Positions 1-64,000 of a DNA stretch of 64,000 nt are shown here, piece after piece (position 1 is the stretch's first letter; every line of letters starts with the position of its first letter). This DNA comes from Catenulispora acidiphila DSM 44928. Its GTDB lineage: Bacteria > Actinomycetota > Actinomycetes > Streptomycetales > Catenulisporaceae. The translations under genes were made by a program, and so were the position numbers. The notes under the pieces were generated by a model. That model searched no databases, had not been told where the DNA came from, and saw nothing but the letters and a program-made list of their open reading frames with translations. The stretch lies in NCBI RefSeq assembly GCF_000024025.1, contig NC_013131.1, positions 6,200,001 through 6,264,000 on the forward strand, written 5' to 3'.

Positions 1-1
1 C

Positions 2-523
2 GACGCGACAACCCACGCCACCCCAACCGCCGCGCACCCGTCAGCCCGCGTTCGTCCCGCCGCCACCGGCACGCTCCCGCTCGCCGCCAGCATCGGCGAG
101 GGCTTCACGCTGCGCGGCCGCCGGCGGGCCGCCGAGCTGGTCCGCGCCGTCGCGGCGCAGCCGGCGGCGCTGGCGAGCCTCGCGCCGCTGGTGATGAGCG
201 CGTACGAGCTCGGCGACCCGGCCGCGGTGCGCATCGTCGCCGAGGCGGCCGAGGCACTGGTGGAGAGCCTGGCCGGGGTGGCGCCCGCGCCCGGGGAGCC
301 GGTGGTCCTGGGCGGCTCGGTGCTGGCCAGCCGCTCGCCGGTGTTCCGGGCGGTGGCCGCGGCCGTCGGCCGGCGCTGGCCGGACTCGCCGGTCGGGCTG
401 GCCGCCGACGGCGCCGCCGGCGCCGCCTGGCTCGCCGCGCGGCAGCTGCTGGGCGGCGAACGGGCCGCGGCCGGACACGCGGTGTTCATCGGCGAGAACC
501 ATGAGTTCGCAGAATTCTCATAA
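2..523 (+). CDS. BadF/BadG/BcrA/BcrD-type ATPase (sugar kinase-like), C-terminal part
   Basis: The reading frame is open from the first complete codon of the window to the TAA at 521-523, so the N-terminal half lies outside. The visible 173 residues fit the C-terminal half of the BadF/BcrA ATPase family, which includes N-acetylglucosamine kinases: an alanine-rich helical stretch, then PVVLGGSVLASRSPVF and a terminal ADGAAGAAWLAARQLL. In this family those segments form the second half of the actin-like ATP-binding fold. By family, the role would be phosphorylation of an amino sugar in the cytoplasm. The phosphate-binding loop is not visible, so the substrate is open. The next gene is a lysozyme, so recycling of wall sugars would fit, but that is inference. 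Confidence 0.6.
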   Translation, partial: DATTHATPTAAHPSARVRPAATGTLPLAASIGEGFTLRGRRRAAELVRAVAAQPAALASLAPLVMSAYELGDPAAVRIVAEAAEALVESLAGVAPAPGEPVVLGGSVLASRSPVFRAVAAAVGRRWPDSPVGLAADGAAGAAWLAARQLLGGERAAAGHAVFIGENHEFAEFS

Positions 524-558
524 ACAGTCGTTGACTGTTGTTGTTTTCCCGCTACATT
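523..558 (+). promoter_or_regulatory. candidate promoter with inverted repeat upstream of the first lysozyme
   Basis: Arms AACAGTC (523-529) and GACTGTT (533-539) form a 7-bp inverted repeat around GTT. It overlaps a -35-like TTGACT (531-536). TACATT at 553-558 follows with a 16-bp spacer. The pair lies about 155 bp upstream of the lysozyme start, leaving a long 5' leader. The dyad over the -35 suggests an operator, which is inference. Confidence 0.4.
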
Positions 559-712
559 GACTCATGCCGACGGCGGCGAAACTTGGGCGCGTGACAGCAC
601 ACTGACACCCGCCCACCGCCGACGGCACAGGACGCCGGGCGCCTTCGGGCGTTCGCGCTCCGGTGTCCCCAGCGTTGCTCCACCATCAGGTCTCACCCCA
701 CAGGAGAGCTCA

Positions 713-1465
713 ATGGTCCAGATCTCGTCGCCCGGCCCGCAGCACACTGCCCGCCGCACCCGGCGCACCCTCACCGCGCTCGCCATCGGCGCCCTGGCCG
801 CCACCGCGGCCCTCGTGCCGTCGATGGCCCAGGCCGCCGGCGACCCCCATGGCGACGACGTGTCCTCCCACCAGGGCAACGTGAACTGGTCGGCGACCAA
901 GGCCGCCGGCGCCCAGTTCTCGTACTCGAAGGCGACCGAGGGCACGTACTACACCAACCCGTACTTCGCCCAGCAGTACAACGGCGCCTACAGCGCCGGC
1001 CTGATCCGCGGCGCGTACACCTTCGCGATCCCGAACGGCTCCACCGGCGCGGCGCAGGCCGACTACTTCGTCGCGCACGGCGGCGGCTGGTCCAAGGACG
1101 GCAAGACCCTGCCGGGCGCGCTGGACATCGAGTACAACCCCTACGGCGCCGAGTGCTACGGCCTGAGCCAGAGCTCGATGGTCAGCTGGGTGCACTCGTT
1201 CGTCAACGAGTACCACGCCAAGACCAGCCGCTGGGCCGTCATCTACACCACCACCGACTGGTGGAAGACCTGCACCGGCAACTCCAGCGCCTTCGCCGCC
1301 AACGACCCGCTGTGGATCGCCAACTACAACGGCTCGGCGGGCACCCTGCCGGCCGGCTGGGGCTTCTACACGATCTGGCAGTACGCGGACTCCGGCGCGA
1401 TGGCCGGCGACCAGGACGTCTTCAACGGCGACTACAGCCGCGTCCAGGCGCTGGCCAACGGCTAA
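713..1465 (+). CDS. secreted GH25 lysozyme (N,O-diacetylmuramidase)
   Basis: The 250-residue product begins at the ATG at 713, which follows an AGGAG box; the frame upstream of it lacks a ribosome site. Residues 1-42 are a twin-arginine/Sec-like signal: a basic start with ARRTRRT, a hydrophobic core, then AQA-A. The remainder is one glycoside hydrolase family 25 domain: GDDVSSHQG near its start, the catalytic pair in LDIEYN, and a WQYADSG...DQDVFNG end with the late aspartate. GH25 enzymes cleave the MurNAc-GlcNAc beta-1,4 bond of peptidoglycan outside the cell. The next gene is a paralogue 15 bp downstream, so the two are probably co-transcribed. No wall-binding module is present. Confidence 0.88.
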   Translation: MVQISSPGPQHTARRTRRTLTALAIGALAATAALVPSMAQAAGDPHGDDVSSHQGNVNWSATKAAGAQFSYSKATEGTYYTNPYFAQQYNGAYSAGLIRGAYTFAIPNGSTGAAQADYFVAHGGGWSKDGKTLPGALDIEYNPYGAECYGLSQSSMVSWVHSFVNEYHAKTSRWAVIYTTTDWWKTCTGNSSAFAANDPLWIANYNGSAGTLPAGWGFYTIWQYADSGAMAGDQDVFNGDYSRVQALANG

Positions 1466-1480
1466 GGCCTCGGATTCCCC

Positions 1481-2452
1481 ATGTCCGCCCCAGGAATCCG
1501 GTCCGCGCGCACCGCGCGCCGCCTGACCGCAGCCGCTCTCGCGCTGGCCACCGCCGGCGCGGTGCTCGGCCCGGCAGCCGGCGGCCAGGCCGCGACGTCC
1601 GACGCCGCACCCGGCGCCCCGGTCGTCCACGCCGACCCGCACCCCGGCTACGCGCGGACCGTCTCGGGCACGCTGGTCAAGGTCGACACCACCCGGCACA
1701 CCACGCCGGTGCACCCCACGGTGGCGACCCACCCGCAGCTCGACCACATGGGTTCCACGATCCCGGCCCACGAGCCGTCCGCACGCTCCGCCGTGCGGCC
1801 GGCCGTGGCGCCGAACTCGGTGCCGCAGCTCCCGGGCATCGACATCAGCGCCTACCAGGGCACCCTGAACTGGGCGAGCATCGCGCCCAACATCGACTTC
1901 GTCTACGCGAAGGCGAGCGAGGGCACGTACTACACCAACCCCGACTTCTACAACCAATATGTCGGGCCCTACGACCAGGGGCTGATCCGCGGCTCCTACC
2001 ACTTCGCGAATCCCAACGACTCCGGTGGCGCGACGCAGGCCGACTACTTCGTCGACAACGGCGGCGGCTGGTCCTCCGACGGCCTCACCCTGCCGGGGAT
2101 GCTCGACATCGAGTACAACCCCTACGGCTCCGAGTGCTACGGCCTGAACAGGTCGCAGATGACGAGCTGGATCTGGGACTTCGTGAACGAGTACGCCGCG
2201 CGCACGGGCGTCTATCCGGTGATCTACTCGACCACCGACTGGTGGAACACCTGCACCAGCGGCGACCCGGGCTTCGCGAACTACGACCCGCTGTTCATCG
2301 CGAACTACGCGGCCTCCGGCGGCGGCCCGCTGCCTCCGGGCTGGGGCTACTACACCTTCTGGCAGTACGCGGACTCCGGGTCCGAACCCGGCGACCAGGA
2401 CGTGTTCAACGGTCCCTACAGCCAGTTGCAGGTCCTGGCCAGGAACGGCTGA
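1481..2452 (+). CDS. secreted GH25 lysozyme with N-terminal linker (tandem paralogue)
   Basis: The 323-residue product has a signal peptide (residues 1-38, ending GGQA-A). An approximately 80-residue His/Pro/Thr-rich segment of unknown function follows, then a GH25 domain from about residue 115 (GIDISAYQG). Its LDIEYNPYGSECYG and WQYADSGSEPGDQDVFNG segments match the upstream enzyme closely, which points to tandem duplication. Catalytic Asp and Glu are kept. The extra linker distinguishes the copies and could be a wall-proximal spacer or propeptide. Only 15 bp separates the two genes, and a strong hairpin follows the stop, so they probably form a two-gene transcript. Confidence 0.87.
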   Translation: MSAPGIRSARTARRLTAAALALATAGAVLGPAAGGQAATSDAAPGAPVVHADPHPGYARTVSGTLVKVDTTRHTTPVHPTVATHPQLDHMGSTIPAHEPSARSAVRPAVAPNSVPQLPGIDISAYQGTLNWASIAPNIDFVYAKASEGTYYTNPDFYNQYVGPYDQGLIRGSYHFANPNDSGGATQADYFVDNGGGWSSDGLTLPGMLDIEYNPYGSECYGLNRSQMTSWIWDFVNEYAARTGVYPVIYSTTDWWNTCTSGDPGFANYDPLFIANYAASGGGPLPPGWGYYTFWQYADSGSEPGDQDVFNGPYSQLQVLARNG

Positions 2453-2477
2453 GACATCCGCAGCGCCTGAACGACCA

Positions 2478-2508
2478 GTCCCCGCCTCCACCCCCCGGAG
2501 GCGGGGAC
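2478..2508 (+). terminator. rho-independent terminator after the lysozyme pair
   Basis: A perfect 12-bp stem, GTCCCCGCCTCC (2478-2489) with GGAGGCGGGGAC (2497-2508), has a 7-nt loop and is followed by TTTCG. It lies 26 bp after the second lysozyme and also faces the end of the convergent beta-propeller gene. Confidence 0.8.
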
Positions 2509-2550
2509 TTTCGTCGTGTCCTGACAGACCGGCAAAGCCGGCGAGGAGCC

Positions 2551-3645
2551 TTACCGCGTCACGGCCGCCAGACCGGCGGCGCTGGCCGGGATCCCGCTGG
2601 TGACGACGCTCGACGCGTGCGGCGTCCCGTCGGCGCCCAGCGCCACGTCGTCGATCAGACCCTGCTTGGTGTCCAGGATCCACAGCGCGCCGCCGGAGAC
2701 GGTCGCGTCGCCGACGTGGCCGCCGGGGGAAACAGCGGTCGCGTCAAGCAGACGCAGCGAGCCGTCGGACCCGACCGCGTAGGTGGACACGGTGCCGGAT
2801 CCGGCGTTCTCGACGTAGGCGGTCCGGCCGTCGGGACCGACGGTGACCCAGCACGCCGCGGTCTGGCCGTCGGGCAGCGCCGCGGTGGTCGTGCGCAGCG
2901 CGCCGTGCCGCACCTGGTAGCCGCTGGCCGAGCTGCCGCCGGCGCCGGGTCCGACGTTCGACACCACGGCGGTCCCGTTGCGCCCGAAGGCGAAACCGAA
3001 CGGCGTCTGGCCCGCCGACGCGCTCCCCGAAGCGGCGCCCGGGATGCCGAAGTAGTCCAGCGCGAACACGTCGAGCGTGCTGGAGCCCTTCTCGGTCACC
3101 AGCAGCGCGCTGCCGTCCGGCGTCACGGCCACCTCCGCCGCCCCCGACGTGCCCGCCGACAGCGGGCGCTGGGCGACCTGGGCCAGGGTGCTGCCGAAGC
3201 GCCAGTAGGCGGTGACAGTGTTCTGACCCAGGACGTAGACGTCGTTGCCGTGGACGGCGACGCTGAGCGGGCCCGTGCCGGTCCGATAGGTCCCCAGCAG
3301 CTTCAGGGCGCCCGAGGAGGCGACGGAGAACTCTGAGACGCTGTCGGAGCCGGCGTTGACGGCGAACAGCGTGCGGCCGCCGTCGGCGATCGTCACAGCA
3401 CCCTGCGATCCCAGCCCGGCGCCGTCGCCGGTGCCGCCGGTGGCGTAGCGGCCGGCCGCGGTGCCGTCGCCGTGGAAGGCCAGGACCTCGTTGCCGGCGG
3501 CGGCATCGGTCTCGGTGTAGACGGTGGTGCGCGCGGCGCCCGCCGCGCGGCTCGTGGCCGCCTGGGCCGCCGGGCCGGTCACGGCGACCGCGCCGAAGGT
3601 CCCGGCGACGACTCCGACGATGGACAGTGCGTTCTTGGTCTTCAC
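2551..3645 (-). CDS. secreted YVTN/lactonase-type beta-propeller protein
   Basis: The GTG start at 3645 is preceded by AGGAGGGGA on the minus strand. The 364-residue product has a signal peptide (residues 1-29, ending AQA-A). Repeating blades follow, with motifs such as TIADGGRTLFAVNAGSDSVS, VTPDGSALLVTEKGSSTL and VGPDGRTAYVENAGSGTVS. This pattern is typical of YVTN/6-phosphogluconolactonase-like seven-bladed propellers. Most secreted members in actinomycetes have no proven enzymatic activity, so a lactonase role should not be assumed. It is monocistronic and convergent with the lysozymes. Confidence 0.75.
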   Translation of the reverse strand: MKTKNALSIVGVVAGTFGAVAVTGPAAQAATSRAAGAARTTVYTETDAAAGNEVLAFHGDGTAAGRYATGGTGDGAGLGSQGAVTIADGGRTLFAVNAGSDSVSEFSVASSGALKLLGTYRTGTGPLSVAVHGNDVYVLGQNTVTAYWRFGSTLAQVAQRPLSAGTSGAAEVAVTPDGSALLVTEKGSSTLDVFALDYFGIPGAASGSASAGQTPFGFAFGRNGTAVVSNVGPGAGGSSASGYQVRHGALRTTTAALPDGQTAACWVTVGPDGRTAYVENAGSGTVSTYAVGSDGSLRLLDATAVSPGGHVGDATVSGGALWILDTKQGLIDDVALGADGTPHASSVVTSGIPASAAGLAAVTR

Positions 3646-3915
3646 ACTGATCCCCTCCTGAAAGCTTGTTCGGTCTGGCTGACAGGAGGGCAGTGCCCGC
3701 GGACGGCCGATCCGTTACGGCCGGATCGGCCATCGATTCCTTACGGAATTCGAACGCGCGGCTTCATGATGCGCAGGGGTGGCATCCAAGCGCATCTTCG
3801 CTGGTAGCAGACGCAGCGCCGCCGCGCTATCGGGCGTGCTCCGGGCCGTGCTTTTGCTCGCTACTCTGTTCTCTTCTGCGATCACCACCGGGTGCGGTCA
3901 CAACAGGGGAGAAAG

Positions 3916-4758
3916 ATGAGCCGGGTTCAGCTGTCGGGCGCTGAAGCCATGGAGTTGCTGCAACGCGGCGAGGACGCCGCCGACATCCAGGACTGGCCGG
4001 TGGTCGCCGCCTGCTACGAGGAGTTCCTCACCGCCTTCCCGGACACCCCGATCAGCGCCGAGCTCTGGTTCGACGCGGCGCTGGCGAACAAGTTCCTGCG
4101 GAACTGGCCGAAGGCGTACGAGCTGGGACGGCAGGCGGCGCTGCGCGCCGGGGCGGCGCAGGGGCACCCGGCGTGGTGGAACCTGGGGATCGCCGCCACG
4201 ATGGTCGGCGACTGGGGCACGGCGCGCGAGGCGTGGACCACCTACGGCGTGCCGCTGACGCCGGGCGAGGGCGAGATCGAGGACGGATTCGGCTCGGCAT
4301 TGGTGCGCCTGGACCCGGGCGGGGAGGCCGAGGTCGTGTGGGTGCGGCGGATCTGCCCCACGCGGGCACGCGTGCTGTCGGTGCCGTACGGCCGGCGGCG
4401 CTTCGGCGAGATCGTCGTGCACGACGGCGCCCCGACCGGCGAGCGCCTTGTCGAGGACCACGCGTTCCCGGTCTTCGACGAGCTGGCGCTGTGGCAGGCG
4501 TCGACGGCTGCGACCTGGCGCGCGCAGGTGACCGCGCCGGAGCCGCTGGACCTGACGGCGCTGGCCGGCGCTTTCGAGGATCGCGGGCTGGCGATGGAGC
4601 CGGTGGATATCGCGGGCGACGCGGACGGCGGCGCGCTGGCCGGCGCGCGCGATGTCCTCTTGGCAGCACCGGATGAGCAGACAGCCACAGCGATTCTCGC
4701 CGAGTGGGCCGTCGCCGGCGCGGGGCGGGCTTGGCACGCGATCCACGCCAAGGCATGA
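3916..4758 (+). CDS. TPR-like cytoplasmic protein of unknown function
   Basis: The start at ATG 3916 follows AGGGGAGAAAG. The 280-residue product has no signal peptide or membrane span. Residues about 10-125 form paired helices in tetratricopeptide style: GEDAADIQDWPVVAACYEEF, then AELWFDAALANKFLRNWPKAYELG, then HPAWWNLGIAATMVGDWGTAREAW. The rest is an alpha/beta region around residues 130-280 with VWVRRICPTRARVLSVPYGRRRFGE split over two strands. TPR folds usually mediate protein contacts, so a scaffold or chaperone-like role is possible. I do not recognise a specific family. Confidence 0.7.
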   Translation: MSRVQLSGAEAMELLQRGEDAADIQDWPVVAACYEEFLTAFPDTPISAELWFDAALANKFLRNWPKAYELGRQAALRAGAAQGHPAWWNLGIAATMVGDWGTAREAWTTYGVPLTPGEGEIEDGFGSALVRLDPGGEAEVVWVRRICPTRARVLSVPYGRRRFGEIVVHDGAPTGERLVEDHAFPVFDELALWQASTAATWRAQVTAPEPLDLTALAGAFEDRGLAMEPVDIAGDADGGALAGARDVLLAAPDEQTATAILAEWAVAGAGRAWHAIHAKA

Positions 4759-5117
4759 GCCGGCCTGAGGCGGCTGCGTAATTCTCATGCGCGAGAAGAG
4801 GAATCGCGTCTAATACAGGATTCGTAGATTGCCTACGCAGCTCCGCGAGGCGAAGCGGTATCGGTGCACTGATACGCACATCCGTGCTGGTTGAAGGGTT
4901 TCGGGCCGTACCCGGACAAGTCTTCGCCAACGCTGTGAAAGCGTGGTTTCACCGTCCAGAACCGATGCCTCACAGCATCCTCAACCAGCCTTCCTGGCCC
5001 AGCTCAGACTCCAGTATGCTCCAGCGCTGTCCAGGCACAGTCATGCCACTGACATCCTCGTCACACTGCAAAGTTCCGGCCGCACGCCCCCCGCGGCCGG
5101 CACGGAGAAGAGCCACC
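4759..5117. other. 359-bp intergenic region with short dyads, no gene seen
   Basis: No supported reading frame is present. Visible features are GTATC/GATAC arms at 4858-4862 and 4871-4875, and nested dyads GTGAAA (4935-4940)/TTTCAC (4947-4952) and ACGCT (4930-4934)/AGCGT (4940-4944). These could be operator sites for the downstream surface protein. No riboswitch consensus was recognised. Confidence 0.4.
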
Positions 5118-6032
5118 ATGACAGCTAGCCGAATAGGCCGCGGAGCGCTCGTCACGCTCGCCGGCGCGGCCGCTTCGCTGGCCGGCGCCGCCGGCGCCGC
5201 GAACGCGTGCGAGCAGAAGCCGCCGCCGCCGAAGCCCTGCACCCTCGACACCCACGACGTGACGTGGGCCCAGGTCGGCAAAGACGGCAAGGACATCGCC
5301 AAGCCGGCGCCGGCCGCCCACTTCACGCAGGTCAAGACCGAGCCGCAGTACGGCTTCCGCGTGGAGCTGACGCAGAGCGCGCTCCAGCAGCAGTGCACCG
5401 GCAGCGTCGACATCTCCCTGGCCTCGTACAACGCCGAGGGCCCGACCTGGGAGACCTCGGGCACGCAGAGCTTCGTGGACTTCGCCACCGTGCACCTGAC
5501 CACGACCTCGAAGACCTCCGCCAGCCAGGTGCTCACGGTGAAGCTCCCCGGCGTCCCCGGCGGACCGTGCTTCGGCCAGATCGACCTCTACCCCGGCAGC
5601 ACGAAGTACGACGGCACCAACGGCCACGGCATCCCGAACTACCACAACGGCGTCAACACCCCCAAGGGCGTCTTCGCCGCCTGGAACGGCGCCGACGCCG
5701 GCGGCTGCACCGTGGTGACGCCCCCACCCCCGCCGGTCACGACGACGACACCGCCGCCGGCCACCACCACGCCGCCGACGACCGCCCCGACCACGCACCC
5801 CTCGACCCCGGTCTCCTCGACCACCCCGCCGCCCCCGCCGAGGACGAGCACCACCACCAGCACCCCCACCACCCCGCCGACCACCACCGCCACCCCGGGC
5901 ACCCCGACCCTCGCCGAAACCGGCTCCAACGCCGGCGAACTGAGCCTGGTCGCCCTCGCCTTCTTCGGCGCCGGCGGCACCGCGATGTTCGCCTCCCGCA
6001 AGGCGAAGGCAGCCGAGGCGCGCAAGCACTGA
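5118..6032 (+). CDS. LAETG-motif sortase-anchored surface protein
   Basis: The start at ATG 5118 has a weak GAGAAG box. The 304-residue product has a signal peptide (1-30, ending ANA-C), then a secreted domain to about residue 195 with cysteines in CTLDTHD, QQQCTGS, GPCFGQ and GGCTVV that may form disulfides. A Pro/Thr-rich wall-spanning stalk follows (about 200-262), then LAETG at 265-269, a hydrophobic segment and a basic tail (RKAKAAEARKH). LAxTG is the pattern recognised by actinobacterial class E sortases, so the mature protein is probably linked covalently to peptidoglycan. No sortase gene is in the window. The domain resembles other actinomycete sortase-dependent surface proteins, but its ligand is unknown. 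Confidence 0.83.
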   Translation: MTASRIGRGALVTLAGAAASLAGAAGAANACEQKPPPPKPCTLDTHDVTWAQVGKDGKDIAKPAPAAHFTQVKTEPQYGFRVELTQSALQQQCTGSVDISLASYNAEGPTWETSGTQSFVDFATVHLTTTSKTSASQVLTVKLPGVPGGPCFGQIDLYPGSTKYDGTNGHGIPNYHNGVNTPKGVFAAWNGADAGGCTVVTPPPPPVTTTTPPPATTTPPTTAPTTHPSTPVSSTTPPPPPRTSTTTSTPTTPPTTTATPGTPTLAETGSNAGELSLVALAFFGAGGTAMFASRKAKAAEARKH

Positions 6033-6040
6033 CGCCGGAA

Positions 6041-6072
6041 AACCGCCGACCGGTGACGACCGGTCGGCGGTT
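6041..6072 (+). terminator. terminator after the LAETG surface protein
   Basis: A perfect 14-bp stem, AACCGCCGACCGGT (6041-6054) with ACCGGTCGGCGGTT (6059-6072), has a GACG loop and is followed by TGCTTTGG. It starts 8 bp after the stop codon. Confidence 0.82.
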
Positions 6073-6159
6073 TGCTTTGGTGGAGCTGGGTTTGCGGCGG
6101 GGTTCGCGGTGAGAGTTTGCGGTGGCGCCCAGAAAACACGCCTCCGATAGCCTCACCCC

Positions 6160-6882
6160 ATGGGGACAGCTAAGACTGCTGCGAAACTTCTCGCAGACGG
6201 CACCGAGGCGCTGATGGCGGCCTCGTTCGGTCAGGGCGACTTCGGCACGGCCGAGGACACGCTGGAGCAGGCGCGTCAGCAGGCCGCGGCCGAAACGGAC
6301 CGGCACACCGAGGCGGCAGCGTTGGACAAGCTGGCGATGGTGCTGCACTACCGCGCGCTGGCGAACGACCGCGACGCCTCGCACGCGGACGCCGAGGAGG
6401 CGCTGTTCCGGCAGGCACTGGCGATGCAGCGCGAGATCGACGATCAGGCCGGAGTCGCCGAGTCCCTGTTCGGCATCGGACTCGTCCATCAGGTTCTGCG
6501 CGGCGATTGGGCGGCAGCCATGCCCTACTACCGCGAAGCGCTCCCGCTGGCGGATCAGTATGCTGACGCCTACGTGCGATCCGAGTGCTACCGACACCTC
6601 GGCTTCTACTACTTCGCCGAAGAACATGATGCGGACACAGCCCTGAAGCACCTCCACACCTCGCAACAACTCCGCGAAGAGTGGGGCGACGCGCGATCGA
6701 TCGCCAGCGGCATGCACTCCATCGGCCAAATCGAACTCCTCGCCGACCGCCACGCCGACGCCGCCACCCACCTCCGCACAGCCGTCGAACTGCTGCAAAG
6801 CGCAGGCGTCAGCGGCCCACGCGCCGAGCAAGCCGCCGAGTGGCTGCGGCGCGCTGAGGCAGGCGAACCCGCGCCGAACTAA
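6160..6882 (+). CDS. tetratricopeptide repeat protein
   Basis: The 240-residue product is built almost wholly from TPR-type helix pairs, for example GDFGTAEDTLEQARQQA, DAEEALFRQALAMQREIDD, GDWAAAMPYYREALPLADQY, HDADTALKHLHTSQQLREEW and RHADAATHLRTAVELLQSAG. It is soluble, with no signal sequence. The ATG lies 6 nt after a TAGCCT hexamer (6148-6153), so its mRNA may be leaderless. Similar free-standing TPR proteins in actinomycetes have no assigned function. Decayed copies of the GCGAACCCGCGCC segment from its 3' end recur in the 80 bp after the stop. Confidence 0.8.
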   Translation: MGTAKTAAKLLADGTEALMAASFGQGDFGTAEDTLEQARQQAAAETDRHTEAAALDKLAMVLHYRALANDRDASHADAEEALFRQALAMQREIDDQAGVAESLFGIGLVHQVLRGDWAAAMPYYREALPLADQYADAYVRSECYRHLGFYYFAEEHDADTALKHLHTSQQLREEWGDARSIASGMHSIGQIELLADRHADAATHLRTAVELLQSAGVSGPRAEQAAEWLRRAEAGEPAPN

Positions 6883-7108
6883 GCGGCGGAAATCCCGAGC
6901 CAGGCGAACCGGCACCGAGCTGGGCAGCAAGCCAGCCCGCGGCGGGCGAACCCCGCGCCACGCCAAGCACCAGACAGCAGACAGCAGACAAGCCCGAGAT
7001 GCACGAGCCCGTGCCGAGTTGGACGGCACGGGCCGGAGCCAGGCGCGCCTTTCTTCGAACACTGTTTCCGGCAGGAGGGCCCGCTTCCGACTCGCGAAGC
7101 GCGAGGCG

Positions 7109-7711
7109 TCAGCCGTGCCTCGTCACGGCCTCAGCGACCGGCGCGAACAAGATGCCCCAGTTGGCCGGCGCGTGGCGGACCGCTGCCGTCAGGTAGAAGC
7201 TCACTACGGCCCACTCGGCAGGCCGCGCCTGGATACCGTGTTCCTGAACCGCGCGCAGGCACGGTTCGAAGAACTCCGTGTCGTCGTCGAAGCCCAACTC
7301 CACGCACGCCTGCCCAGCCTCCGGCGCCTCCTCGAACGAGACCTCCCATGCCGTCGCGGCGCCCAGCAGGTAGAGCAGGTGGCTGCCGGGTTCGGGCAGG
7401 CCGCCGCGCAGGTCCTGCGAGGTGAACGTCCGGCTGGCGTCGTCGCCGGTGAGCGAGGATTCCGCGGCACCGAGCGCGACGAGCTCCGCCCAGTACGCCA
7501 CGTCGTGCTCGCCAGTGCTCTGACGCAGGTACTCGCTGGCGAAGACCGCCATCGACGCGGGATCGTCGATGAGCGGTGAGAGAACCAGGTCGCTCCGGTA
7601 GTCGAAGCCGAAGTAGTAGCGGCGCCCGTCCAACGTGATCGATTCGATGCCGCCCACGCTGCCGATCAGATCCGGCAGCGGGGCGTAATCGTGGGGAAGG
7701 TCCTGTGGCAT
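7109..7711 (-). CDS. conserved hypothetical acidic protein
   Basis: The 200-residue soluble acidic product opens with MPQDLPHDYAPLPDLIG and contains a strand-rich segment, LDGRRYYFGFDYRSDL. No catalytic motif is visible and I do not recognise the family. It lies 13 bp downstream of the FAD monooxygenase on the same strand, so the two may be co-transcribed. Codon use is normal for the genome. The function cannot be stated. Confidence 0.65.
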   Translation of the reverse strand: MPQDLPHDYAPLPDLIGSVGGIESITLDGRRYYFGFDYRSDLVLSPLIDDPASMAVFASEYLRQSTGEHDVAYWAELVALGAAESSLTGDDASRTFTSQDLRGGLPEPGSHLLYLLGAATAWEVSFEEAPEAGQACVELGFDDDTEFFEPCLRAVQEHGIQARPAEWAVVSFYLTAAVRHAPANWGILFAPVAEAVTRHG

Positions 7712-7724
7712 AGCGGGACGATAC

Positions 7725-9245
7725 CTAACCCGCCTTCGCTACGCTGCCGGCGATCGCAGCACGCAGCGCGTCGCGGCAATCGGCGGGACTGTCCGTGGCC
7801 CAGCAGACATACCCATCAGGACGGATCAGCACGACCGCGGCGCCAAGGTCTTCCACACTCGCGGCCCGCACGAGATCGACCCGAGGCGGCAACGCGAAAT
7901 CGTCCGGCACAGCCTTGGCAAGATCGAGCACGATGGCGTGTCCCGTGCGCTGAAGTGCCGACAGGTACACGGAATCCGCGTCGGTGACGAGCTCGGCGTC
8001 CGGCATCAGCTGCCCAACAAGCCGATGCTCGCCCGGCAGGTCGTAGTGCAATGAGAGCCCTGACATCAGCCCGGCGAGATACCGGTTGGCGTCCGGCAGC
8101 CGCAGGAGGTCGATGAAGATCTCGCGCAGCGCGGCGACGTCGTGGCTCGGATTCAGCTCGGCCAGGACACGCTGCGCCGACGTGTGCCGCAGCACCTGTG
8201 CGCCGACCGGATGGCGCTCGGTGTGGTAGCTGTCCAGCAGCCCTTCCGGCGCGCGGTCCTGAAGCGTCGCGGCCAGCTTCCACCCGAGGTTGAGCGCGTC
8301 CTGGACGCCCAAGTTCAGTCCCTGCCCGCCGAGCGGCGGGTGGATGTGCGCGGCGTCGCCGGCGAACAGGACGCGGCCGACGCGGTACTGCTCCACCTGC
8401 CGCGTCGCGTCGGTGAAGCGGGAGGCGTTCTCGACGGCGCTCAGGACCGTCTCGGGACCGTACACAGCCTCCAGCGCAGCAGCGATCTCCTCGCGAGTGA
8501 CGGGAGTGTCCCGCTCCTCCGACGACTGAAGCAAGGGCCCGAAGGTGAACCGATACCGATCACCCCCGACCGGAACCAACATCGACCAGTAGTCCTCGGT
8601 ATGGCGCATCAAAGTACTGATGTGCCCAGCCTGCTGCGGCACCAAGGAGGAAACGGCGGACAGGCTGATGTCGGTCAACACCGCCGGACGCGTTCCCGGC
8701 TGCCCGGGAAACGGCAGCCCGAGCAGCTTGCGCACCGTGCTGTGCCCGCCGTCGCACGCCACGAGATAGCGCGACCGTACCCGCAGCCCGCCGGCGGCGT
8801 CGACCGTCACGCCGTCGGCATCCGCCTCAACCGCGAGCACCCCGCGCTCTCGCAGGACCCGCACACCACCGGCGCTCGCGCGCTCCTCCAGCATCTCCTC
8901 GATCACCCACTGCGGCACGCCGATCGGATACGGATGCCGCGTGTTCCAGACCGTGGCGTCCAGCGGAACCGGCAGCGTCGCGAAGTGGCCGCCGACCGCG
9001 TCGCGCGGTATCACCCGCGCCAGCAAGGCTTCCAGCAGCCCGCGCTGATCCAACAATTCGGCGCTGCGCGGCTGGATCGCCCCGCCCTTGACCTGCTCGA
9101 CACGTGCGGACAACCGTTCCAGCACCACGGCGTCCACCCCGGCCAGAGCCAGTTCGCACGCCAGCATCAAGCCGGTCGGACCGGCTCCCACCACGACGAC
9201 CTCGGTCTCGATCTCGGTCCGGATCCCAGTCTCCATCTCGCTCAT
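7725..9245 (-). CDS. FAD-dependent aromatic monooxygenase (class A)
   Basis: The 506-residue product starts at ATG 9245. Motifs of group A flavoprotein hydroxylases are in order: the Rossmann VVVVGAGPTGLMLACELA near residue 13, the DG motif in ACDGGHSTVRKLLG, and the GD motif in FAGDAAHIHPPLGGQGLN. A C-terminal thioredoxin-like tail follows. Such enzymes use NAD(P)H and oxygen to hydroxylate aromatic or polyketide substrates, and relatives inactivate rifamycins or tailor antibiotics. A divergent TetR gene 59 bp away probably controls it, which suggests an inducible detoxification or catabolic enzyme. The substrate is unknown. Confidence 0.83.
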   Translation of the reverse strand: MSEMETGIRTEIETEVVVVGAGPTGLMLACELALAGVDAVVLERLSARVEQVKGGAIQPRSAELLDQRGLLEALLARVIPRDAVGGHFATLPVPLDATVWNTRHPYPIGVPQWVIEEMLEERASAGGVRVLRERGVLAVEADADGVTVDAAGGLRVRSRYLVACDGGHSTVRKLLGLPFPGQPGTRPAVLTDISLSAVSSLVPQQAGHISTLMRHTEDYWSMLVPVGGDRYRFTFGPLLQSSEERDTPVTREEIAAALEAVYGPETVLSAVENASRFTDATRQVEQYRVGRVLFAGDAAHIHPPLGGQGLNLGVQDALNLGWKLAATLQDRAPEGLLDSYHTERHPVGAQVLRHTSAQRVLAELNPSHDVAALREIFIDLLRLPDANRYLAGLMSGLSLHYDLPGEHRLVGQLMPDAELVTDADSVYLSALQRTGHAIVLDLAKAVPDDFALPPRVDLVRAASVEDLGAAVVLIRPDGYVCWATDSPADCRDALRAAIAGSVAKAG

Positions 9246-9304
9246 GGGCGAAAAGTATACCCGGTGCAAGAATAGTCCGAGGCGAGTCTTGCTAGAATGA
9301 GCGT
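9246..9304. promoter_or_regulatory. divergent promoter/operator between monooxygenase and tetR
   Basis: This 59-bp region holds TATACT on the minus strand (9259-9254), 8 nt before the monooxygenase ATG, and TAGAAT on the plus strand (9293-9298), 6 nt before the tetR GTG. Arms GCAAGA (9266-9271) and TCTTGC (9287-9292) form a dyad between them. It is a likely TetR-type operator, inferred from position. Confidence 0.5.
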
Positions 9305-9946
9305 GTGGACGGCACGCCAGGCCTGCGCGAGCGCAAGAAACAGCGGACTCACGCGGCGATCTCCGACGCCGCGATCGGGCTCTTCCTCGAGCACGGCTTC
9401 GACGCGGTCTCCGTGGCGCAGGTAGCCGAGGCCGCCGAGGTGTCCAAGCGGACGCTGTTCGCCTATTTCCCGGCGAAGGAAGACCTCGTCGTTCACCGCC
9501 TGGCCGACCACGAGACCGAGAACGCGCGCGTCGTCCGGAACCGTCCGCCGGAGACCGCCCCGCTGACCGCACTGCGCGAACACTTCCTGCGCGGGCTCGA
9601 GACACGCGACCCGGTCACCGGGCTCAACGACCTCCCGCCGGTGCGCAGGCTCTACCGGCTCATCCTCGACACACCCGCGCTGGTCGCCAGGATGGAGCGG
9701 TTCAAAAACGGCGCCGAGCGCGAACTCGCCGCCGCGCTGCGGGAGACGGCCGACGTCCCGGAACTCACCGCGCGGCTCGCCGCCGTCCAGATCGTCGCAG
9801 TGCACTGGGAACTGGCGAAGGACAACGCCGACCGGCTGGCGCACGGCGAGGACGCCGACGCGCGCCACACCGGCGCGGTGGCCGACGCCGAGCACGCTTT
9901 CGCGTTGCTGGAAAACGGATTGCGGGACCTGGCCGACGTGCCGTGA
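9305..9946 (+). CDS. TetR-family transcriptional regulator
   Basis: The GTG-started 213-residue product has a typical TetR N-terminal helix-turn-helix (residues about 10-55: AAISDAAIGLFLEHGFDAVS, then KRTLFAYFPAKEDLV). A mostly helical ligand-binding half follows. The family acts as a repressor released by a small ligand. Its divergent placement against the FAD monooxygenase suggests it represses that gene and itself. The start codon sits 6 nt after TAGAAT, consistent with a leaderless transcript. Confidence 0.85.
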   Translation: MDGTPGLRERKKQRTHAAISDAAIGLFLEHGFDAVSVAQVAEAAEVSKRTLFAYFPAKEDLVVHRLADHETENARVVRNRPPETAPLTALREHFLRGLETRDPVTGLNDLPPVRRLYRLILDTPALVARMERFKNGAERELAAALRETADVPELTARLAAVQIVAVHWELAKDNADRLAHGEDADARHTGAVADAEHAFALLENGLRDLADVP

Positions 9947-10013
9947 AATCACGAAGGCCCAGGCGACCCGTACCGCCGCCTGAGCCCTCGTCATCGCACG
10001 GGCCGTCCGGGAC

Positions 10014-10769
10014 CTACCCGACCGTCGCCGCCTCACGCTCGGCGAGATCGCGCTTCCACTGCCGGAAGCCCTCCTCGGTGCGGCCGCGGCGCCAATAGCC
10101 GGAGATCGACGCCCAATCGGCCGGGACGCCGCGCTCCTTGCGGATGTAGGAACGCAGGTTGTGCATGACCGCCTGCGCCTCGCCGTGGATGAAGACGTGG
10201 ACCAGTCCGTCGCGCCACGGTTCGGCGCGGACCGCCTCGACCAGCAGGGCACCCGGCTCGGCGCCGCCGGTGTGCAGCCAGGTGAGCTCGACGCCTTCGG
10301 GGCGCGCGAAATCGAGCTCGTCGGCGGGACCTGCGACCTCGACGAAGACCCGGCCGACGGCGTTCGCCGGCAACGCGGCGCACGCGGCGGAGATCGCCGG
10401 CAGCGCCGAGATGTCGCCGGCCAGCAGGTGCCAGTCGGCGTCGGCGCGCGGGGCATAGGCGCCGCCGGGACCGGACAGCCCGATGGCGTCGCCCGGCCGG
10501 GCGGCGGCGGCCCAGGGACCCGCGACGCCCTCCGCGCCGTGGTAGACGAAGTCGATCGCGATGGTCTCGGCGGCGGTATCCACGGCGCGCACCGTGTAGG
10601 TGCGCGTGGTATCGCCGTCCGGGCCGGGGACCTGCAGTTTGACGTAGGAGTCGGTGAATTCGCTGGGCTGGAACGCCGCGAATCCGGGACCGCCGAGGTG
10701 CACCCGGATCAGGTGGTCGTTCAGGCGCTCCGTGCGGCGCACGACGAACTGGTGAAGGGTGCGGGCCAC
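10014..10769 (-). CDS. siderophore-interacting protein (FAD/NAD(P)H ferric-siderophore reductase)
   Basis: The start is taken at GTG 10769, which has a GGAGGTG box 5 nt away. A longer frame from 10805 would begin inside the iron box. The 251-residue product (MARTLHQFVVRRTERL) has the SIP architecture: an N-terminal FAD-binding barrel with RTYTVR and DFVYHG (about residues 65-95), then a C-terminal NAD(P)H-binding part with HLLAGDISALPAI and ending WKRDLAEREAA. Family members reduce Fe(III)-siderophore in the cytoplasm to release iron. An iron box lies immediately upstream, so expression should rise under iron limitation. No siderophore transporter is adjacent. Confidence 0.87.
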   Translation of the reverse strand: MARTLHQFVVRRTERLNDHLIRVHLGGPGFAAFQPSEFTDSYVKLQVPGPDGDTTRTYTVRAVDTAAETIAIDFVYHGAEGVAGPWAAAARPGDAIGLSGPGGAYAPRADADWHLLAGDISALPAISAACAALPANAVGRVFVEVAGPADELDFARPEGVELTWLHTGGAEPGALLVEAVRAEPWRDGLVHVFIHGEAQAVMHNLRSYIRKERGVPADWASISGYWRRGRTEEGFRQWKRDLAEREAATVG

Positions 10770-10785
10770 GGGGGCACCTCCGTTA

Positions 10786-10799
10786 TTAGGCTTACCTAA
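10786..10799 (-). promoter_or_regulatory. iron box (DtxR/IdeR-type operator)
   Basis: TTAGGCTTACCTAA matches 13 of 14 positions of the right part of the 19-bp IdeR/DmdR consensus and is itself dyad symmetric apart from the centre. It lies 16 bp upstream of the SIP start, where iron-loaded repressor would block transcription. Confidence 0.75.
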
Positions 10800-10885
10800 G
10801 TTCATAGCCTAGAGGTCGATGGAGGCGCAAGGCCGACCGGTGCGCCGAGGAGAGGCAGTCGAGTAAAGTACCTTGACCAGAAACC

Positions 10886-10925
10886 TTGACACACCATCTC
10901 AGGGTATATACATCGTATATCGTAT
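10886..10925 (+). promoter_or_regulatory. AT-rich promoter/operator region of the GH105 gene
   Basis: TTGACA (10886-10891) is followed by an unusually AT-rich segment with TACATC (10909-10914, 17-bp spacing) and a 7-bp direct repeat ATCGTAT-ATCGTAT (10912-10925). The start codon is 34 bp beyond. The direct repeat is a candidate regulator site. Confidence 0.4.
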
Positions 10926-10959
10926 GGCAATTCTGCCGACCCGTCGAAAGGGTCCTGAT

Positions 10960-12135
10960 ATGCGAAGATCCACCCACCGAAGCCTGCGCCACGCCCTGCT
11001 CATGCTGCTCGCGGCCGCCTTGGCCGCGGTCGGCGCAGTCGGCGCGGTCCCGGCCAAAGCCGCGACGACCACCGACTGGTCGGCCGCGGTGGTCAAGTCG
11101 ACGATGCAGCGCTTCACGCCCAGCAGCATCGGCGGCTGGTCCTACCCCGTCGGCCTCTACCTCTACGGCCAGTACCAGGTCTACCAGCGCACCCACGATC
11201 CGTCGTATCTGGCATATCTGAAGTCCTGGGTCGACCGGTTCGTCTCCTCCGACGGCACCATCGACCAGAGCTTCGACAGCCTGGACAGCATGCTTGCCGG
11301 ACGGCTGCTGATCATCCTGCACCACGAGACCGGCCAGGCTAAGTACGCCACCGCGGCGGCCAAGATCTACAACCGGCTCGCCACCTACCCGCGCACGGCC
11401 GACGGCGGGTTCTGGCACGCCGACACCTCCTCGCGCGCCCACCAGCTGTGGGATGACGGCCTGTACATGGTCGTGCCCTTTCTGGACGAGTACGGCAAAG
11501 AGTTCGGCAACTCTCAGGCCACTGACGCCGAGGCGGTCAAGCAGCTCACCGTCTACGCGAACCACCTGCAGCAGTCCGACGGTCTACTCCAGCATGCCTA
11601 CGACGAGTCGAAGAAGGCCAGCTGGGCCGACAAGACCACCGGCCTGTCGGTGGAGCAGTGGTGCCGCGCCAACGGCTGGTACGGCATGGCGCTGGTGACC
11701 ACGCTCGACGACATCCCGGCGACCCAGCCGGGCCGGGCCACGCTGCTGACCGATCTGAACAAGTTCGCCGCCGGTCTGCAGAAGTACCAGGACCCTGCGA
11801 CAGGCCGCTGGTTCCAGGTGATCGACAAGCCGACGTCCGCCGGCAACTGGACCGAGACCTCGTGCTCCAGCATGAACGCCTACACGCTCTCTCGCGCGGC
11901 CCAGCAGGGCTACATCGATTCGCACTACTCGGCCGTCGCGGCGAAGGCCTATCAGGGCGTGCTCGCGCGGATCTCGCTGAGCAAGGGACTGACGAATCTG
12001 ACGAACATCTCGGTCGGGACCAACGTCGGCGACTACTCGTACTACATCGGACGCACGCAGGCCACGAACGACTTCCACGGCCTGGGCTCCTTCCTGATCA
12101 TGAACGAGCAGTTCGTAAGAGCAGGAGGTTCCTGA
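10960..12135 (+). CDS. secreted GH105 unsaturated glycuronyl/rhamnogalacturonyl hydrolase
   Basis: The start at ATG 10960 follows GAAAGGGT. The 391-residue product has a signal peptide (1-35, ending AKA-A). An alpha6/alpha6 barrel of the GH88/GH105 type follows: IDQSFDSLDSMLAGRLLI, HQLWDDGLYMVVPFLDEYG, EQWCRANGWYGMALV and ATNDFHGLGSFLIMNEQF. In YteR-like enzymes the Asp in the DDGLYM segment is the general acid for hydration-based removal of unsaturated uronic acid left by lyases. The expected role is extracellular degradation of pectin-like polysaccharide. An IclR gene is convergent at the 3' end, but no lyase is adjacent. Confidence 0.82.
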   Translation: MRRSTHRSLRHALLMLLAAALAAVGAVGAVPAKAATTTDWSAAVVKSTMQRFTPSSIGGWSYPVGLYLYGQYQVYQRTHDPSYLAYLKSWVDRFVSSDGTIDQSFDSLDSMLAGRLLIILHHETGQAKYATAAAKIYNRLATYPRTADGGFWHADTSSRAHQLWDDGLYMVVPFLDEYGKEFGNSQATDAEAVKQLTVYANHLQQSDGLLQHAYDESKKASWADKTTGLSVEQWCRANGWYGMALVTTLDDIPATQPGRATLLTDLNKFAAGLQKYQDPATGRWFQVIDKPTSAGNWTETSCSSMNAYTLSRAAQQGYIDSHYSAVAAKAYQGVLARISLSKGLTNLTNISVGTNVGDYSYYIGRTQATNDFHGLGSFLIMNEQFVRAGGS

Positions 12136-12197
12136 CGCGGCGGGTCGCGTAGCAGGCCAGGCTCTGGCTCCCGGCAATCGTCGGGGTCAGAGCACTG

Positions 12198-12953
12198 TCA
12201 TGTCCCGGATGGGCTCTCGCGGAGGGCCGCGCCTGCCGCCCGGCCCGCGTTCTGGAGGGCGCCGGCGAGGCGGTCGAGGTTGTGGGAGGGGTCGGTGATC
12301 ACGCACAGGGCGGCGATCGGAGTGCCGGGTGCGCCGTGGAGTGGTACCGCCGCGCAACAGACCCCTGATACCACTTCCTCGCGGTCGAAGGCGACGCCGC
12401 GTTCTCGGATCGTCGCGACCTCGCGGCGCCAGGATGCTGAGGCTGGGAAAGGGATTCTTGGTGAGGAGTCCGTGGTTCCGGCGTGTCTTCCGGCGGCCAG
12501 TGCCTTGCCGGCAGCGGTGTTCCACGGCCAGGTTCCCCCGCTGCGCAGCGGAACCGGGAGCCCGTCGCGGCCCGCCGTCCAGTCGACGATCATGTCCTCG
12601 CCGTTTCGCAGGACATTGACGGTCACCGTCACCCCGGTCGCCGCCGCCAGGCGCCGCATCGGCTCGCGGACCGCCGCGCGCAGTGCGCGGTAGGGCTGCC
12701 AGGAGTGTCCGAGCTGGAACACCCGGGCGCCGATCCGGTAGCCGCCCCGGCTGCGCTCCACCGCGCCGAGGCTGCTCAGCTGCTCCAGAAGGCGGTGCGC
12801 CGTGGTCTTCGGCAGCCCGCACTCGGCGGCCAGGCGGGTCACGCCGGCCGCGCCGGTCTGCTCCAACGCGCCCAACAAGGCGAACGCGCTTTCCAGAACA
12901 CCGCGTCCGCCGGCTTGTGGCGCGGACGCGGGATCCAAAATCGTAGAGGACAT
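12198..12953 (-). CDS. IclR-family transcriptional regulator
   Basis: The 251-residue product has an N-terminal winged helix (GVLESAFALLGALEQTGAAG, then LPKTTAHRLLEQLSSLGAVE), a hinge, and a GAF-like effector domain from about residue 85 with NVLRNGEDMIVDW and GVCCAAVPLHG. Family members sense small organic acids or aromatics. The nearest catabolic gene is the convergent GH105 hydrolase; regulation of it is possible but unproven. No Shine-Dalgarno box is evident before the ATG. Confidence 0.82.
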   Translation of the reverse strand: MSSTILDPASAPQAGGRGVLESAFALLGALEQTGAAGVTRLAAECGLPKTTAHRLLEQLSSLGAVERSRGGYRIGARVFQLGHSWQPYRALRAAVREPMRRLAAATGVTVTVNVLRNGEDMIVDWTAGRDGLPVPLRSGGTWPWNTAAGKALAAGRHAGTTDSSPRIPFPASASWRREVATIRERGVAFDREEVVSGVCCAAVPLHGAPGTPIAALCVITDPSHNLDRLAGALQNAGRAAGAALRESPSGT

Positions 12954-13121
12954 CTATCAAAGGTCTGCGAAACTGGCCGCCGGGACGTTGCCGGGACTGC
13001 ACGCCGGCTTGGCCGGTACTGCACGGGCGGGGGCACCGCTGAACCGCTCGAGCGAGCCGGCCGTTGGGGAGACCGGGGGTCCGTCGAACGGCGACGGCCG
13101 GGGGAAAAAGCAGGAGAGCGC

Positions 13122-14129
13122 ATGCCACAGCGCTGGTCGACGATGGACGTGCCCAAAACCGCGCAGTTCGCGCGCTGGCGGGAGCTGATCTGCGAGGCGT
13201 TCCTGGCGCTGACGCCGGAATCGGACCTGCGCGACGGGTTCGCCGGGACGGTGGCCCAGCGGCAGCTGGCCGAGCTGAGCATCGCGCGCATCACCTCGCA
13301 GCGGCAGCACGTGCGGCGCACGACGCGGGACATCGACCGCTCGGCGTATCAGGGTTATTACGTGAACCTCCAGATCCGCGGCAGCAGTCTGATGACCCAG
13401 GACGGCCGCTCCACCGTGCTGCACCCGGGCGACCTCGCCGTCGTGGACACCACCCGGCCCTTCGCCTTCGACTTCCAGGACGACTTCCAGCAGCTCTCCC
13501 TCTACGCGCCGAAAGCCTTGCTGCTGCCCGGATCCGGCACACCGGTCACCACCGCGACCCGCGTCGCCACCGCCGCCGGTCCCGGCGCCGCCGTCCGCCA
13601 CGCACTGCTCAGCCTCACCTCCGGCGACCTGTCCGAGGACACCGCCGCCCGCCTCGCCGCCCACGCCTGCGGCATCCTGTCCATCGCCCTGGACCAGCAG
13701 ACCGAACCCGACCCGCGCTCCACTCCCCTGCGCCAGGACCGGCTGCACGCCGCCGCCCTCGCCGACATCGACGAGCACCTCACCGACGCCGACCTGTCCG
13801 CTGCCGCCGTAGCCGCCCGCCTGGGCGTCTCAGTCCGCCTGCTCTACTCGGTCTTCGCCGGCCGCCGCCACAGCTTCGCCTCCGAAGTCCGCCGCCGCCG
13901 CCTCGACCACACCTGGCGCGACCTCCGGGACCCGGCGCGCACCCACCTGTGCGTCATCGACATCGCGGTGGCGGCCGGGTTCGCCGACGTGACCAGCTTC
14001 CATCGGGCCTTCCGACGGGAGTACGGACGGACGCCGGCGCAGGTGCGGCGCGCTGCTTTGGGCGGGGTTGCCGATGACGGGGATGGCGAGGGGGCGCTGC
14101 GGTCCCCCGCGTTGACAAACATGGCCTGA
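13122..14129 (+). CDS. AraC-family transcriptional regulator (AraC_binding_2 type)
   Basis: The start at ATG 13122 follows CAGGAGAGC, giving 335 residues. The N-terminal about 200 residues form the cupin-like AraC_binding_2 ligand domain (QRQHVRRTTRDIDRSAYQGY, LHPGDLAVVDTTRPF). The C-terminal about 100 residues form the double helix-turn-helix (LSAAAVAARLGVSVRLLYSV and CVIDIAVAAGFADVTSFHRA, then REYGRTPAQVR). NitR/FeaR-like regulators share this build. The target is unknown; it stands alone between divergent iclR and a convergent UPF0303 gene. Confidence 0.84.
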   Translation: MPQRWSTMDVPKTAQFARWRELICEAFLALTPESDLRDGFAGTVAQRQLAELSIARITSQRQHVRRTTRDIDRSAYQGYYVNLQIRGSSLMTQDGRSTVLHPGDLAVVDTTRPFAFDFQDDFQQLSLYAPKALLLPGSGTPVTTATRVATAAGPGAAVRHALLSLTSGDLSEDTAARLAAHACGILSIALDQQTEPDPRSTPLRQDRLHAAALADIDEHLTDADLSAAAVAARLGVSVRLLYSVFAGRRHSFASEVRRRRLDHTWRDLRDPARTHLCVIDIAVAAGFADVTSFHRAFRREYGRTPAQVRRAALGGVADDGDGEGALRSPALTNMA

Positions 14130-14149
14130 CGTTGATGTCAGGCCATGTT
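14118..14149. terminator. bidirectional terminator between araC and UPF0303 genes
   Basis: A perfect 13-bp stem, AACATGGCCTGAC (14118-14130) with GTCAGGCCATGTT (14137-14149), has a 6-nt loop and overlaps the araC stop codon. It lies between convergent genes. Confidence 0.7.
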
Positions 14150-14171
14150 CTGGAGCTGGGGAACTGCTGCG

Positions 14172-14678
14172 TCAGTCCGTGTTGTCGCCGAGGAAGCGCT
14201 CCAGGGCTTCGACGACGAGGTTGTGGTCGTCGACCTGGGGCAGGCCGGAGACGGTGACGGTGCCGATGATGCCGGCGCCGGGGACGGTGATGGGGAAGGC
14301 GCCGCCGTGTGCGGCGTAGGTGTCGCGGGGCAGGCCGGTGGCGTCCTCGAAGGTGGTGCCGCGATCGCGGTGGCGCTGGCCGATCAGCAGCGAGCTGTGG
14401 CCGAAGCGGCGGACCACGTTGACCTTGCGGTCGATCCAGGTGGCGTTGTCCGGGACCGTGCCGGGGCGGGCGTGGTGGAACAGCTGCTGGTCGCCGCGGC
14501 GGATGTCGATGGCGACCGGGAGGTCGCGCTCGCGGGCGAGGTCGACCAGCAGGGAGCCCAGGGTCCAGGCGTCGTCGTGGGTGAAGGCGGCGAAGACCAG
14601 GCGTTCCTCTTGGGCCTGCAGTCGTTCGGCCAGAAGGTCGTCGGCGAGCCGTTTGTCGCTCGGAGTGGATGCGCTCAC
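14172..14678 (-). CDS. UPF0303 (heme-degrading-domain-like) protein
   Basis: The GTG-started 168-residue product matches the UPF0303/DUF336-like fold: VFAAFTHDDAWTLGSLLVDL, RDLPVAIDIRRGDQQLFHHA, RKVNVVRRFGHSS and VPGAGIIGTVTVSGLPQVDDH. The family is related to HbpS/GlcG proteins, some of which bind heme or cobalamin, but UPF0303 members have no settled function. A TTGACT/17 bp/ATTAAC promoter lies just before the start and would give a leaderless message. Confidence 0.8.
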   Translation of the reverse strand: MSASTPSDKRLADDLLAERLQAQEERLVFAAFTHDDAWTLGSLLVDLARERDLPVAIDIRRGDQQLFHHARPGTVPDNATWIDRKVNVVRRFGHSSLLIGQRHRDRGTTFEDATGLPRDTYAAHGGAFPITVPGAGIIGTVTVSGLPQVDDHNLVVEALERFLGDNTD

Positions 14679-14685
14679 GGCTCGA

Positions 14686-14715
14686 GTTAATCAACGCTGT
14701 TGACAAACAGTCAAC
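14686..14715 (-). promoter_or_regulatory. promoter with inverted repeat for the UPF0303 gene
   Basis: On the minus strand, -35 TTGACT (14714-14709) and -10 ATTAAC (14691-14686) are 17 bp apart, 7 nt before the GTG at 14678. GTTGAC (14699-14704) and GTCAAC (14710-14715) form a dyad over the -35, a likely repressor site. Confidence 0.55.
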
Positions 14716-14727
14716 CGAGGCGGCCGC

Positions 14728-16356
14728 TCACGCGGTGGCCACGGGCTCCTCGACGCGCGCCGGGCTGCCCGGCAGCCGCACGCTGAGCAGCGCCCCGCCG
14801 CCCGGTGCGCGAGCCGCGGCGACCTCGCCGCCGTGGTTCGTGGCGACGTGCAGCACGATGGCCAGCCCGAGTCCGGAGCCCGGGGTGGAGCGGGCTTCCG
14901 GCGAGCGGTAGAAGCGTTCGAAGACGTGCGTGAGGTCTTCCTCGGCGATGCCCGGGCCCTGGTCTGCCACTTGCAGCAGGCCATCGGCGAGGGTGACGGT
15001 GATGGTTCCGGCCTCCGGGGAGAACTTGGTCGCGTTGTCGAGCAGGTTCGTGACGAGGCGCTCCAGCGCGGTGGCGTCGCCTTGGAGGTACCAGGGTCGC
15101 AGGCGCAGGTCGTAGGTGATGCGGGGCGCGCGGCGCTGCACGCGCTCGGCGGCGCGTTCGACGACGTCGCGCAGGTTCAGCTGCTCGATGGTCTGCGCGG
15201 GCTGGTCGTCGCGGGAGAGCTCGACGAGGTCGGAGATGAGCATGGAGAGCTCTTCCATCTGCGCGCGCACGTCGTTCAGGAGCGCGACGCGTTCCTCGGC
15301 GGGCAGGCGGGCGTCGTCGGGCGCGGCCGAGACCTGGGCGAGGAGGTCGAGGTTGGTGCGGATCGAGGTGAGCGGGGTGCGCAGTTCGTGCCCCGCGTCG
15401 GCGACGAGGCGCTTTTGGTGCTCGCGGGATCGGGCGAGCGCTTCGAGCATGGTGTTGAAGTTGCGGGTCAGGTGCGCGATCTCGTCGTCGCCCTTGACCG
15501 GCAGCCGGGCCAGATCGCCGGTGCGGGCGATGTATTCGGTCGCCTGCGAGAGCCGGACGACCGGCCGCAGCGCCGCGCGGCCGATCGCGAGGCCGGCACA
15601 GGTGGCCAGCGCGATGCCGAGCAGGCCGACGACGATCGAGATGGTGGCGATGGTGTTCAGGGCCGATTCGGTCGGCGCCAGGGAGGTGGAGAAGACGAGG
15701 GCCGAGGATTGGGGGGCTTGGGGGGATTGGGAGGATCGGGAGGATCGGGAGGATTGCGAGGTGTCGGCGGACCCGTCAGCGGCAGGGGTTCCGTCCGGAG
15801 AGGCGTCGCCGTCGGTCGGCATGTCGCCGTAGGTGTTGCGGATGGCATAGACGCGGTAGTCCACGCCGTTGTAGCTGAAGGTTCGCAGCGACGTCTCGCG
15901 CTGCTGGGCGGCGACGGCGATCTCGGGCTGGCCGAAGGGAGCCCACACCTGATAGGTCGCCAGGACCTGGTCGGGTCGCCCCTGCGGTCCGAGGCGTTGC
16001 AGCTCCAGGTTCTGCGGCTCGTGCGCGGTGCCGTCGGCGAAGACCAGGGACTCCTGGTAGCCGGAGCTGGCCAGGAGCGTCTGGGCCTGGTCGATCTTGC
16101 TCGGGGAGAACATCTCCAGCGGCCACGCGGTGAAGACGGTCGCGCGCTGCTCGAGCTGGTGGTCCATCCGATTCATGATCGTGCGGCTGATCGCCAGGTA
16201 GCCGATCAGCGCGCAGAGGGCGACCGAGAGGCCGACGGCCGCCACGACCAGGAGGGTGATCCGGGATCGGAACGACCGCCGCGTGAGCCAACTGCCGTTC
16301 CCGTTCCCACTCCGGTCCCCGTCCCCGCCGCCGTGCCGATCGCCGTGCCTGCGCAT
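14728..16356 (-). CDS. orphan membrane sensor histidine kinase (MprB-like)
   Basis: The 542-residue product has a membrane span at about residues 33-55, an extracytoplasmic sensor to about 228, a second span at 232-257, and a HAMP segment. The HisKA box is AGHELRTPLTS with phospho-acceptor His323. An HATPase domain follows, with NLLDNATKFSP, ADQGPGIAEEDL and GSGLGLAIV. The sensor's last part carries a Ser-rich repeat (residues about 198-212) encoded by 9-bp tandem units. Such kinases normally sit beside an OmpR-type regulator; none is adjacent here, so the partner must be elsewhere. The first about 25 residues are Gly/His/Arg-rich and the true start may be later. Confidence 0.86.
   Translation of the reverse strand: MRRHGDRHGGGDGDRSGNGNGSWLTRRSFRSRITLLVVAAVGLSVALCALIGYLAISRTIMNRMDHQLEQRATVFTAWPLEMFSPSKIDQAQTLLASSGYQESLVFADGTAHEPQNLELQRLGPQGRPDQVLATYQVWAPFGQPEIAVAAQQRETSLRTFSYNGVDYRVYAIRNTYGDMPTDGDASPDGTPAADGSADTSQSSRSSRSSQSPQAPQSSALVFSTSLAPTESALNTIATISIVVGLLGIALATCAGLAIGRAALRPVVRLSQATEYIARTGDLARLPVKGDDEIAHLTRNFNTMLEALARSREHQKRLVADAGHELRTPLTSIRTNLDLLAQVSAAPDDARLPAEERVALLNDVRAQMEELSMLISDLVELSRDDQPAQTIEQLNLRDVVERAAERVQRRAPRITYDLRLRPWYLQGDATALERLVTNLLDNATKFSPEAGTITVTLADGLLQVADQGPGIAEEDLTHVFERFYRSPEARSTPGSGLGLAIVLHVATNHGGEVAAARAPGGGALLSVRLPGSPARVEEPVATA
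15706..15760 (-). repeat. 9-bp GGAGGATCG-type tandem repeat inside the kinase gene
   Basis: Units of GGAGGATCG and close variants repeat in tandem and encode Ser-Ser-Arg/Gln triplets on the minus strand, between the sensor domain and the second membrane span. The unit length is a multiple of three, so copy-number change keeps the frame. Confidence 0.7.
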
Positions 16357-16457
16357 GCGCAGAGCCTGGGGCGTCGCGCTGAGAGACGGCTGAGATCAGA
16401 CCGTGAGGAGTGTGAGGAAGCGCCTACCCGCACTGCTCTTGCCATTACTACTCGCAG

Positions 16458-17297
16458 CTACTTGCACTGCGCGAGCATCGCGGACTTGTCGGCGGACGTC
16501 ACAGGGAACTGATACTTGATCGCCACCTGCGCGAAGCGGACCGAATAGGAGCAGCCGATCGCTTTCAGAGGCGGCATCCAGGCAGCGGGCCCAGAATCGC
16601 CCTTGGCTTCGTTGTCGGAACCATCGACCGCCAGCAGCTCCAGCGGGTCGTTGGCCAGCTGCTCGCGCCGCGCCGCCGTCCAACCGGAGGACCCCATCTG
16701 CCAGCTGTAGGCCAGGGGTATGACGTGGTCGATCTGAATGGCGGTGGCGTTCTTCTTGGTGAACTGGATGCTCTGGCCGGTATAGGGATTGGCGAGTGTC
16801 ATCGCCTCCACGACACAGTGCGCCGCCTTACCCTTGGCCTGGTCCTGGATGTTCTGCCCGTCGCGCTCCAGAACATCGTCCCGCGTATCGCAACCGTTGC
16901 CGGCGAAGGGATCGCCGGTCGCACCATCAGTCCACGCCTGACCGAACTTATCGCGCGTATAGCCAGACAACGAGGCGGGGTTGCGAGTCCCGACGCGCCC
17001 GATCAGGTCCCGCGCCGCGCCGAGGTCCGCAGCAGAGGTAATCGGCGCAAGACCCGCCTTGGTGCCATCAGGATCGGTGAGCGGACTGACAGCATGACCG
17101 TCAGAGGACACGGGCCCCGAGGTGTTCTTCCCGCCAGCGCCACCACTGCCACCAGAAGACGCCCCCGACGAAGCACCCGCATCATCCACCGGCTTGCACC
17201 CGGCAAGCAGCGCCGCACTCACCGCGAGCGCGACAACGGGCAGCATGCGGCGAGATCCGGCTCCCGCGAAGGCCTTGGAACGTATTCGGTGCACCAT
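16458..17297 (-). CDS. HNH-endonuclease-family (DUF1524) lipoprotein
   Basis: The start at ATG 17297 has GGGGAGAG upstream. The 279-residue product has a basic N-terminus, a hydrophobic core and lipobox LLAGC (Cys about residue 34). A Gly/Ser linker leads to a DUF1524/GmrSD-type HNH domain: IDHVIPLAYSW, NDPLELLAVDGSDNEAKGD and AAWMPP. In this family these form the beta-beta-alpha metal nuclease core. The lipobox predicts anchoring on the outside of the membrane. Surface HNH nucleases of this type are common in actinomycetes and may act on extracellular DNA; that role is inference. Confidence 0.82.
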   Translation of the reverse strand: MVHRIRSKAFAGAGSRRMLPVVALAVSAALLAGCKPVDDAGASSGASSGGSGGAGGKNTSGPVSSDGHAVSPLTDPDGTKAGLAPITSAADLGAARDLIGRVGTRNPASLSGYTRDKFGQAWTDGATGDPFAGNGCDTRDDVLERDGQNIQDQAKGKAAHCVVEAMTLANPYTGQSIQFTKKNATAIQIDHVIPLAYSWQMGSSGWTAARREQLANDPLELLAVDGSDNEAKGDSGPAAWMPPLKAIGCSYSVRFAQVAIKYQFPVTSADKSAMLAQCK

Positions 17298-17362
17298 GAT
17301 TCACTCTCCCCTAAGGCTTCTGTGACGCCCCGTGTGCCCCGACTCCGGCGTCCGACACGCCC

Positions 17363-18007
17363 CTATTCGGATGCCGACCAGGTGAGTCGCCCCACAGCTT
17401 GATCGAATTCCGTGATCGCCTGGTGCGTGGTGAACCCAGCTACGGCTTGGACACTCAGATCGATCGACAGCCATCGCACATCGTTCGGGACCGCGACCAC
17501 GTACTCGACCCGCTGAGGGGATGGAGACACGTCGGTTCCGTCCTCGATATCGGGACCCGCGAAGCTGTGGTCTATCCGAACGGCAACGGATCCCGCGATC
17601 AAGCCGGTACGCGCGCCGGCGTTGTTCCGGGCCACGTGTGCGATTACCTCGATCGGATCCGGCACTGTCGCTGCCGGGATCACGACCTCTGCGACAAGGA
17701 CAGCAGCGCCTGGCAGCGCCGCCGCATGAGGCTTCGGCGCCGGCACCAGCAGCTCGATTCCACGCCTGGAGCGGGCTGCGGTGATCTGGGCTGCGAACTG
17801 GCCGTTGAACAGGGTCCTGCCCTGCTCGGCGGCGTCGGCTGGGATCCCGTCGAACAGCACGTCCAAGAAGGCGTTGACGTCCGCCTCCGCATGTTCGTCC
17901 AAGCGGATGCGGTACCAGTCTTCGCCGAATTCGAGACAGTACGTAATCGGTTGGCGCTCAGGGGTTACGGAAGCCATAGGCGTCTTTGTACACTCGTCCA
18001 CCGTCAC
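17363..18007 (-). CDS. hypothetical protein divergent from a WXG toxin gene
   Basis: The 214-residue frame starts with GTG at 18007; an internal ATG at 17977 (MASVTPERQPITYCLEFGED) may be the true start. No signal or membrane segment is visible. The sequence is mixed alpha/beta with YCLEFGEDWYRIRL and PQRVEYVVAVPNDVRWLSID. I do not recognise it. It faces away from the toxin gene, separated by 50 bp, so the two may share a control region. Confidence 0.55.
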   Translation of the reverse strand: MTVDECTKTPMASVTPERQPITYCLEFGEDWYRIRLDEHAEADVNAFLDVLFDGIPADAAEQGRTLFNGQFAAQITAARSRRGIELLVPAPKPHAAALPGAAVLVAEVVIPAATVPDPIEVIAHVARNNAGARTGLIAGSVAVRIDHSFAGPDIEDGTDVSPSPQRVEYVVAVPNDVRWLSIDLSVQAVAGFTTHQAITEFDQAVGRLTWSASE

Positions 18008-18057
18008 GCGTCGAGATCAGTGGGGGGCGCGTCCGTGACCAACAGGGGGCTTAGATA

Positions 18058-19461
18058 GTGGTGCGTCCAAGCGGGTGGGACGTGTTGGGTTTGGACGGGG
18101 ATCCAACGCCAGGGGTGGTGGAGGCGGTCCAGGCCCTGGCAAAGGAATTCGGGGACTTCGCCCACGACGTCGAGCACTCGTGGTCGTCCCTGAACTCGTT
18201 CGGTGGCGACGCCACAGCACTGTCCTGGGTCGGGCAGACCGCCGAGGCATTCAAAGCCAGCTTCGGGCCCCTCCCCGGCCGTCTGCAGAAGCTGTACATC
18301 TCCTACAGCGAGGCCTCCGACGCCCTCGCGGCGTACTGGCCCAAGCTGCAAGCGGCACAAAACAATGCCGACTCCGCGCTGCGCCAGGGCCTGGACGCCC
18401 AAGCCGACCTCACACGCGCCACCGGCACAGCCGCCAACGCCGCCGCCGATCTGAAAACCGCCCAAGCCGGCACCGATCCAAAGTCCACCGCCGACGCCCA
18501 AACCAGCCACGACAACGCCCAAAAGGCACTCTCACAAGCCAAAGACCGCCTGGCCGCGCTCACCGCCCAAGCCCACCAAGCCCACAACGACCTCCAAACA
18601 GCTGCCAAAGACTGCGCCAAAGCACTGCACCACAGCCAATCCGACGGCATCCACAACAAACACTGGTGGCAACACGTCGGCCAGACCCTCTCCGACATCG
18701 GCGGCAAAATCGCCCAATGGTCCGGCGAGATCGGCCAAATCGCCGTGGTCCTCGCGCCAGTCCTCAACGGCATCGCCATCCTCACCGTCGAAGTCCCCGG
18801 ACTGGACGTCGTCACCGCGAGCCTCGCCGGCGCCGACGACCTCATCGCCGAGACCGCACCCGAAGTCACCGCCGCGGGACTGGCGATCAAAGCCACCGGC
18901 GACGGACTCCAAGGCCACTGGAACGACCTCGCCCACGACGCGGTCTACCTCGGCGCCTCCCGCATAGGAGGCAAAGGCGGCAGTGAAGGCGAAGACGGGG
19001 TTCCGCCGGGAGCCATGGCTGCCCAAGACGAGAGCAGTGCCGCGGAGGCTGCCGCCCCTGATCCGATTCCGCGCGGACCTGGCGGCGGTTGGAATACGAA
19101 CGGCCGCGACCCGAGTGAGCTCGTCCCGCCGTACGCACGCCAGCGTCCTTGGACGCCCGCCGCCCCGGGCCAAGGCGCCGAGGACGGTGTCGAGTGGATA
19201 TGGAAGGAACGCGACGCGAACGGCGACGAGATCGGCCCGACGATCCGTCTCCGTGTCCACAGTGCGGACCCGACGGCGCCGGCAGGCTCGAACGCCGCGA
19301 ACGGCCCGATCTACCGCATCCAGCACGGCGCCAAATATCAGGATGCCGACGGCAACCTGCATCCCCAGGGAATCCACAACAAGGACAGCCCGAACTACGA
19401 CGAGGATGCGATCAACGACACTCATATACCCTGGCCGTTGATTCTCAAGCTGCCCTGGTGA
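18058..19461 (+). CDS. WXG-type polymorphic toxin, candidate type VII secretion substrate
   Basis: The GTG-started 467-residue product follows an AGGGGG box. Residues 1-100 resemble WXG100/LXG export domains: helical, with Trp57-Val-Gly59 in a helix turn (LSWVGQTAEAF). A long coiled-coil-like Ala/Gln/Asp-rich region spans about 105-205. A hydrophobic segment follows near 222-250, then a low-complexity linker (315-370). The C-terminal about 95 residues look like a toxin module: EWIWKERDANGDEIGPTIRL, SADPTAPAGSNAANGPIYRI and a terminal NDTHIPWP. The PAGSNA and DTHIPWP signatures recall polymorphic toxin type 30, assigned from memory. A small gene 16 bp downstream fits as immunity protein. Confidence 0.75.
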   Translation: MVRPSGWDVLGLDGDPTPGVVEAVQALAKEFGDFAHDVEHSWSSLNSFGGDATALSWVGQTAEAFKASFGPLPGRLQKLYISYSEASDALAAYWPKLQAAQNNADSALRQGLDAQADLTRATGTAANAAADLKTAQAGTDPKSTADAQTSHDNAQKALSQAKDRLAALTAQAHQAHNDLQTAAKDCAKALHHSQSDGIHNKHWWQHVGQTLSDIGGKIAQWSGEIGQIAVVLAPVLNGIAILTVEVPGLDVVTASLAGADDLIAETAPEVTAAGLAIKATGDGLQGHWNDLAHDAVYLGASRIGGKGGSEGEDGVPPGAMAAQDESSAAEAAAPDPIPRGPGGGWNTNGRDPSELVPPYARQRPWTPAAPGQGAEDGVEWIWKERDANGDEIGPTIRLRVHSADPTAPAGSNAANGPIYRIQHGAKYQDADGNLHPQGIHNKDSPNYDEDAINDTHIPWPLILKLPW

Positions 19462-19477
19462 TCCTAGGAGGAATGTG

Positions 19478-19825
19478 ATGCCGGCTGACCCGGAGCGCCT
19501 CGCCAGTCAGCTCGCCCTGTTGCGCAGCGCGGACGCCGACGAGCGCATCGACGCGGCGGAGCAGCTCGCCGGCTGGTGGCGTCATCTCGATCGCGATCAG
19601 GTGGCGTCGGCGGCTCGCAGCCTCGCGGCAGCCGTCGTGACCGAGTCGGACAAGGCAGCGAGCGAAGCCGAGCTTCACGCGCTTGTCGAACTCGATAACG
19701 CGGGCTCGTACACCCGCGACGACGTTGTCGTGCTGTCGGGACGCAGCAGGAGTTCTCTCCATCCCGACGATCTGGAGTACGCGGAAATCCTTGAGGAGAA
19801 GTTCGGCTCGTTGTTCGCAAGCTGA
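19478..19825 (+). CDS. candidate immunity protein for the upstream toxin
   Basis: The ATG at 19478 follows AGGAGGA; the frame could also begin 3 nt earlier at a GTG. The 115-residue product is acidic and predicted all-helical, with two HEAT-like helix pairs (RSADADERIDAAEQLAGWW and RDQVASAARSLAAAVV) and an acidic end (DDLEYAEILEEKFGS). Small acidic proteins directly after a polymorphic toxin are typically its immunity partner. That function rests on position; the family is not recognised. Confidence 0.65.
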   Translation: MPADPERLASQLALLRSADADERIDAAEQLAGWWRHLDRDQVASAARSLAAAVVTESDKAASEAELHALVELDNAGSYTRDDVVVLSGRSRSSLHPDDLEYAEILEEKFGSLFAS

Positions 19826-19975
19826 CAGGCCGCCCCGGCTGTATCGGCGTCGGACCCGCTCCGGGCGGACCCACAAACGCGAAGCCCAGTAGGCTGAAGG
19901 CGTGCACTGCGTACTGGAGAACCACCTGCGGCCCGTCCGCCGAGCGGTGTTCGAACGAGGCGAAAGGCCAGGTCG

Positions 19976-20884
19976 ATGATCGAATTCGACGGCAATATGC
20001 CCGATTTGGTAGATCCTGTGGCGATATGTGCATTCGAGGGGTGGAACGACGCCGGGGAGGCTGCGTCCAACGCGGTGAAGCACCTGGCGGAGGCCTATGC
20101 CGGTGCGGGGCGGATGTTCGCGGCGCTGGACGGCGAGGACTATTACGACTACCAGGTGCACCGGCCGATGGTCGCCGCGGTGGACGACCGGCGGCAGGTG
20201 ATCTGGCCCACGACGCGCTTCTCGGTGGTGCGGGCGCCGGCGCGGCTGCTGCCCGGCGACGCGCACGAGGAGCCGCGGGACCTGGTGCTGGTGCACGGCG
20301 TGGAGCCGAACATGCGCTGGCGCTCGTTCTGCGAGGAGGTGCTCGGGCTGGCGCGGGATCTGGGCGTCGGGCAGATCATCACGCTCGGCGCGTACCTCGC
20401 CGACGTGCCCCACACCCGGCCGACGCCGGTGACCGGCACCAGCTCGGACGAGGCGTACCAGGCGCTGTTCGACGTGGAGCCGCCCACGTACGAGGGACCG
20501 GTGGGGATCACCGGAGTCTTCCAGGAGGCCTGCCACCACGCGGGCATCCCGCTGATGTCGTTCTGGGCCGCGGTGCCGCACTACGTGGCGCACCCGCCGG
20601 TGCCGAAGGCGACGCTGGCACTGCTGCGGCGGCTGGAGGACGTGCTGGACCTGTCGGTGCCGACGAAGCGGCTCGCCGAGGAGGCGCAGTCGTGGGAGGC
20701 CGGGGTCGACGAGCTGGCCGAGAACGACGCCGAAGTCGGCGAGTACGTCCGGACGCTGGAAGAGCAGCGGGACAACGAGGACGCCGCGGACTCGCCGGAG
20801 GCCAGCGGCGAGGCGATCGCGCGGGAGTTCGAGCGGTACCTGCGACGGCAGGAGCGGCGACGGGGGTCGTCGGAGGAAGGCTAG
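19976..20884 (+). CDS. PAC2-family protein
   Basis: The 302-residue product has the PAC2 (proteasome assembly chaperone 2-like) fold: VAICAFEGWNDAGEAASNAV at the start, DLVLVHGVEPNMRWRSF, IITLGAYLADVPHTRP and GVFQEACHHAGIPLMSFWAA. A charged coiled-coil tail follows from about residue 225. Actinobacteria carry a member next to mshC; I recall that the Streptomyces gene in this position, SCO1662/ParJ, interacts with ParA, but orthology cannot be confirmed here. Function is otherwise unsettled. A strong terminator follows 20 bp downstream. Confidence 0.85.
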   Translation: MIEFDGNMPDLVDPVAICAFEGWNDAGEAASNAVKHLAEAYAGAGRMFAALDGEDYYDYQVHRPMVAAVDDRRQVIWPTTRFSVVRAPARLLPGDAHEEPRDLVLVHGVEPNMRWRSFCEEVLGLARDLGVGQIITLGAYLADVPHTRPTPVTGTSSDEAYQALFDVEPPTYEGPVGITGVFQEACHHAGIPLMSFWAAVPHYVAHPPVPKATLALLRRLEDVLDLSVPTKRLAEEAQSWEAGVDELAENDAEVGEYVRTLEEQRDNEDAADSPEASGEAIAREFERYLRRQERRRGSSEEG

Positions 20885-20903
20885 AGGTAGGAACAGGACG
20901 AAA

Positions 20904-20947
20904 AACGCTGCGGCTGTCTCGAAATCTTGCGAGACAGCCGCAGCGTT
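20904..20947. terminator. strong bidirectional terminator between PAC2 and HxlR-Prx genes
   Basis: The left arm at 20904-20921 and right arm at 20930-20947 form a perfect 18-bp stem (ends AACGCTGC / GCAGCGTT) with an 8-nt loop. A short A-run flanks the left side. It lies between convergent genes. Confidence 0.85.
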
Positions 20948-20966
20948 GCGTATGCGTGCGCCTTCC

Positions 20967-21839
20967 TCAGAGCCCTGCGACGATGCGCAGCGCCTCGTCG
21001 ACCGACGCCGCCGGGTCCGGGACCGGGTAGAGCACGCCGCGGATGGTGCGCGCCGCGTCCACGATCAGGGTCGCGCGCTTGAGGCGGTCGGCGCCGGCGG
21101 CGCGGAACGTGGGCAGGCGAAGCGCGGCGGCGAGCTGGAGTGCCTGGTCGGAGAGCAGCGGGAACGGCAGGCTCTCCAGCTCGGCGAAGCGCGCCAGCTG
21201 CTCGGGGCGCTGCGTGCAGACGCCGACCACGGCGGCATCGGCGGCGGCGAACTCGGGCAGGCGGTCGCGGAAGGTGCGGGCCTCCAGGGTGCACCCCGGG
21301 CCGCCGGGCACGTCGGACCAGCCGGGCGCCAGGCCGGGATCGACGGCCGGCGAGCCGGGGAACGTGTACAGGACCGTCCACTTGGCGCCGGCGGAGACCG
21401 GGTCGGTCGGCGCACGGTCAGCGTCCGGAAGCGTCAGGGCGGGGAGGCCGGTACCGACCAGCGCGTGCACCCGACGGGCCTCGGCCGAGGCGGGCTCGGA
21501 GGTGGCGGTGAGGGTGCCATCGCCCATGACGTGCTGCGCGCCCCAGTTCTGCAACGCGATCAGCACCGGCAACAGCCCGCGCCCGGCATCGGTGAGGTGG
21601 TACTCGAAGCGCGCCGGACGATCAGAGTACTGACGCCGCTCCAGCACCCCGCGGTCGACCAGCATCGCCAACCGCTCGGTCAGCACCTTGCGGCTGACCC
21701 CCAGCTCCGCGGCCAGCTCCGAGAACCGCGTGACACCCCCGGCCACATCCCGCACGACCAGCAGCGTCCACCAGTCCCCCACGACATCCAGCGCCTGCGC
21801 AATGGAGCAGTCGGTATCGCCGATGCGGGTGTACTTCAC
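20967..21839 (-). CDS. HxlR-type regulator fused to a peroxiredoxin-like domain
   Basis: The GTG-started 290-residue product has two domains. Residues 1-105 are an HxlR/MarR-like winged helix with the conserved Cys11 (DCSIAQALDVVGDWWTLLVV), the redox-sensing position in some HxlR proteins. Residues 125-290 are an AhpC/PrxQ-like thioredoxin fold with PGCTLEARTFRD (Cys183 as likely peroxidatic residue), Cys208 in VVGVCTQRP, and FPLLSD. The second PrxQ cysteine is replaced by Arg. A combined peroxide sensor-repressor is the simplest reading. The divergent MFS gene shares its 53-bp control region, and mshC lies beyond, so a thiol-stress role is plausible but inferred. Confidence 0.82.
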   Translation of the reverse strand: MKYTRIGDTDCSIAQALDVVGDWWTLLVVRDVAGGVTRFSELAAELGVSRKVLTERLAMLVDRGVLERRQYSDRPARFEYHLTDAGRGLLPVLIALQNWGAQHVMGDGTLTATSEPASAEARRVHALVGTGLPALTLPDADRAPTDPVSAGAKWTVLYTFPGSPAVDPGLAPGWSDVPGGPGCTLEARTFRDRLPEFAAADAAVVGVCTQRPEQLARFAELESLPFPLLSDQALQLAAALRLPTFRAAGADRLKRATLIVDAARTIRGVLYPVPDPAASVDEALRIVAGL

Positions 21840-21892
21840 GGAGTCAGTATAGTCGGTTCACAATGGGAACTGACTCGGGAGGGACACCTTTG
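21840..21892. promoter_or_regulatory. divergent promoter with inverted repeat between hxlR-prx and MFS genes
   Basis: GAGTCAGT (21841-21848) and ACTGACTC (21869-21876) form an 8-bp inverted repeat 20 bp apart, with inner arms GTTC (21856-21859) and GAAC (21867-21870). TATACT on the minus strand overlaps the left arm and lies 6 nt before the GTG at 21839. It is a probable autoregulatory HxlR operator. Confidence 0.55.
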
Positions 21893-23791
21893 ATGAGGAA
21901 GAATGCGGCCACTGGGGCTGCGGCAGTGCCAGACAACGGATCGACCGCGCCGCCACCCCGGTCAGTCGCCACCGCAGCGCTGCCACAGACCACGCCCACC
22001 GAACTGCCGCTGACCGCAGCATTGCCGCCGCAGACGGCACCAATCGCGCCGCCGCAGACGGCACCAATCGCGCTGCCGCAGACCCCTACTGCTCACCCCG
22101 CCAAAGCAGCGCCGCCGCAGACCGCACCAGCCGCACCGCCACCGCCGCGCGCAACATCGCCAGCGCACACCGCACCGACCGCGCCGCCGCAGACCGCACC
22201 GACCGCGCTGTCGCAGGCCACTACTGCCCAGCCCGCCAAAGCAGCGCCGCCGCAGACCGCACCAGCCGCACCGCCACCGCCGCGCGCAACATCGCCAGCG
22301 CACACCGCACCAGCCGCGCCGCCGCAGACCGCACCGACCGCGCTGTCGCAGGCCACTACTGCCCAGCCCTCCAAAGCAGCGCCGCCGCAGACCGCACCCG
22401 CCGCACCGCCACCGCCGCGCGCAACATCGCCAGCGCACACCGCACCGACCGCGCCGCCGCAGCCCAGCGCCGCCCAACCTTCCACCACCGCCGAACCCCC
22501 CACCGCCGCGCCACCCACCACCCCCACCCGCTCCTGGTTCTGGCGCTACTTCGCCGGCTCCACCGTCAGTCGCGTCGGCACCGCCGTGACCACCGTTGCG
22601 CTCCCGCTGACCGCGCTGGCGGCGGCGCATGCGACGAGTTTCGAGGTCGGGGTGGTCACTGCTGCCGGGTATGCGGCTTGGGCTGTGGTGGGGTTGCCGG
22701 CGGGGGTGGTGGTGGGGCGGTTGCCGTTGCGGGGGACGCAGATCGCTATGGATTTGGTGCGGGCTGGGGCTTTGGTGTCTGTGCCGGTGGCTTGGTGGTT
22801 CGGGTCGGTGACGGTGGCTCAGTTGGTGGTGGTCGCTTTGGTGGTGGGGGTGGCGTCGGTGGTGTTCGATGTCGGGAATGCCACGATGCTGCCGTTCTTG
22901 GTCGGCAAGGAGGAGCTGACTGCTCGCAACAGCCTTACGTCGGGGGCTGAGGCGGTGACCACGTTGGCGGGGCCGTCGGTGGGTGGGGCGTTGGTGCAGG
23001 CGGTCGGCGGGGCGGTGGCGATCGTGGTGGATGTTGTCAGCTACCTGGTGTCGGCGTTCTTGGTGCGGAATGTGCCGCGGCCGCCCCGTTCGTCACAGTC
23101 GCCGCAGGTCGGCGCGGGTTCGGCGAAGGGCAGTATTCGGGCGTCGATTCGGGAGGGGTGGCACTTCCTCATCCGCGAGCCGGTGCAGCGGGCGAATCTG
23201 TGGATCGCGACGTCGATGAACTTCGTCTGTGGCGCGTTGTTGGCGCTCACGCCGCTGTTCCTGGTGCGGACGCTGGGATTGAGCGCGGCGTGGGTGGGCG
23301 CGACGATGGCGACCGAGGGGGTGGGGAGCTTGCTGGGGGCGTCGCTCACGCCGCGGCTGACCCGGCGTATCGGCACTGGGCGGGCGCTGCTCGCCGTGTC
23401 GCTGATGCTCCCGCTCAGTTTCGCGCCGATGCCGTTGGCGGGGCGCGGGTGGGCTGCGGGGGTGTTCGCGCTGGGCAATGCGGCGTTCGCCGGGATGGTC
23501 GTCGTCGCGAGCATCGTGGCGCGCACCTATCGCCAGATCGCGACGCCGACCGAGTTGCTGCCGCGGGTGATGGCGACGGTGCGCGTCGTCTCCTGGGGGG
23601 TGATCCCGATCGGCGCGCTGGCCGCCGGGAGTGTCGCGTCCTGGTACGGCCCGCGCGCCGCGCTGTGGTGCACCGCCGTGGCCACGCTCGCCGTGCCGAC
23701 GCTGGTGCTGACCAGTCCGATCCGCACGCGGCGGGAGATGTCCGAGAGCCCGGAATCCCTTACAGCGCCACGCCCAGCAGCGCGTCCGTGA
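21893..23791 (+). CDS. MFS transporter with a long Pro/Ala repeat N-terminus
   Basis: The ATG at 21893 has GGGAGG nearby; an ATG at 21863 lies inside the operator region and seems less likely. The 632-residue product has about 210 residues of Ala/Pro/Thr/Gln low complexity, including 45-residue direct repeats. A 12-span MFS domain of the EntS-like/DHA3 type follows ([53 protein letters not shown]). An N-terminal disordered extension of this size is unusual for the family. Export of a drug or metabolite in response to the divergent HxlR-type regulator is the likely role. The gene overlaps the convergent mshC by 32 bp. Confidence 0.8.
22103..22462 (+). repeat. 135-bp in-frame direct repeats within the MFS gene
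   Basis: Copies begin at 22103, 22238 and 22373, exactly 135 bp apart. The third is partial, to about 22462. Each starts AAAGCAGCGCCGCCGCAG and encodes 45 residues beginning KAAPPQTAP. The copies are nearly identical at the base level, which indicates recent expansion. Confidence 0.9.
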
Positions 23792-25043
23792 TCCGGCTGA
23801 TCTGTCCCGGTGCCGCCGTGTTCCGCTGTGCCGAAGCCGCGGCGGTGTCGTCGCCGTCGGCGGCCTCCTGCCGGGCCACCCAGGCGTCGATCACCGCGAG
23901 CGCCCCCGGCGCGTCGAGGTCGTCGGCGATCCGCGCGCGCACCGCGTCCAGCACGTCGTCCGCCGGGACGCCGTCGGGCCGGGACACCGCCGCACGCCAG
24001 CGCGCCAGGCGGGCCACGGCGCTCACCAGGTCGGCGTCGGTCCACTCCCAGTCGGTGCGGTAGTGGTGCGCCAGCAGTGCCAGGCGGATCGCCATGGGGT
24101 CGACGCCGGCGTGGCGGAGCTTGGAGACCAGGACCAGGTTGCCCTTGGACTTCGACATCTTCTCGCCATCCAGGCCGACCATGCCGGAGTGCACGTAGCT
24201 GTGCGCGTAGGGCCGCTGCCCGGTGACCACCTGCGCCTCGGAGGCGCCCATCTCGTGGTGCGGGAAGGCCAGGTCGCTGCCGCCGCCCTGCAGGTCGATG
24301 CCCATGCCCAGGTGCTCCAGGGCGATCGCGGCGCACTCGATGTGCCAGCCGGGGCGGCCGGGCTTCAGACCCGCGGCGCGCGCCTGCTCGCCGGGCTCCC
24401 AGGACGGCTCGCCCTCGCGTTCGGCCTGCCAGAGCAGGCAGTCCAGCGGGTCCTTCTTGCCGGGGCGGCCCGGGTCGCCGCCGCGCTCGCCGAAGGTGGT
24501 GAGCATCTCGGGGGCGTCCAGGTGCGCGACGGCGCCGAAGGCGGGGTCGGCGTGCACCGAGAAGTAGACGTCGCCGTCCACGTCGTAGGCGGCGCCGCGC
24601 TCCAGCAGCTTCACGACCAGGTCCACGACCAGCGGGATCGACTCCACGGCGCCGACGTAGTGCTGCGGCGGCAGGATGCGCAGGGCGGTCATGTCCTCGC
24701 GGAACAGAGCGGTCTCGGACTCCGCGAGCGCCTCCCAGTCCCGGCCGGTGGCCGCGGCGCGCTCCAGCAGCGGGTCGTCGACGTCGGTGACGTTCTGCAC
24801 GTAGGACACCGGGTGTCCGGCGTCCAGCCAGGCGCGCTGGATCAGGTCGAACGTCAGGTAGGTGTTGGCGTGTCCCATGTGGGTCGCGTCGTAGGGCGTG
24901 ATGCCGCACACGTAGATGCGGGCCGCCTCGCCGGGGGCCGCCGCGGGCGTGGGCACCAGGCCCTGCGCCGCGGTGTCGTGGAGCCGGACGGCGGAGCCGT
25001 GGCCGGGCAGTTCGGGGACCTCGGGGGCGGGCCATGCGTGCAT
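23760..25043 (-). CDS. mshC: mycothiol ligase MshC (Cys-GlcN-Ins ligase)
   Basis: The 427-residue product begins [14 protein letters not shown], as mycothiol ligases do. A minus-strand TAGGAT lies 7 nt before this ATG, and it is preferred over longer starts. It is a cysteinyl-tRNA synthetase paralogue: HxGH-type [30 protein letters not shown], and KMSKSKGN. It lacks the long anticodon-binding region, which separates MshC from CysS. It joins cysteine to GlcN-Ins using ATP, the third-stage step in mycothiol synthesis, in the cytoplasm. A GNAT gene lies upstream on the same strand, and the SCO1664/DUF3090 set, its usual actinobacterial neighbourhood, lies beyond. Confidence 0.94.
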
Positions 25044-25193
25044 GCGGATGATCCTATCGGGATCGGCGCGGACCGTGCCGGTGCGGGTTGGCAGGCGCGG
25101 CACAACCGCTGCCTGGGGCATCAGGGGAAACAGAGTGGGGACGGGGGTTTGTTCCGGGAGCGGCGGGCGCCCGGGCGGCGGACGCGGGGTGTC

Positions 25194-26159
25194 TCAGCCG
25201 ACGGTCCCGCGTGTCCACGTAGTGAGCAGCGGCCGGTATCCGCAGCGGTGCCAGAAGGGTCCCGACAGCGGGTTCGCGGCCGTGTAGTGCAGCAGGACCG
25301 CGCCGTGTCCTTCGGCGTCCAGCTCGGCGTGCACGTGCCGCGCCAGCGCCCTGCCGACCCCGCCGCCCCGCTCCCCCGCGCTCACGGCTCCGCAGTTCAG
25401 GTAGGCGACGGGCCGCTCGGCGCGGATGGTGTTCGCGGCCCACCCGGCGTGTTCCGGCGGCTGCACGACCATCAGTCCGACGGCCTCGCCGTCCCGCTCG
25501 GCGATCCAGGCCCGCTTCTCCTCGCCGCCGACGGCTTCGGCGACCTCGTCGGCCAGCCGCGCCGGGGTGGAGGGACGGATCGCGAGGTAGCCGAACCGCG
25601 CGTCCCAGTGCAGCTGCTCCAGCCACAGGCGCGTGACCGTGGCGGTGTCCTCGGGCCCGGCGTGCCGGATCACGACACCACCGGCGTCAGCGGCATCAGC
25701 CGCGGCAGGAGAAGCCGCAGCAGCCGCGCCGTCGCCGGCCGACGGCGGAGCAAGCCGCACCGCGAAGATCGACTGCTGCGCGAAGCCGCGCTCGACCAGC
25801 GCCCGCGACATCTCGGTGTCCCGCGAGGGCCAGGTGATCGTGGCGATGCTGTCCGGACCGGGCCGGAACGCGTCCTGCGCCGCCCACAGATCCAGCAGCT
25901 CGGCGAACGCCCTCGGCCCGTCGACCTGCGGCAGCAGCCTGCTCTCATGAGCGGCGAAGAAGGTGTACCCCCAGGACTCCGGATCGGCCGCGCTGTTCCG
26001 CATCAGCGCCGCACCGCCCGGACAACTCAGTTCGGTGTCCGTCTCCAGGGGATCGGGAAGCGGCTGCGCGGCAGCCAGCAACGGATCGACAGTCTCTCGT
26101 CGCGCCTGATGCGCCGCAAGCAATTCCGGACTCTGTTTCACCGACGCCTCCCGATTCAC
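25194..26159 (-). CDS. GNAT-family N-acetyltransferase
   Basis: The 321-residue product has a C-terminal GNAT domain (about residues 160-315). VVIRHAGPEDTATVTRLWLE is its first strand-helix; the acetyl-CoA-binding A motif is in NCGAVSAGERGGGVGRALAR, and LLHYTAANPLSGPFWHRCGY is the B motif. The N-terminal half (residues 20-140) resembles a degenerate second GNAT domain without the CoA loop. The substrate is unknown. It lies between mshC and the SCO1664-family gene, both on the same strand. I see no sequence match to MshD that would make it the mycothiol acetyltransferase. Confidence 0.75.
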   Translation of the reverse strand: MNREASVKQSPELLAAHQARRETVDPLLAAAQPLPDPLETDTELSCPGGAALMRNSAADPESWGYTFFAAHESRLLPQVDGPRAFAELLDLWAAQDAFRPGPDSIATITWPSRDTEMSRALVERGFAQQSIFAVRLAPPSAGDGAAAAASPAAADAADAGGVVIRHAGPEDTATVTRLWLEQLHWDARFGYLAIRPSTPARLADEVAEAVGGEEKRAWIAERDGEAVGLMVVQPPEHAGWAANTIRAERPVAYLNCGAVSAGERGGGVGRALARHVHAELDAEGHGAVLLHYTAANPLSGPFWHRCGYRPLLTTWTRGTVG

Positions 26160-26277
26160 CGCAGATCGAAGTCGCCGCGCATGCTAGTACTCGCCGCTGA
26201 CAGAGTCTTCAGCTACTTCGGCGCCCTCGGAGAAATCCGGCTAGGAAACCGGCCTGGAAACCGACCCGGAAACCACC

Positions 26278-27141
26278 CTAGAACGGCGGCCACGGCACCG
26301 GCCGCCGCCGCCCCTCAGGTCCCGGTATCCGGTCGGTGTCCAGCAGCTCCTTGATCCGCTCCCGGGTCGCCGCGACCTCCCCGGCGTGCAGCAGCCCGCC
26401 GAGGCGCCCGCGGAGCTCGCCGGAGGCGATGTCGCGGTCCAGCCGCTCCAGCACCTCGCGGACCTCGGCGCCCAGCGGCTCGCTGCTGAAGCCCCACAGC
26501 AGGGTCCGCAGTTTGTCCTCGACGTTGAAGGTCAGTCCGTGGTCGATGCCGTAGACGTGGTCCGGCTCGGTGATCCCGACCAGCAGGTGGCCGCCCTTGC
26601 GGTCGGCGTTGTTCACCACCGCGTCGAACGCCGCGATGCGCCGCAGCCGCTCGTCGGCCTTGTGCGCCAGCACCGCCGGGCGGCCGTCGCCGAGTTCCAC
26701 CGCCAGGACCGGGCGCCACTGCGCCGCGGTCTGGTCGGCGGGGTCGTCGTCGAAGTCCTCCGGGAGCAGCGCGAGCAGGTCGTGGTCGTCCTCGTCGGGG
26801 GTGTCGATCCACAGCTGGCACATGCCCGGTCCCCACGGGCCCTCGCGCATCACCGTCGGCGGGACGATGCGCCAGCCCGTGGCCTGCGACAGCTCGTAGG
26901 CGGCCACTTCGCGGGAGGCCAGCGTGCCGTTGGGGAAGTCCCACAGCGGACGCTCGCCGGCCACCGGCTTGTGCACGCAGTTCAGGGTCACGCCGTCCAG
27001 CGCCACGGTGCCGTACAAGGTGGCGTTGGAGGCGTTGGTGATCCGGCCGGTGATGGTCAGCTCACCGGCCGTCAGGACCTGTCGGACCTCGGCCGGATCG
27101 AGATCCTGCTCGGCTGCCGCGTCCGCTCCGGGGGTGCTCAA
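26278..27141 (-). CDS. SCO1664-family protein (TIGR03843; PI3/4-kinase-like fold)
   Basis: The start is a TTG at 27141 whose TTGA overlaps the DUF3090 stop codon; no ATG or GTG is available nearby. The 287-residue product carries ITNASNATLYGTVALDG, HKPVAGERPLWDFPNGTLASR split across strands, and a kinase-like core FDAVVNNADRKGGHLLV, then YGIDHGLTFNVEDKLRTLLW. The N-N-A-D-R-K and D-H-G elements recall the catalytic loop and metal motif of PI3/PI4-kinase-like proteins. The family is restricted largely to actinobacteria and always lies near the DUF3090 and phosphomutase genes. The substrate is unknown. Confidence 0.85.
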   Translation of the reverse strand: MSTPGADAAAEQDLDPAEVRQVLTAGELTITGRITNASNATLYGTVALDGVTLNCVHKPVAGERPLWDFPNGTLASREVAAYELSQATGWRIVPPTVMREGPWGPGMCQLWIDTPDEDDHDLLALLPEDFDDDPADQTAAQWRPVLAVELGDGRPAVLAHKADERLRRIAAFDAVVNNADRKGGHLLVGITEPDHVYGIDHGLTFNVEDKLRTLLWGFSSEPLGAEVREVLERLDRDIASGELRGRLGGLLHAGEVAATRERIKELLDTDRIPGPEGRRRPVPWPPF

Positions 27142-27704
27142 GCGGCGCGCCGCCGGTAGCCGTTGGAGCGCGGGCAGACGTGGCCCTCGGGGTCCAGGGG
27201 CAGCGAGCAGAACGGGCACGGCGGGCGCCCGGCCGACACGACCGCCTTGGCCCGGGAGGTGAACGCCCGCGCCTGCGCGCCGGTGAGCCGGACCACCATG
27301 GTCGGCGGGCCGTCGGCCTCCATGTCGCCCAGCGGCGGCTCGCCCTCGCCCTCCATCGGCGCCATCGCCTCGATGACCACCCGCTGGGTCTCGCCGTCCC
27401 AGGCCAGGGCCAGGGCCGCGACCCGGAACTCCTCGAAGACCGGCTGCTCCAGCGGCTTGTCGTCGGAGAGCTCCAGCGGCGCGATCGCCGGGACCGGGGC
27501 GGCGCCGCCGGAGCGGCGCACCACCTCGTCCAGCAGGTCGTCCAGCCGTTCGGCCAGCGCCTCGACCTGCTCCTTCTCCAGCGCCACCGAGGTGATCCGG
27601 CCGCCGGAGGCCGCCTGCAGGTAGAAGGTGCGGTGCCCGGGGAGTCCGACGGTGCCGGCGACGAACCGTTCCGGGGGGTCGTAGACGAAGAGTTCCCGTG
27701 ACAC
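27138..27704 (-). CDS. DUF3090-family protein (TIGR03847)
   Basis: The GTG at 27704 has AGGAGG 8 nt upstream. The 188-residue product (SRELFVYDPPERFVAGTVGL) is typical of DUF3090. It has a central helix ALAERLDDLLDEVVRR, strands VVIEAMAPM and MVVRLTGAQARAF, and a C-terminal zinc-ribbon-like CPFCSLPLDPEGHVCPRSNG. It is translationally coupled to the downstream SCO1664-family gene through the TTGA overlap. The function is unknown, but the fixed three-gene association suggests a shared pathway. Confidence 0.88.
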   Translation of the reverse strand: MSRELFVYDPPERFVAGTVGLPGHRTFYLQAASGGRITSVALEKEQVEALAERLDDLLDEVVRRSGGAAPVPAIAPLELSDDKPLEQPVFEEFRVAALALAWDGETQRVVIEAMAPMEGEGEPPLGDMEADGPPTMVVRLTGAQARAFTSRAKAVVSAGRPPCPFCSLPLDPEGHVCPRSNGYRRRAA

Positions 27705-27769
27705 CGTGTTTCCTCCTACAAGCTTCGCGCTCAAGCCCTCGCGTGGGCCCCGCAATCAAGCCTATGCGT

Positions 27770-28480
27770 TCATGCGTTGTCGGCGCCCGCGCCGCCGCCC
27801 ACTGCGGCGTCTGCGTCCGCTGAGGGCGAACGCTCCGGAGCCGGCTTGTACGGAGCCGGGTCGCCGCCGACGTCGTTCAGGCGCACAACGAAAGGCCGCA
27901 GCTCGGTGTAGCGCACAGCCGTCACCGAGCAGGGATCGGCGGTGATCCGCTGGAACTGGTCCAGGTGCAGCCCGAGCGCGTCGGCGGCCAGCGCCTTGAT
28001 GACGTCGCCGTGCGAGAACAGCGCCCACACCGCCTCCGGTCCGTGTTCCGCGGCTATCAGGGTGTTCCATTCCCTGACCGCGGCGACCGCACGCGCGGAC
28101 ATGTCGGCGAGCGACTCGCCCTCGGGCCCGGGGAAGCGCGCGGCGGAGGGATGCGCCTGCACCACCCGCCACAGCGGCTCCTGCGCCAGCTCGGAGAGCG
28201 GACGGCCGGTCCAGTCGCCGTAGCGGCACTCGCCGATCCGCTCGTCGAGGTGCACCGGCACGCCCTCGCGGCCGGCCAGCACGATGTCGGAGGTCTGCCG
28301 GCAGCGCTCCAGCGGAGAGCTCACCACGGCCGCCAGCGGCACCTCGGCCAGCCGCTTGGCCAGCTCGCCCGCCTGCTGCTCGCCGCGCTCGTCCAGGCGC
28401 ACACCCTTGGTCCAGCCGGCCAGGATGCCCGAGCTGTTGGCGGTGGTGCGGCCGTGGCGGATCAGAAGTACCAGGGTCAC
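27770..28480 (-). CDS. histidine-phosphatase-family phosphomutase-like protein (MSMEG_4193 type, TIGR03848)
   Basis: The GTG at 28480 gives VTLVLLIRHGRTTANSSG, with the RHG phospho-histidine motif at residues about 8-10. Other conserved parts are SSPLERCRQTSDIVL, ERIGECRYGDWTG and the second catalytic His in LFSHGDVIKALAADALG. The 236-residue length fits the family plus a C-terminal Ala/Gly tail. It belongs to the conserved actinobacterial set with DUF3090 and SCO1664, which follow on the same strand 65 bp away. It hydrolyses or transfers phosphate by family; the substrate is unknown. Confidence 0.86.
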   Translation of the reverse strand: MTLVLLIRHGRTTANSSGILAGWTKGVRLDERGEQQAGELAKRLAEVPLAAVVSSPLERCRQTSDIVLAGREGVPVHLDERIGECRYGDWTGRPLSELAQEPLWRVVQAHPSAARFPGPEGESLADMSARAVAAVREWNTLIAAEHGPEAVWALFSHGDVIKALAADALGLHLDQFQRITADPCSVTAVRYTELRPFVVRLNDVGGDPAPYKPAPERSPSADADAAVGGGAGADNA

Positions 28481-28611
28481 AGCCCTCACCCTACGACCCC
28501 GGCGCGCTGGGCGGCGGATCGGGACCGCGGGCCGGGACGGGACTGGCATCGGATTCAGAGTCGGATTCAGAATCGGGTGCATCGGGATCAGGTACGGGAT
28601 CGCGACCGAAA

Positions 28612-28642
28612 TTGGGCTGCTCCCCGCCGCCTGCGGGATAAT
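28612..28642 (+). promoter_or_regulatory. candidate leaderless promoter of corA
   Basis: TTGGGC (28612-28617) and GATAAT (28637-28642) are 19 bp apart. The -10 hexamer ends 7 nt before the corA ATG, so transcription would start at or next to the start codon. Confidence 0.45.
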
Positions 28643-28649
28643 CGCCCGC

Positions 28650-29630
28650 ATGATCGTCGACTGTGCGACCTACCAGAACGGCCGCCGCGTGGCCGCGCCC
28701 GAGGACCTGTCCGACGCGCTCGCGCAGGCCCGGAGCTGCGGAGACCCCTCAGCGTTCCTGTGGCTGGGGCTCTTCGAGCCGGAGCCGGACGAGTTCGACC
28801 TGGTGGCGCGCGAGTTCGGACTGCACCCGCTGGCGGTGGAGGACGCGGTCAGCGCGCATCAGCGACCCAAGATGGAGCACTACAAGGGCTCGACGTTCCT
28901 GGTGTTCAAGACGCTGCTGGAAGCCGATCCGCACCATCCGCTCCAACTCGGCGAGATCTCGGTGTTCCTCGGCGAGAACTTCGTCATCACGGTCCGCCAC
29001 GGCTCGGCCAATCCGCTCTCCGGCGTGCGGCACCGCGTCGAAGGCGATCCCGGTCTGCTGGAGCACGGACCGAGCACGGTGCTGTACGCGGTCGCCGACA
29101 GCATCGTGGACACCTACACCACCTACGCGCAGCTGATGCAGGACTCGATCGACCAGCTGGAGACCGAGGTCTTCTCCCCCGTCCGCGGCGACTACGGCGG
29201 GCCGATCTACTCGCTCAAGCGCAACGCGATCGTCTTCGCGCGCGCCGTGATGCCGCTGGTGATGCCGACGAAGGCACTGGTCGCCGGGGAGGAGGACCGG
29301 GTCGCCAAGGAGTCCCAGCCCTACTTCCGGGACGTCGCCGACCACGTGCTGCGCGCCACCGACGCCGCGCGGGAGTGGAACGAGCTGCTGGACCACATGC
29401 TGGATTCGGACCGCTCGCGGGTCTCGGTGCAGCAGAACGACGACATGCGGCGGATCTCGGCGTGGGCGGCGATCCTGGCGGTGCCGACGGCGATCGCCGG
29501 GATCTACGGGATGAACTTCGACGACATGCCCGAGCTGCACTACCACTACTCGTACTACATCGTGCTCGGGGTCATGGCGACGTCGTGCGTGGTGCTGTAC
29601 GTGCTGTTGAAGCGGGCGAAGTGGCTGTGA
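28650..29630 (+). CDS. corA: CorA-family magnesium/cobalt transporter
   Basis: The 326-residue product has the CorA layout: a large N-terminal cytoplasmic alpha/beta domain, a long helix (about residues 180-262, DRVAKESQPYFRDVADHVL and DDMRRISAWAAILAV), then the YGMNF signature ending the first membrane helix and a second helix ending in KRAKWL. CorA is a pentameric Mg2+ channel in the inner membrane. The stop codon overlaps the start of the following methyltransferase gene (GTGA), so the pair is translationally coupled. Confidence 0.92.
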   Translation: MIVDCATYQNGRRVAAPEDLSDALAQARSCGDPSAFLWLGLFEPEPDEFDLVAREFGLHPLAVEDAVSAHQRPKMEHYKGSTFLVFKTLLEADPHHPLQLGEISVFLGENFVITVRHGSANPLSGVRHRVEGDPGLLEHGPSTVLYAVADSIVDTYTTYAQLMQDSIDQLETEVFSPVRGDYGGPIYSLKRNAIVFARAVMPLVMPTKALVAGEEDRVAKESQPYFRDVADHVLRATDAAREWNELLDHMLDSDRSRVSVQQNDDMRRISAWAAILAVPTAIAGIYGMNFDDMPELHYHYSYYIVLGVMATSCVVLYVLLKRAKWL

Positions 29631-30802
29631 CGGTCGGCGGGGCGCCGGCGCTGCCCGGCGACCTGGAGCTGACGCGGTTTCCGCAGGACCCGCAGGAGCA
29701 GCTGCGGGCATGGGACGCGGCCGATGAGTACCTGCTGCGGCATCTCGGCGAGGGCGCGGCGCCGACGGGACGGGTCGTGGTGTTCGGCGACCGCTGGGGC
29801 GCGATCACGACCTCGCTGGCGGCGGCCGGAGCTCAAGTAACTCAGATCTCTGACTCCTTCCTCGGACAGCGGGCGACCGCCGAGAACCTTGCCCGGAACG
29901 GGAAATCGCGCTCGGACGTGACGCTGGCGACGACGGTCGAGAACGTCGAGAACGTCGCCGCAGCGATCGACGTGCTCCTGGTGCGCGTGCCGAAATCGCT
30001 GGCGCTGCTGGAGGATCAGCTGGCGCGGTTGCAGCCGTTCGTCGGCGCGGGGACCCGGATCGTCGCCGCCGGGATGGTCACCGAGATCCACACCTCGACG
30101 CTCCAGGCCTTCGAGCGGATCCTCGGTCCGACGCGGACCTCGTTGGCGGTGCGCAAGGCGCGGTTGATCTTCTGCGAGCCGGACGTGGAGATGGCGCGTC
30201 CGGAGAACCCGTGGCCGCTGACGTATCGGCTCCCCGAGGGCATCGGCGTCGCGAGCGGGCATCCGGTGGTGAACCACGCCGGGACGTTCTCCGCCGACCA
30301 TCTGGACATCGGGACGCGGTTCTTCCTCCCGCACCTGCCGAGCCTCGCGACCGGATCCGGCGCGGGCCGGATCGTCGATCTGGGATGCGGCAACGGCGTG
30401 GTCGGACTGGCTGCCGCGTTGGCGAATCCGAGTGCGGCACTGGCTTTCGTCGACGAGTCCCACCAAGCCGTCGCCTCGGCGCGCGCCACCTTCGAGGCGA
30501 CGTTCGCACCCGGCACGCGCGAGGCGGAGTTCCGCGCCGCCGACGGCATGGCGGGCTTCGAGCCGGGCAGCGTCGATCTGGTGCTGAACAACCCGCCTTT
30601 CCACAGCCACCAAGCCACCACCGACGCGACCGCGTGGCGGATGTTCACCGGCGCGCGGACGGCTTTGCGGCGCGACGGGGAATTGTGGGTCGTGGGCAAC
30701 CGGCACCTGGGTTATCACGCGAAATTGAAGAGGTTGTTCGGGAATTGCGATGTGATGGCCAGCAACCCGAAGTTCGTGGTGCTGCGGGCAGTGCGGCGCT
30801 AG
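29627..30802 (+). CDS. RlmG/RsmC-like rRNA guanine-N2 methyltransferase
   Basis: The GTG at 29627 overlaps the corA stop by 4 nt. The 391-residue product has a non-catalytic N-terminal methyltransferase-like domain (about 1-190: VVVFGDRWGAITTSLAAAGA) and a C-terminal active domain with SAM motif IVDLGCGNGVVGLAAA and catalytic LNNPPFHSHQ. This duplicated architecture and the NPPFH motif are those of RlmG (23S G1835) and RsmC (16S G1207). Length matches RlmG better, but the exact target cannot be told from sequence. Coupling to a Mg2+ channel gene is notable. Confidence 0.82.
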   Translation: MTVGGAPALPGDLELTRFPQDPQEQLRAWDAADEYLLRHLGEGAAPTGRVVVFGDRWGAITTSLAAAGAQVTQISDSFLGQRATAENLARNGKSRSDVTLATTVENVENVAAAIDVLLVRVPKSLALLEDQLARLQPFVGAGTRIVAAGMVTEIHTSTLQAFERILGPTRTSLAVRKARLIFCEPDVEMARPENPWPLTYRLPEGIGVASGHPVVNHAGTFSADHLDIGTRFFLPHLPSLATGSGAGRIVDLGCGNGVVGLAAALANPSAALAFVDESHQAVASARATFEATFAPGTREAEFRAADGMAGFEPGSVDLVLNNPPFHSHQATTDATAWRMFTGARTALRRDGELWVVGNRHLGYHAKLKRLFGNCDVMASNPKFVVLRAVRR

Positions 30803-30827
30803 CGGCGGTCCGCTAGGTTTGCAGCGT

Positions 30828-32162
30828 ATGACTCGGCTTTTCGCGTACCCCGGCTACGCCCGATTCTGGAGCGCGGACACGGTGTCCACGTTCGGGACTT
30901 ATGTCGCGACCGTGGCGTTGCCGACGCTGGCGGTGATCGTCCTCAAGGCCAGCGACACCCAGGTCGGGCTGCTCAACGGCGCGCGCTGGACGCCGTATCT
31001 GCTGTTCGGGCTGCTGGCCGGCGTGGTGGCGGACCGCTATCGGCGCCGGCCGATCCTGGTCGCGACCGATCTCGTGCGCGGGGTGCTGCTGGCGGTGGTC
31101 GCCGTGCTCGCCGCGGTGCACATCGTGAACATCTACGAACTCGCCGGGTTCGTCTTCGTCTTCGGCATCCTGTCGCTGCTCTACGACGCGGCGCACCAGT
31201 CCTACCTGCCGCGCCTGGTCCCGCCGGCGAGTCTGACGGTCGCCAACGCGCGCCTGGAGCAGACCACGGCGCTGGCGCAGACGACCGGGCCGTTCATCGG
31301 CGGCGCGCTGGTGGCGGCGATCGGGGCGCCGCTGGCGATGATGATCGACGCGGCGTCGTATCTGGTTTCCGGGCTGACGCTGGCGACGATCCGCGTTCCG
31401 GAGCCCGTGCCGCATGCCGAGTCGCGGAATCTGAAGGCGGAGATGCGCGAAGGACTGCGCTTCGTCTACCGCGACCCGGTGATGCGCGCCTACGCGCTGA
31501 CGCTGCACGCGCGGTTCCTGTTCGCGAGCGTCATCGGGACGGTCTTCACGCTGTTCGTGCTGCGCGATCTGGGCGCCGGGTCGCCGCGGGCGGCGTTCGG
31601 GCTGGGGCTGGTGCTGGCCGCCGGCGGGGTCGGGGCGGTGATCGGCAACGGGATGGCGCAGCGGTTGGGGCGCGGGGGCGTCGGGCGCGTGATGGTCGCC
31701 GAGCGGTTGGCCGAGCCGGTCGCGTGGTCGGTGGCGGCGCTCGCGGTGAGCGGCGCCGCGGGGTGGGCGATGGTGGCCGGGGCGCAGTTCTTGGCGTGGC
31801 TGGCGCTCGGGGCGAGCGGGCCGAACGAGATGGCGTATCGGCAGTCGGCGACGCCGGACCGGTTGCAGGGACGCGTGAACGCCACGGTCCGGTCGCTGAA
31901 TTGGGGCATGATCACCTTCGGCGCGCCGGTCGGCGGGCTGCTGGCGCAGCATCTCGGGTATCGGCCGGCGCTGTGGGCCGGGGTCGCGGGAATGGCGGCT
32001 TCCGGAGTCGTCGCCGCGCTGTCGCCGATGCGCCGTGCGCGCGTCACGGAAACGCCGGAGGACCCGGAAAAACCTGAAATCCTTGCAGACCCTGTAAACC
32101 CCGAAGACCCGGAACCTCAGGAAGGAACTGGCGAAAACACCGCCAAGGGCGTCGGCGTTTAG
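30828..32162 (+). CDS. MFS transporter (EntS/DHA3-like)
   Basis: The ATG at 30828 lies 8 nt after TAGGTT (30814-30819). The 444-residue product has about 12 membrane spans. It carries the loop 2-3 motif ADRYRRRPILVATDLVRG, DAAHQSYLPRLVPPASLTVANARLE and GPFIGGALVAAIGAPLAMMIDAASYLVSG, typical of the DHA3 exporter group. A charged C-terminal tail rich in Glu-Asp-Pro/Glu-Lys-Pro units is encoded by short degenerate repeats. The substrate is unknown. It stands alone between the methyltransferase and the peptidase genes. Confidence 0.86.
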   Translation: MTRLFAYPGYARFWSADTVSTFGTYVATVALPTLAVIVLKASDTQVGLLNGARWTPYLLFGLLAGVVADRYRRRPILVATDLVRGVLLAVVAVLAAVHIVNIYELAGFVFVFGILSLLYDAAHQSYLPRLVPPASLTVANARLEQTTALAQTTGPFIGGALVAAIGAPLAMMIDAASYLVSGLTLATIRVPEPVPHAESRNLKAEMREGLRFVYRDPVMRAYALTLHARFLFASVIGTVFTLFVLRDLGAGSPRAAFGLGLVLAAGGVGAVIGNGMAQRLGRGGVGRVMVAERLAEPVAWSVAALAVSGAAGWAMVAGAQFLAWLALGASGPNEMAYRQSATPDRLQGRVNATVRSLNWGMITFGAPVGGLLAQHLGYRPALWAGVAGMAASGVVAALSPMRRARVTETPEDPEKPEILADPVNPEDPEPQEGTGENTAKGVGV

Positions 32163-32230
32163 CACCTGCCGCGTCCCCGTTTTTATCGGTTCTCTTGACC
32201 GTGCAAACTCCGGCAGGAATTGTGAGCGGC

Positions 32231-33094
32231 ATGGTCGGCATATCAGAGAACAGCATCAGCGGGACGGGGACTGTGCCGTTCCGCGACGGACACACCTGGT
32301 ACCGCGTGTTCGGCGAGCTGTCCGCAGCCGGTCCCTCGCCGCTGCTCCTGCTGCACGGCGGGCCCGGCGCGGTGCACGACGCGCTGCTGCCGCTGGCGGA
32401 CCTGTTCTCGCACGAGCGGCCCGTGGTGCTGTACGACCAGGTCGGCTGTGGCAACTCCACGCGCCGGCCGGAGTGGCCGGCGCAGGCGTGGACTCTCGAG
32501 CTGCATCTGGAGGAGCTGGACGCGCTGGTCGCACACCTAGGGCTGACGCGGTTCCACCTGCTCGGGCACTCCTGGGGCGGGTTCCTGGCGAGCGAGTACG
32601 CGCTCGTCCACCCCGAGCACGTCGCCTCGCTGACCCTGTTCAGCACCGCGGCCTCCAGCGAGCTGATGATGGCCTCGATCATCGGGCGGTACACCGCGAT
32701 CGCCGAGCAGGGCCGGTCCCCGGCGGAGTTCGTGACGCGGCACATCTGCCGCGTGCCGATGCCCGAGCCGCTCGCGTACACGTTCGCGCAGCTCGCCGAG
32801 CACCCGGAGGTGAACGCGGCGATGATCGGCAGCGACGAGGCCACCGGGGAGCTGACCGGGACGCTGCGCGATTGGAGCGTGATCGGGCGGCTGCCCGCGA
32901 TCGGCGCCCCGACGCTGGTCCTCGGCGGGGAGTTCGACGAGCTGGACGCCGCGGCGCGCCAGCCGTTCCTGGACGGGATTCCGGACGTCCGGGGGCACGA
33001 GTTCACCGACGCGAGCCATGTGGCCTACATCGAGCGGCCCGAGGCGGTGCGGGTCGTGCTCGGGGTTTTCCTGACCGAGCACGACCTGGAGTGA
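32231..33094 (+). CDS. proline-iminopeptidase-like alpha/beta hydrolase (peptidase S33)
   Basis: I take ATG 32231 because codons before it lack the G/C third-position bias; GTG 32222 and TTG 32195 are alternatives. The 287-residue product has the S33 signatures: oxyanion loop LLLLHGGPGAVHDALLPLA (about residue 36), VLYDQVGCGNS, nucleophile elbow LLGHSWGGFLASEYAL, a lid domain, the acid Asp in GGEFDEL and the catalytic His in TDASHVAYIERPEA. Such enzymes remove N-terminal proline or other residues from peptides in the cytoplasm; some act on amides. It ends 64 bp before a convergent phosphoesterase. Confidence 0.86.
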   Translation: MVGISENSISGTGTVPFRDGHTWYRVFGELSAAGPSPLLLLHGGPGAVHDALLPLADLFSHERPVVLYDQVGCGNSTRRPEWPAQAWTLELHLEELDALVAHLGLTRFHLLGHSWGGFLASEYALVHPEHVASLTLFSTAASSELMMASIIGRYTAIAEQGRSPAEFVTRHICRVPMPEPLAYTFAQLAEHPEVNAAMIGSDEATGELTGTLRDWSVIGRLPAIGAPTLVLGGEFDELDAAARQPFLDGIPDVRGHEFTDASHVAYIERPEAVRVVLGVFLTEHDLE

Positions 33095-33113
33095 GCCGCC
33101 GCTTTTTTCTGAC

Positions 33114-33134
33114 GGCGAACGGCGAACGGCGAAC
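33114..33134. repeat. 7-bp GGCGAAC tandem repeat inside a hairpin
   Basis: Three tandem GGCGAAC units sit in the loop of a longer dyad, CTGACGGC (33109-33116) with GCCGTCAG (33148-33155), between convergent genes. It may act in transcription termination, but no T-run follows on either strand. Confidence 0.55.
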
Positions 33135-33158
33135 GGCGGCCGTTGCTGCCGTCAGCCT

Positions 33159-33962
33159 TCAGTCGACCAGCACCAGCTCTTCGGCCTCGGCGATGATCTC
33201 CTCCGGCGTCGGCGGCGTCAGCAGCAGCTCGGCGATGCGGGCGTGGCCGGGGTCGCCGGAGGCCACGCTCGCGGCGACCGATTCGCGCACGTCGTAGCGG
33301 GTGGTCCGGAGCTGGACGTCCGGTCCGAGCAGGGCCCAGTGCGCCACGCCGGGCTCGTCGCGGTGGTAGGGCAGGCCGACGCTGCCGGGGTTGATGCTGC
33401 GCCGGGTGCCCACGAAGCGGTCGAACTGCAGGTGGGTGTGGCCGGTGACCAGCACGTCCTCCTCGATGCCGGCGGTCATCTCGGCGAAGCGCAGCGCCGG
33501 CGTGCCGGGCGTCACCGCCTCGTTGTCGCTGCGCGGGGAACCGTGGCAGAAGCGGACCGGGCCCAGACCCGGGACGTCCACGACGATGCTGAACGGGAAC
33601 GAGCCGACGAAGGCCAGCGAGCCGGTGCCGTGGTGCGCCGGGACCCACTCCTGGCGCGGGGTGGCCGGGGCGGAGGCGCCGATGGTGATCTGCCGGACGT
33701 AGCGCTCGCTGTTGCCGCGCACGCACACCGCGCGCCGGCCGAGCGCCTGGACGATGGCCACCGTCCCGTCGGGGTCGACGCCCCAGGTCAGGTCGCCGTT
33801 GAAGACGATGAGACCGGCGGCGGCGACGTCGGGCTCGGCGAGCACGGCGCGCAGCGCCGGGACGTTGGCGTGCACGTCGGACAGCACCGCCACCCGGTCC
33901 ACCGGCCCGTAACGCTTGGCCTGGCCTTCCCACAAAGCGGGACCGTGGAATTCAGAGGACAT
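33159..33962 (-). CDS. YfcE/MJ0936-type metallophosphoesterase
   Basis: The ATG at 33962 has GGGGAGG upstream. The 267-residue product has the calcineurin-like metal motifs in order: VLSDVHANVPAL, FNGDLTWG, RGNSERY, CHGSPRSDNEA and VTGHTHLQFDR. These place it with small phosphodiesterases acting on nucleotides or phosphoesters. NPGSVGLPYHRDEPG is a typical end of the domain. The substrate is unknown. A HAD-type gene lies 48 bp upstream on the same strand, so the two could share a transcript. Confidence 0.88.
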   Translation of the reverse strand: MSSEFHGPALWEGQAKRYGPVDRVAVLSDVHANVPALRAVLAEPDVAAAGLIVFNGDLTWGVDPDGTVAIVQALGRRAVCVRGNSERYVRQITIGASAPATPRQEWVPAHHGTGSLAFVGSFPFSIVVDVPGLGPVRFCHGSPRSDNEAVTPGTPALRFAEMTAGIEEDVLVTGHTHLQFDRFVGTRRSINPGSVGLPYHRDEPGVAHWALLGPDVQLRTTRYDVRESVAASVASGDPGHARIAELLLTPPTPEEIIAEAEELVLVD

Positions 33963-34009
33963 CAAGGGCCTCCCCGGGACGGCGAATCAGCTGTTACCGG
34001 GATTCAAGC

Positions 34010-34813
34010 CTAATCGCGGTCCTGATGCTGAGCCAGAAGTGACCGAGCGCTGAGACCGGCGGCGTCGATCTTGCTGATCAGCGCGGTGAAGGAGGCGATC
34101 TCCGCACCGGCCCAATCGTCCTCGCGGTCATAGGCGCTGTTGCTGTGCCAGTCCTCGGCGCGCAGCATCAGCGGCGTCATCCCGACCGCCGCCGCGCCGC
34201 TCAACTCGCGCGAGCCGCCGTCGCCGACGTAGAGGCAGTCGGCGGGCGCCACCCCGAGGCGCTCGGCGACGAGGCGGAAGAAGGCGGGATTCGGTTTCTT
34301 CAGACCCTCGACGCAGGAGAAGACCGCGGTGTCGAAGAAGCCGGAGACCGCGAGCTGCGGCCAGGCGACGGGGAGCTCGGGCGTGCAGTCGCTCAGCAGC
34401 CCGACGCGATAGCCGCGCGCTTTGAGAGCTTGGAGCGCGCCGAGGACGTCCTCGCGGAAGACGAACAGCTCGTTCTGCGCCTTCACGCGCGCCTCGCACG
34501 CCTCGGCCAGGGCGCCCTCGCTGGGGTCGACGCCGCAGCGCCGGGCCAGGGCGCGGAAGGTCTCGGGCAGATCGCCGAGGGCGCCGGTCGCGCGCTCGAC
34601 GAAGCTCGCGGTCAGCGTCTCGCGCCACAGGGCCGGCTCCAGGCCGAGGGGAGCGGCGCTGGCCGCGGCGGCTTGGAACCAGACCTCGTCGGGGGCGCTG
34701 GTGGTGAGGGTACCGAAGAAGTCGATGACGACGGCGGTGAAGGCTGGAGCTTGAACTGGCGCGGGAGTCGAAGCGGGAACCGGCGCGGGGACAGCGGGCG
34801 GTGCGGGGGTCAT
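34010..34813 (-). CDS. HAD-superfamily hydrolase with DFFGT motif
   Basis: The 267-residue product starts with a Pro/Ala-rich tail (1-24), then a HAD core: motif I IDFFGTLT (Asp31), motif II LLSDCTPE, motif III Lys in GLKKPNPAFF, motif IV YVGDGGSRELSGAAAVGM. The residue two after the nucleophile is Phe33, not the Asp that phosphatases use as acid/base. That is as in haloacid dehalogenases and phosphonatases, so a simple phosphatase activity is doubtful. The cap is the helical C1 type. The true substrate is unknown. Confidence 0.8.
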   Translation of the reverse strand: MTPAPPAVPAPVPASTPAPVQAPAFTAVVIDFFGTLTTSAPDEVWFQAAAASAAPLGLEPALWRETLTASFVERATGALGDLPETFRALARRCGVDPSEGALAEACEARVKAQNELFVFREDVLGALQALKARGYRVGLLSDCTPELPVAWPQLAVSGFFDTAVFSCVEGLKKPNPAFFRLVAERLGVAPADCLYVGDGGSRELSGAAAVGMTPLMLRAEDWHSNSAYDREDDWAGAEIASFTALISKIDAAGLSARSLLAQHQDRD

Positions 34814-34886
34814 CTGCGGAGTGTACGGCGGGCTAGGGCAACGGCTAGGGCAAGGCCACGGCTTGGCGCGCGCCCTTGCCGAATCC

Positions 34887-35513
34887 CTAAGGCAGGAAAG
34901 GCCTCTGCCGCCACGGCGCGTCCGCCGGCCGCAGATCGTCCAGCGCGTTCGTGCTGATCGCCGTGGTCAGGGCGAGCACGCCGGCGACGGTGAGCGGGTT
35001 GTGCAGCTCGCCGGCCAGGATCAGCCTGGTCACCTCGGCGCGGTCGGCCCAGACCGCAGCCATGTCGGCTTCCTCGTGTTCGCGGGCGTACTGCTCGCCG
35101 TCGGCCTCCCGGACGCCGCGCGCCAGGTAGACGCGGATCGCCTCGTCGGAGCCGCCGGGGGTGGTGAACAGGTCGACCAGGACGCGCCAGTCGTCGGCCT
35201 GCTGGTGCGTCTCCTCGTAGAGCTCGCGCTTGGCGGCCTCGAGGGGGTTCTCGCCGGGGTGGTCCAGCAGGCCCGCGGGGAGCTCCCACAGGCGCCAGCC
35301 GACCGGATGCCGGTACTGGCGGACCAGCAGCACGCGGTCCGCCTCGTCCAGGGCCACCACGCCGACCGCGCCGGGGTGCACGACGTAGTCGCGCTCGGCA
35401 ACCTTGCCGTCGACCATCTTCACGGTGTCGGTGCGGATCGAGATCACGTGCCCGCGGAACTTCTCCTCCGAGGCCAGCACAGGCCACTTCTCGGGTACGT
35501 CGCGGATCTCCAT
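34887..35513 (-). CDS. Nudix hydrolase, ADP-ribose pyrophosphatase-like
   Basis: The start is set at ATG 35513 (MEIRDVPEKWPVL) with AGGAG 4 nt away; a TTG at 35546 is less likely. The 208-residue product has the Nudix box GENPLEAAKRELYEETHQ, preceded by LWELPAGLLDHP. Strand VLLVRQYRHPVGWRLWELP and tail FTTPGGSDEAIRVYLAR are typical of ADP-ribose pyrophosphatases, which split ADP-ribose to AMP and ribose-5-phosphate with Mg2+. It follows pyrG on the same strand, the normal arrangement in actinobacteria. Confidence 0.88.
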   Translation of the reverse strand: MEIRDVPEKWPVLASEEKFRGHVISIRTDTVKMVDGKVAERDYVVHPGAVGVVALDEADRVLLVRQYRHPVGWRLWELPAGLLDHPGENPLEAAKRELYEETHQQADDWRVLVDLFTTPGGSDEAIRVYLARGVREADGEQYAREHEEADMAAVWADRAEVTRLILAGELHNPLTVAGVLALTTAISTNALDDLRPADAPWRQRPFLP

Positions 35514-35635
35514 CACGCTCCTGGGGGATGTCTGGTCAGCGGACAACGATGATCAGAGCCTATCGTGGCGGCTCCGTCCGGGCCCTGGGGACCGGGTGAT
35601 CCCCGACGGCGCGCGGTAGCGGACCGGAAACCAAA

Positions 35636-35660
35636 GCGCCCCGGCGTGAAGCCGGGGCGC
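35636..35660 (-). terminator. terminator downstream of pyrG
   Basis: A perfect 10-bp stem, GCGCCCCGGC (35636-35645) with GCCGGGGCGC (35651-35660), has a 5-nt loop. On the minus strand it is followed by TTTGGTTTCC. It lies 29 bp past the pyrG stop. Confidence 0.75.
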
Positions 35661-35689
35661 AGAGTCCTGCTTGCTCATCTGCTCTCGGA

Positions 35690-37420
<1,731 letters not shown>

Positions 37421-37601
37421 TCAAGAGGGCGCCGCTCTGCCCGGAGGAGAGCGGTGGGCGATGGGGTGCCGGAGGGGGCGTCGTCCGTGTCGGGGCGGCG
37501 GAGCCGGCACCTGTCATCCACGGGAGACCAGGATATCAGCAGTTGCCGGGCTCGGGGCTCATGGGTCGATCATGCGCGGACGGGTGTCGGCAACATCCCG
37601 T

Positions 37602-38702
37602 TCATGATCGGTTCGGCGGCTTTTCGGCATACGCGGCCAACACCGCGGCCAGTTCCTCCTGCGGGCCCGGCCACAGGGCGTCCCAGTCCGGCATGGCGGC
37701 CCTGGAAGCGCTGGCGGCGTCCATGAGCGCCCGGGACAGCGCCTCGGGATCGCCGGGCGGGATCAGGGGCAGATAGCCCGCTGTGACCTCTGCGACGCCG
37801 CCCACATCGGTGGCGATGACGTGCGGGACGCCGGCGCGCAGCGCTTCCTGGAGCGCCAGCGGTCGGGCCTCCCAGGTACTGCACATCACGAACACGTCGG
37901 CGGCGCGGAGCAAGTCGGCGATGTCGGCGCGGTGGCCGAGCAGGACGACGGGGAGTTCGTGGGCGTCGATGGTCGCTTGGAGCGCTGCGCGTTCGCGTCC
38001 TTCGCCGGCGATGGCTACCGACGGGATGTGCGCGGGACCCAGGCGGTTCTTGAGGATGATCAAGGCGTTGAGAAGGGTGGCGTAGTCCTTTTGCGGTGCG
38101 AGGCGGCCGACGGCGAGGACTAGGCGGCGGGGGTCGGCGGCATCTGCGGTGGCAGTGGCTAGACCGAGCGCGTTTCGGAGTTCGGTGCGCACCTGCGACG
38201 TGGGAAGCGTCGGCGCCGGGAGGGCCGGCGCCACGACCGGGCCGAAGCGCGCGTTCTTCGCGCCGTTGCCGGTCACCGCCTCGACCAGGTCGTGGGAGGC
38301 GGCCAGAACGGCGTCGGCGCGCTGGGCGATCAGCCGCATCAGCATTTCGCCGGCGCGGTTGGAGGGCGCGTTGTGCAGGGTCACCACGGTGCGCTTGCGG
38401 GTCGCCAGGCACGCCGCGGCGCCGGCGCGCAGACCGTGGGCGTGGACGACGTCGACGTGGGCCTGGCGGGCGGCGTGGCGGATCGCCGGTATCGCGCCGG
38501 TGCCGGTGGCGACGAGGGTGCGGACGTCGTGGCCGGCCTCGCGCAGGGCGCGGGTGAGGCTGTCGACGTGCACGCCGATGCCGCCGGTGCTCTCGGGGCG
38601 GACCAGCAGGATCCTCATGGCGGGCGGGTTCGGGTCCGGGGTCCGGTTTGGGTTCCGGTTTGGGTTCCGGTTCGGGTTCCGGTTCGGGTTCGTCGCGGTC
38701 AT
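37602..38702 (-). CDS. GT4-family glycosyltransferase in the steB-pyrG cluster
   Basis: The ATG at 38702 shares its A with the stop of the flippase gene (TGATG), so the genes are coupled; an internal ATG at 38618 (MRILLVRPESTGGIGVHV) is an alternative start. The 366-residue product begins with an Asn-Pro-Asn-Arg repeat, then a GT-B glycosyltransferase: HAHGLRAGAAACLAT, LHNAPSN, VLAVGRLAPQKDYATLLNAL, IAGEGRERAALQ and the nucleotide-sugar site CSTWEARPLALQEALRAGVP. It is probably a cytoplasmic transferase that extends a lipid-linked glycan made and flipped by its neighbours. The sugar is not known. Confidence 0.83.
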   Translation of the reverse strand: MTATNPNRNPNRNPNRNPNRTPDPNPPAMRILLVRPESTGGIGVHVDSLTRALREAGHDVRTLVATGTGAIPAIRHAARQAHVDVVHAHGLRAGAAACLATRKRTVVTLHNAPSNRAGEMLMRLIAQRADAVLAASHDLVEAVTGNGAKNARFGPVVAPALPAPTLPTSQVRTELRNALGLATATADAADPRRLVLAVGRLAPQKDYATLLNALIILKNRLGPAHIPSVAIAGEGRERAALQATIDAHELPVVLLGHRADIADLLRAADVFVMCSTWEARPLALQEALRAGVPHVIATDVGGVAEVTAGYLPLIPPGDPEALSRALMDAASASRAAMPDWDALWPGPQEELAAVLAAYAEKPPNRS

Positions 38703-38748
38703 CACGGGGCCCTGCGTTCGCGCCGGTTCCGGTTCCGGTTCCGGTTTT
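38627..38748. repeat. GGTTCC/GGTTCGGGTTCC short tandem repeats across a gene junction
   Basis: 12-bp units of the GGTTCCGGTTCG type occupy 38627-38693, encoding Asn-Pro-Asn-Arg at the glycosyltransferase start. 6-bp GGTTCC units occupy about 38723-38748, encoding Asn-Arg at the flippase end. The same sequence motif thus lies on both sides of the coupled stop/start. Confidence 0.85.
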
Positions 38749-40648
38749 CGATGGGAGCGCGCAGCCATTTGCCGCAGTCGGTGTCCGGGAGCAGGCGCTT
38801 GGCAGCCGTGATCGCCGTGAAGGCGAACAGCGCGATGGTCAGCAGCGCGGTCGTCGCGCCGATGAGCATCGCGCGCAGCGGGCCGGTGGCGCCGGGCAGC
38901 CCGGCGAGCACCATCCCGACCGGCGCGGCGACGGCCGCCGCGAGCGCCGCGACGAGCCCGGCGCGGCCGACGCCGACCAGCGCGTCCCGGCCGATGCCGC
39001 GGTGCACGGCGGTGAGCAGCAGGGCGCCGGCCACGGACATGCCCAGGGCGTTGCCCAGGCCGAGCGCGATGACCGCTTTCTCGCCGGGGAGCAGGGAGAC
39101 CAGCGTCAGGTCGGCGGCCAGGACGGTGAACCAGCCGGCGCAGACGGCGGTCGCGGCGGCGCGTCCGCGTCCGGCGGCGTACAGGGCACGGCTCAGGTGG
39201 GCCAGCAGGCCGTAGCCGATCAGGCCGGGGGCGAAGGCGATCAAGCCCTGGCCCATCATCTCCACGGTCACGCTGCCGCCGGTGCCGTGGCGCGCGGTCA
39301 GGAACAGCCGGGCCGTCGGCCACGCGGCGGCAGCCAGCACCGAGGCGCCGGCGGCGGAGAAGATCACCACCGCCTGGGTCGTCGCCGCGACGCCGTGCGC
39401 GTAACCGGGGCGGTCCCCGGCGGCCCACTTCGCGGACAGGTCGGTGAAGGCGCTGGTCGCGACCGGGACCGCGAGGACGGCGTAGGGCAGGGAGTAGACG
39501 GCCCAGACCAGGTTGAAGACGGTGAGGGTGCCGGTCGAGGCGTGCCCGGCGTTGGAGAGCAGGACGATGGTCAGGACCGCGAGCTGCTGCGCGATCAGGG
39601 TCGCGACACCCGCCACGCCCAGCGAGCGAGCCTTGCGCGCGACGCCCTCGGGAAAGCGGAAGGTCGGGCGCAGCGCGAGCTTGGCGCGGCGGACCGCCGG
39701 CAAGAGCGACAGGACCAGGATGAGCACGCCCGCGGACGTACCGAGCGCGAGGACGAGCTCAGGGGCGTGGCGCAGACCGCGCAGGTGCGCGCCGCGGCCG
39801 CGGTCGAGGAAGGCGAACGCCGTGTAGGAGGCGATGACGACCAGGCTGGACAGCAACGGCGCGAGCGCCGGCGCCAGGAAACGGCGGTCGGCTTGCAGGG
39901 TCGCGCCGAGGACGACGGCGGCGCCGTAAAGCGGTATCTGCGGCAGGAAGAAGATCAGGAAGCGGCTGATCTGGTGGGTGTAATCGGCGCCATGGCCACT
40001 CCCGAGGATCTGACCCATCGGCCCGGCCAACGCGACACCGGTAGCCGACAACGGGATGAGGATCGCCAGCGTCCAGGTCAGCAACGCCGAGACGATGTGC
40101 GAGGCGCGGGCACGATCAGCGGGCCCGTCGCCACCACCGGTCAGCGGCCCGGCCAGCAGCGGAACGGCGACGCCGGCCAGGGCGCCCCCGGCAGTGATCT
40201 CGAAGACGATGTTCGGAAGCTGATTCGCGGAGTTGTACGCGTCGGCCAGCGATCCGGCACCCACGGTGTGCGAGAAGACGAGCCAACGACCGAAGCCCAC
40301 GACGCGCGAGGCGACCGTGGCTATGGCGATGAGGACGGCGGCGCCGAGGAGGGTGGAGGCGCTGCGGGGGCGGCGGGGTCCGGGCTGGGGGTGAGGGTGG
40401 AGGTGGGGCTGGAGGTGGGGGGTCGCGGGGGCGTCGGTGGGGGCGGGGTGGTCGGCTTGCGCCGGCAGCCTGGTCGAATCGGTCGGACTCGTCGAGTCGG
40501 TCGGGCTGGTCACCGTCAGCGACTGCTGGAAGGGCACGGTGGTCCGGGCACCGGCCTTCGCACCTGCCTTTGGCTCGACCACCCCGGCTTCGTCGTGCTC
40601 GATCTGGCCGTGGTCAGCGTGGCCGTGCTCGATGTGGAGGTCTGCCAT
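38702..40648 (-). CDS. MurJ/MviN-family lipid flippase-like membrane protein
   Basis: The 648-residue product starts at ATG 40648, one base after the preceding stop. It has a hydrophilic His/Pro/Thr-rich N-terminus (1-95, MADLHIEHGHADHG) and then about 14 membrane spans with MviN features: ATVASRVVGFGRWLVFSHTV, AYNSANQLPNIVFEITAGGA, FFLPQIPLYGAAVVLGATLQ and VAVPVATSAFTDLSAKWA. MOP-superfamily MurJ proteins flip lipid-linked wall precursors. This copy, in the steB-pyrG cluster, is probably an accessory paralogue serving the neighbouring PNPT-like protein and glycosyltransferase. The essential MurJ is normally elsewhere near the origin. That assignment is inference. Confidence 0.83.
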   Translation of the reverse strand: MADLHIEHGHADHGQIEHDEAGVVEPKAGAKAGARTTVPFQQSLTVTSPTDSTSPTDSTRLPAQADHPAPTDAPATPHLQPHLHPHPQPGPRRPRSASTLLGAAVLIAIATVASRVVGFGRWLVFSHTVGAGSLADAYNSANQLPNIVFEITAGGALAGVAVPLLAGPLTGGGDGPADRARASHIVSALLTWTLAILIPLSATGVALAGPMGQILGSGHGADYTHQISRFLIFFLPQIPLYGAAVVLGATLQADRRFLAPALAPLLSSLVVIASYTAFAFLDRGRGAHLRGLRHAPELVLALGTSAGVLILVLSLLPAVRRAKLALRPTFRFPEGVARKARSLGVAGVATLIAQQLAVLTIVLLSNAGHASTGTLTVFNLVWAVYSLPYAVLAVPVATSAFTDLSAKWAAGDRPGYAHGVAATTQAVVIFSAAGASVLAAAAWPTARLFLTARHGTGGSVTVEMMGQGLIAFAPGLIGYGLLAHLSRALYAAGRGRAAATAVCAGWFTVLAADLTLVSLLPGEKAVIALGLGNALGMSVAGALLLTAVHRGIGRDALVGVGRAGLVAALAAAVAAPVGMVLAGLPGATGPLRAMLIGATTALLTIALFAFTAITAAKRLLPDTDCGKWLRAPIENRNRNRNRRERRAP

Positions 40649-40649
40649 G

Positions 40650-42191
40650 TCAGCTGTCGCCCTGCTGCGGGAGGCGGCCCCACTCGTCGAGGGTGCGCAG
40701 CGGCGGCGTGGCGGCGATGACCTTGGTGAAGCTGACCTTCTCGCTGGCGGCGGTGAGCGCGACGAGCCCGGCGGCCAGTGCGATGAGGCCGGGGCGCGTG
40801 GCGCGTGCGGCGGCAGCGACACCGAGGGCGGCACCGAGGGCGTTGGCACCGCAGTCGCCGAGCATCGCGTTCTCGCCGAGGTCTTCGGGCAGCAGCGCCG
40901 CGGCAGCACCCAGCGCCGCCGATGTGAGGAGTCCGCTCCGCGATCCGCCTCCGCCACCCAGCGCCTGCCGCAGCACGTTGCCACCGGCACCGATCAGGGC
41001 AGCCTTGGTCGCGCGTCCCGGGCGCAAATCGAAGAGGTTCACCACATTGGCGGCGCCGGCGACCACGAGCCCGGCCAACACACGGTCGAGCGGATCGCGC
41101 CGAAGCACGGCACCCGCGACCAACCCGGTCGCACCGATGCCGAGGATCTTGACCGCACCGGTGGTGACCTCGCCGTGGGCCAGAGCACTGAGGTGGCCGC
41201 GGAAGCCCTTGGCGGCGCCGCGTTCGGAGAGGTCGTCGTAGAGTCCCACCGCGCCGGCGCCGAGGGCCGCGCCGCAGCCGGCGAGGCGCACCGTGCCGGG
41301 CAGTCCCGGGGTCAGCAGGGATGCGGCGGCGATGCCGAGGGCGACCGCGGGACCTTCGAGCAGGGTGACTTCGCGGCCACGATTGTTCTTACGAGTCCAC
41401 CGCTCGCGCCCGCCGGGAGGCCGCGCGTTCAGCAACCGATACGTGCCACGAGCCACCCCGCCGCCCACCGCACCGGCCACCACGACCCCGCCGACACCGA
41501 CCACCCGCTCGACGCTACCCGCTCGAAGCACGCCGATCGCCGAGCGACTCGCGCCGGACCGGCCCACACCGCTGAAGACTCCGGCCGCCATTCCCGGCAA
41601 CCTACCCGCCGCAAGGACGGACCGGGAAGCGCCGACAGGCAAAATCGCGCGGCGGATGTGAGCCACGGTCGACCAGCCACCCGACCAGCCACCCGAGCCG
41701 AAAGAGCCCACCGCACTCGACCAACTCGCGCCACCGGACAGCCCGCTCGCCGCGCGCGCCGCCTGCCCTCTGCCACCGGACAGCTTGCTCACTACGCGCA
41801 TCGGCTGCCCTCCGCCGCCGAACAACCGGCTCACCGCGCGCGCCGCCTGCCCGCCGCCGCCGCCGGACAGCTTGCTCACCGCGTGAACCACCTGCCCCCC
41901 GCCCCCGGACAGCCCGCTCACTGCGCGCATCGCTCGCCCCCCGCCGCCGGACAGCTCGCTCACCGCGCGCGCCGCCTGCCCACCGCCGCCGAGCAGCGAG
42001 CCCGCTGCACGAACCGCCTGCCCTCGGCCACCGAACAACCCGCTCGCCGCGCGCGCCATCTGCCCGCCGCCGCCCCGTGCCCGAGCACCGTGCGCCGAGT
42101 CCGGTCTCGTATCCAGTCTCTTATCCAGTCTCTTATCCAGTCTCTTATCCAGTCTCGTACCCCTACCGGACATCCCCGCCTGCCTGCCCAC
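40650..42191 (-). CDS. PNPT-like (MraY/WecA-related) membrane protein with repeat-rich N-terminus
   Basis: The frame starts with GTG 42191, two bases after the steB stop; ATG 42173 is an alternative. The 513-residue product has two repeat tracts at its N-terminus (Lys-Arg-Leu-Asp x4, then eight 14-residue Gly-Gly-Gln units). A polytopic domain follows from about 240: GLYDDLSERGAAKGFRGHL, GAANVVNLFDLRPGRATKAA and MLGDCGANALGAALG. These align with the D-D, N-x-x-N-x-x-D and G-D-x-G motifs of polyprenyl-phosphate sugar-phosphate transferases, although DG is changed to DL. It probably makes or handles a lipid-linked sugar, partner to the flippase and glycosyltransferase downstream. Confidence 0.75.
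   Translation of the reverse strand: MGRQAGMSGRGTRLDKRLDKRLDKRLDTRPDSAHGARARGGGGQMARAASGLFGGRGQAVRAAGSLLGGGGQAARAVSELSGGGGRAMRAVSGLSGGGGQVVHAVSKLSGGGGGQAARAVSRLFGGGGQPMRVVSKLSGGRGQAARAASGLSGGASWSSAVGSFGSGGWSGGWSTVAHIRRAILPVGASRSVLAAGRLPGMAAGVFSGVGRSGASRSAIGVLRAGSVERVVGVGGVVVAGAVGGGVARGTYRLLNARPPGGRERWTRKNNRGREVTLLEGPAVALGIAAASLLTPGLPGTVRLAGCGAALGAGAVGLYDDLSERGAAKGFRGHLSALAHGEVTTGAVKILGIGATGLVAGAVLRRDPLDRVLAGLVVAGAANVVNLFDLRPGRATKAALIGAGGNVLRQALGGGGGSRSGLLTSAALGAAAALLPEDLGENAMLGDCGANALGAALGVAAAARATRPGLIALAAGLVALTAASEKVSFTKVIAATPPLRTLDEWGRLPQQGDS
41718..42056 (-). repeat. eight 42-bp coding repeats (14-residue Gly-Gly-Gln units)
   Basis: Residues 46-158 of the PNPT-like protein consist of eight degenerate 14-residue units, consensus GGQAARAVSGLSGG, with one extra Gly after the fifth. 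At DNA level this is a 42-bp minisatellite. Confidence 0.85.
42099..42155 (-). repeat. 12-bp tandem repeat encoding Lys-Arg-Leu-Asp
   Basis: ATCCAGTCTCTT on the plus strand repeats about four times with near-perfect identity, encoding KRLD units at residues 13-31 of the PNPT-like protein. Confidence 0.88.
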
Positions 42192-42192
42192 C

Positions 42193-43188
42193 TCAGTGCA
42201 GATCCGGCAGCGGGCCGTCGGCGGTGCCGGTCAGGCCGTAGTGGCCGGTCTTGCCGCTGGCGGCCTCGGCGAGGGCGAAGACCGTGATGATGCGGCCGGA
42301 AGCCTGGTCGGCGGTGTCGGCCGTGGACACGTTCTTCGACACCCAGCTGTCCTTCTGCGCCGCCGCGAGCAGCCCTGGCGACGCCGCTGAGGACGCCGGG
42401 CCGGCCAGCACCGCGCCGAGCGAGCGCCCGCCGCCGGTCAGGTCCTTGAGGAAGCCGAGGTATAGCGCGTCCGCCGCGTCGTTCGCCGCCGAGCCGGAGG
42501 AGGGTGCCGCCGGTGACATGACCACGACCAGGTCCGCGGAGGAAGTGCTCGCGGACTTCACATCCAGGAATCCGGCGTCGCTGTAGGCCGTCAGCACGTC
42601 CTGCGAGGCCTGGTCCGTGATGTGCTGCTCGCCGATGCCGGAGGTGCTGGCCGGTATGCGGTGGACGACCGCGCCGGCGATGTCGGCCAGGGCGATGACC
42701 GGGGAGGGGGTCGCGCCGGAGGCCGAGGAGGACGGGCTCGTGAGCTGCTCTCCCCCGCGTTCGTCGGCGGGGAGTTTGGCGCCGGCGGCTGCCAGCTTGC
42801 CGGCCTGGCCGGGGTCGAGGAGCGCCGACTTCAGGGTCACCTCGCCGGTCACCACCGCGCCGGACTTGGCGAGGAGGTCGGCCATGGCGTCGCCGCTGGA
42901 GCCGTCTGCGCCGGGCAGGATCACGACGGCGACGGAGTGGCCGGCGAGTTTGCCGGCGACGGCGTCCGGGCCGAGGGCGGCGATGAGGCTGTTGCGGTCG
43001 CGGACCTGCGCGCTGAGTTCGTTCTGGGTGCCGTGCAGGGCCTGGTTCTGGCTGCGGAGGGAGGCGAGCTGGTTGTTCAGCTCGTCATAGGCCACCTTGC
43101 TCAGATAGGAGGAGCCGATGACCAGGCCGACGGTGAGGGCGAGGAAGACCGCGACGATGGAGACGACGTGGTAGCGGAAGTCGATCAA
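42193..43188 (-). CDS. steB: SteB-like cell-division protein (copper transporter MctB family)
   Basis: The 331-residue product opens MIDFRYHVVSIVAVFLALTV, the diagnostic start of the MctB/DUF3186 family, with one membrane span (about 7-27). A coiled coil follows (ELNNQLASLRSQNQALHGTQ), then an extracytoplasmic alpha/beta domain (SVAVVILPGADG, VMSPAAPSSG). In Streptomyces and Corynebacterium the steA-steB pair next to recN supports septation; the 'copper transport' label comes from a mycobacterial homologue. Here steB is cut off from steA by an 8-kb insertion, which is unusual. Confidence 0.86.
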   Translation of the reverse strand: MIDFRYHVVSIVAVFLALTVGLVIGSSYLSKVAYDELNNQLASLRSQNQALHGTQNELSAQVRDRNSLIAALGPDAVAGKLAGHSVAVVILPGADGSSGDAMADLLAKSGAVVTGEVTLKSALLDPGQAGKLAAAGAKLPADERGGEQLTSPSSSASGATPSPVIALADIAGAVVHRIPASTSGIGEQHITDQASQDVLTAYSDAGFLDVKSASTSSADLVVVMSPAAPSSGSAANDAADALYLGFLKDLTGGGRSLGAVLAGPASSAASPGLLAAAQKDSWVSKNVSTADTADQASGRIITVFALAEAASGKTGHYGLTGTADGPLPDLH

Positions 43189-43440
43189 GTGAACAGTCCC
43201 CGCAGCCGAATCGTGAGACCTTCTCCCCCGCTGGAAGCAGCGCCGACCCCCGCCGGGCGCGCAGAGGCCGCCACCGGCAGAACATCACTCCCCAAGCGCC
43301 CCCCGGGCCGTCGTTGCCGCACGTATCTCCCAGCTCACAGACGAATCGGTCTCGATCCGACGACAGGTCAAGTCAGGTGAAGCCTACGCGCTCGCCCGGC
43401 AGTGGTCGGTAGTCGGATATGTCTCCGTCTCTATCTCTGG

Positions 43441-44205
43441 TCAGCCTTGGACCACAAGGTAGACGGCGAGAACGCAGAGCGTGGTGATCAAGGCGTTGCT
43501 CAGCGCGCGGGTGGGAAGGGCGTGAGCTATCTTCCAGCCCACGAGGACTCCGGCGAGCTCGGGGAGGCCGACGAGGGTGGCGAGCGGCCAGTCGATCGTG
43601 CCGTGGGCGAGGTATCCCACGGTCCCGGCCGTGGCGATGACCACTGATTGGGCCTGTGCACAGGCCAGCGAGCGGAGCATGGGGAGTCCCAGCGCGGCAA
43701 GCAGGGGGACCGTCAGCATCGGGCCGCCGATGCCCACGATGCCGCTGACGGCGGACACCGCCACTCCGATGACGGCGACCAGCGTCGTCGGTGCACGATC
43801 GAGCAGCACTGCCTGGGGGCGGCGGGCGCGGTACCAGACGAGCCCCGCCGTGGCGAGGAGCACGCCGCCGAGCACCACCGCGAACGTGTGCTTGGACACC
43901 ACAGTGCCGGCGATCACGCCGGCCCAGATTCCGACCAGCGCGCTCCCGGCCAGGATCAGCGCCGTGCGGCGGGTGTCGGGCTCGCGGAGCTGACCTGAGC
44001 GGATGTAGGCGGCGGAGCCCAGTGCGCCGGTGGCGATGTGCGTGACGATCGCGGTCCCGGCCACCTGCGCCGGCGACAGTCCCGTCAGTGCGAACAGCCC
44101 GATCGTGGGCAGCACGCCTCCCGGACCCACGGCCGTGATGCCGATCCCGCCGACCAGACCGATGACGGCGAGAAGCAGCAGCTCCGGCGGGCCCAATCCG
44201 CTCAC
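43441..44205 (-). CDS. TSUP (TauE/SafE)-family transporter
   Basis: The GTG at 44205 overlaps the stop of the upstream gntR gene (GTGA), so the genes are coupled. The 254-residue product has about 8 membrane spans and the two TSUP half-motifs: GLVGGIGITAVGPGGVLPTI near the start and VSGIVGIGGPMLTVPLLAAL in the second half. The family moves sulfite, sulfoacetate or related anions. No sulfonate-metabolism gene is adjacent. Its position next to arsenic genes may be coincidental. Confidence 0.86.
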   Translation of the reverse strand: MSGLGPPELLLLAVIGLVGGIGITAVGPGGVLPTIGLFALTGLSPAQVAGTAIVTHIATGALGSAAYIRSGQLREPDTRRTALILAGSALVGIWAGVIAGTVVSKHTFAVVLGGVLLATAGLVWYRARRPQAVLLDRAPTTLVAVIGVAVSAVSGIVGIGGPMLTVPLLAALGLPMLRSLACAQAQSVVIATAGTVGYLAHGTIDWPLATLVGLPELAGVLVGWKIAHALPTRALSNALITTLCVLAVYLVVQG

Positions 44206-45017
44206 GGGGCTTGGCTCAGACCGCGATACAGGGTCGCGCGCAGCGTCATGCGATCGGCGCGAACCCGCAGAAGCTCGGTGTCCACCGGGGTCCCGTCGGA
44301 CAGACGGGTCAGCCGGTCGATGAGGAAGATCGCGGCTCCGGGCCGGATATCGAGCAGCGACGCGGTTTCGGCGTCGGCGGTGGCCGCGCGCACCTCGATC
44401 TCGGCGCGGCCCAACGGGGATCCGGTGGTCTCCTCGATCACCGCGAAGATGTCGCGGGTCTCCAAGTCACCGCGCAGCACGCCACGGCCGACCTCGGCGG
44501 TGAGGTACGTACTGTCCACCGACACAGGCGATCCATCGACGCGGCGAACGCGCTCGATGTGGACCGCGGCCGCGCCGGGTTCGAGCCCCAGGCGCTCCAG
44601 AACCCTCGCGGGCGGATCGGCGATCTCCTCGGCGAGAAGGACCTCGTTGGCCACCGTCCCGTGTCCGGCCAGCGCCTCCGCCAGCCCCGCCAACCGGTCG
44701 AGGCCGTGACCGTACGCCGGCATGACGACGACCGTGCCCACCCCACGGCGGCGCGTGACCAACCCTTCGTCGCGCAGCAGACCGAGCGCCTCGCGCACCG
44801 CGTTCCGGGACGCGTCCAGCTGCTCGGCGAGAACGAGCTCGTCAGGCAGCACACCATCAGGAAAGCTCTCTGCCGCAATCCGCTGACGCAGCACCTCGGC
44901 AACCCGACGCGCTCGGTCCGCACGCGGCCTCGACGACACCCACTCCGGCGGAACGCGCCTCGCCGACGCGCCGTCAGAAGCCAACTCACCTGCTACGGAT
45001 ACCTCGTGTTCGCTCAT
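44202..45017 (-). CDS. GntR-family regulator with UTRA domain
   Basis: The 271-residue product has a winged helix (residues about 35-105: RVAEVLRQRIAAESFPDGVL, SRNAVREALGLLRDEGLVTR) and a UTRA effector domain from about 120, with GAAAVHIERVRRVDGSPVSV and TELLRVRADRMTLRATLY. Family members usually sense sugars, phosphonates or amino acids and repress a neighbouring operon. Coupling with the TSUP gene makes that transporter the likely target. Confidence 0.86.
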   Translation of the reverse strand: MSEHEVSVAGELASDGASARRVPPEWVSSRPRADRARRVAEVLRQRIAAESFPDGVLPDELVLAEQLDASRNAVREALGLLRDEGLVTRRRGVGTVVVMPAYGHGLDRLAGLAEALAGHGTVANEVLLAEEIADPPARVLERLGLEPGAAAVHIERVRRVDGSPVSVDSTYLTAEVGRGVLRGDLETRDIFAVIEETTGSPLGRAEIEVRAATADAETASLLDIRPGAAIFLIDRLTRLSDGTPVDTELLRVRADRMTLRATLYRGLSQAP

Positions 45018-45109
45018 GGCAGGCCCAGCCTAGCCAATTACGCCAGAGTTACGCCACAGTATCGCCAGAGATACGCCACCAACGGGTGCGGGAGACGACG
45101 TCCCACGAA

Positions 45110-45484
45110 TCAGACGGTCATGGCCTCGGCGCTGAACAGCAAGCGGGCCAGGTTGGCCATCCTGTCCGGGATCGCGCGGTAGTAGACCCAGGTGCCGCGA
45201 CGGTCGCCTTCGATCAGGCCGGCTTCCCGCAGGACCTTGAGGTGGTGGCTGATGGTCGGGCCGCTCAGCTCGAAGCCGGGGCTCAGGTCGCAGACGCACA
45301 TCTCGCCGGACGGGGCGCTGGCGATCTGCGAGAGCAGCTGAAGGCGGACCGGGTCGCCGAGGGCTTTGAAGGCCGGAGCCAGGGTGATCGCGTCGGCGGT
45401 GGATATCGAGTGGCCGTTCAGTGGTTCGCAGCAGGGGACGGGATCGGTGTCGGCCAGCGGCAAGAGCTCCTTGGGTTTCGCCAT
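45110..45484 (-). CDS. arsR: ArsR-family arsenic-type repressor (first copy)
   Basis: The 124-residue winged-helix product has the metalloid site of ArsR in helix 3 (EMCVCDLSP: Cys63, Cys65), with a further Cys18-Cys19 pair near the N-terminus (PVPCCEPL) that could supply extra ligands. The HTH is SGPTISHHLKVLREAGLIEG. Arsenite or antimonite binding releases ArsR from DNA. It is divergent from the Cys-rich gene with a 114-bp gap containing two TTCGAA palindromes. It probably controls the CCG protein, fusion and MFS genes. Confidence 0.9.
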   Translation of the reverse strand: MAKPKELLPLADTDPVPCCEPLNGHSISTADAITLAPAFKALGDPVRLQLLSQIASAPSGEMCVCDLSPGFELSGPTISHHLKVLREAGLIEGDRRGTWVYYRAIPDRMANLARLLFSAEAMTV

Positions 45485-45501
45485 GCTTCTATCTTGACGG
45501 A

Positions 45502-45545
45502 TTTCGAAACAGGGAGCAAGGTGGAGCTGCTTCGAAAAGTTTCAA
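45502..45545. promoter_or_regulatory. candidate ArsR operator region
   Basis: TTTCGAAA (45502-45509) and TTCGAA (45531-45536), the latter followed by AAGTTTCAA, lie in the gap between arsR and the divergent Cys-rich gene. Two palindromes 29 bp apart would suit an autoregulating ArsR dimer pair. The assignment is by position only. Confidence 0.4.
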
Positions 45546-45598
45546 TACAAGGAGGCGCCACTGCGGTGTCTCCATCCGGCCGCACGAGGAGTACGCAC

Positions 45599-45844
45599 AT
45601 GAGCGAGCAGACCACGGGGAGCAGCACCGCCGGCGGCTTCCAGGGAGACCTGACCGAGGCGTTCAACCCGGCGCCGGGCATCGGCTGTTGTGGCAGCCCG
45701 GCCGCGAACACCGGCGTCCAGACCGCCACGCCGGTCGCAGGACCCTGCTGCGGCACCGCGGAGGAGGCCAAGGCCGAGGGCGCCTGCTGTGGCTCGGCGG
45801 CCAAGACCGAGGCGGTCGCCGCGAGTACGGGCTGCTGCGGATGA
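45599..45844 (+). CDS. small Cys-rich protein with four Cys-Cys-Gly motifs
   Basis: The ATG at 45599 has GAGGAG 8 nt upstream. The 81-residue product has no signal peptide and is otherwise low complexity. Its four CCG triplets start at Cys30, Cys50, Cys63 and Cys79, the last closing the protein. Vicinal thiols bind As(III) and Sb(III) tightly, and it lies first in an ArsR-flanked operon, so a metalloid-binding chaperone or sponge is the natural reading. That function is inferred. Its stop overlaps the next start (ATGA). The downstream fusion also ends in GCCGT. Confidence 0.8.
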   Translation: MSEQTTGSSTAGGFQGDLTEAFNPAPGIGCCGSPAANTGVQTATPVAGPCCGTAEEAKAEGACCGSAAKTEAVAASTGCCG

Positions 45845-48120
45845 ATGCCGAGCCCTCGGCGGAGCGCATGACGGCCATCGTGGCGGCGCTGGCCGCCCGC
45901 GAGCTCGCCGGACGGCGAGTGGCCACGCGCGGCGGAGCCGCCGCCCGGACCTGGTTGACGGCCGCGCTGACCGAACTCGACGCGGTCAGCGAGGTCGAAC
46001 GGTTCGACACGGCGGCAGGCGGTGCCGCGAACCTTTACGCCACGATCGCCGCACCTACTCCCGATCCTGCTCCCGCTCCCGGCTCGCCGGAGATCTGGCT
46101 GACCGCGCACTACGACGGCGTCGGCGACATCGACGGCGTCCACCGACCCGGCGCCTCGGACAACGCCTCCGGCGTGGCCGTAGTCCTGGAAGCGGCGCGG
46201 CTGCTGAAAGAGCGACTGCCGAACGGCGTAGGGCTGCGTGTCGCCCTGCTCGACGCCGAGGAGATAGGCACCGTCGGCTCGGCCCACCACGCGGCCCGGC
46301 TCGTCGCATCCGGCCGGAGTCCGTACGTCCTCAACGTCGACGGCGCGGGAGAGCTGAACGAGGCGGTAGCCGTGGAAGCCGGAGGTCCCGCGATGCCGAT
46401 CCTGGCCGCACTCGACGCGGCCGGAAAGAGCGCGGGCGTCCCGCTGCGGGCAGGGCAGGTCGCCTCGGACAACCGTCGATACGCCGCCGCCGGCCTGGCC
46501 ACGGTCGGGCTCGGCGCCGGGATGCCCGGCTACCACTCCGAGCACGACACAGCCGACCGTGTCCAGCCTGCGACACTGCTCGCCATGGTCCGCTTGGTCG
46601 TGGGCACCGTCGAGCATCTGGCGCAGCACACGGACATCAGCACAGAGACGCCAGCACCACCCGAGAGACTGACCACCCAAGAGACTGGAGAGGCGAGTAT
46701 GAACCCGATATCGGCCGAACCGCCGGTCGTCGTCATCGGCGCCGGGCCCGTCGGCTTGGCGGCCGCCGCGCACCTGGTCGAGCGCGGCATCCCCTTCCAA
46801 ATACTGGAAGCAGGAGACGAGGTCGGAGCAGCGGTGCGCTCCTGGGGTCACGTCCGCCTGTTCAGCCCGTGGCGCTATGACATCGACGCCGCAGCCCGCG
46901 CGCTTCTGGAGCCGACCGGCTGGACCGCGCCGGACCCGGAGGACGCCCCGACCGGCGCCGAGCTGGTGGAGCGCTATCTTGTTCCGCTCGCGGCGACAGC
47001 GCAGATCGCGCCGCATCTGCGGTTCGGGCACCGCGTGACGGCGATAAGCCGCGTCGGCGTGGACCGGATGCGCACGCGCGGCCGGGAGCGAGCGCCGTTC
47101 CTGATCCGCGTCGACATCGGCGGTGTCACCACCGACCTGCAAGCGCGCGCGGTCATCGACGCCAGCGGCACCTGGAGCACGCCGAACGTCCTTGGTGCCT
47201 CGGGCCTGCCCGCCTACGGCGAGATCGAGGCGGCAGCATTCATCGACCACGCGCTGCCGGACGTCCTGGGTCCAGCCCGCAGTCTCTACGCCGGCCGGCA
47301 CACGCTGGTGGTCGGCGCCGGGCACTCGGCGGCGAACACGCTGCTGACGCTGGCCGAACTCGCCGAGACCGAGCCGGGCACGCGCATCTCCTGGGCGATC
47401 CGCACGGGCTCAGCGGCGCGCACCTACGGCGGCGGCGAGGCCGACGCTCTCCCGGCGCGGGGTGCACTCGGCGCCAGGTTGAAGACCTTGGTCGCCGAGG
47501 GCCGGATCGAGCTGGTGAATCAGTTCTCGGCCGAGACCGTCAGGGTCCTGGCAGGCAGCGGCGGGATCGAGGTCGAGAGCATCGACGCGCGCGGGGTGAA
47601 GAAGCTCGTGGCCTGCGACCGGATCGTGGCGGCCACGGGATTCCGCCCCGACCACTCGATCACCAGCGAACTGCGCTTGGATCTGGATCCGATCCTCGGC
47701 TCGACCCGCGCGCTGGCGCCGCTGATCGATCCGAACGAGCACTCCTGCGGCACCGTGCCGCCGCACGGCGTGGACGAGTTGTCCCACCCCGAACCGGACT
47801 TCTACGCGATCGGCATGAAGTCCTACGGCCGAGCTCCGACGTTCCTGCTGGCCACCGGCTACGAGCAGGCCCGCTCCGTGGTGGCCGCCCTGGCAGGAGA
47901 CTGGAATGCGGCCCGCGACGTGCGTCTGGAGCTACCGGAAACCGGAGTGTGCAACACCACCCTCCCGGGCGAGGAGATCGAGTCCGCAGGCTGCGGCACT
48001 TCGTGCGGCACCCCGGAACCAGTGAGCGTGGGGCTGCCCACAGGCATCTCAGGAGGCTTGCTGTCTGAGCCTCTCCCGTTGGTCCAGACCAGCAGCGAGT
48101 CCGGGTGCTGCGGCACCTGA
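45841..48120 (+). CDS. M28 metallopeptidase fused to an ArsO-like FAD-dependent oxidoreductase
   Basis: One uninterrupted 759-codon frame starts at ATG 45841. Residues 1-255 are an M28 aminopeptidase with apparent complete zinc ligands: His90 in LTAHYDG, Asp107 in GASDNASG, Glu140-Glu141, Asp167 and His232. After a linker of weak G/C third-position bias (about 262-286), Met287 opens a two-dinucleotide-fold flavoprotein: VVVIGAGPVGLAAAAHLVE, a second VVGAGHSAANTLLTLAEL and ATGFRPDH, like ArsO/BVMO-type monooxygenases. The tail has AGCGTSCGT and ends GCCGT. GGAG lies 9 nt before Met287, so a separate flavoprotein could also be made. Linkage to arsR suggests action on an arsenic compound; the substrate is unknown. 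Confidence 0.85.
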   Translation: MNAEPSAERMTAIVAALAARELAGRRVATRGGAAARTWLTAALTELDAVSEVERFDTAAGGAANLYATIAAPTPDPAPAPGSPEIWLTAHYDGVGDIDGVHRPGASDNASGVAVVLEAARLLKERLPNGVGLRVALLDAEEIGTVGSAHHAARLVASGRSPYVLNVDGAGELNEAVAVEAGGPAMPILAALDAAGKSAGVPLRAGQVASDNRRYAAAGLATVGLGAGMPGYHSEHDTADRVQPATLLAMVRLVVGTVEHLAQHTDISTETPAPPERLTTQETGEASMNPISAEPPVVVIGAGPVGLAAAAHLVERGIPFQILEAGDEVGAAVRSWGHVRLFSPWRYDIDAAARALLEPTGWTAPDPEDAPTGAELVERYLVPLAATAQIAPHLRFGHRVTAISRVGVDRMRTRGRERAPFLIRVDIGGVTTDLQARAVIDASGTWSTPNVLGASGLPAYGEIEAAAFIDHALPDVLGPARSLYAGRHTLVVGAGHSAANTLLTLAELAETEPGTRISWAIRTGSAARTYGGGEADALPARGALGARLKTLVAEGRIELVNQFSAETVRVLAGSGGIEVESIDARGVKKLVACDRIVAATGFRPDHSITSELRLDLDPILGSTRALAPLIDPNEHSCGTVPPHGVDELSHPEPDFYAIGMKSYGRAPTFLLATGYEQARSVVAALAGDWNAARDVRLELPETGVCNTTLPGEEIESAGCGTSCGTPEPVSVGLPTGISGGLLSEPLPLVQTSSESGCCGT

Positions 48121-49406
48121 CCGGGACAGCCGGCGCCGTGCCGGGCGCCGCCGTGTCGGGAAGCGCCGAGTCCGGCGGCTCCCGACACGGCGCGTTGGCG
48201 CAGTACCGGTGGCGTTTGGTCGCAGGCTTGGCGGTCAGCCAGACCGTCGGTTACGGCGTGCTGTTCTACGTCTTCTCCGTCTTCCTCATCCCGACCGCGC
48301 ACGACCTGCACACCAGCACGCCGGTGGTGACCGGGGCACTGACAGCGTCACTGCTGGCCGCAGCCGCAGCCGCCGTCCCGGTCGGCCGCCACCTGGACCG
48401 ACACGGCGGTCGACTGCTGATGACCGGCGGCTCGATCGCCGCCAGTGTCCTGGTGGCGGTCTGGTCCCAGGTCACGTCGGTGTGGCAGTTGTACGCCGTA
48501 TGGATCGGCATCGGGGTCGCCTCGGCGGCGGTGTTGTACGAGGCGGCGTTCGCGGTGCTCGTCCCCTGGTTCGGCGCCGACAGCCGCGCCAAAGCCCTGC
48601 TGGCGGTGACCATCGTGGCCGGCTTCGCCTCCAGCGTCTTCCTGCCGAGCGCGGGATACCTGCTGGCCGATCTGGGTTGGCGCGACGCGGTCTTGGTCCT
48701 GGCGGTCGCGCACGCCGCACTCACCGTTCCGTTTCACCTCTATATACGTCGGCCTTCGCAGTCCTCGACCAAGACCGCTCCAGATGGCCGGCGCCGACAG
48801 ATCGTCTCCGTCGCGCTGCACGACCCGGTGTTCTGGACGCTCGGCTGTTCTCTGCTGGCCCAGGGCGCCGCTGTCTTCGTCATGGGTGTCCTGCTGGTCG
48901 CCGCGCTCCGGGATTTCGGACATTCGGCCACGTTCGCCGCCACCACCGCTGGGATGCTCGGCGTGCTCTCGGTCAGCGGTCGCCTGGCGTTCACCGCAGC
49001 AGGCAGACGCGCATCGGCGACCGACGTCGCCGCTGCGGTGTTCGTGGTCCAGGGCATCGGTGTCGGGCTACTCCCCCTGATCGGCAGAACCAGCCTCGGC
49101 GCGATCGCCTGCGTCCTGGTCTTCGGGCTCGGCTTCGGCGTGTCGACCCTGATCCGACCCGCCGTGCTCACCGCCCGCTACGGCACCGAGGCCTTCGCCA
49201 CGCTGTCCGGGCTGCTCACCTTGCCGCTGACCCTGGTCAAAGCCCTGGCTCCGCTCGTGTCGGCAGCGTGGGCGAGCGCTGCGCACAGCTACGCCCCGCC
49301 GCTGACCGCATCAGCTGGGTGTTGCCTGATCGGGGCGGCGGCGATGGCCGTGATCCGCCAGTTGGAGCGTCGACGGAGGCCAGCGTTCGAGCCGCTTGCC
49401 TCGTAG
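48105..49406 (+). CDS. MFS exporter of the arsenic locus
   Basis: The GTG at 48105 lies inside the end of the fusion gene (16-bp overlap); GTG 48138 is an alternative. The 433-residue product has about 12 membrane spans, with VAGLAVSQTVGYGVLFYVFS at the first, VGRHLDRHGGRLLMTGGS in loop 2-3, and GFGVSTLIRPAVLTARYGTE in the second half. This is the oxalate/monocarboxylate-like MFS type. It completes the arsR-CCG-fusion operon and probably exports that pathway's product. No adjacent GAPDH gene marks it as ArsJ. Confidence 0.8.
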   Translation: MLRHLTGTAGAVPGAAVSGSAESGGSRHGALAQYRWRLVAGLAVSQTVGYGVLFYVFSVFLIPTAHDLHTSTPVVTGALTASLLAAAAAAVPVGRHLDRHGGRLLMTGGSIAASVLVAVWSQVTSVWQLYAVWIGIGVASAAVLYEAAFAVLVPWFGADSRAKALLAVTIVAGFASSVFLPSAGYLLADLGWRDAVLVLAVAHAALTVPFHLYIRRPSQSSTKTAPDGRRRQIVSVALHDPVFWTLGCSLLAQGAAVFVMGVLLVAALRDFGHSATFAATTAGMLGVLSVSGRLAFTAAGRRASATDVAAAVFVVQGIGVGLLPLIGRTSLGAIACVLVFGLGFGVSTLIRPAVLTARYGTEAFATLSGLLTLPLTLVKALAPLVSAAWASAAHSYAPPLTASAGCCLIGAAAMAVIRQLERRRRPAFEPLAS

Positions 49407-49431
49407 TATGGACCACTGTAAATATAGACGC

Positions 49432-49791
49432 ATGTCGAAGAAGGAGCTTCCGGTGATCGCGGAGGCGTGCAGTACGCCGCTGGTCACCGAGCCGCTGACA
49501 GACCTTGAAGCCGCAGGTCTCGCGCACGTGTTCAAAGCGCTGGCCGACCCGGTGCGGCTGCGCCTGTTCTCGCTGATCGCCTCGTTCGAGGGCGGACAGG
49601 CGTGCGTGTGCGACCTCACCCCCTACTTCGACGTGTCCCAACCGACCATCAGCCACCACCTGAAGGTGCTGCGCGAGGCCGGCCTGGTGGACTCCGAACG
49701 CCGCGGGACCTGGATCCACTACCGCGTACGGTCTGAGGCTCTGGGCCGACTGTCCCTATTGCTCGCGCCGACGGTGACGGTCGCGGGATGA
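49432..49791 (+). CDS. arsR: ArsR-family arsenic-type repressor (second copy)
   Basis: The 119-residue product starts at ATG 49432, 7 nt after TAAATA, with TTGCCT 17 bp further up, so a leaderless message is likely. It has ACVCDLTPY (Cys58, Cys60), an N-terminal Cys13 and HTH VSQPTISHHLKVLREAGLVD. It is similar to but not identical with the first arsR. Its stop overlaps the aquaglyceroporin start (ATGA), making arsR-aqp-arsC a coupled operon. Confidence 0.9.
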   Translation: MSKKELPVIAEACSTPLVTEPLTDLEAAGLAHVFKALADPVRLRLFSLIASFEGGQACVCDLTPYFDVSQPTISHHLKVLREAGLVDSERRGTWIHYRVRSEALGRLSLLLAPTVTVAG

Positions 49792-50531
49792 CTGTGCCGC
49801 TGGCCCGCCGCGTGCTGGCCGAAGCGCTCGGGACCGCGCTGCTGGTCGCGGTCGTCGTCGGTTCCGGGATCATGGCGACGAACCTGACCGGCGACGTCGG
49901 ACTCCGGCTGCTGGCCAACTCCATCGCCACGGTGTTCGGGCTGGCCGTGCTGATCCTCATTTTCGGACCGGTCTCCGGGGCACACTTCAACCCGGTCGTC
50001 ACCATCGCCGACTACGCCCTGTCCCGCCGCTCCGGCGACGGGACCGACCTGCGAACCATCGCCGCCTACCTACCGGCACAGACCGCCGGCGGCATCGGCG
50101 GCACGGTGCTCGCGAACCTGATGTTCGGCCTGCCAGCGGTGACGGCTTCCACCCACGTACGCGCCGCCGGTCACCTGTGGTTGGGCGAGGTCGTCGCCAC
50201 GGCGGGCCTGATCCTGCTGATCTTCTCGCTGGTACGGTCCGAACGTGGGGCGATCATCGCCCCGGCGGTCGGCGCCTACATCGGCGCGGCCTACTGGTTC
50301 ACCTCCTCCACCAGCTTCGCCAACCCGGCTGTGACGATCGCGCGGGCTTTCACCGACACCTTCGCCGGGATCGCGCCGGGCTCGGTCGCGGGCTTCGTGG
50401 CCTTTCAATGCGTCGGCGCGGTGATCGGCATCGGGCTGGTCGCGATGCTTTACCCCGTTGGGCGCCACGCGGAGAACACCGCTGCCGAACCGCTGGCCGA
50501 AGCCGAACGCATGCCGGTGACTGTTCGATAA
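49788..50531 (+). CDS. MIP-family aquaglyceroporin, arsenite channel (AqpS-like)
   Basis: The 247-residue product has six membrane spans and both MIP half-helix motifs: HFNPVVT (NPV in place of NPA) and FANPAVTIARAF, with the selectivity-filter Arg following the second. In the arsR-aqpS-arsC type of operon the channel lets As(III), produced by ArsC, leave the cell down its gradient; no ArsB or Acr3 pump is present here. Its start overlaps arsR by 4 nt and arsC follows 27 bp later. Confidence 0.88.
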   Translation: MTVPLARRVLAEALGTALLVAVVVGSGIMATNLTGDVGLRLLANSIATVFGLAVLILIFGPVSGAHFNPVVTIADYALSRRSGDGTDLRTIAAYLPAQTAGGIGGTVLANLMFGLPAVTASTHVRAAGHLWLGEVVATAGLILLIFSLVRSERGAIIAPAVGAYIGAAYWFTSSTSFANPAVTIARAFTDTFAGIAPGSVAGFVAFQCVGAVIGIGLVAMLYPVGRHAENTAAEPLAEAERMPVTVR

Positions 50532-50558
50532 GCCGTCAGTCCCCAACGAAAGGGCTCC

Positions 50559-50972
50559 ATGATGTCCGCTGCTAAGCCGTCGGTCCTGTTCGTGTGTGTC
50601 CACAACGCCGGCCGTTCCCAGATGGCCGCGGGCTTTCTGACGCACCTGGCCGGCGACCGCGTCACCGTCCGCTCAGCCGGCTCGGCCCCGGCAGATCAGG
50701 TCAACCCGGCGGTGCTGGAGGCCATGAAGGAAGTCGGCATCGACCTGTCGGCCGAGACGCCGAAGGTCCTGACCGACGAGGCCGCCCTGGCTTCGGACTA
50801 CATCATCACCATGGGCTGCGGCGACGCCTGCCCGGTCTACCCCGGCAAGACCTACCTCGACTGGGTTCTGACCGATCCGGCGGGCCAGGGCGTCGAGGCG
50901 GTCCGGCCGATCCGGGACGAGATCGAGCGCCGCATCAAGGGCCTTATCGAGGAAATCGACGCCACCGGGTGA
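50559..50972 (+). CDS. arsC: arsenate reductase ArsC (low-molecular-weight phosphatase type)
   Basis: The 137-residue product has the P-loop CVHNAGRS (Cys13-x5-Arg19), Cys87 and Cys91 in MGCGDACPVYPG, and the late Asp in LTDPAGQ. This is the thioredoxin- or mycothiol-coupled ArsC class, which reduces arsenate to arsenite. The three cysteines suit the thioredoxin-type relay, although actinobacterial members can use mycothiol, which this organism makes (mshC). A second ATG 3 bp inside the frame is an alternative start. It ends the arsenic block, 70 bp before steA. Confidence 0.93.
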   Translation: MMSAAKPSVLFVCVHNAGRSQMAAGFLTHLAGDRVTVRSAGSAPADQVNPAVLEAMKEVGIDLSAETPKVLTDEAALASDYIITMGCGDACPVYPGKTYLDWVLTDPAGQGVEAVRPIRDEIERRIKGLIEEIDATG

Positions 50973-51042
50973 ATCTTCGACAATTTCGGCGCCGGGCCGG
51001 TGGGATCCGATCATGGCGCACGGCGTGGACGGGTTTGCCCAG

Positions 51043-52239
51043 CTACGAAAACCAACTCCGCAGCCAGAACACGAAGTCGTCCCACAGCGAGCCGAACACG
51101 GTGAGGTAGCCCTTTCCGGCCGGCGAGACCAGCAGGGTGGCGATGATGGTGGTGAGGGCGGCCAGGACCAGGGCGGCCAGGGAGGCTGTGGAGATACGGC
51201 TGCGGTAGAGGCGTGATACGCCCTTGGCGTCGACGAGTTTGCCGCCTACGCGGAGGCGGGTCAGGAAGGTCGAGGCCATGCCGCCTCGGCCCTTCTCGAG
51301 GAATTCCACCAGGTTGCTGTGGCCGCCGACGGCGACGATCAGGGAGGCGCCCTTGTCGTCGGCGAGGAGCATCGCCACGTCTTCGCTCGTGCCGGCTGCT
51401 GGGAAGACCACGCACGGGAGTCCGAGGGCGGTGACGCGGTCGAGCCCGGGGGCGGTTCCGTCGGGGTAGGCGTGCACGATCAGCTCGGCTCCGCAGGCCA
51501 GTGCCTCGTCGGAGACCGAGTCCATGTCGCCGACGATGATGTCCGGGCGGTGGCCGCCCTCCAGGAGTGCGTCGGCGCCGCCGTCGACTCCTATGCACAC
51601 CGGCCGGTACTCGCGGATGTAGGGGCGCAGGACCGCCAGGTCTTCCTTGTGGTGGGTGCCGCGGACCACCATCAGCACATGCCGGCCGTCGAGCTGGGTG
51701 GTGATGTCCGGGACGCCGACGCCGTCGAACAGCAGATCGCGCTCGGCGCGCAGGTACTCCATGGTGTTCGCGGTGAACGCCTCGATCTGCTCGGAGACCG
51801 TCGAGCGCGCCTCGGCGAGCGCCTCGACCACCTCGGAGAGCTCCACCGCCTTGCCGACCGCGATCGGGGTGCTGCCGCACAGCACGACGTTGCCGTCGAG
51901 CCGCACCATGTCGCCCTCGGCGATCCGCTCCAGCACGGCGGACCCGACCTCGTCCACGACCGGGATGCCGGCGGAGAGCAGGATCTCCAGTCCCATCGCC
52001 GGATAGCGGCCGGACAGCGACTTGGCGGCGTTCACCACGGCGGCGGGCTTGCACGCCAACAGCGCCTCGGCCGCCGGACCGTCCAGATCGACGTGGTCGA
52101 TCAGCGCGATCTCGCCGGCCCGCAGCCGCTTGGTCAGGTCCTTGGTCCGCCGGTCCACCCGGGCAACGCCGGACAGACCCGGCAAGTCTGGCTGGCGGGC
52201 CTGGGCTCGGCGTCGGAGGCGGTGCGGCGGGTGAGTCAT
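51043..52239 (-). CDS. steA: SteA cell-division-associated protein
   Basis: The ATG at 52239 (or GTG at 52242) opens a 398-residue product with the SteA layout: an N-terminal part with RAGEIALIDHVDLDG and DEVGSAVLERIAEGDMVRLD, a thiamin-pyrophosphokinase-like fold (CIGVDGGADALLEGGHRPDI, VGDMDSVSDEAL, DVAMLLADDKGASLIVAVGG) and a C-terminal membrane span (ASLAALVLAALTTIIATLLV). SteA and SteB act at the septum in actinobacteria. The partner gene steB lies 8 kb away, beyond the arsenic and TSUP genes. Confidence 0.9.
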   Translation of the reverse strand: MTHPPHRLRRRAQARQPDLPGLSGVARVDRRTKDLTKRLRAGEIALIDHVDLDGPAAEALLACKPAAVVNAAKSLSGRYPAMGLEILLSAGIPVVDEVGSAVLERIAEGDMVRLDGNVVLCGSTPIAVGKAVELSEVVEALAEARSTVSEQIEAFTANTMEYLRAERDLLFDGVGVPDITTQLDGRHVLMVVRGTHHKEDLAVLRPYIREYRPVCIGVDGGADALLEGGHRPDIIVGDMDSVSDEALACGAELIVHAYPDGTAPGLDRVTALGLPCVVFPAAGTSEDVAMLLADDKGASLIVAVGGHSNLVEFLEKGRGGMASTFLTRLRVGGKLVDAKGVSRLYRSRISTASLAALVLAALTTIIATLLVSPAGKGYLTVFGSLWDDFVFWLRSWFS

Positions 52240-52453
52240 CACTGGCGCTCATCGTCGCACGTCCGACCCGGCCGGCGGTAAGGGATTGGCGTGTGGGTGG
52301 CGCGAGGCCGGTGGGGGACGTCCGCGCACGCTGTGCTCCGCGCCGACCGCACACCGCAGCACCCACCTCGCAGCCCTCGCCTCGCAGCCCTCACCTTCGC
52401 AGCCGCCGCCCCGCACCCGCCGGGATCTCCACCCCGGTCTCCACCCGCGCTCC

Positions 52454-52483
52454 GATCCGGCGAGAGCGCCGGATCCCTAGCGT
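52454..52483 (+). promoter_or_regulatory. operator-like dyad and -10 before the DUF1453/kinase operon
   Basis: Arms GATCCGGCG (52454-52462) and CGCCGGATC (52467-52475) form a perfect 9-bp inverted repeat with 4 nt between. TAGCGT (52478-52483) follows, 7 nt before the ATG at 52491. The dyad therefore covers the -35 to -16 zone of a likely leaderless promoter. Confidence 0.55.
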
Positions 52484-52490
52484 CGGCAGC

Positions 52491-52964
52491 ATGAACATCC
52501 TGCAGATCGTCCTCATCATCGCGGTCGCCGCGCTGGTCATCGGCAAGCGCCTGACCGGGCGCCCCGTCGACACCCGCCGCTCGGTCGTCATGCCGGGCAT
52601 CCTGGCGGTCTACGGCTGGTTCATCCTGCAGAAGAGCGGCACGCTCACGCACACCGACCAGGTGTGGCTCGCGGTGGAAGGCGCGGTGTCGGTCGCGATC
52701 GGCCTGGTCCGCGGCTCCACGATCCGGCTGTACGAGCGCGACGGCGTCCTCTGGGCCCGCTACCGTCCGCTGACGCTGCTGCTGTGGATCGGCTCCATCG
52801 CCGCGCGCTTCGGCCTGGAGGCCGCCGCGGTCGGCGCCGGCGCGGGCAAGGCGGCGATGACGTCCTCGACGATGCTCATGTTCGGCGTGTCGCTGGCCGC
52901 CGAGTCGCTGATCGTGCTGCCGCGGGCCTACGCCAGCGGCATCCCGGTCCTGGCCCGCTCGTGA
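52491..52964 (+). CDS. DUF1453-family membrane protein
   Basis: The 157-residue product has about four membrane spans: MNILQIVLIIAVAALVIGKR, PGILAVYGWFILQKS, VWLAVEGAVSVAIGLVRG and LTLLLWIGSIAARFGLE. Basic loops (TGRPVDTRR) and YERDGVLWARYRP are typical of DUF1453/CcdC-like proteins. Its stop overlaps the histidine kinase start (GTGA), so it probably works with that kinase, perhaps as a membrane sensing partner. The function is not known. Confidence 0.8.
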   Translation: MNILQIVLIIAVAALVIGKRLTGRPVDTRRSVVMPGILAVYGWFILQKSGTLTHTDQVWLAVEGAVSVAIGLVRGSTIRLYERDGVLWARYRPLTLLLWIGSIAARFGLEAAAVGAGAGKAAMTSSTMLMFGVSLAAESLIVLPRAYASGIPVLARS

Positions 52965-54274
52965 GCGCGAGCTGGATCACGCTCGGGACCGCGACCTGGC
53001 GCATCGCTGCGAACCGGCGCGCCGAGACCGACGCGCCCGACGTGCCTCCCGCCCCGCCGTCCGGGCACACTGGCCTCATCATGAGCGGCACCGTCGACGA
53101 CTTCCCCGACCTGCGGCGCTGGACCGAGCGCTGGCCGGCCGCCGCGGTGGCGCTGCGCCTGCTGGCCATCGGCGCCCTGACGTTCGGCATCGCCCAGACC
53201 CACCGTCCCGCCGCCTGGGCCCTCGGCGGCGCCGCCGCGCTGTCGGGCGTCGTGTGGGCGGTCTCCCCCGTGCACCGCATGCGGATCCTGATCCCCGCCA
53301 CCGCGGTGTTCGCGGTGTGCGGCGCGATCCTGGCCGGCTCGGGACTGGCCGAGCCGTCCGGGCTCACCTACATCTTCATGGGCCTGCTGTTCCTGCAGGC
53401 GGTCGCCGAGCCACGGGTGACGGCGCTGTACGTCGGGATCGCGGTCCTCGTGGCCGGGGCGGTCAGCGCGGTCCTCGCGCACCACGGCGGCCAGTACCCG
53501 TGGATCCTCGCCGTCGTGATCGGCGGCTACGTCTCCGGCGACGCGCGCCGCTCCCGCCAACTGGCCCTGCACCGAGCGCAGGACCTGCTGGTGATGACGC
53601 GGCGCGCGAACACCGAGCAGGCGCACGCCGCCGCGCTGGCCGAGCGCGGCCGGATCGCCCGGGACGTGCACGACGTTCTCGCACACTCGCTGTCAGGCCT
53701 GGCGATCCAGCTGGAAGCCGCCGACGCGCTGCTGACCGACGGCGCGGACGTGGAACGCGCGCACACCATGGTCATTCGAGCCCGCCGCCTGGCCCGCGAC
53801 GGCCTGTCGGAGGTGCGGCGCGCGGTCACGGCGCTGCGCGAGGACGTGAAGCCGCCGGAGGAGACCCTGGCCGTGCTCGCCGCGGACTACACGCAGGACA
53901 CCGGCTGGCCGGCGACGTTCGAGGTGCTCGACGGCCCGGTCCCGGAGCTGGCAGTGGAGACGGCGCAGACGCTGCAACGCGTGGCTCAGGAGGCGCTGAC
54001 AAACGCGCGCAAGCACGCGCCGGGGGCGGCGGTGCAGGTGCGGCTCGCGATGGAGGCGGAGACGGTCACGCTGACGATCGAGAACGCGGCGCCGACGACA
54101 CCGACCGCACCGCTGGCGAACTCCGGCGGAGGCTGGGGACTGATCGGGCTGCGGGAGCGGGTCGGGCTGGTCGGCGGGTCGGTGGAGACCGGGGCGACGG
54201 CGGGCGGAGGGTTCCGGGTGGCGGCGGTGGTGCCAGTGGTGCCTTGGGTCGCGGAGGGCGAGTTCGAGGGCTGA
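52961..54274 (+). CDS. NarL-type sensor histidine kinase (HisKA_3)
   Basis: The GTG at 52961 overlaps the upstream stop by 4 nt; ATG 53081 would shorten the product by 40 residues. The 437-residue product has about five membrane spans (to about residue 195) and a HisKA_3 domain with ALAERGRIARDVHDVLAHSL (phospho-His in RDVHD). The HATPase has QRVAQEALTNARKHAPGA and GGGWGLIGLRERVGLVGGSV. The convergent response regulator at 54572 is its probable partner. The block interrupts the usual recN-steA adjacency. Confidence 0.87.
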   Translation: MSASWITLGTATWRIAANRRAETDAPDVPPAPPSGHTGLIMSGTVDDFPDLRRWTERWPAAAVALRLLAIGALTFGIAQTHRPAAWALGGAAALSGVVWAVSPVHRMRILIPATAVFAVCGAILAGSGLAEPSGLTYIFMGLLFLQAVAEPRVTALYVGIAVLVAGAVSAVLAHHGGQYPWILAVVIGGYVSGDARRSRQLALHRAQDLLVMTRRANTEQAHAAALAERGRIARDVHDVLAHSLSGLAIQLEAADALLTDGADVERAHTMVIRARRLARDGLSEVRRAVTALREDVKPPEETLAVLAADYTQDTGWPATFEVLDGPVPELAVETAQTLQRVAQEALTNARKHAPGAAVQVRLAMEAETVTLTIENAAPTTPTAPLANSGGGWGLIGLRERVGLVGGSVETGATAGGGFRVAAVVPVVPWVAEGEFEG

Positions 54275-54545
54275 GGCGGTGCTCGAGGAGAGCAGGCTGG
54301 CGCGGCGCGGGTAGCGGATCGGGTCTGCGCGGGCAGCGGCTCGGAGCGGATCGGCGGCGGATTGGCGGCGGATGGATCGTCGCGAGGCTGAGGCGGCGCT
54401 CGAGAAGATCAGGCCGGCGCGGCGCGGGTAGCGGCTCGGAGCGGATCGGGTCAGCGCGAGGCTGAGGCGGCGCTCGACGAGATCAGGCTGGCGCGGCTGG
54501 GGCAGCGGATCGGGCAGCGGCTTGGATCGGCTTGGATCGGATCGG
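54266..54545. repeat. imperfect ~74-bp repeats between convergent two-component genes
   Basis: Three degenerate copies beginning near 54267, 54384 and 54458 share GCTGAGGCGG, GCTCGA and GATCAGGC blocks followed by GCGCGGC and AGCGG/GATCGG runs. They fill nearly all of the 297-bp gap between the kinase and regulator stops. No reading frame is supported. A role in termination or mRNA stability is possible. Confidence 0.7.
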
Positions 54546-54571
54546 CAGCAGCTCGCACCAGCGCCCCCCAA

Positions 54572-55198
54572 TCAGTCGAGCCCGCGCCGCAGCGCGTACC
54601 GCACCGCCTGAGCCCGGTCGCGCACGCCGATCTTCGCGAACAGGTTGTTGATATGTGTCTTCACGGTCGCGGCGGAGACGAACAGCTCCCCCGCGATCTC
54701 GGTGTTGGACTTGCCGCGCGCGATCAGCGTCAGTACCTCGGCTTCGCGCGGTGTGAGGTCGGCCGAGGCCGGGACCTCCACGGCGGCGGCGAGCAGTATC
54801 GCCGTGACGCCGTCGTCCAGGACCGATTGTCCGGAGGCCGCGGCCTCGATGGCGCGGGCGATCTCGGCGCGGCCGGATTCCTTGGTGAGGTAGCCGGTGG
54901 CGCCGGCTCGCAGGGCCTTGAGAATCGAGGCGTCGTCGGCATGCGTGGTGAGGACCACGACTCGCACATCCGGGGCGCTTTGCGCGATGCGCCGCGTCGC
55001 CTCGACGCCGTCCACACCGGGCATGCGCAGGTCCATGAGCACGACGTCGGGCCGCAGTGTCTCGGCCGCAGCGACTGCCGCCGCGCCGTTCGCGGCCTCG
55101 CCGACGACCTCGACGCCGGCCGTCACCGACAACAGCGCGACCAGGCCGTCGCGTACCGCCGCCTGGTCGTCGGCCACCACTACTCGGATCGCTGCCAC
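54572..55198 (-). CDS. NarL/LuxR-family response regulator
   Basis: The 208-residue product has a receiver domain (VVVADDQAAVRDGLVALL, phospho-Asp in VVLMDLRMPG, Lys in GYLTKES) and a LuxR C-terminal HTH (LTPREAEVLTLIARGKSNTE, VSAATVKTHINNLFAKIGVR). It faces the HisKA_3 kinase tail to tail, the standard kinase partner type, so the two should form a pair despite not being co-transcribed. Targets may include the DUF1453/kinase operon with its dyad operator. Confidence 0.92.
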   Translation of the reverse strand: MAAIRVVVADDQAAVRDGLVALLSVTAGVEVVGEAANGAAAVAAAETLRPDVVLMDLRMPGVDGVEATRRIAQSAPDVRVVVLTTHADDASILKALRAGATGYLTKESGRAEIARAIEAAASGQSVLDDGVTAILLAAAVEVPASADLTPREAEVLTLIARGKSNTEIAGELFVSAATVKTHINNLFAKIGVRDRAQAVRYALRRGLD

Positions 55199-55285
55199 GA
55201 CAGCATTCTCACACCCGGCAGCGCGCGCCCCGCCAGTGACTCGATCAGCGACTTGATCGGCGACTTGATCGGCGCCGGCGAACCC

Positions 55286-57040
55286 CTACCCGCGCTGCCG
55301 GTCGGCCGCTGCCGCCTGCAGCAGCTCGTCGGCGTGCGCCTGGCCCAGCTCGGACTCCTCGAGGCCGGCGAGCATGCGGGCCAGCTCGCGGCGGCGGGCG
55401 GCGTCGTCGAGCACGATCACGCCGGAGCGCGTCACCATGCCGTCGTTGGCCTTGCGGACCACCAGCTGTCGGTCGGCGAAGGCCGCTACCTGCGGCAGGT
55501 GCGTGACGACCACGACCTGCGCCGAGCGCGCGAGACGGGCCAGCCGGCGGCCGACCTCGACCGCCGCCTTGCCGCCGACGCCGGCGTCCACCTCGTCGAA
55601 GACGAACGTCGGGACCGGGTCGGAGCCGGCGAAGACCACCTCGACCGCCAGCATGACGCGCGAGAGCTCGCCGCCGGAGGCGCCCTTGGCGATCGGCAGG
55701 AACGGCGCGCCGGGGTGCGGCGCGAGGCGGATCTCGACGTCGTCGACCCCTGTCGGGCCGAAGGCCACCGCGCGGTCGTCGACCTCCAGGCCGCCGGCGG
55801 TCTCCTTCTGCGTGACCGGGACGTCGATGCGCGCGTGCGGCATCGCCAGCTCCGCCAGCTCGGTGGTGACCGCGGCCGCGAACTTGTCCGCGGCCTGCGA
55901 GCGCCCCGCCGACAGGCGTGCGGCGTGTCCGGCGAGTTCGGCGCGCGCGGCGGCGCGCTCCTCGGTCAGGGCGGCGATGCGGTCGTCGTCGCCCTCGAGC
56001 TCGGACAGCCGCAGCGCGCCGTCGGAGGACCAGGCGATGACGTCGGAGAGCTTCGGGCCGTACTTGCGCATCAGGCCGTTGAGGTCGCTGATGCGCTGCT
56101 GGACGTCGGCCAGGCGGCGCGGGTCGGCTTCGATGGAGTCGGCGTAGGCGGCCAGTTCGGTGGAGACGTCGGCCAGCAGGAACGAGGCCTCGTCCAGGCG
56201 CTGCGCCAGCTCGGCCAGCGCCGGGTCGTGGCCGCGCGCGGCCTCCAGCGCCCGGGTCGCCTCGGTGACCAGCGACAGGGCGTTGATCGAGGCGGGGTCG
56301 TCGGGGCTGCCGGCCAGCGCCATGTGCGCGCCCTCGGAGGCGGTGCGCAGGGTGTCGGCGTGGCCGAGGCGCTCGGATTCGGCGGCCAGCTCGGCGTCCT
56401 CGCCCTCGACCGGCTCCAGGCGCTCGACCTCGGCCAGGCCGAAGCGCAGCAGGTCCGCCTCCTGGGCGCGCTCGCGGGCGCGGGTGGTCAGCTCCTCGAG
56501 CGTGGACTCGATCTTCTTCAGGCGCTCGTAGCAGGCCTTGTACTCGGCCAGCGGCTCGGCGACGGCGGGACCGGCGTAGCGGTCCAGGGCCTGGCGCTGG
56601 CGGGCGGGCTGCAGCAGGGACTGCTGCGCGGACTGGCCGTGCATCGCCACCAGGTCGTCGGCCAGGCCGCCCAGGACGCCGATCGGGACGGCGGCGCCGC
56701 CCAGGCTCGCGCGCGAGCGCCCCTCGTTCGACACCGACCGGGAGATGATGAGCTCTGCCTTGTCCTTGCCGACCGGCTCGAGCTCGGCGCCGGCCTCGGC
56801 GGCGGCCCGCCCGGCGGCGCCCTTGGGGTCCACGACGAGGCGGCCCTCGACCGAGGCCCGCTCGGCGCCGGGACGCACCAACGCGGAGTCGGAACGGCCG
56901 CCGAACAGCAGTCCGAGGCCCGTGACGACCATCGTCTTGCCGGCTCCGGTCTCGCCGGTGACCGCCGTGAATCCGGGCGACAGCTCCAACACCGCGTCCT
57001 CGATGACGCCGAGGCCGCGAATCCTCATCTGCTCCAGCAC
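55286..57040 (-). CDS. recN: DNA repair protein RecN
   Basis: The 584-residue product has the SMC-like RecN build. MLEQMRIRGLGVIEDAVLEL starts it, Walker A is GETGAGKTMVVTGLGLLFGG, and long coiled coils occupy the middle (YKACYERLKKIESTLEELTT). The signature and Walker B follow near the end: ASGGELSRVMLAVEVVF, FVFDEVDAGVGGKAAVEVG and VVVVTHLPQVAAFAD. RecN binds and holds DNA ends during double-strand-break repair. It lies 135 bp downstream of nadK on the same strand. No clear LexA box was seen upstream. Confidence 0.95.
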   Translation of the reverse strand: MLEQMRIRGLGVIEDAVLELSPGFTAVTGETGAGKTMVVTGLGLLFGGRSDSALVRPGAERASVEGRLVVDPKGAAGRAAAEAGAELEPVGKDKAELIISRSVSNEGRSRASLGGAAVPIGVLGGLADDLVAMHGQSAQQSLLQPARQRQALDRYAGPAVAEPLAEYKACYERLKKIESTLEELTTRARERAQEADLLRFGLAEVERLEPVEGEDAELAAESERLGHADTLRTASEGAHMALAGSPDDPASINALSLVTEATRALEAARGHDPALAELAQRLDEASFLLADVSTELAAYADSIEADPRRLADVQQRISDLNGLMRKYGPKLSDVIAWSSDGALRLSELEGDDDRIAALTEERAAARAELAGHAARLSAGRSQAADKFAAAVTTELAELAMPHARIDVPVTQKETAGGLEVDDRAVAFGPTGVDDVEIRLAPHPGAPFLPIAKGASGGELSRVMLAVEVVFAGSDPVPTFVFDEVDAGVGGKAAVEVGRRLARLARSAQVVVVTHLPQVAAFADRQLVVRKANDGMVTRSGVIVLDDAARRRELARMLAGLEESELGQAHADELLQAAAADRQRG

Positions 57041-57119
57041 AGGTAAGACACTAGGTCTTCCCGGGCCGGAAGCGGTACCTGCGCGCCTGATTCGTCCCTT
57101 TAGGGGGCGAAGTTCACAG

Positions 57120-57138
57120 CCCTGACACGCTGTCAGGG
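57120..57138 (-). terminator. short hairpin between nadK and recN
   Basis: CCCTGACA (57120-57127) and TGTCAGGG (57131-57138) form an 8-bp stem with a 3-nt loop. No T-run follows on the minus strand, so it could be an attenuator, processing site or operator for recN rather than a full terminator. Confidence 0.4.
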
Positions 57139-57175
57139 GCGGGTGCGGGCAAGGGGCGAGCCGGTCGAGTGTCCG

Positions 57176-58081
57176 CTACTTCTCGGCGCGCCAGCCGTCC
57201 ACGGGCAGCGCGAACTTCGCGACGAGCCGGTCGCTGAACGGCGCGCGGTGCAGGCGGGCGAAGCGCACCGGCAGTGCGCCGCGGCGTACCTCGACCCGTG
57301 CGCCGTGCGGCAGGTCGAGGACCCGGCGGCCGTCGCACCACATCACGGCGCCCTTGCTGCCGGGGTCCTCGCCGTTGGGCTGCAGCTCCAGCGCCAGCAG
57401 CGAGTGCGGGGAGACCACCAGCGGCCGGGCGAACAGCGCGTGGGCGCTGATCGGGACCAGCAGGAGCGCGTCCAGGTCGGGCCAGACGATCGGGCCGCCG
57501 GCGGAGAAGTTGTAGGCGGTGGAACCGGTCGGGGTGGCGAAGATGACGCCGTCGCAGCCCCACTTGGACAGCGGCCGGCCGTCGATGGAGACCAGGACCT
57601 CCAGCATCCGCTCGCGCGAGGCCTTCTCCACGCTGGCCTCGTTCAGCGCCCAGGAGCGGTCCACGACCTGTCCGTCCAGGCTCACCTCGACGTCGACGGT
57701 CATCCGCTCCTCGACCGTGTAGTCGCGGGCGACGATGCGGTCCACGACGAAGGCCAGGTCCTCGTACTCGGCCTCGGCCAGGAACCCGACACGGCCCAGG
57801 TTCACGCCCAGCAGCGGCACGCCGGCGCTGCGCGCGACCTCGGCGCCGCGCAGCATCGTGCCGTCGCCGCCGAGCACCACCACCAGCTCGATGTCCTCCA
57901 GCGCCCCGGCGTCGAGCGCGCAGACCGGGGCGTCGGTCTCCAGCTCCCCGGCCTCGCCGGCCAGCACGCGCACGCCGACCCCGCTGGCCGACAGCCGCGC
58001 GACGGTGTCGCGCGCGGCGTCCAGCGCCACCTGGCGGCCCGTGTGGACGACCAACAGCACGTCGCGCTCGCCGTGTCCCAT
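57176..58081 (-). CDS. nadK: NAD kinase
   Basis: The 301-residue product has the NAD kinase motifs VVLGGDGTMLRGAEVAR, GVNLGRVGFLAEAE, WALNEASVEKASRERMLEV, CDGVIFATPTGSTAYNFSAG and PISAHALFARPLVVSP. It phosphorylates NAD to NADP, using ATP or polyphosphate, in the cytoplasm. Its start lies 3 bp from the tlyA stop, so tlyA-nadK(-recN) is a compact operon, as in most actinobacteria. Confidence 0.96.
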   Translation of the reverse strand: MGHGERDVLLVVHTGRQVALDAARDTVARLSASGVGVRVLAGEAGELETDAPVCALDAGALEDIELVVVLGGDGTMLRGAEVARSAGVPLLGVNLGRVGFLAEAEYEDLAFVVDRIVARDYTVEERMTVDVEVSLDGQVVDRSWALNEASVEKASRERMLEVLVSIDGRPLSKWGCDGVIFATPTGSTAYNFSAGGPIVWPDLDALLLVPISAHALFARPLVVSPHSLLALELQPNGEDPGSKGAVMWCDGRRVLDLPHGARVEVRRGALPVRFARLHRAPFSDRLVAKFALPVDGWRAEK

Positions 58082-58084
58082 CAG

Positions 58085-58971
<887 letters not shown>

Positions 58972-58975
<4 letters not shown>

Positions 58976-59280
58976 CGCGGGCCCTGGGCGCCCGCGGGCT
59001 GCTCGGACAGGATCGCGCGCAGCTCGGTGTGGACGGCGTCGTACACGTCGGCGTGGCCGGGCAGCGGCGTGTCGGGCAGCCGGGCCAGGCGGTCCAGGGC
59101 GTCGTCGACGCGCCGGTCGCCGGAGTGCTCGTAATCGACGTGGAAGTCGACGGTCTCGGAGTCCTCATGGAAGGCGGACGCCGGCACGCCGCCGGACTGC
59201 TCGTCCTGATGGCCGTCCGTCTCGAACTCGCCCATCTCGTCCACGCTCGTGCCGCTCGCCTTCGGTTGCCGGTTGTTCAC
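58972..59280 (-). CDS. small conserved acidic protein upstream of tlyA
   Basis: The 102-residue product is very acidic in its first half (VDEMGEFETDGHQDEQSGG) and has one predicted amphipathic helix region, RRVDDALDRLARLPDTPLPG then YDAVHTELRAILSEQ. A similar short protein often precedes tlyA in actinobacteria. Its stop overlaps the tlyA start (GTGA), so the two are translated together. The function is unknown. Confidence 0.75.
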
Positions 59281-59654
59281 CCCGAACGCTATCGCGTGGA
59301 GCCCGCCCGGCGCCGGTCCCGCCGGCGGGCCGCGCGCCCCGGCGGCCCGGCCGTCATCTACGACAAGCTGTAGCAGAACCGGATCGGGGCGGACGGTCCG
59401 CGCGAATTCGCAATTGCCGGACGATAATGCGCAGCTCTGGGCCCGGGTTTCCGCCAGAGGCGACGGAGAACCTGGTCAGAGCGTTGCCTAAAAGGCGTCC
59501 GGTGTTAACTCAACCCTCTTTCGAGTGACATTCAGAAGGCGTCCGCGCCCGCTAGCCTGTGCCGCTGTCGGGACGATTCCGATCGCCCCGGGTCCTGTGG
59601 GAAACCTTTGGGTCTGCCGCATTGCCGGCGCCGAATCGCGAGGGGGTCGCCGGC
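59281..59654. other. 374-bp divergent intergenic region
   Basis: It separates the minus-strand tlyA operon from the plus-strand GT87 gene and should hold both promoters. The only clear structure is a 10-bp direct repeat, AAGGCGTCCG, at 59492-59501 and 59536-59545, 44 bp apart, around an AT-richer GTTAACTCAA stretch. No gene is supported. Confidence 0.45.
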
Positions 59655-60917
59655 ATGGCGATGATGGCGGGCGACGGTCCGTGGATCCATCGTTTGACAA
59701 GGTCCTCCAAGAAGCCGTGGAGCCGCCGCCGCGCTGCCGCGTGGTGGACGGCGGCGGCCGTGCTGGTCTTCGGCATCGGGCTGATAGCCGGCAAGGGCGG
59801 GAACCCGCTGATAGATCTGAAGGTCTATCGGGACGGCGGGATATCGTTCATGAAGGATCTGCCGCTGTATACGACGCGGTTTCCGCATCCGTTGGACGGA
59901 CCGGACCTGCCGTTCACCTACCCGCCGTTCGCGGCCGTGCTGTTCAGCGTGCTGGGTTTTGTCGGGTATCACCTGGCCGCGGTGCTCATGGTGCTGATCG
60001 GCTTCACGGCTCTGACCTGGACCATCTATCTGGTGCTGCACAACCGCGCCGGAGCCCGGTTCCTGCCCGAGCCGACGCCGCGGGTGCTGGTCACCATCAC
60101 CTTGCTCAGCCTGGTGATGGAGCCGATCAGCAGCACGTTCCTGCACGGCCAGATCAACCTGCTGCTGATGGGGCTGGTGGTCACCGACGCCCTGGGCCCG
60201 AAGACCCGCATCCCGCGCGGCGCGCTGGCCGGCGTCGCCGCGGCGATCAAGCTGACCCCGGCGGTGTTCCTGCTCTACTTCGTCGCGCGCCGGCAGTGGA
60301 AGAGCGCCTCGAACATGGTCGCCGCGTTCATCGGCGCGACCTCGCTGAGCATCATCCTGGCGCCCCGGGACAGCAAGGCGTACTGGACCGCCACCGTCTT
60401 CGATCCGACCCGCATCGGCGACCTCGGATACGCCGCCAACCAATCGCTGCGCGGCGGACTGCACCGGCTCGGCGGACTGCCGGGCCTGGCGATGTCGGTG
60501 AAGACCGAGGAGCGCCTGTGGTTCGCGCTCTCGATGATCGTCATAGCCCTGGCTTACCACGGCGCGCGCCGGGCGATCCGGCGCGAGGACCCGGTGTGCG
60601 CCCTGGCCGTGGTCGCCGCGTGCCAGCTGCTCATCTCGCCGGTCTCCTGGTCGCACCACTGGGTGTGGATCGCCCCGATGCTGCTGCCCTTCGCGATCCA
60701 GATCGTCCGCGGCGGCGAGCGGCTGAAGATCGCCGGGCTGGTCGTGCTCACCGCGGTGTTCCTCATCGGCCCGCTACTGCTGTTCCCGGTCGACCACGGC
60801 TTGGAGATGCACTGGGGCTGGTGGGAGAACCTGATCGGCGACGCCTATCTGATCATCACCCTGTCGTTCGTGGTCTGGGCCGCGTCGACCCGGCGGACAC
60901 CGGCGCCGGTGCGTTAG
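59655..60917 (+). CDS. GT87-family alpha-1,2-mannosyltransferase-like membrane protein
   Basis: The ATG at 59655 follows AGGGGG. The 420-residue product has about 10-11 membrane spans and the GT87 (DUF2029) pattern. An extracytoplasmic catalytic Asp lies in LIDLKVYRDGG after the first span, then LPFTYPPFAAVLFSVLGF, FLHGQINLLLMGLVVTDAL, AGVAAAIKLTPAVFLLYFVA and SPVSWSHHWVWIAPMLL. Such enzymes use polyprenyl-phosphate-mannose to add mannose to lipoglycans outside the membrane. The acceptor is not known. It stands alone with its own promoter region. Confidence 0.88.
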   Translation: MAMMAGDGPWIHRLTRSSKKPWSRRRAAAWWTAAAVLVFGIGLIAGKGGNPLIDLKVYRDGGISFMKDLPLYTTRFPHPLDGPDLPFTYPPFAAVLFSVLGFVGYHLAAVLMVLIGFTALTWTIYLVLHNRAGARFLPEPTPRVLVTITLLSLVMEPISSTFLHGQINLLLMGLVVTDALGPKTRIPRGALAGVAAAIKLTPAVFLLYFVARRQWKSASNMVAAFIGATSLSIILAPRDSKAYWTATVFDPTRIGDLGYAANQSLRGGLHRLGGLPGLAMSVKTEERLWFALSMIVIALAYHGARRAIRREDPVCALAVVAACQLLISPVSWSHHWVWIAPMLLPFAIQIVRGGERLKIAGLVVLTAVFLIGPLLLFPVDHGLEMHWGWWENLIGDAYLIITLSFVVWAASTRRTPAPVR

Positions 60918-60927
60918 GGTCACGCGA

Positions 60928-61257
60928 GTGGCCACCATCGAGGAATGCCGGGAAGCGCTGAAGGAGTTCGCCGGGAACCTCGGCGACATGGACGAGTCGA
61001 GCAAGAAGCTCGTACGGACCGTGAGCCTGAAGGTCCCGGACCTCGACGTGACCTTCCACGGCACGCTGCGCGAGGGAACCCTGGAGGACGTCACCACCGA
61101 GCCGCGCGACCGCGCGCAGATCCGCCTGACGATCAAGAGCGACGACCTGATCGCCCTCGTCGCCGGCAACCTGAACTTCGCCTCGGCGTGGGCGCGCGGC
61201 CGGGTGAAGCTGGAGGCTTCGATCTCGGACCTGCTGCGGCTGCGCAAGCTCCTGTGA
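60928..61257 (+). CDS. SCP2 sterol-carrier-like small protein
   Basis: The GTG at 60928 lies 7 nt after TAGGGT (60915-60920), consistent with a leaderless message. The 109-residue product matches the SCP2 fold: VRTVSLKVPDLDVTFHGTLR, AQIRLTIKSDDLIALVAGNL and NFASAWARGRVKLEASISDL. SCP2 proteins carry hydrophobic ligands such as acyl chains. It is soluble. The ligand is unknown; it lies next to lipid-related genes (SRPBCC, CoA transferase). Confidence 0.82.
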   Translation: MATIEECREALKEFAGNLGDMDESSKKLVRTVSLKVPDLDVTFHGTLREGTLEDVTTEPRDRAQIRLTIKSDDLIALVAGNLNFASAWARGRVKLEASISDLLRLRKLL

Positions 61258-61270
61258 TGAGCTGGGGTCC

Positions 61271-61729
61271 ATGGCCACTACGCGATCGGTTCGCTTGATC
61301 CTGGCTCCGCGCTCTGCCGTCTACCGGGCACTGCTCGACCCGAACGCCGTCCGGCAATGGATGGTGCCGGACGGCATGACCAGCCAGGTGCATTCCTTCG
61401 ATGCCCGCGAAGGCGGCGCTTTCCGCATCTCGCTGACGTATGACGCGCCGACCGAGACCGGGAAGACCTCGGCGCAGACCGACACCTTCCACGGCCGGTT
61501 CGTCGAGCTGGTGCCGGACAGCAAGGTCGTGCAGGCGATCGAGTTCGAGACGGACGTGCCGGATCTGCGCGGGGAGATGACCGTCAGCTATGAGCTGCGG
61601 GACGTCCCCGGGGGCACCGAGGTGTCCGGGCGGCACGAGAACCTGCCGCCGGGGGTCTCGGCCGCCGACAACGAGCTGGGCTGGCGGATGTCGATGGACA
61701 AGCTGGCCGCGCTGGTCGAGACCGGGTGA
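61271..61729 (+). CDS. SRPBCC/AHSA1-family protein
   Basis: The 152-residue product has the AHSA1 (START-like) pattern: ILAPRSAVYRALLDPNAVRQ, MVPDGMTSQVHSFDAREGG, FRISLTYDAP, FHGRFVELVPDSKVVQAIEF and GWRMSMDKLAALVE at the end. The family binds hydrophobic ligands or acts as an Hsp90-type co-chaperone domain; many actinobacterial copies are stress related. It follows SCP2 by 13 bp and may be co-transcribed. Confidence 0.85.
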   Translation: MATTRSVRLILAPRSAVYRALLDPNAVRQWMVPDGMTSQVHSFDAREGGAFRISLTYDAPTETGKTSAQTDTFHGRFVELVPDSKVVQAIEFETDVPDLRGEMTVSYELRDVPGGTEVSGRHENLPPGVSAADNELGWRMSMDKLAALVETG

Positions 61730-61777
61730 CCTGCCCCGCCTCAACAAACCGGCAGAGCTGCCTGTAAGTTGGTCGGC

Positions 61778-62395
61778 GTGACCACCGCGCGCCGCACCCA
61801 GGAGGAACGTTCCGCCGCCACCCGCCGGCTGCTGCTCGACGCGACCGTCGAGTGCCTGGTGAAGCACGGCTACGCCGGGACCACCACCACGCGGGTGTCC
61901 GAGCTGGCCGGGGTCTCGCGCGGGGCGCAGGTGCACCACTTCGCGACCAAGGACGAGCTGGTCGTGGCGGCGGTGCGGCATCTGGCCGAGCAGCAGGCGA
62001 TGCTGGTGCTGGCGCGGCCGGACCTCCTCGCCGGGTCCGCCGATCCGGTCGGGGACGCCCTGGAGCTGCTGTGGAAGGCGCATCAGGGACCGACGTTCGA
62101 CGCCGCGATCGAGCTGTGGGTCGCCGCGCGGACCGATCCGGACCTGCGGGAGGCGACGACCGCGTTCGAGCGGGCGCTGACGGCGCGGTTCGCGGAGGTC
62201 TCGGTGATCTTGTTCGGGCCGGAGGTGACCGCGCTGCCCGATTTCCAGCTGCGGCTGCTGACCGCGCTGGAGGCGATCCGAGGGCTGCGGATGGTCTCCT
62301 TCCTGCACCCGAATCCCTCGGCGCGTCTCGACGAGCGGTGGCAGAGGTCGAAGGCGCTGTTGCGGCCGCTGTTCGAGGTGTCGGCCTCGCGCTGA
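61778..62395 (+). CDS. TetR-family transcriptional regulator
   Basis: The GTG at 61778 lies 7 nt after TAAGTT (61765-61770). The 205-residue product has a TetR HTH ([40 protein letters not shown]) and a helical ligand domain typical of regulators of acyl-CoA or lipid genes. The CoA-transferase gene 104 bp downstream is the likely target. Confidence 0.86.
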
Positions 62396-62414
62396 TCCTG
62401 ATACACCGTCAGAA

Positions 62415-62477
62415 GAATCCGCTGAATCCGCTGAATCCGCTGAAACCACTGAATTCACTGAATCCACTGAAACCGCC
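62415..62477 (+). repeat. seven 9-bp GAATCCGCT-type tandem repeats
   Basis: Units of GAATCCGCT (three exact, then four variants such as GAAACCACT) fill the gap between the tetR stop and the CoA-transferase ribosome site. The tract is open in the same frame as the downstream gene but has no start codon, so it is untranslated leader. Confidence 0.85.
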
Positions 62478-62498
62478 ACCGGAGCGCCGGGAGGGTGC

Positions 62499-63632
62499 AT
62501 GGCTGGGCCGCTGCAGGGACTGAAGGTCGTGGAGATCGCGGGCATCGGGCCCGGGCCGTTCGCCGCGATGCTGCTCGCCGACCTCGGCGCCGAGGTGATC
62601 CGGGTGGACCGGCCCGGCGGCGGCGGGCTGTCGCTGGGTGAGAAGGACGTGCTCAACCGAGGCCGGCGCTCGGTCGCCGTGGACCTGAAGCACCCCGGCG
62701 GCGCGGAGGTGGTGCTGCGGCTGGCCGAGCGGGCGGACGTGCTGATCGAGGGCTACCGCCCCGGCGTGGCCGAGCGCCTGGGCATCGGGCCGGCCGAGTG
62801 CCTGGCGCGCAACCCGGCGCTGGTCTACGGCCGGATGACCGGCTGGGGGCAGGAGGGCCCGCTGGCCGCGACCGCCGGCCACGACATCGGCTACGTCGCC
62901 GTCACCGGCACGCTGCACGCCATCGGCCGCGCCGGCGGTCCGCCGCAGGTGCCGCTGAACCTGGTCGGCGACTTCGGCGGCGGGTCGATGTACCTGGTCG
63001 TCGGCATCCTGGCGGCGGTCTGGGAGGCGGAACGCTCCGGGCGCGGGCAGGTCGTGGACGCCGCGATCGTCGACGGCACCGCGCACCTGTCGGCGATCCT
63101 GCACGGCTTCGTCAGCCTGGGCCTGTGGCGCGACCGGCGCGGGACGAACCTGCTGGACACCGGCGCGCCGTTCTACGACGTCTACGAGACCTCCGACGGC
63201 GAGCACATGGCAGTCGGCGCGATCGAGCCGCAGTTCTTCGCCGAGCTCGTGGCCCGGCTGGGCATCGCCGACCGCGCGCCGGGCCAGAACGACCGCGAAC
63301 GCTGGCCGGAGCTGCGGGTCCTGCTCGCCGAGACCTTCCGGACCCGGACACGCGAGGAGTGGACGGAGGTCTTCGCCGGCAGCGACGCGTGCGTGGCGCC
63401 GGTGCTCTCGGCGAAGGAGGCACCGAAGCACCCGCACCTGGCCGCGCGCGGCACGCTGGTCGAACGCGACGGGCTGACGCAGCCGGCGCCGGCGCCGCGG
63501 TTCTCGCGGACCGGCGCGGAGCTGGGACTGCCGCCGTGCGGGCCCGGGGCGCACACGCGGGAGGCGCTGGGCGCGTGGGGGTTCGAGGACGTGGAGGCGC
63601 TGGTCGAGGCGGGAGCGGTGGTGCAGGCGTAG
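62499..63632 (+). CDS. CaiB/BaiF CoA-transferase family III, alpha-methylacyl-CoA racemase-like
   Basis: The ATG at 62499 follows GGGAGGG. The 377-residue product starts [20 protein letters not shown] and has [38 protein letters not shown] and [20 protein letters not shown]. In alpha-methylacyl-CoA racemases the catalytic His and Asp lie in the GHDIGY and later [11 protein letters not shown] segments; both are present. The enzyme would invert the 2-methyl centre of branched acyl-CoA, feeding beta-oxidation of methyl-branched or sterol side chains. Length fits the racemase branch rather than true CoA transferases. Confidence 0.88.
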
Positions 63633-63659
63633 GTCGGCTCAGCCAGACTCAGCCCCGAC

Positions 63660-63824
63660 TCAGCCGAGCGTGACCTTCACGACCTGGGACTCGGGGAACG
63701 CGACCGTGCCGTGCTCGTTCTTCGCGAAGACCCACCCCGCGGCGAACGCCACGGAGGTGACCGTGTAGTCGCCGTCGGCGACGAGCACGATGCGGATCGC
63801 CGGCTGCCATTCGAGATCCTTCAT
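63660..63824 (-). CDS. small hypothetical protein
   Basis: The 54-residue product starts at ATG 63824 (MKDLEWQPAIRIVLVADGDY); a longer frame from 63854 adds 10 residues. Predicted strands VTSVAFAAGWVFAKNEHG and SQVVKVTLG suggest a small beta-rich domain. I do not recognise it. G/C third-position bias is moderate, so it is only probably real. Confidence 0.5.
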   Translation of the reverse strand: MKDLEWQPAIRIVLVADGDYTVTSVAFAAGWVFAKNEHGTVAFPESQVVKVTLG

Positions 63825-64000
63825 GCCGCCAGCCTCGACGGAGGGCGGCGGCACTGCGACGTGGCAGGTCCAGGCAGGGGACAGCAGTTGATGCGGCAGC
63901 TCAGCGCCTCAGGACTCGGGACTCGCGGGACCCGAACCTCCTGGCCTCGGCGCCGAAACCAGCGCCGAAACCCGCGCGCGCTAAGCCAGACTCGCCAGCG

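Follow-up and report, generated by a model that had tools for sequence, protein, structure and literature searches.

A CCG-repeat protein gene paired with an M28 peptidase gene in a putative arsenic operon, and fusion of the peptidase to a flavoprotein in Catenulispora

We have analyzed a putative arsenic locus in a window of 64,000 nucleotides (positions 6,200,001 to 6,264,000 of contig NC_013131.1) from the soil actinomycete Catenulispora acidiphila DSM 44928. The comparisons point to a novel element of this locus, a pair of adjacent genes encoding a small protein with repeated CCG motifs and a peptidase of family M28, and to an undescribed accessory step in arsenic handling. In the window the peptidase is fused to a flavoprotein which is a member of a widespread unnamed family. 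The features of the locus are summarized in Table 1.

Table 1. Coordinates and supporting evidence for the features of the locus
Feature	Position	Strand	Basis
ArsR/SmtB repressor, divergent, with CVC and N-terminal CC	45110..45484	-	HTH_5 4e-16; NF033788 92 bits
Divergent promoter region with candidate operator TTTCGAAA / CTTCGAAAAG	45485..45598	.	TTCGAAA sites
CCG protein, 81 aa; N-terminal GGFxGDxxxAF block, then four CCG motifs, CCG C-terminus	45599..45844	+	sequence
M28 peptidase-flavoprotein fusion, 759 aa; ATGA overlap with CCG gene at 45841-45844	45841..48120	+	ORF and Pfam
M28 peptidase domain, residues 1-261; metal ligands and EE present	45841..46623	+	Pfam, profile
Putative free-flavoprotein start at the domain joint; GGAG 46687-46690, in-frame ATG 46699	46687..46701	+	sequence
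Flavoprotein domain, residues 287-759; two Rossmann motifs, Cys636, Cys704, Cys-rich tail ending GCCGT	46699..48117	+	Pfam, alignment
MFS exporter, ArsK-like	48105..49406	+	NF033733 141 bits, below cut-off 400
Second ArsR	49396..49791	+	sequence, NCBIfam
MIP/aquaporin-type channel, presumably AqpS-like	49788..50531	+	PF00230 1.6e-21
LMWP-fold, ArsC-like arsenate reductase	50559..50972	+	PF01451 1.5e-21; TIGR02689 85.2 bits, below cut-off 157.6

The frame of the fusion has no internal stop, and its product matches the Pfam accessions M28 (PF04389, residues 83-254, 1.5e-25) and Pyr_redox_3 (PF13738, residues 297-609, 1.1e-14). This bears out the initial annotation, which described one 759-codon frame encoding an entire M28 peptidase followed by a flavoprotein; the GCCGT C-terminus and the ATGA overlap with an 81-residue, four-CCG protein, also described there, were read again in the sequence. 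Fusions were found at five loci in four Catenulispora genomes, including two copies in the window's genome, and the frame across the joint is open at all five despite a variable linker length. On the strength of this shared frame, an assembly error or missed stop behind the fusion was rejected; the stop between residues 262 and 286 considered in the initial annotation is very unlikely, since the four other loci share the open frame. Purifying selection acts on each half of the protein, with dN/dS over 10 pairs apiece of 0.22-0.31 for M28 and 0.05-0.25 for the flavoprotein. An in-frame internal start at the domain joint, with GGAG 8 nt upstream, is retained at all five loci (ATG in four, TTG in one), so a free flavoprotein may also be made.

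When the fusion was sought in other actinobacteria, as had been proposed, it did recur, but within the searches made in Catenulispora only; what is conserved as a unit is the pair of CCG and M28 genes. None of the 29 order loci of flavoprotein family f2 examined has M28, and an M28 alignment gave no match at 1e-25 in 296 genomes of the phylum except in the window's own genome. A contig scan with two short peptide patterns returned four loci. Three of them are from Catenulispora, and the fourth, a 32% match, came from a pseudomonadotal MAG. The fusion as a general actinobacterial feature is unsupported by any of these scans.

A CCG gene is immediately upstream of M28 in each of the 16 intact cases found; 11 of these pairs are from outside Catenulispora, and there M28 is a separate gene. 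The CCG stop overlaps the M28 start in 15 of the 16 (ATGA in 12, TGATG in 3), while locus L166 has a gap of 47 nt. A CCG profile run against 394 genomes of the class gave clear matches in G702 and G539. The M28 profile, run against 394 class genomes that were perhaps a different draw, picked up these two again (E < 1e-90), together with ten further genomes at 1e-24 or weaker. No CCG-type gene was found within ~1.5 kb of the eleven weaker M28 places (ten genomes, 32-36% identical), so that the M28 family at large has no fixed link to CCG. The N-terminal block GGFxG(D/N)xxxAF is present in 15 of 16 CCG proteins that accompany an intact M28 and in 3 of 6 that do not; Fisher's test on these related, non-independent loci gives p 0.046, or 0.024 if the frameshifted L202 is counted as intact. 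The link between block and M28 is a weak one.

The M28 domain scores 90.5 bits with PF04389, where the cut-off is 21.3. As the initial annotation suggested, its metal and catalytic residues are intact: none of H90, D92, D107, E140, E141, D167 and H232 is missing or varies across the five Catenulispora fusions, and we take the ligands among them to be as assigned in M28 aminopeptidases. The catalytic set is common to this domain and the M28 aminopeptidases 2ek8 and 6hc6 (profile matches 1.2e-12 and 2.6e-11); the window M28 differs from these in showing no signal peptide by eye, in having an operon partner and in its C-terminally fused flavoprotein. A fold prediction from a 3-sequence alignment reached a mean pLDDT of 35.5 and was set aside. 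Outside Catenulispora, the last metal His has given way to Gln in 10 of the 11 intact genes for M28, as it has in the frameshifted L202. M28 is broken or a remnant at six loci (remnants in G003, G017, G021, L167 and L198, a frameshift in L202), which makes it an accessory component. The substitutions and remnants, with the absence of M28 from the f2 loci, would suit a passenger or metal-binding pseudo-enzyme whose fusion is a functionless accident of gene order. This seems to us quite unlikely in view of the dN/dS of M28, the retention of all ligands in the five Catenulispora proteins and the start coupling between CCG gene and M28 seen in 15 of 16 cases.

A role for the CCG protein as an As(III) carrier is plausible. 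The metallochaperone ArsD is likewise small, has vicinal Cys pairs (PMC4562236) and is found in ars operons. The CCG protein differs from it in its repeated CCG motifs and in lacking an ArsD profile match, none being found at E up to 1 in Pfam or among the NCBIfam matches listed. The idea that it is a detached copy of the flavoprotein tail was rejected: with Cys fixed in place, between 8 and 206 of 500 shuffles equalled the real score, and Cys spacing alone is clearly common to both. A PHROGs search gave no match, and a plasmid search for the second M28 type gave one among 72,556 records. No description of an M28 or CCG-repeat protein in ars operons was found in the literature searched; most subscription papers lay outside its coverage, and this silence is therefore weak evidence for novelty.

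The flavoprotein half had been annotated as ArsO-like. ArsO is, as here, a two-Rossmann flavoprotein of actinobacterial ars clusters, but scores set the two apart. The NF040505 model reaches 52 bits over residues 296-511 alone, against a cut-off of 425, and identity with ArsO is ruled out. The related cluster L143 has a true ArsO (551.8 bits) encoded by a gene of its own, and ArsO-like genes often occur close to members of the flavoprotein family. The association with arsR held up. Among 123 fetched flavoprotein loci, picked by score and not at random, arsR lies within 2 kb in 108 and is absent in 15, and arsC, acr3, arsM or aquaporin genes lie within 9 kb in 82. Cys636 is found in all 123 aligned flavoproteins and Cys704 in 120, the other three having gaps; a CC pair occurs in the final 60 residues of 116 of 122 tails and in the final 12 residues of 84.

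The gene order arsR-flavoprotein-arsK was seen at two Ensifer loci and one Rhizobium locus, and the one arsK tested from these scored 513 bits, above its cut-off of 400. A flavoprotein between arsR and arsK is also the context of ArsV, to which the family is likened by gene context; no ArsV model was among the NCBIfam matches listed (25 of 67) for the window's proteins. ArsV oxidizes MAs(III) and Sb(III) using FAD and NADPH, and we take the flavoprotein family to be probably of this type of trivalent-arsenical oxidase. Oxidation of methylarsenite by ArsV is stated in a review (PMC10080717). Compared with ArsV and the arsR-flavoprotein-arsK operons, the window shows two additions, M28 at the N-terminus of the flavoprotein and the CCG protein as a product of its own gene.

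The flavoprotein might instead be no arsenic oxidase but a YpdA/thioredoxin-reductase-like disulfide reductase, one that maintains the CCG protein, the flavoprotein's own tail or mycothiol in reduced form. Two relatives score 59.7 and 53.2 bits with the YpdA model (54.7 and 53.3 with that of ArsO) and the window protein 33.3, although every score is far under the YpdA cut-off of 339.9. The two near-invariant Cys and the tail Cys would suit such an enzyme and recall the mercury hand-over tail of MerA, where the Cys pair sits on a flexible region (PMC4500099); however, a CxxC motif is absent and Cys636 and Cys704 are distant in sequence. MerA, with its C-terminal Cys pair and NmerA, is also a flavoprotein with a Cys-bearing tail, but it reduces Hg(II) at a CXXXXC redox site, and no such site was seen in the window flavoprotein. 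We judge the disulfide reductase rather unlikely.

The divergent ArsR of the initial annotation, with its CVC site, was recovered: it has an MCVCDL metal site and scores 92 bits with NF033788, well over the cut-off of 55 for an ArsR/SmtB metalloregulator. TTTCGAAA and CTTCGAAAAG may be its operator. The three TTCGAAA matches in the window all fall in the divergent promoter region, two of them being both strands of one palindrome, but the chance mean is 1.37 and 17 of 100 shuffles also reach three, so this evidence is weak. An operator alignment over the flavoprotein family was uninformative. The MFS exporter, which matches NF033733 over about its full length, is a relative of ArsK that scores too low to be classed as ArsK.

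Two CCG-M28 loci outside Catenulispora, G797 and G873, lie near bsnMN-like organoarsenical biosynthesis genes. In G797 the pair is downstream of genes for an EPSP-synthase homologue, a phosphoglycerate mutase homologue, a CTP-synthase-like protein and a PiT transporter; G873 has this set of four ~7 kb from the pair, across the flavoprotein. Both clusters also encode ATP-grasp proteins, a GNAT-domain protein and a CMD protein. BsnM and BsnN are proposed as arsonopyruvate-making enzymes of bisenarsan synthesis (PMC12159101). These neighbours give some support to an explanation in which the substrate of M28 is an organoarsenical amide or peptide (an arsono-peptide produced or encountered in soil). 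Its hydrolysis would release an arsenical for oxidation by the flavoprotein, with As(III) buffered by the CCG protein; this is close to the idea put forward in the initial annotation. Yet bsnM-like genes were found at 1e-15 in only two of the loci fetched by then, the window's genome, unlike the two relatives, has a single bsnM-type match (35% identical, probably the housekeeping EPSPS), and the tight coupling of the CCG gene is left unexplained. We regard this explanation as unlikely. The CCG protein has a conserved N-terminal block and repeated CCG, and no enzyme that would modify it as a RiPP precursor came to light in the comparisons made. An improbable further suggestion is that it is an encoded multivalent arsenic-binding peptide, matured by M28 through removal of the GGFxG(D/N)xxxAF leader. 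Such a peptide would be the equivalent, for arsenic, of a metallophore or RiPP, made in arsenic operons as well as close to organoarsenical biosynthesis clusters, and would supply arsenic to the flavoprotein or leave by the ArsK-like exporter.

The reading we prefer, and tentatively rate at somewhat less than an even chance, is that the window holds an ArsR-controlled arsenic detoxification operon with ArsV-type oxidation and an accessory CCG-M28 module. We infer its metal binding, oxidation, hand-over and M28 substrate. The CCG protein would be a small multivalent thiol carrier that gathers trivalent arsenic for the flavoprotein tail, and the Cys of this tail would take up trivalent arsenic (or antimony or methylarsenite). 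Transfer to Cys636 and Cys704 would be followed by oxidation with FAD and NAD(P)H, as by an ArsV-type monooxygenase, and the ArsK-like MFS protein and the remaining ars proteins would complete detoxification. M28 would be a metallopeptidase dedicated to trimming or recycling the CCG protein, probably acting via the GGFxG(D/N)xxxAF block. The pair lies directly 5' of the flavoprotein in Catenulispora, where M28 has become fused to it and a putative start for a free flavoprotein is retained.

Actinobacteria have many arsenic genes, parts of which are incompletely understood. The overlap of the M28 start with the CCG stop, the occasional fusion to the flavoprotein and the bsn-like neighbours suggest that arsenic is handled on a carrier protein which in turn undergoes cleavage or recycling. 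In that case ars operons would include a step beyond efflux, reduction, methylation and oxidation, while organoarsenical clusters might be located with the help of the CCG-M28 pair.

The window lies in a one-contig genome of 10,467,782 bases, and every feature described there by the initial annotation was found: the ArsR gene, the CCG protein, the ATGA overlap and the 759-codon frame that joins an M28 peptidase to a flavoprotein. The M28 half matches its Pfam model over residues 83-254 of the fusion (90.5 bits against a cut-off of 21.3) and the flavoprotein half matches Pyr_redox_3 over residues 297-609 (54.9 bits against 30). Downstream of the fusion are genes for an ArsK-like MFS protein, a second ArsR, an aquaporin-type channel and an ArsC-like protein, and the context of this operon is very probably arsenic. 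A permease gene and a regulator gene also adjoin it; the ars cluster of a Shinella locus (L133) likewise contains a TauE gene.

Coordinates and composition of the features and loci discussed
Feature	Position	Strand	Remarks
ArsR, window	45110-45484	-	faces the CCG gene
CCG protein, window	45599-45844	+	stop overlaps start of fusion frame (ATGA)
Fusion frame, 759 codons, window	45841-48120	+	M28 and flavoprotein
TauE/SafE permease and GntR/UTRA regulator, window	43441-44205 and 44202-45017		overlapping
Second fusion copy, window's genome	9978670-9980874		80% identical to the window's
Second operon copy (L040)	G000:C1:9970000-9989000		ArsR, CCG, fusion, MFS, ArsR, aquaporin, ArsC twice
M28 gene adjoining CCG gene (L202)	10100-11089		frame breaks in insert region
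True ArsO (L143)	6897-7955		551.8 bits
bsnMN-like cluster (L166)	1-6883		with ATP-grasp proteins
Intact CCG-M28 loci outside Catenulispora			L130, L143, L144, L160, L161, L162, L164, L166, L194, L199, L212

That the fusion is one true frame is virtually certain. It occurs at five loci in four genomes (twice in the window's own, and in G007, G023 and G025 of the same genus), the linker varies in length by multiples of three and is stop-free in the compared fusions, and both halves are under purifying selection (pairwise dN/dS 0.22-0.31 in M28 and 0.05-0.25 in the flavoprotein, ten pairs each). The predicted metal-binding residues of M28 are invariant among the fusions. Seven of ten searched genomes of the genus have the flavoprotein and four the intact fusion; the window's genome has no further M28 gene matching the M28 alignment at 0.001. 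At the domain joint GGAG-N8-ATG is kept in all five loci (TTG replaces ATG in one), and may be either a leftover ribosome site or an internal start still in use. Over M28 and flavoprotein, the second copy differs from those of G007 and G023 by a dS of 0.32-0.38 and from the window's copy by 0.67-0.74, and is therefore closer to the former. A frame of ~50 residues between ArsR and CCG (MFRR...KFCDGxG...ERSARRLEAARTxA...PRV) was found by pattern in L041, L042, L044, L045 and L046, and probably, by eye on the DNA, in L040 and L043; the pattern has no match in the window.

The flavoprotein is more widely distributed. Matches were found in 85 of 147 genomes of the order, mostly as the flavoprotein alone, in 20 of 296 of the phylum survey and in 109 of 220 of the G702 family. 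With tblastn it is also found on proteobacterial plasmids; the plasmid collection gave matches in 124 of 72,556 records, none of them counted at 80% coverage. For gene context 124 loci were fetched with flanks: 40 of ~100 listed places in the order, the 12 phylum-survey genomes outside it, 8 of the 124 plasmid records, 4 loci matched by CCG and, from the ~120 places listed for the G702 family, 60 with high scores. One locus (L146) lacks the flavoprotein, and the tblastn counts rest on the other 123. The association with arsR anticipated by the initial annotation is borne out, with arsR within 2 kb of the flavoprotein in 108 loci; an ArsK-like MFS gene lies within 1.5 kb in 69, and other ars genes within 9 kb in 82, although distant ars genes are undercounted because the queries were actinobacterial. 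Ensifer and Rhizobium have the order arsR, flavoprotein, arsK.

The reading given in the initial annotation is partly supported: the fusion is confirmed and the arsenic context very probable, but its ArsO-like flavoprotein does not hold: the window's protein gives 52 bits on the ArsO model, whose cut-off is 425, and true ArsO is a separate gene in L143. ArsO-like genes share clusters with the window-type flavoprotein in other G702-family loci also, and since both occur in the same clusters they are probably not interchangeable. We take the flavoprotein to be probably of the ArsV type, and its identification as a trivalent-arsenical oxidase is reasonably likely, although two relatives score on YpdA as well as on ArsO. 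In an alignment of 122 loci and the window (leaving out L044 and L146), all 123 proteins have Cys636 and 120 have Cys704, the other three showing a gap there. Two adjacent cysteines (CC) occur within the final 60 residues of 116 out of 122 proteins, and within the final 12 of 84 out of 122. Flavoproteins of Proteobacteria (L131, L133, L135-L137) have a long Cys-rich tail, CCG...CC...CGCG, with Cys spacing resembling that of the separate CCG protein.

Outside Catenulispora the first lead was a tblastn match in Nonomuraea gerenzanensis, where the CCG stop overlaps a separate M28 gene by ATGA downstream of the flavoprotein and arsR. Searching 394 class genomes with a CCG profile gave five matches; besides the window's own genome these were G702 and G539, which matched clearly, and G343 and G674, which matched weakly. 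An M28 profile found 12 genomes at 1e-15 among 394 class genomes (possibly a different draw); only G702 and G539 were strong, both with M28 directly after a CCG gene, and the other eleven places (ten genomes, 32-36% identical) have no CCG-type gene within ~1.5 kb. Nine of the 60 G702-family loci have M28 above 120 bits, all preceded by a CCG gene; one (L202) looks frameshifted. In total 16 intact M28 genes follow a CCG gene, 5 in Catenulispora and 11 elsewhere, leaving out more distant M28 genes of the genus and one in a pseudomonadotal MAG. The stop and start overlap as ATGA in 12 and TGATG in three; L166 has a 47-nt gap. The fusion recurs in four Catenulispora genomes; M28 is a separate gene in all 11 cases elsewhere. 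In the three separate proteins that were aligned (L130, L143, L144), ~120 additional residues form an extra stretch.

M28 has also been lost. In G003, G017 and G021 the CCG gene and the flavoprotein are separated by M28 fragments, recognised by eye in G017 and G021 and, in G003, by a profile match as well (1.3e-45). L167 and L198 have short remnants, beside which no CCG gene was found; the CCG gene persists in four of six loci with broken M28 (G003, G017, G021, L202). A FastTree phylogeny of 58 flavoproteins, which has no support values and lacks L044, puts G017 (L045) within the clade of intact loci and G021 (L046) in another part of the tree, suggesting that the losses were separate. Their flavoprotein frames are open; that of G003 has an early in-frame TAG, and the whole operon there may therefore be decaying. 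The N-terminal block GGFxG(D/N)xxxAF occurs in 15 of the 16 CCG proteins that accompany an intact M28, the exception being L166, where just GGF remains, and in 3 of the 6 that do not (L044, L046 and L202, not L045, L047 and L048). This bias (Fisher p = 0.046 over related, non-independent loci; 0.024 with L202 counted intact) hints that the block serves M28.

Two clusters lie near genes of another kind. In L166 (G797) four genes precede the CCG-M28 pair: homologues of EPSPS (413 bits) and phosphoglycerate mutase (386 bits), and genes for a CTP-synthase-like protein and for a PHO4 transporter. The same four, 73-83% identical, occur in G873 (L212/L220/L221), ~7 kb from its pair with the flavoprotein between. 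Both clusters encode ATP-grasp proteins (one tested from G797, three from G873), a GNAT-domain protein and a CMD protein. BsnM and BsnN are proposed to convert arsenate to arsonopyruvate (PMC12159101). Among the loci fetched up to the bsnM search, this gene was found in two; in the window's genome a single gene matches EPSPS, at 35% identity. The bsnMN-like clusters of L166 and L212/L220, all with ATP-grasp proteins and in L220 also ABC transporters, are candidates for organoarsenical peptide biosynthesis.

Gene order, conservation, selection and losses are observed; for the mechanism, we infer that the CCG protein would bind trivalent arsenic through its vicinal thiols, comparable to the Cys pairs of ArsD (PMC4562236), and pass it to the Cys tail of the flavoprotein, much as the MerA tail hands on mercury (PMC4500099), and that the flavin would then oxidise it. 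M28 may trim or recycle the CCG protein. Against this scheme, flavoprotein tails and CCG proteins have mainly Cys spacing in common, and the last metal His is Gln in 10 of the 11 intact M28 proteins outside Catenulispora and in L202; L166 retains His. The action of M28 on the CCG protein is a tentative proposal; that the CCG protein is a carrier of trivalent arsenic is somewhat favoured.
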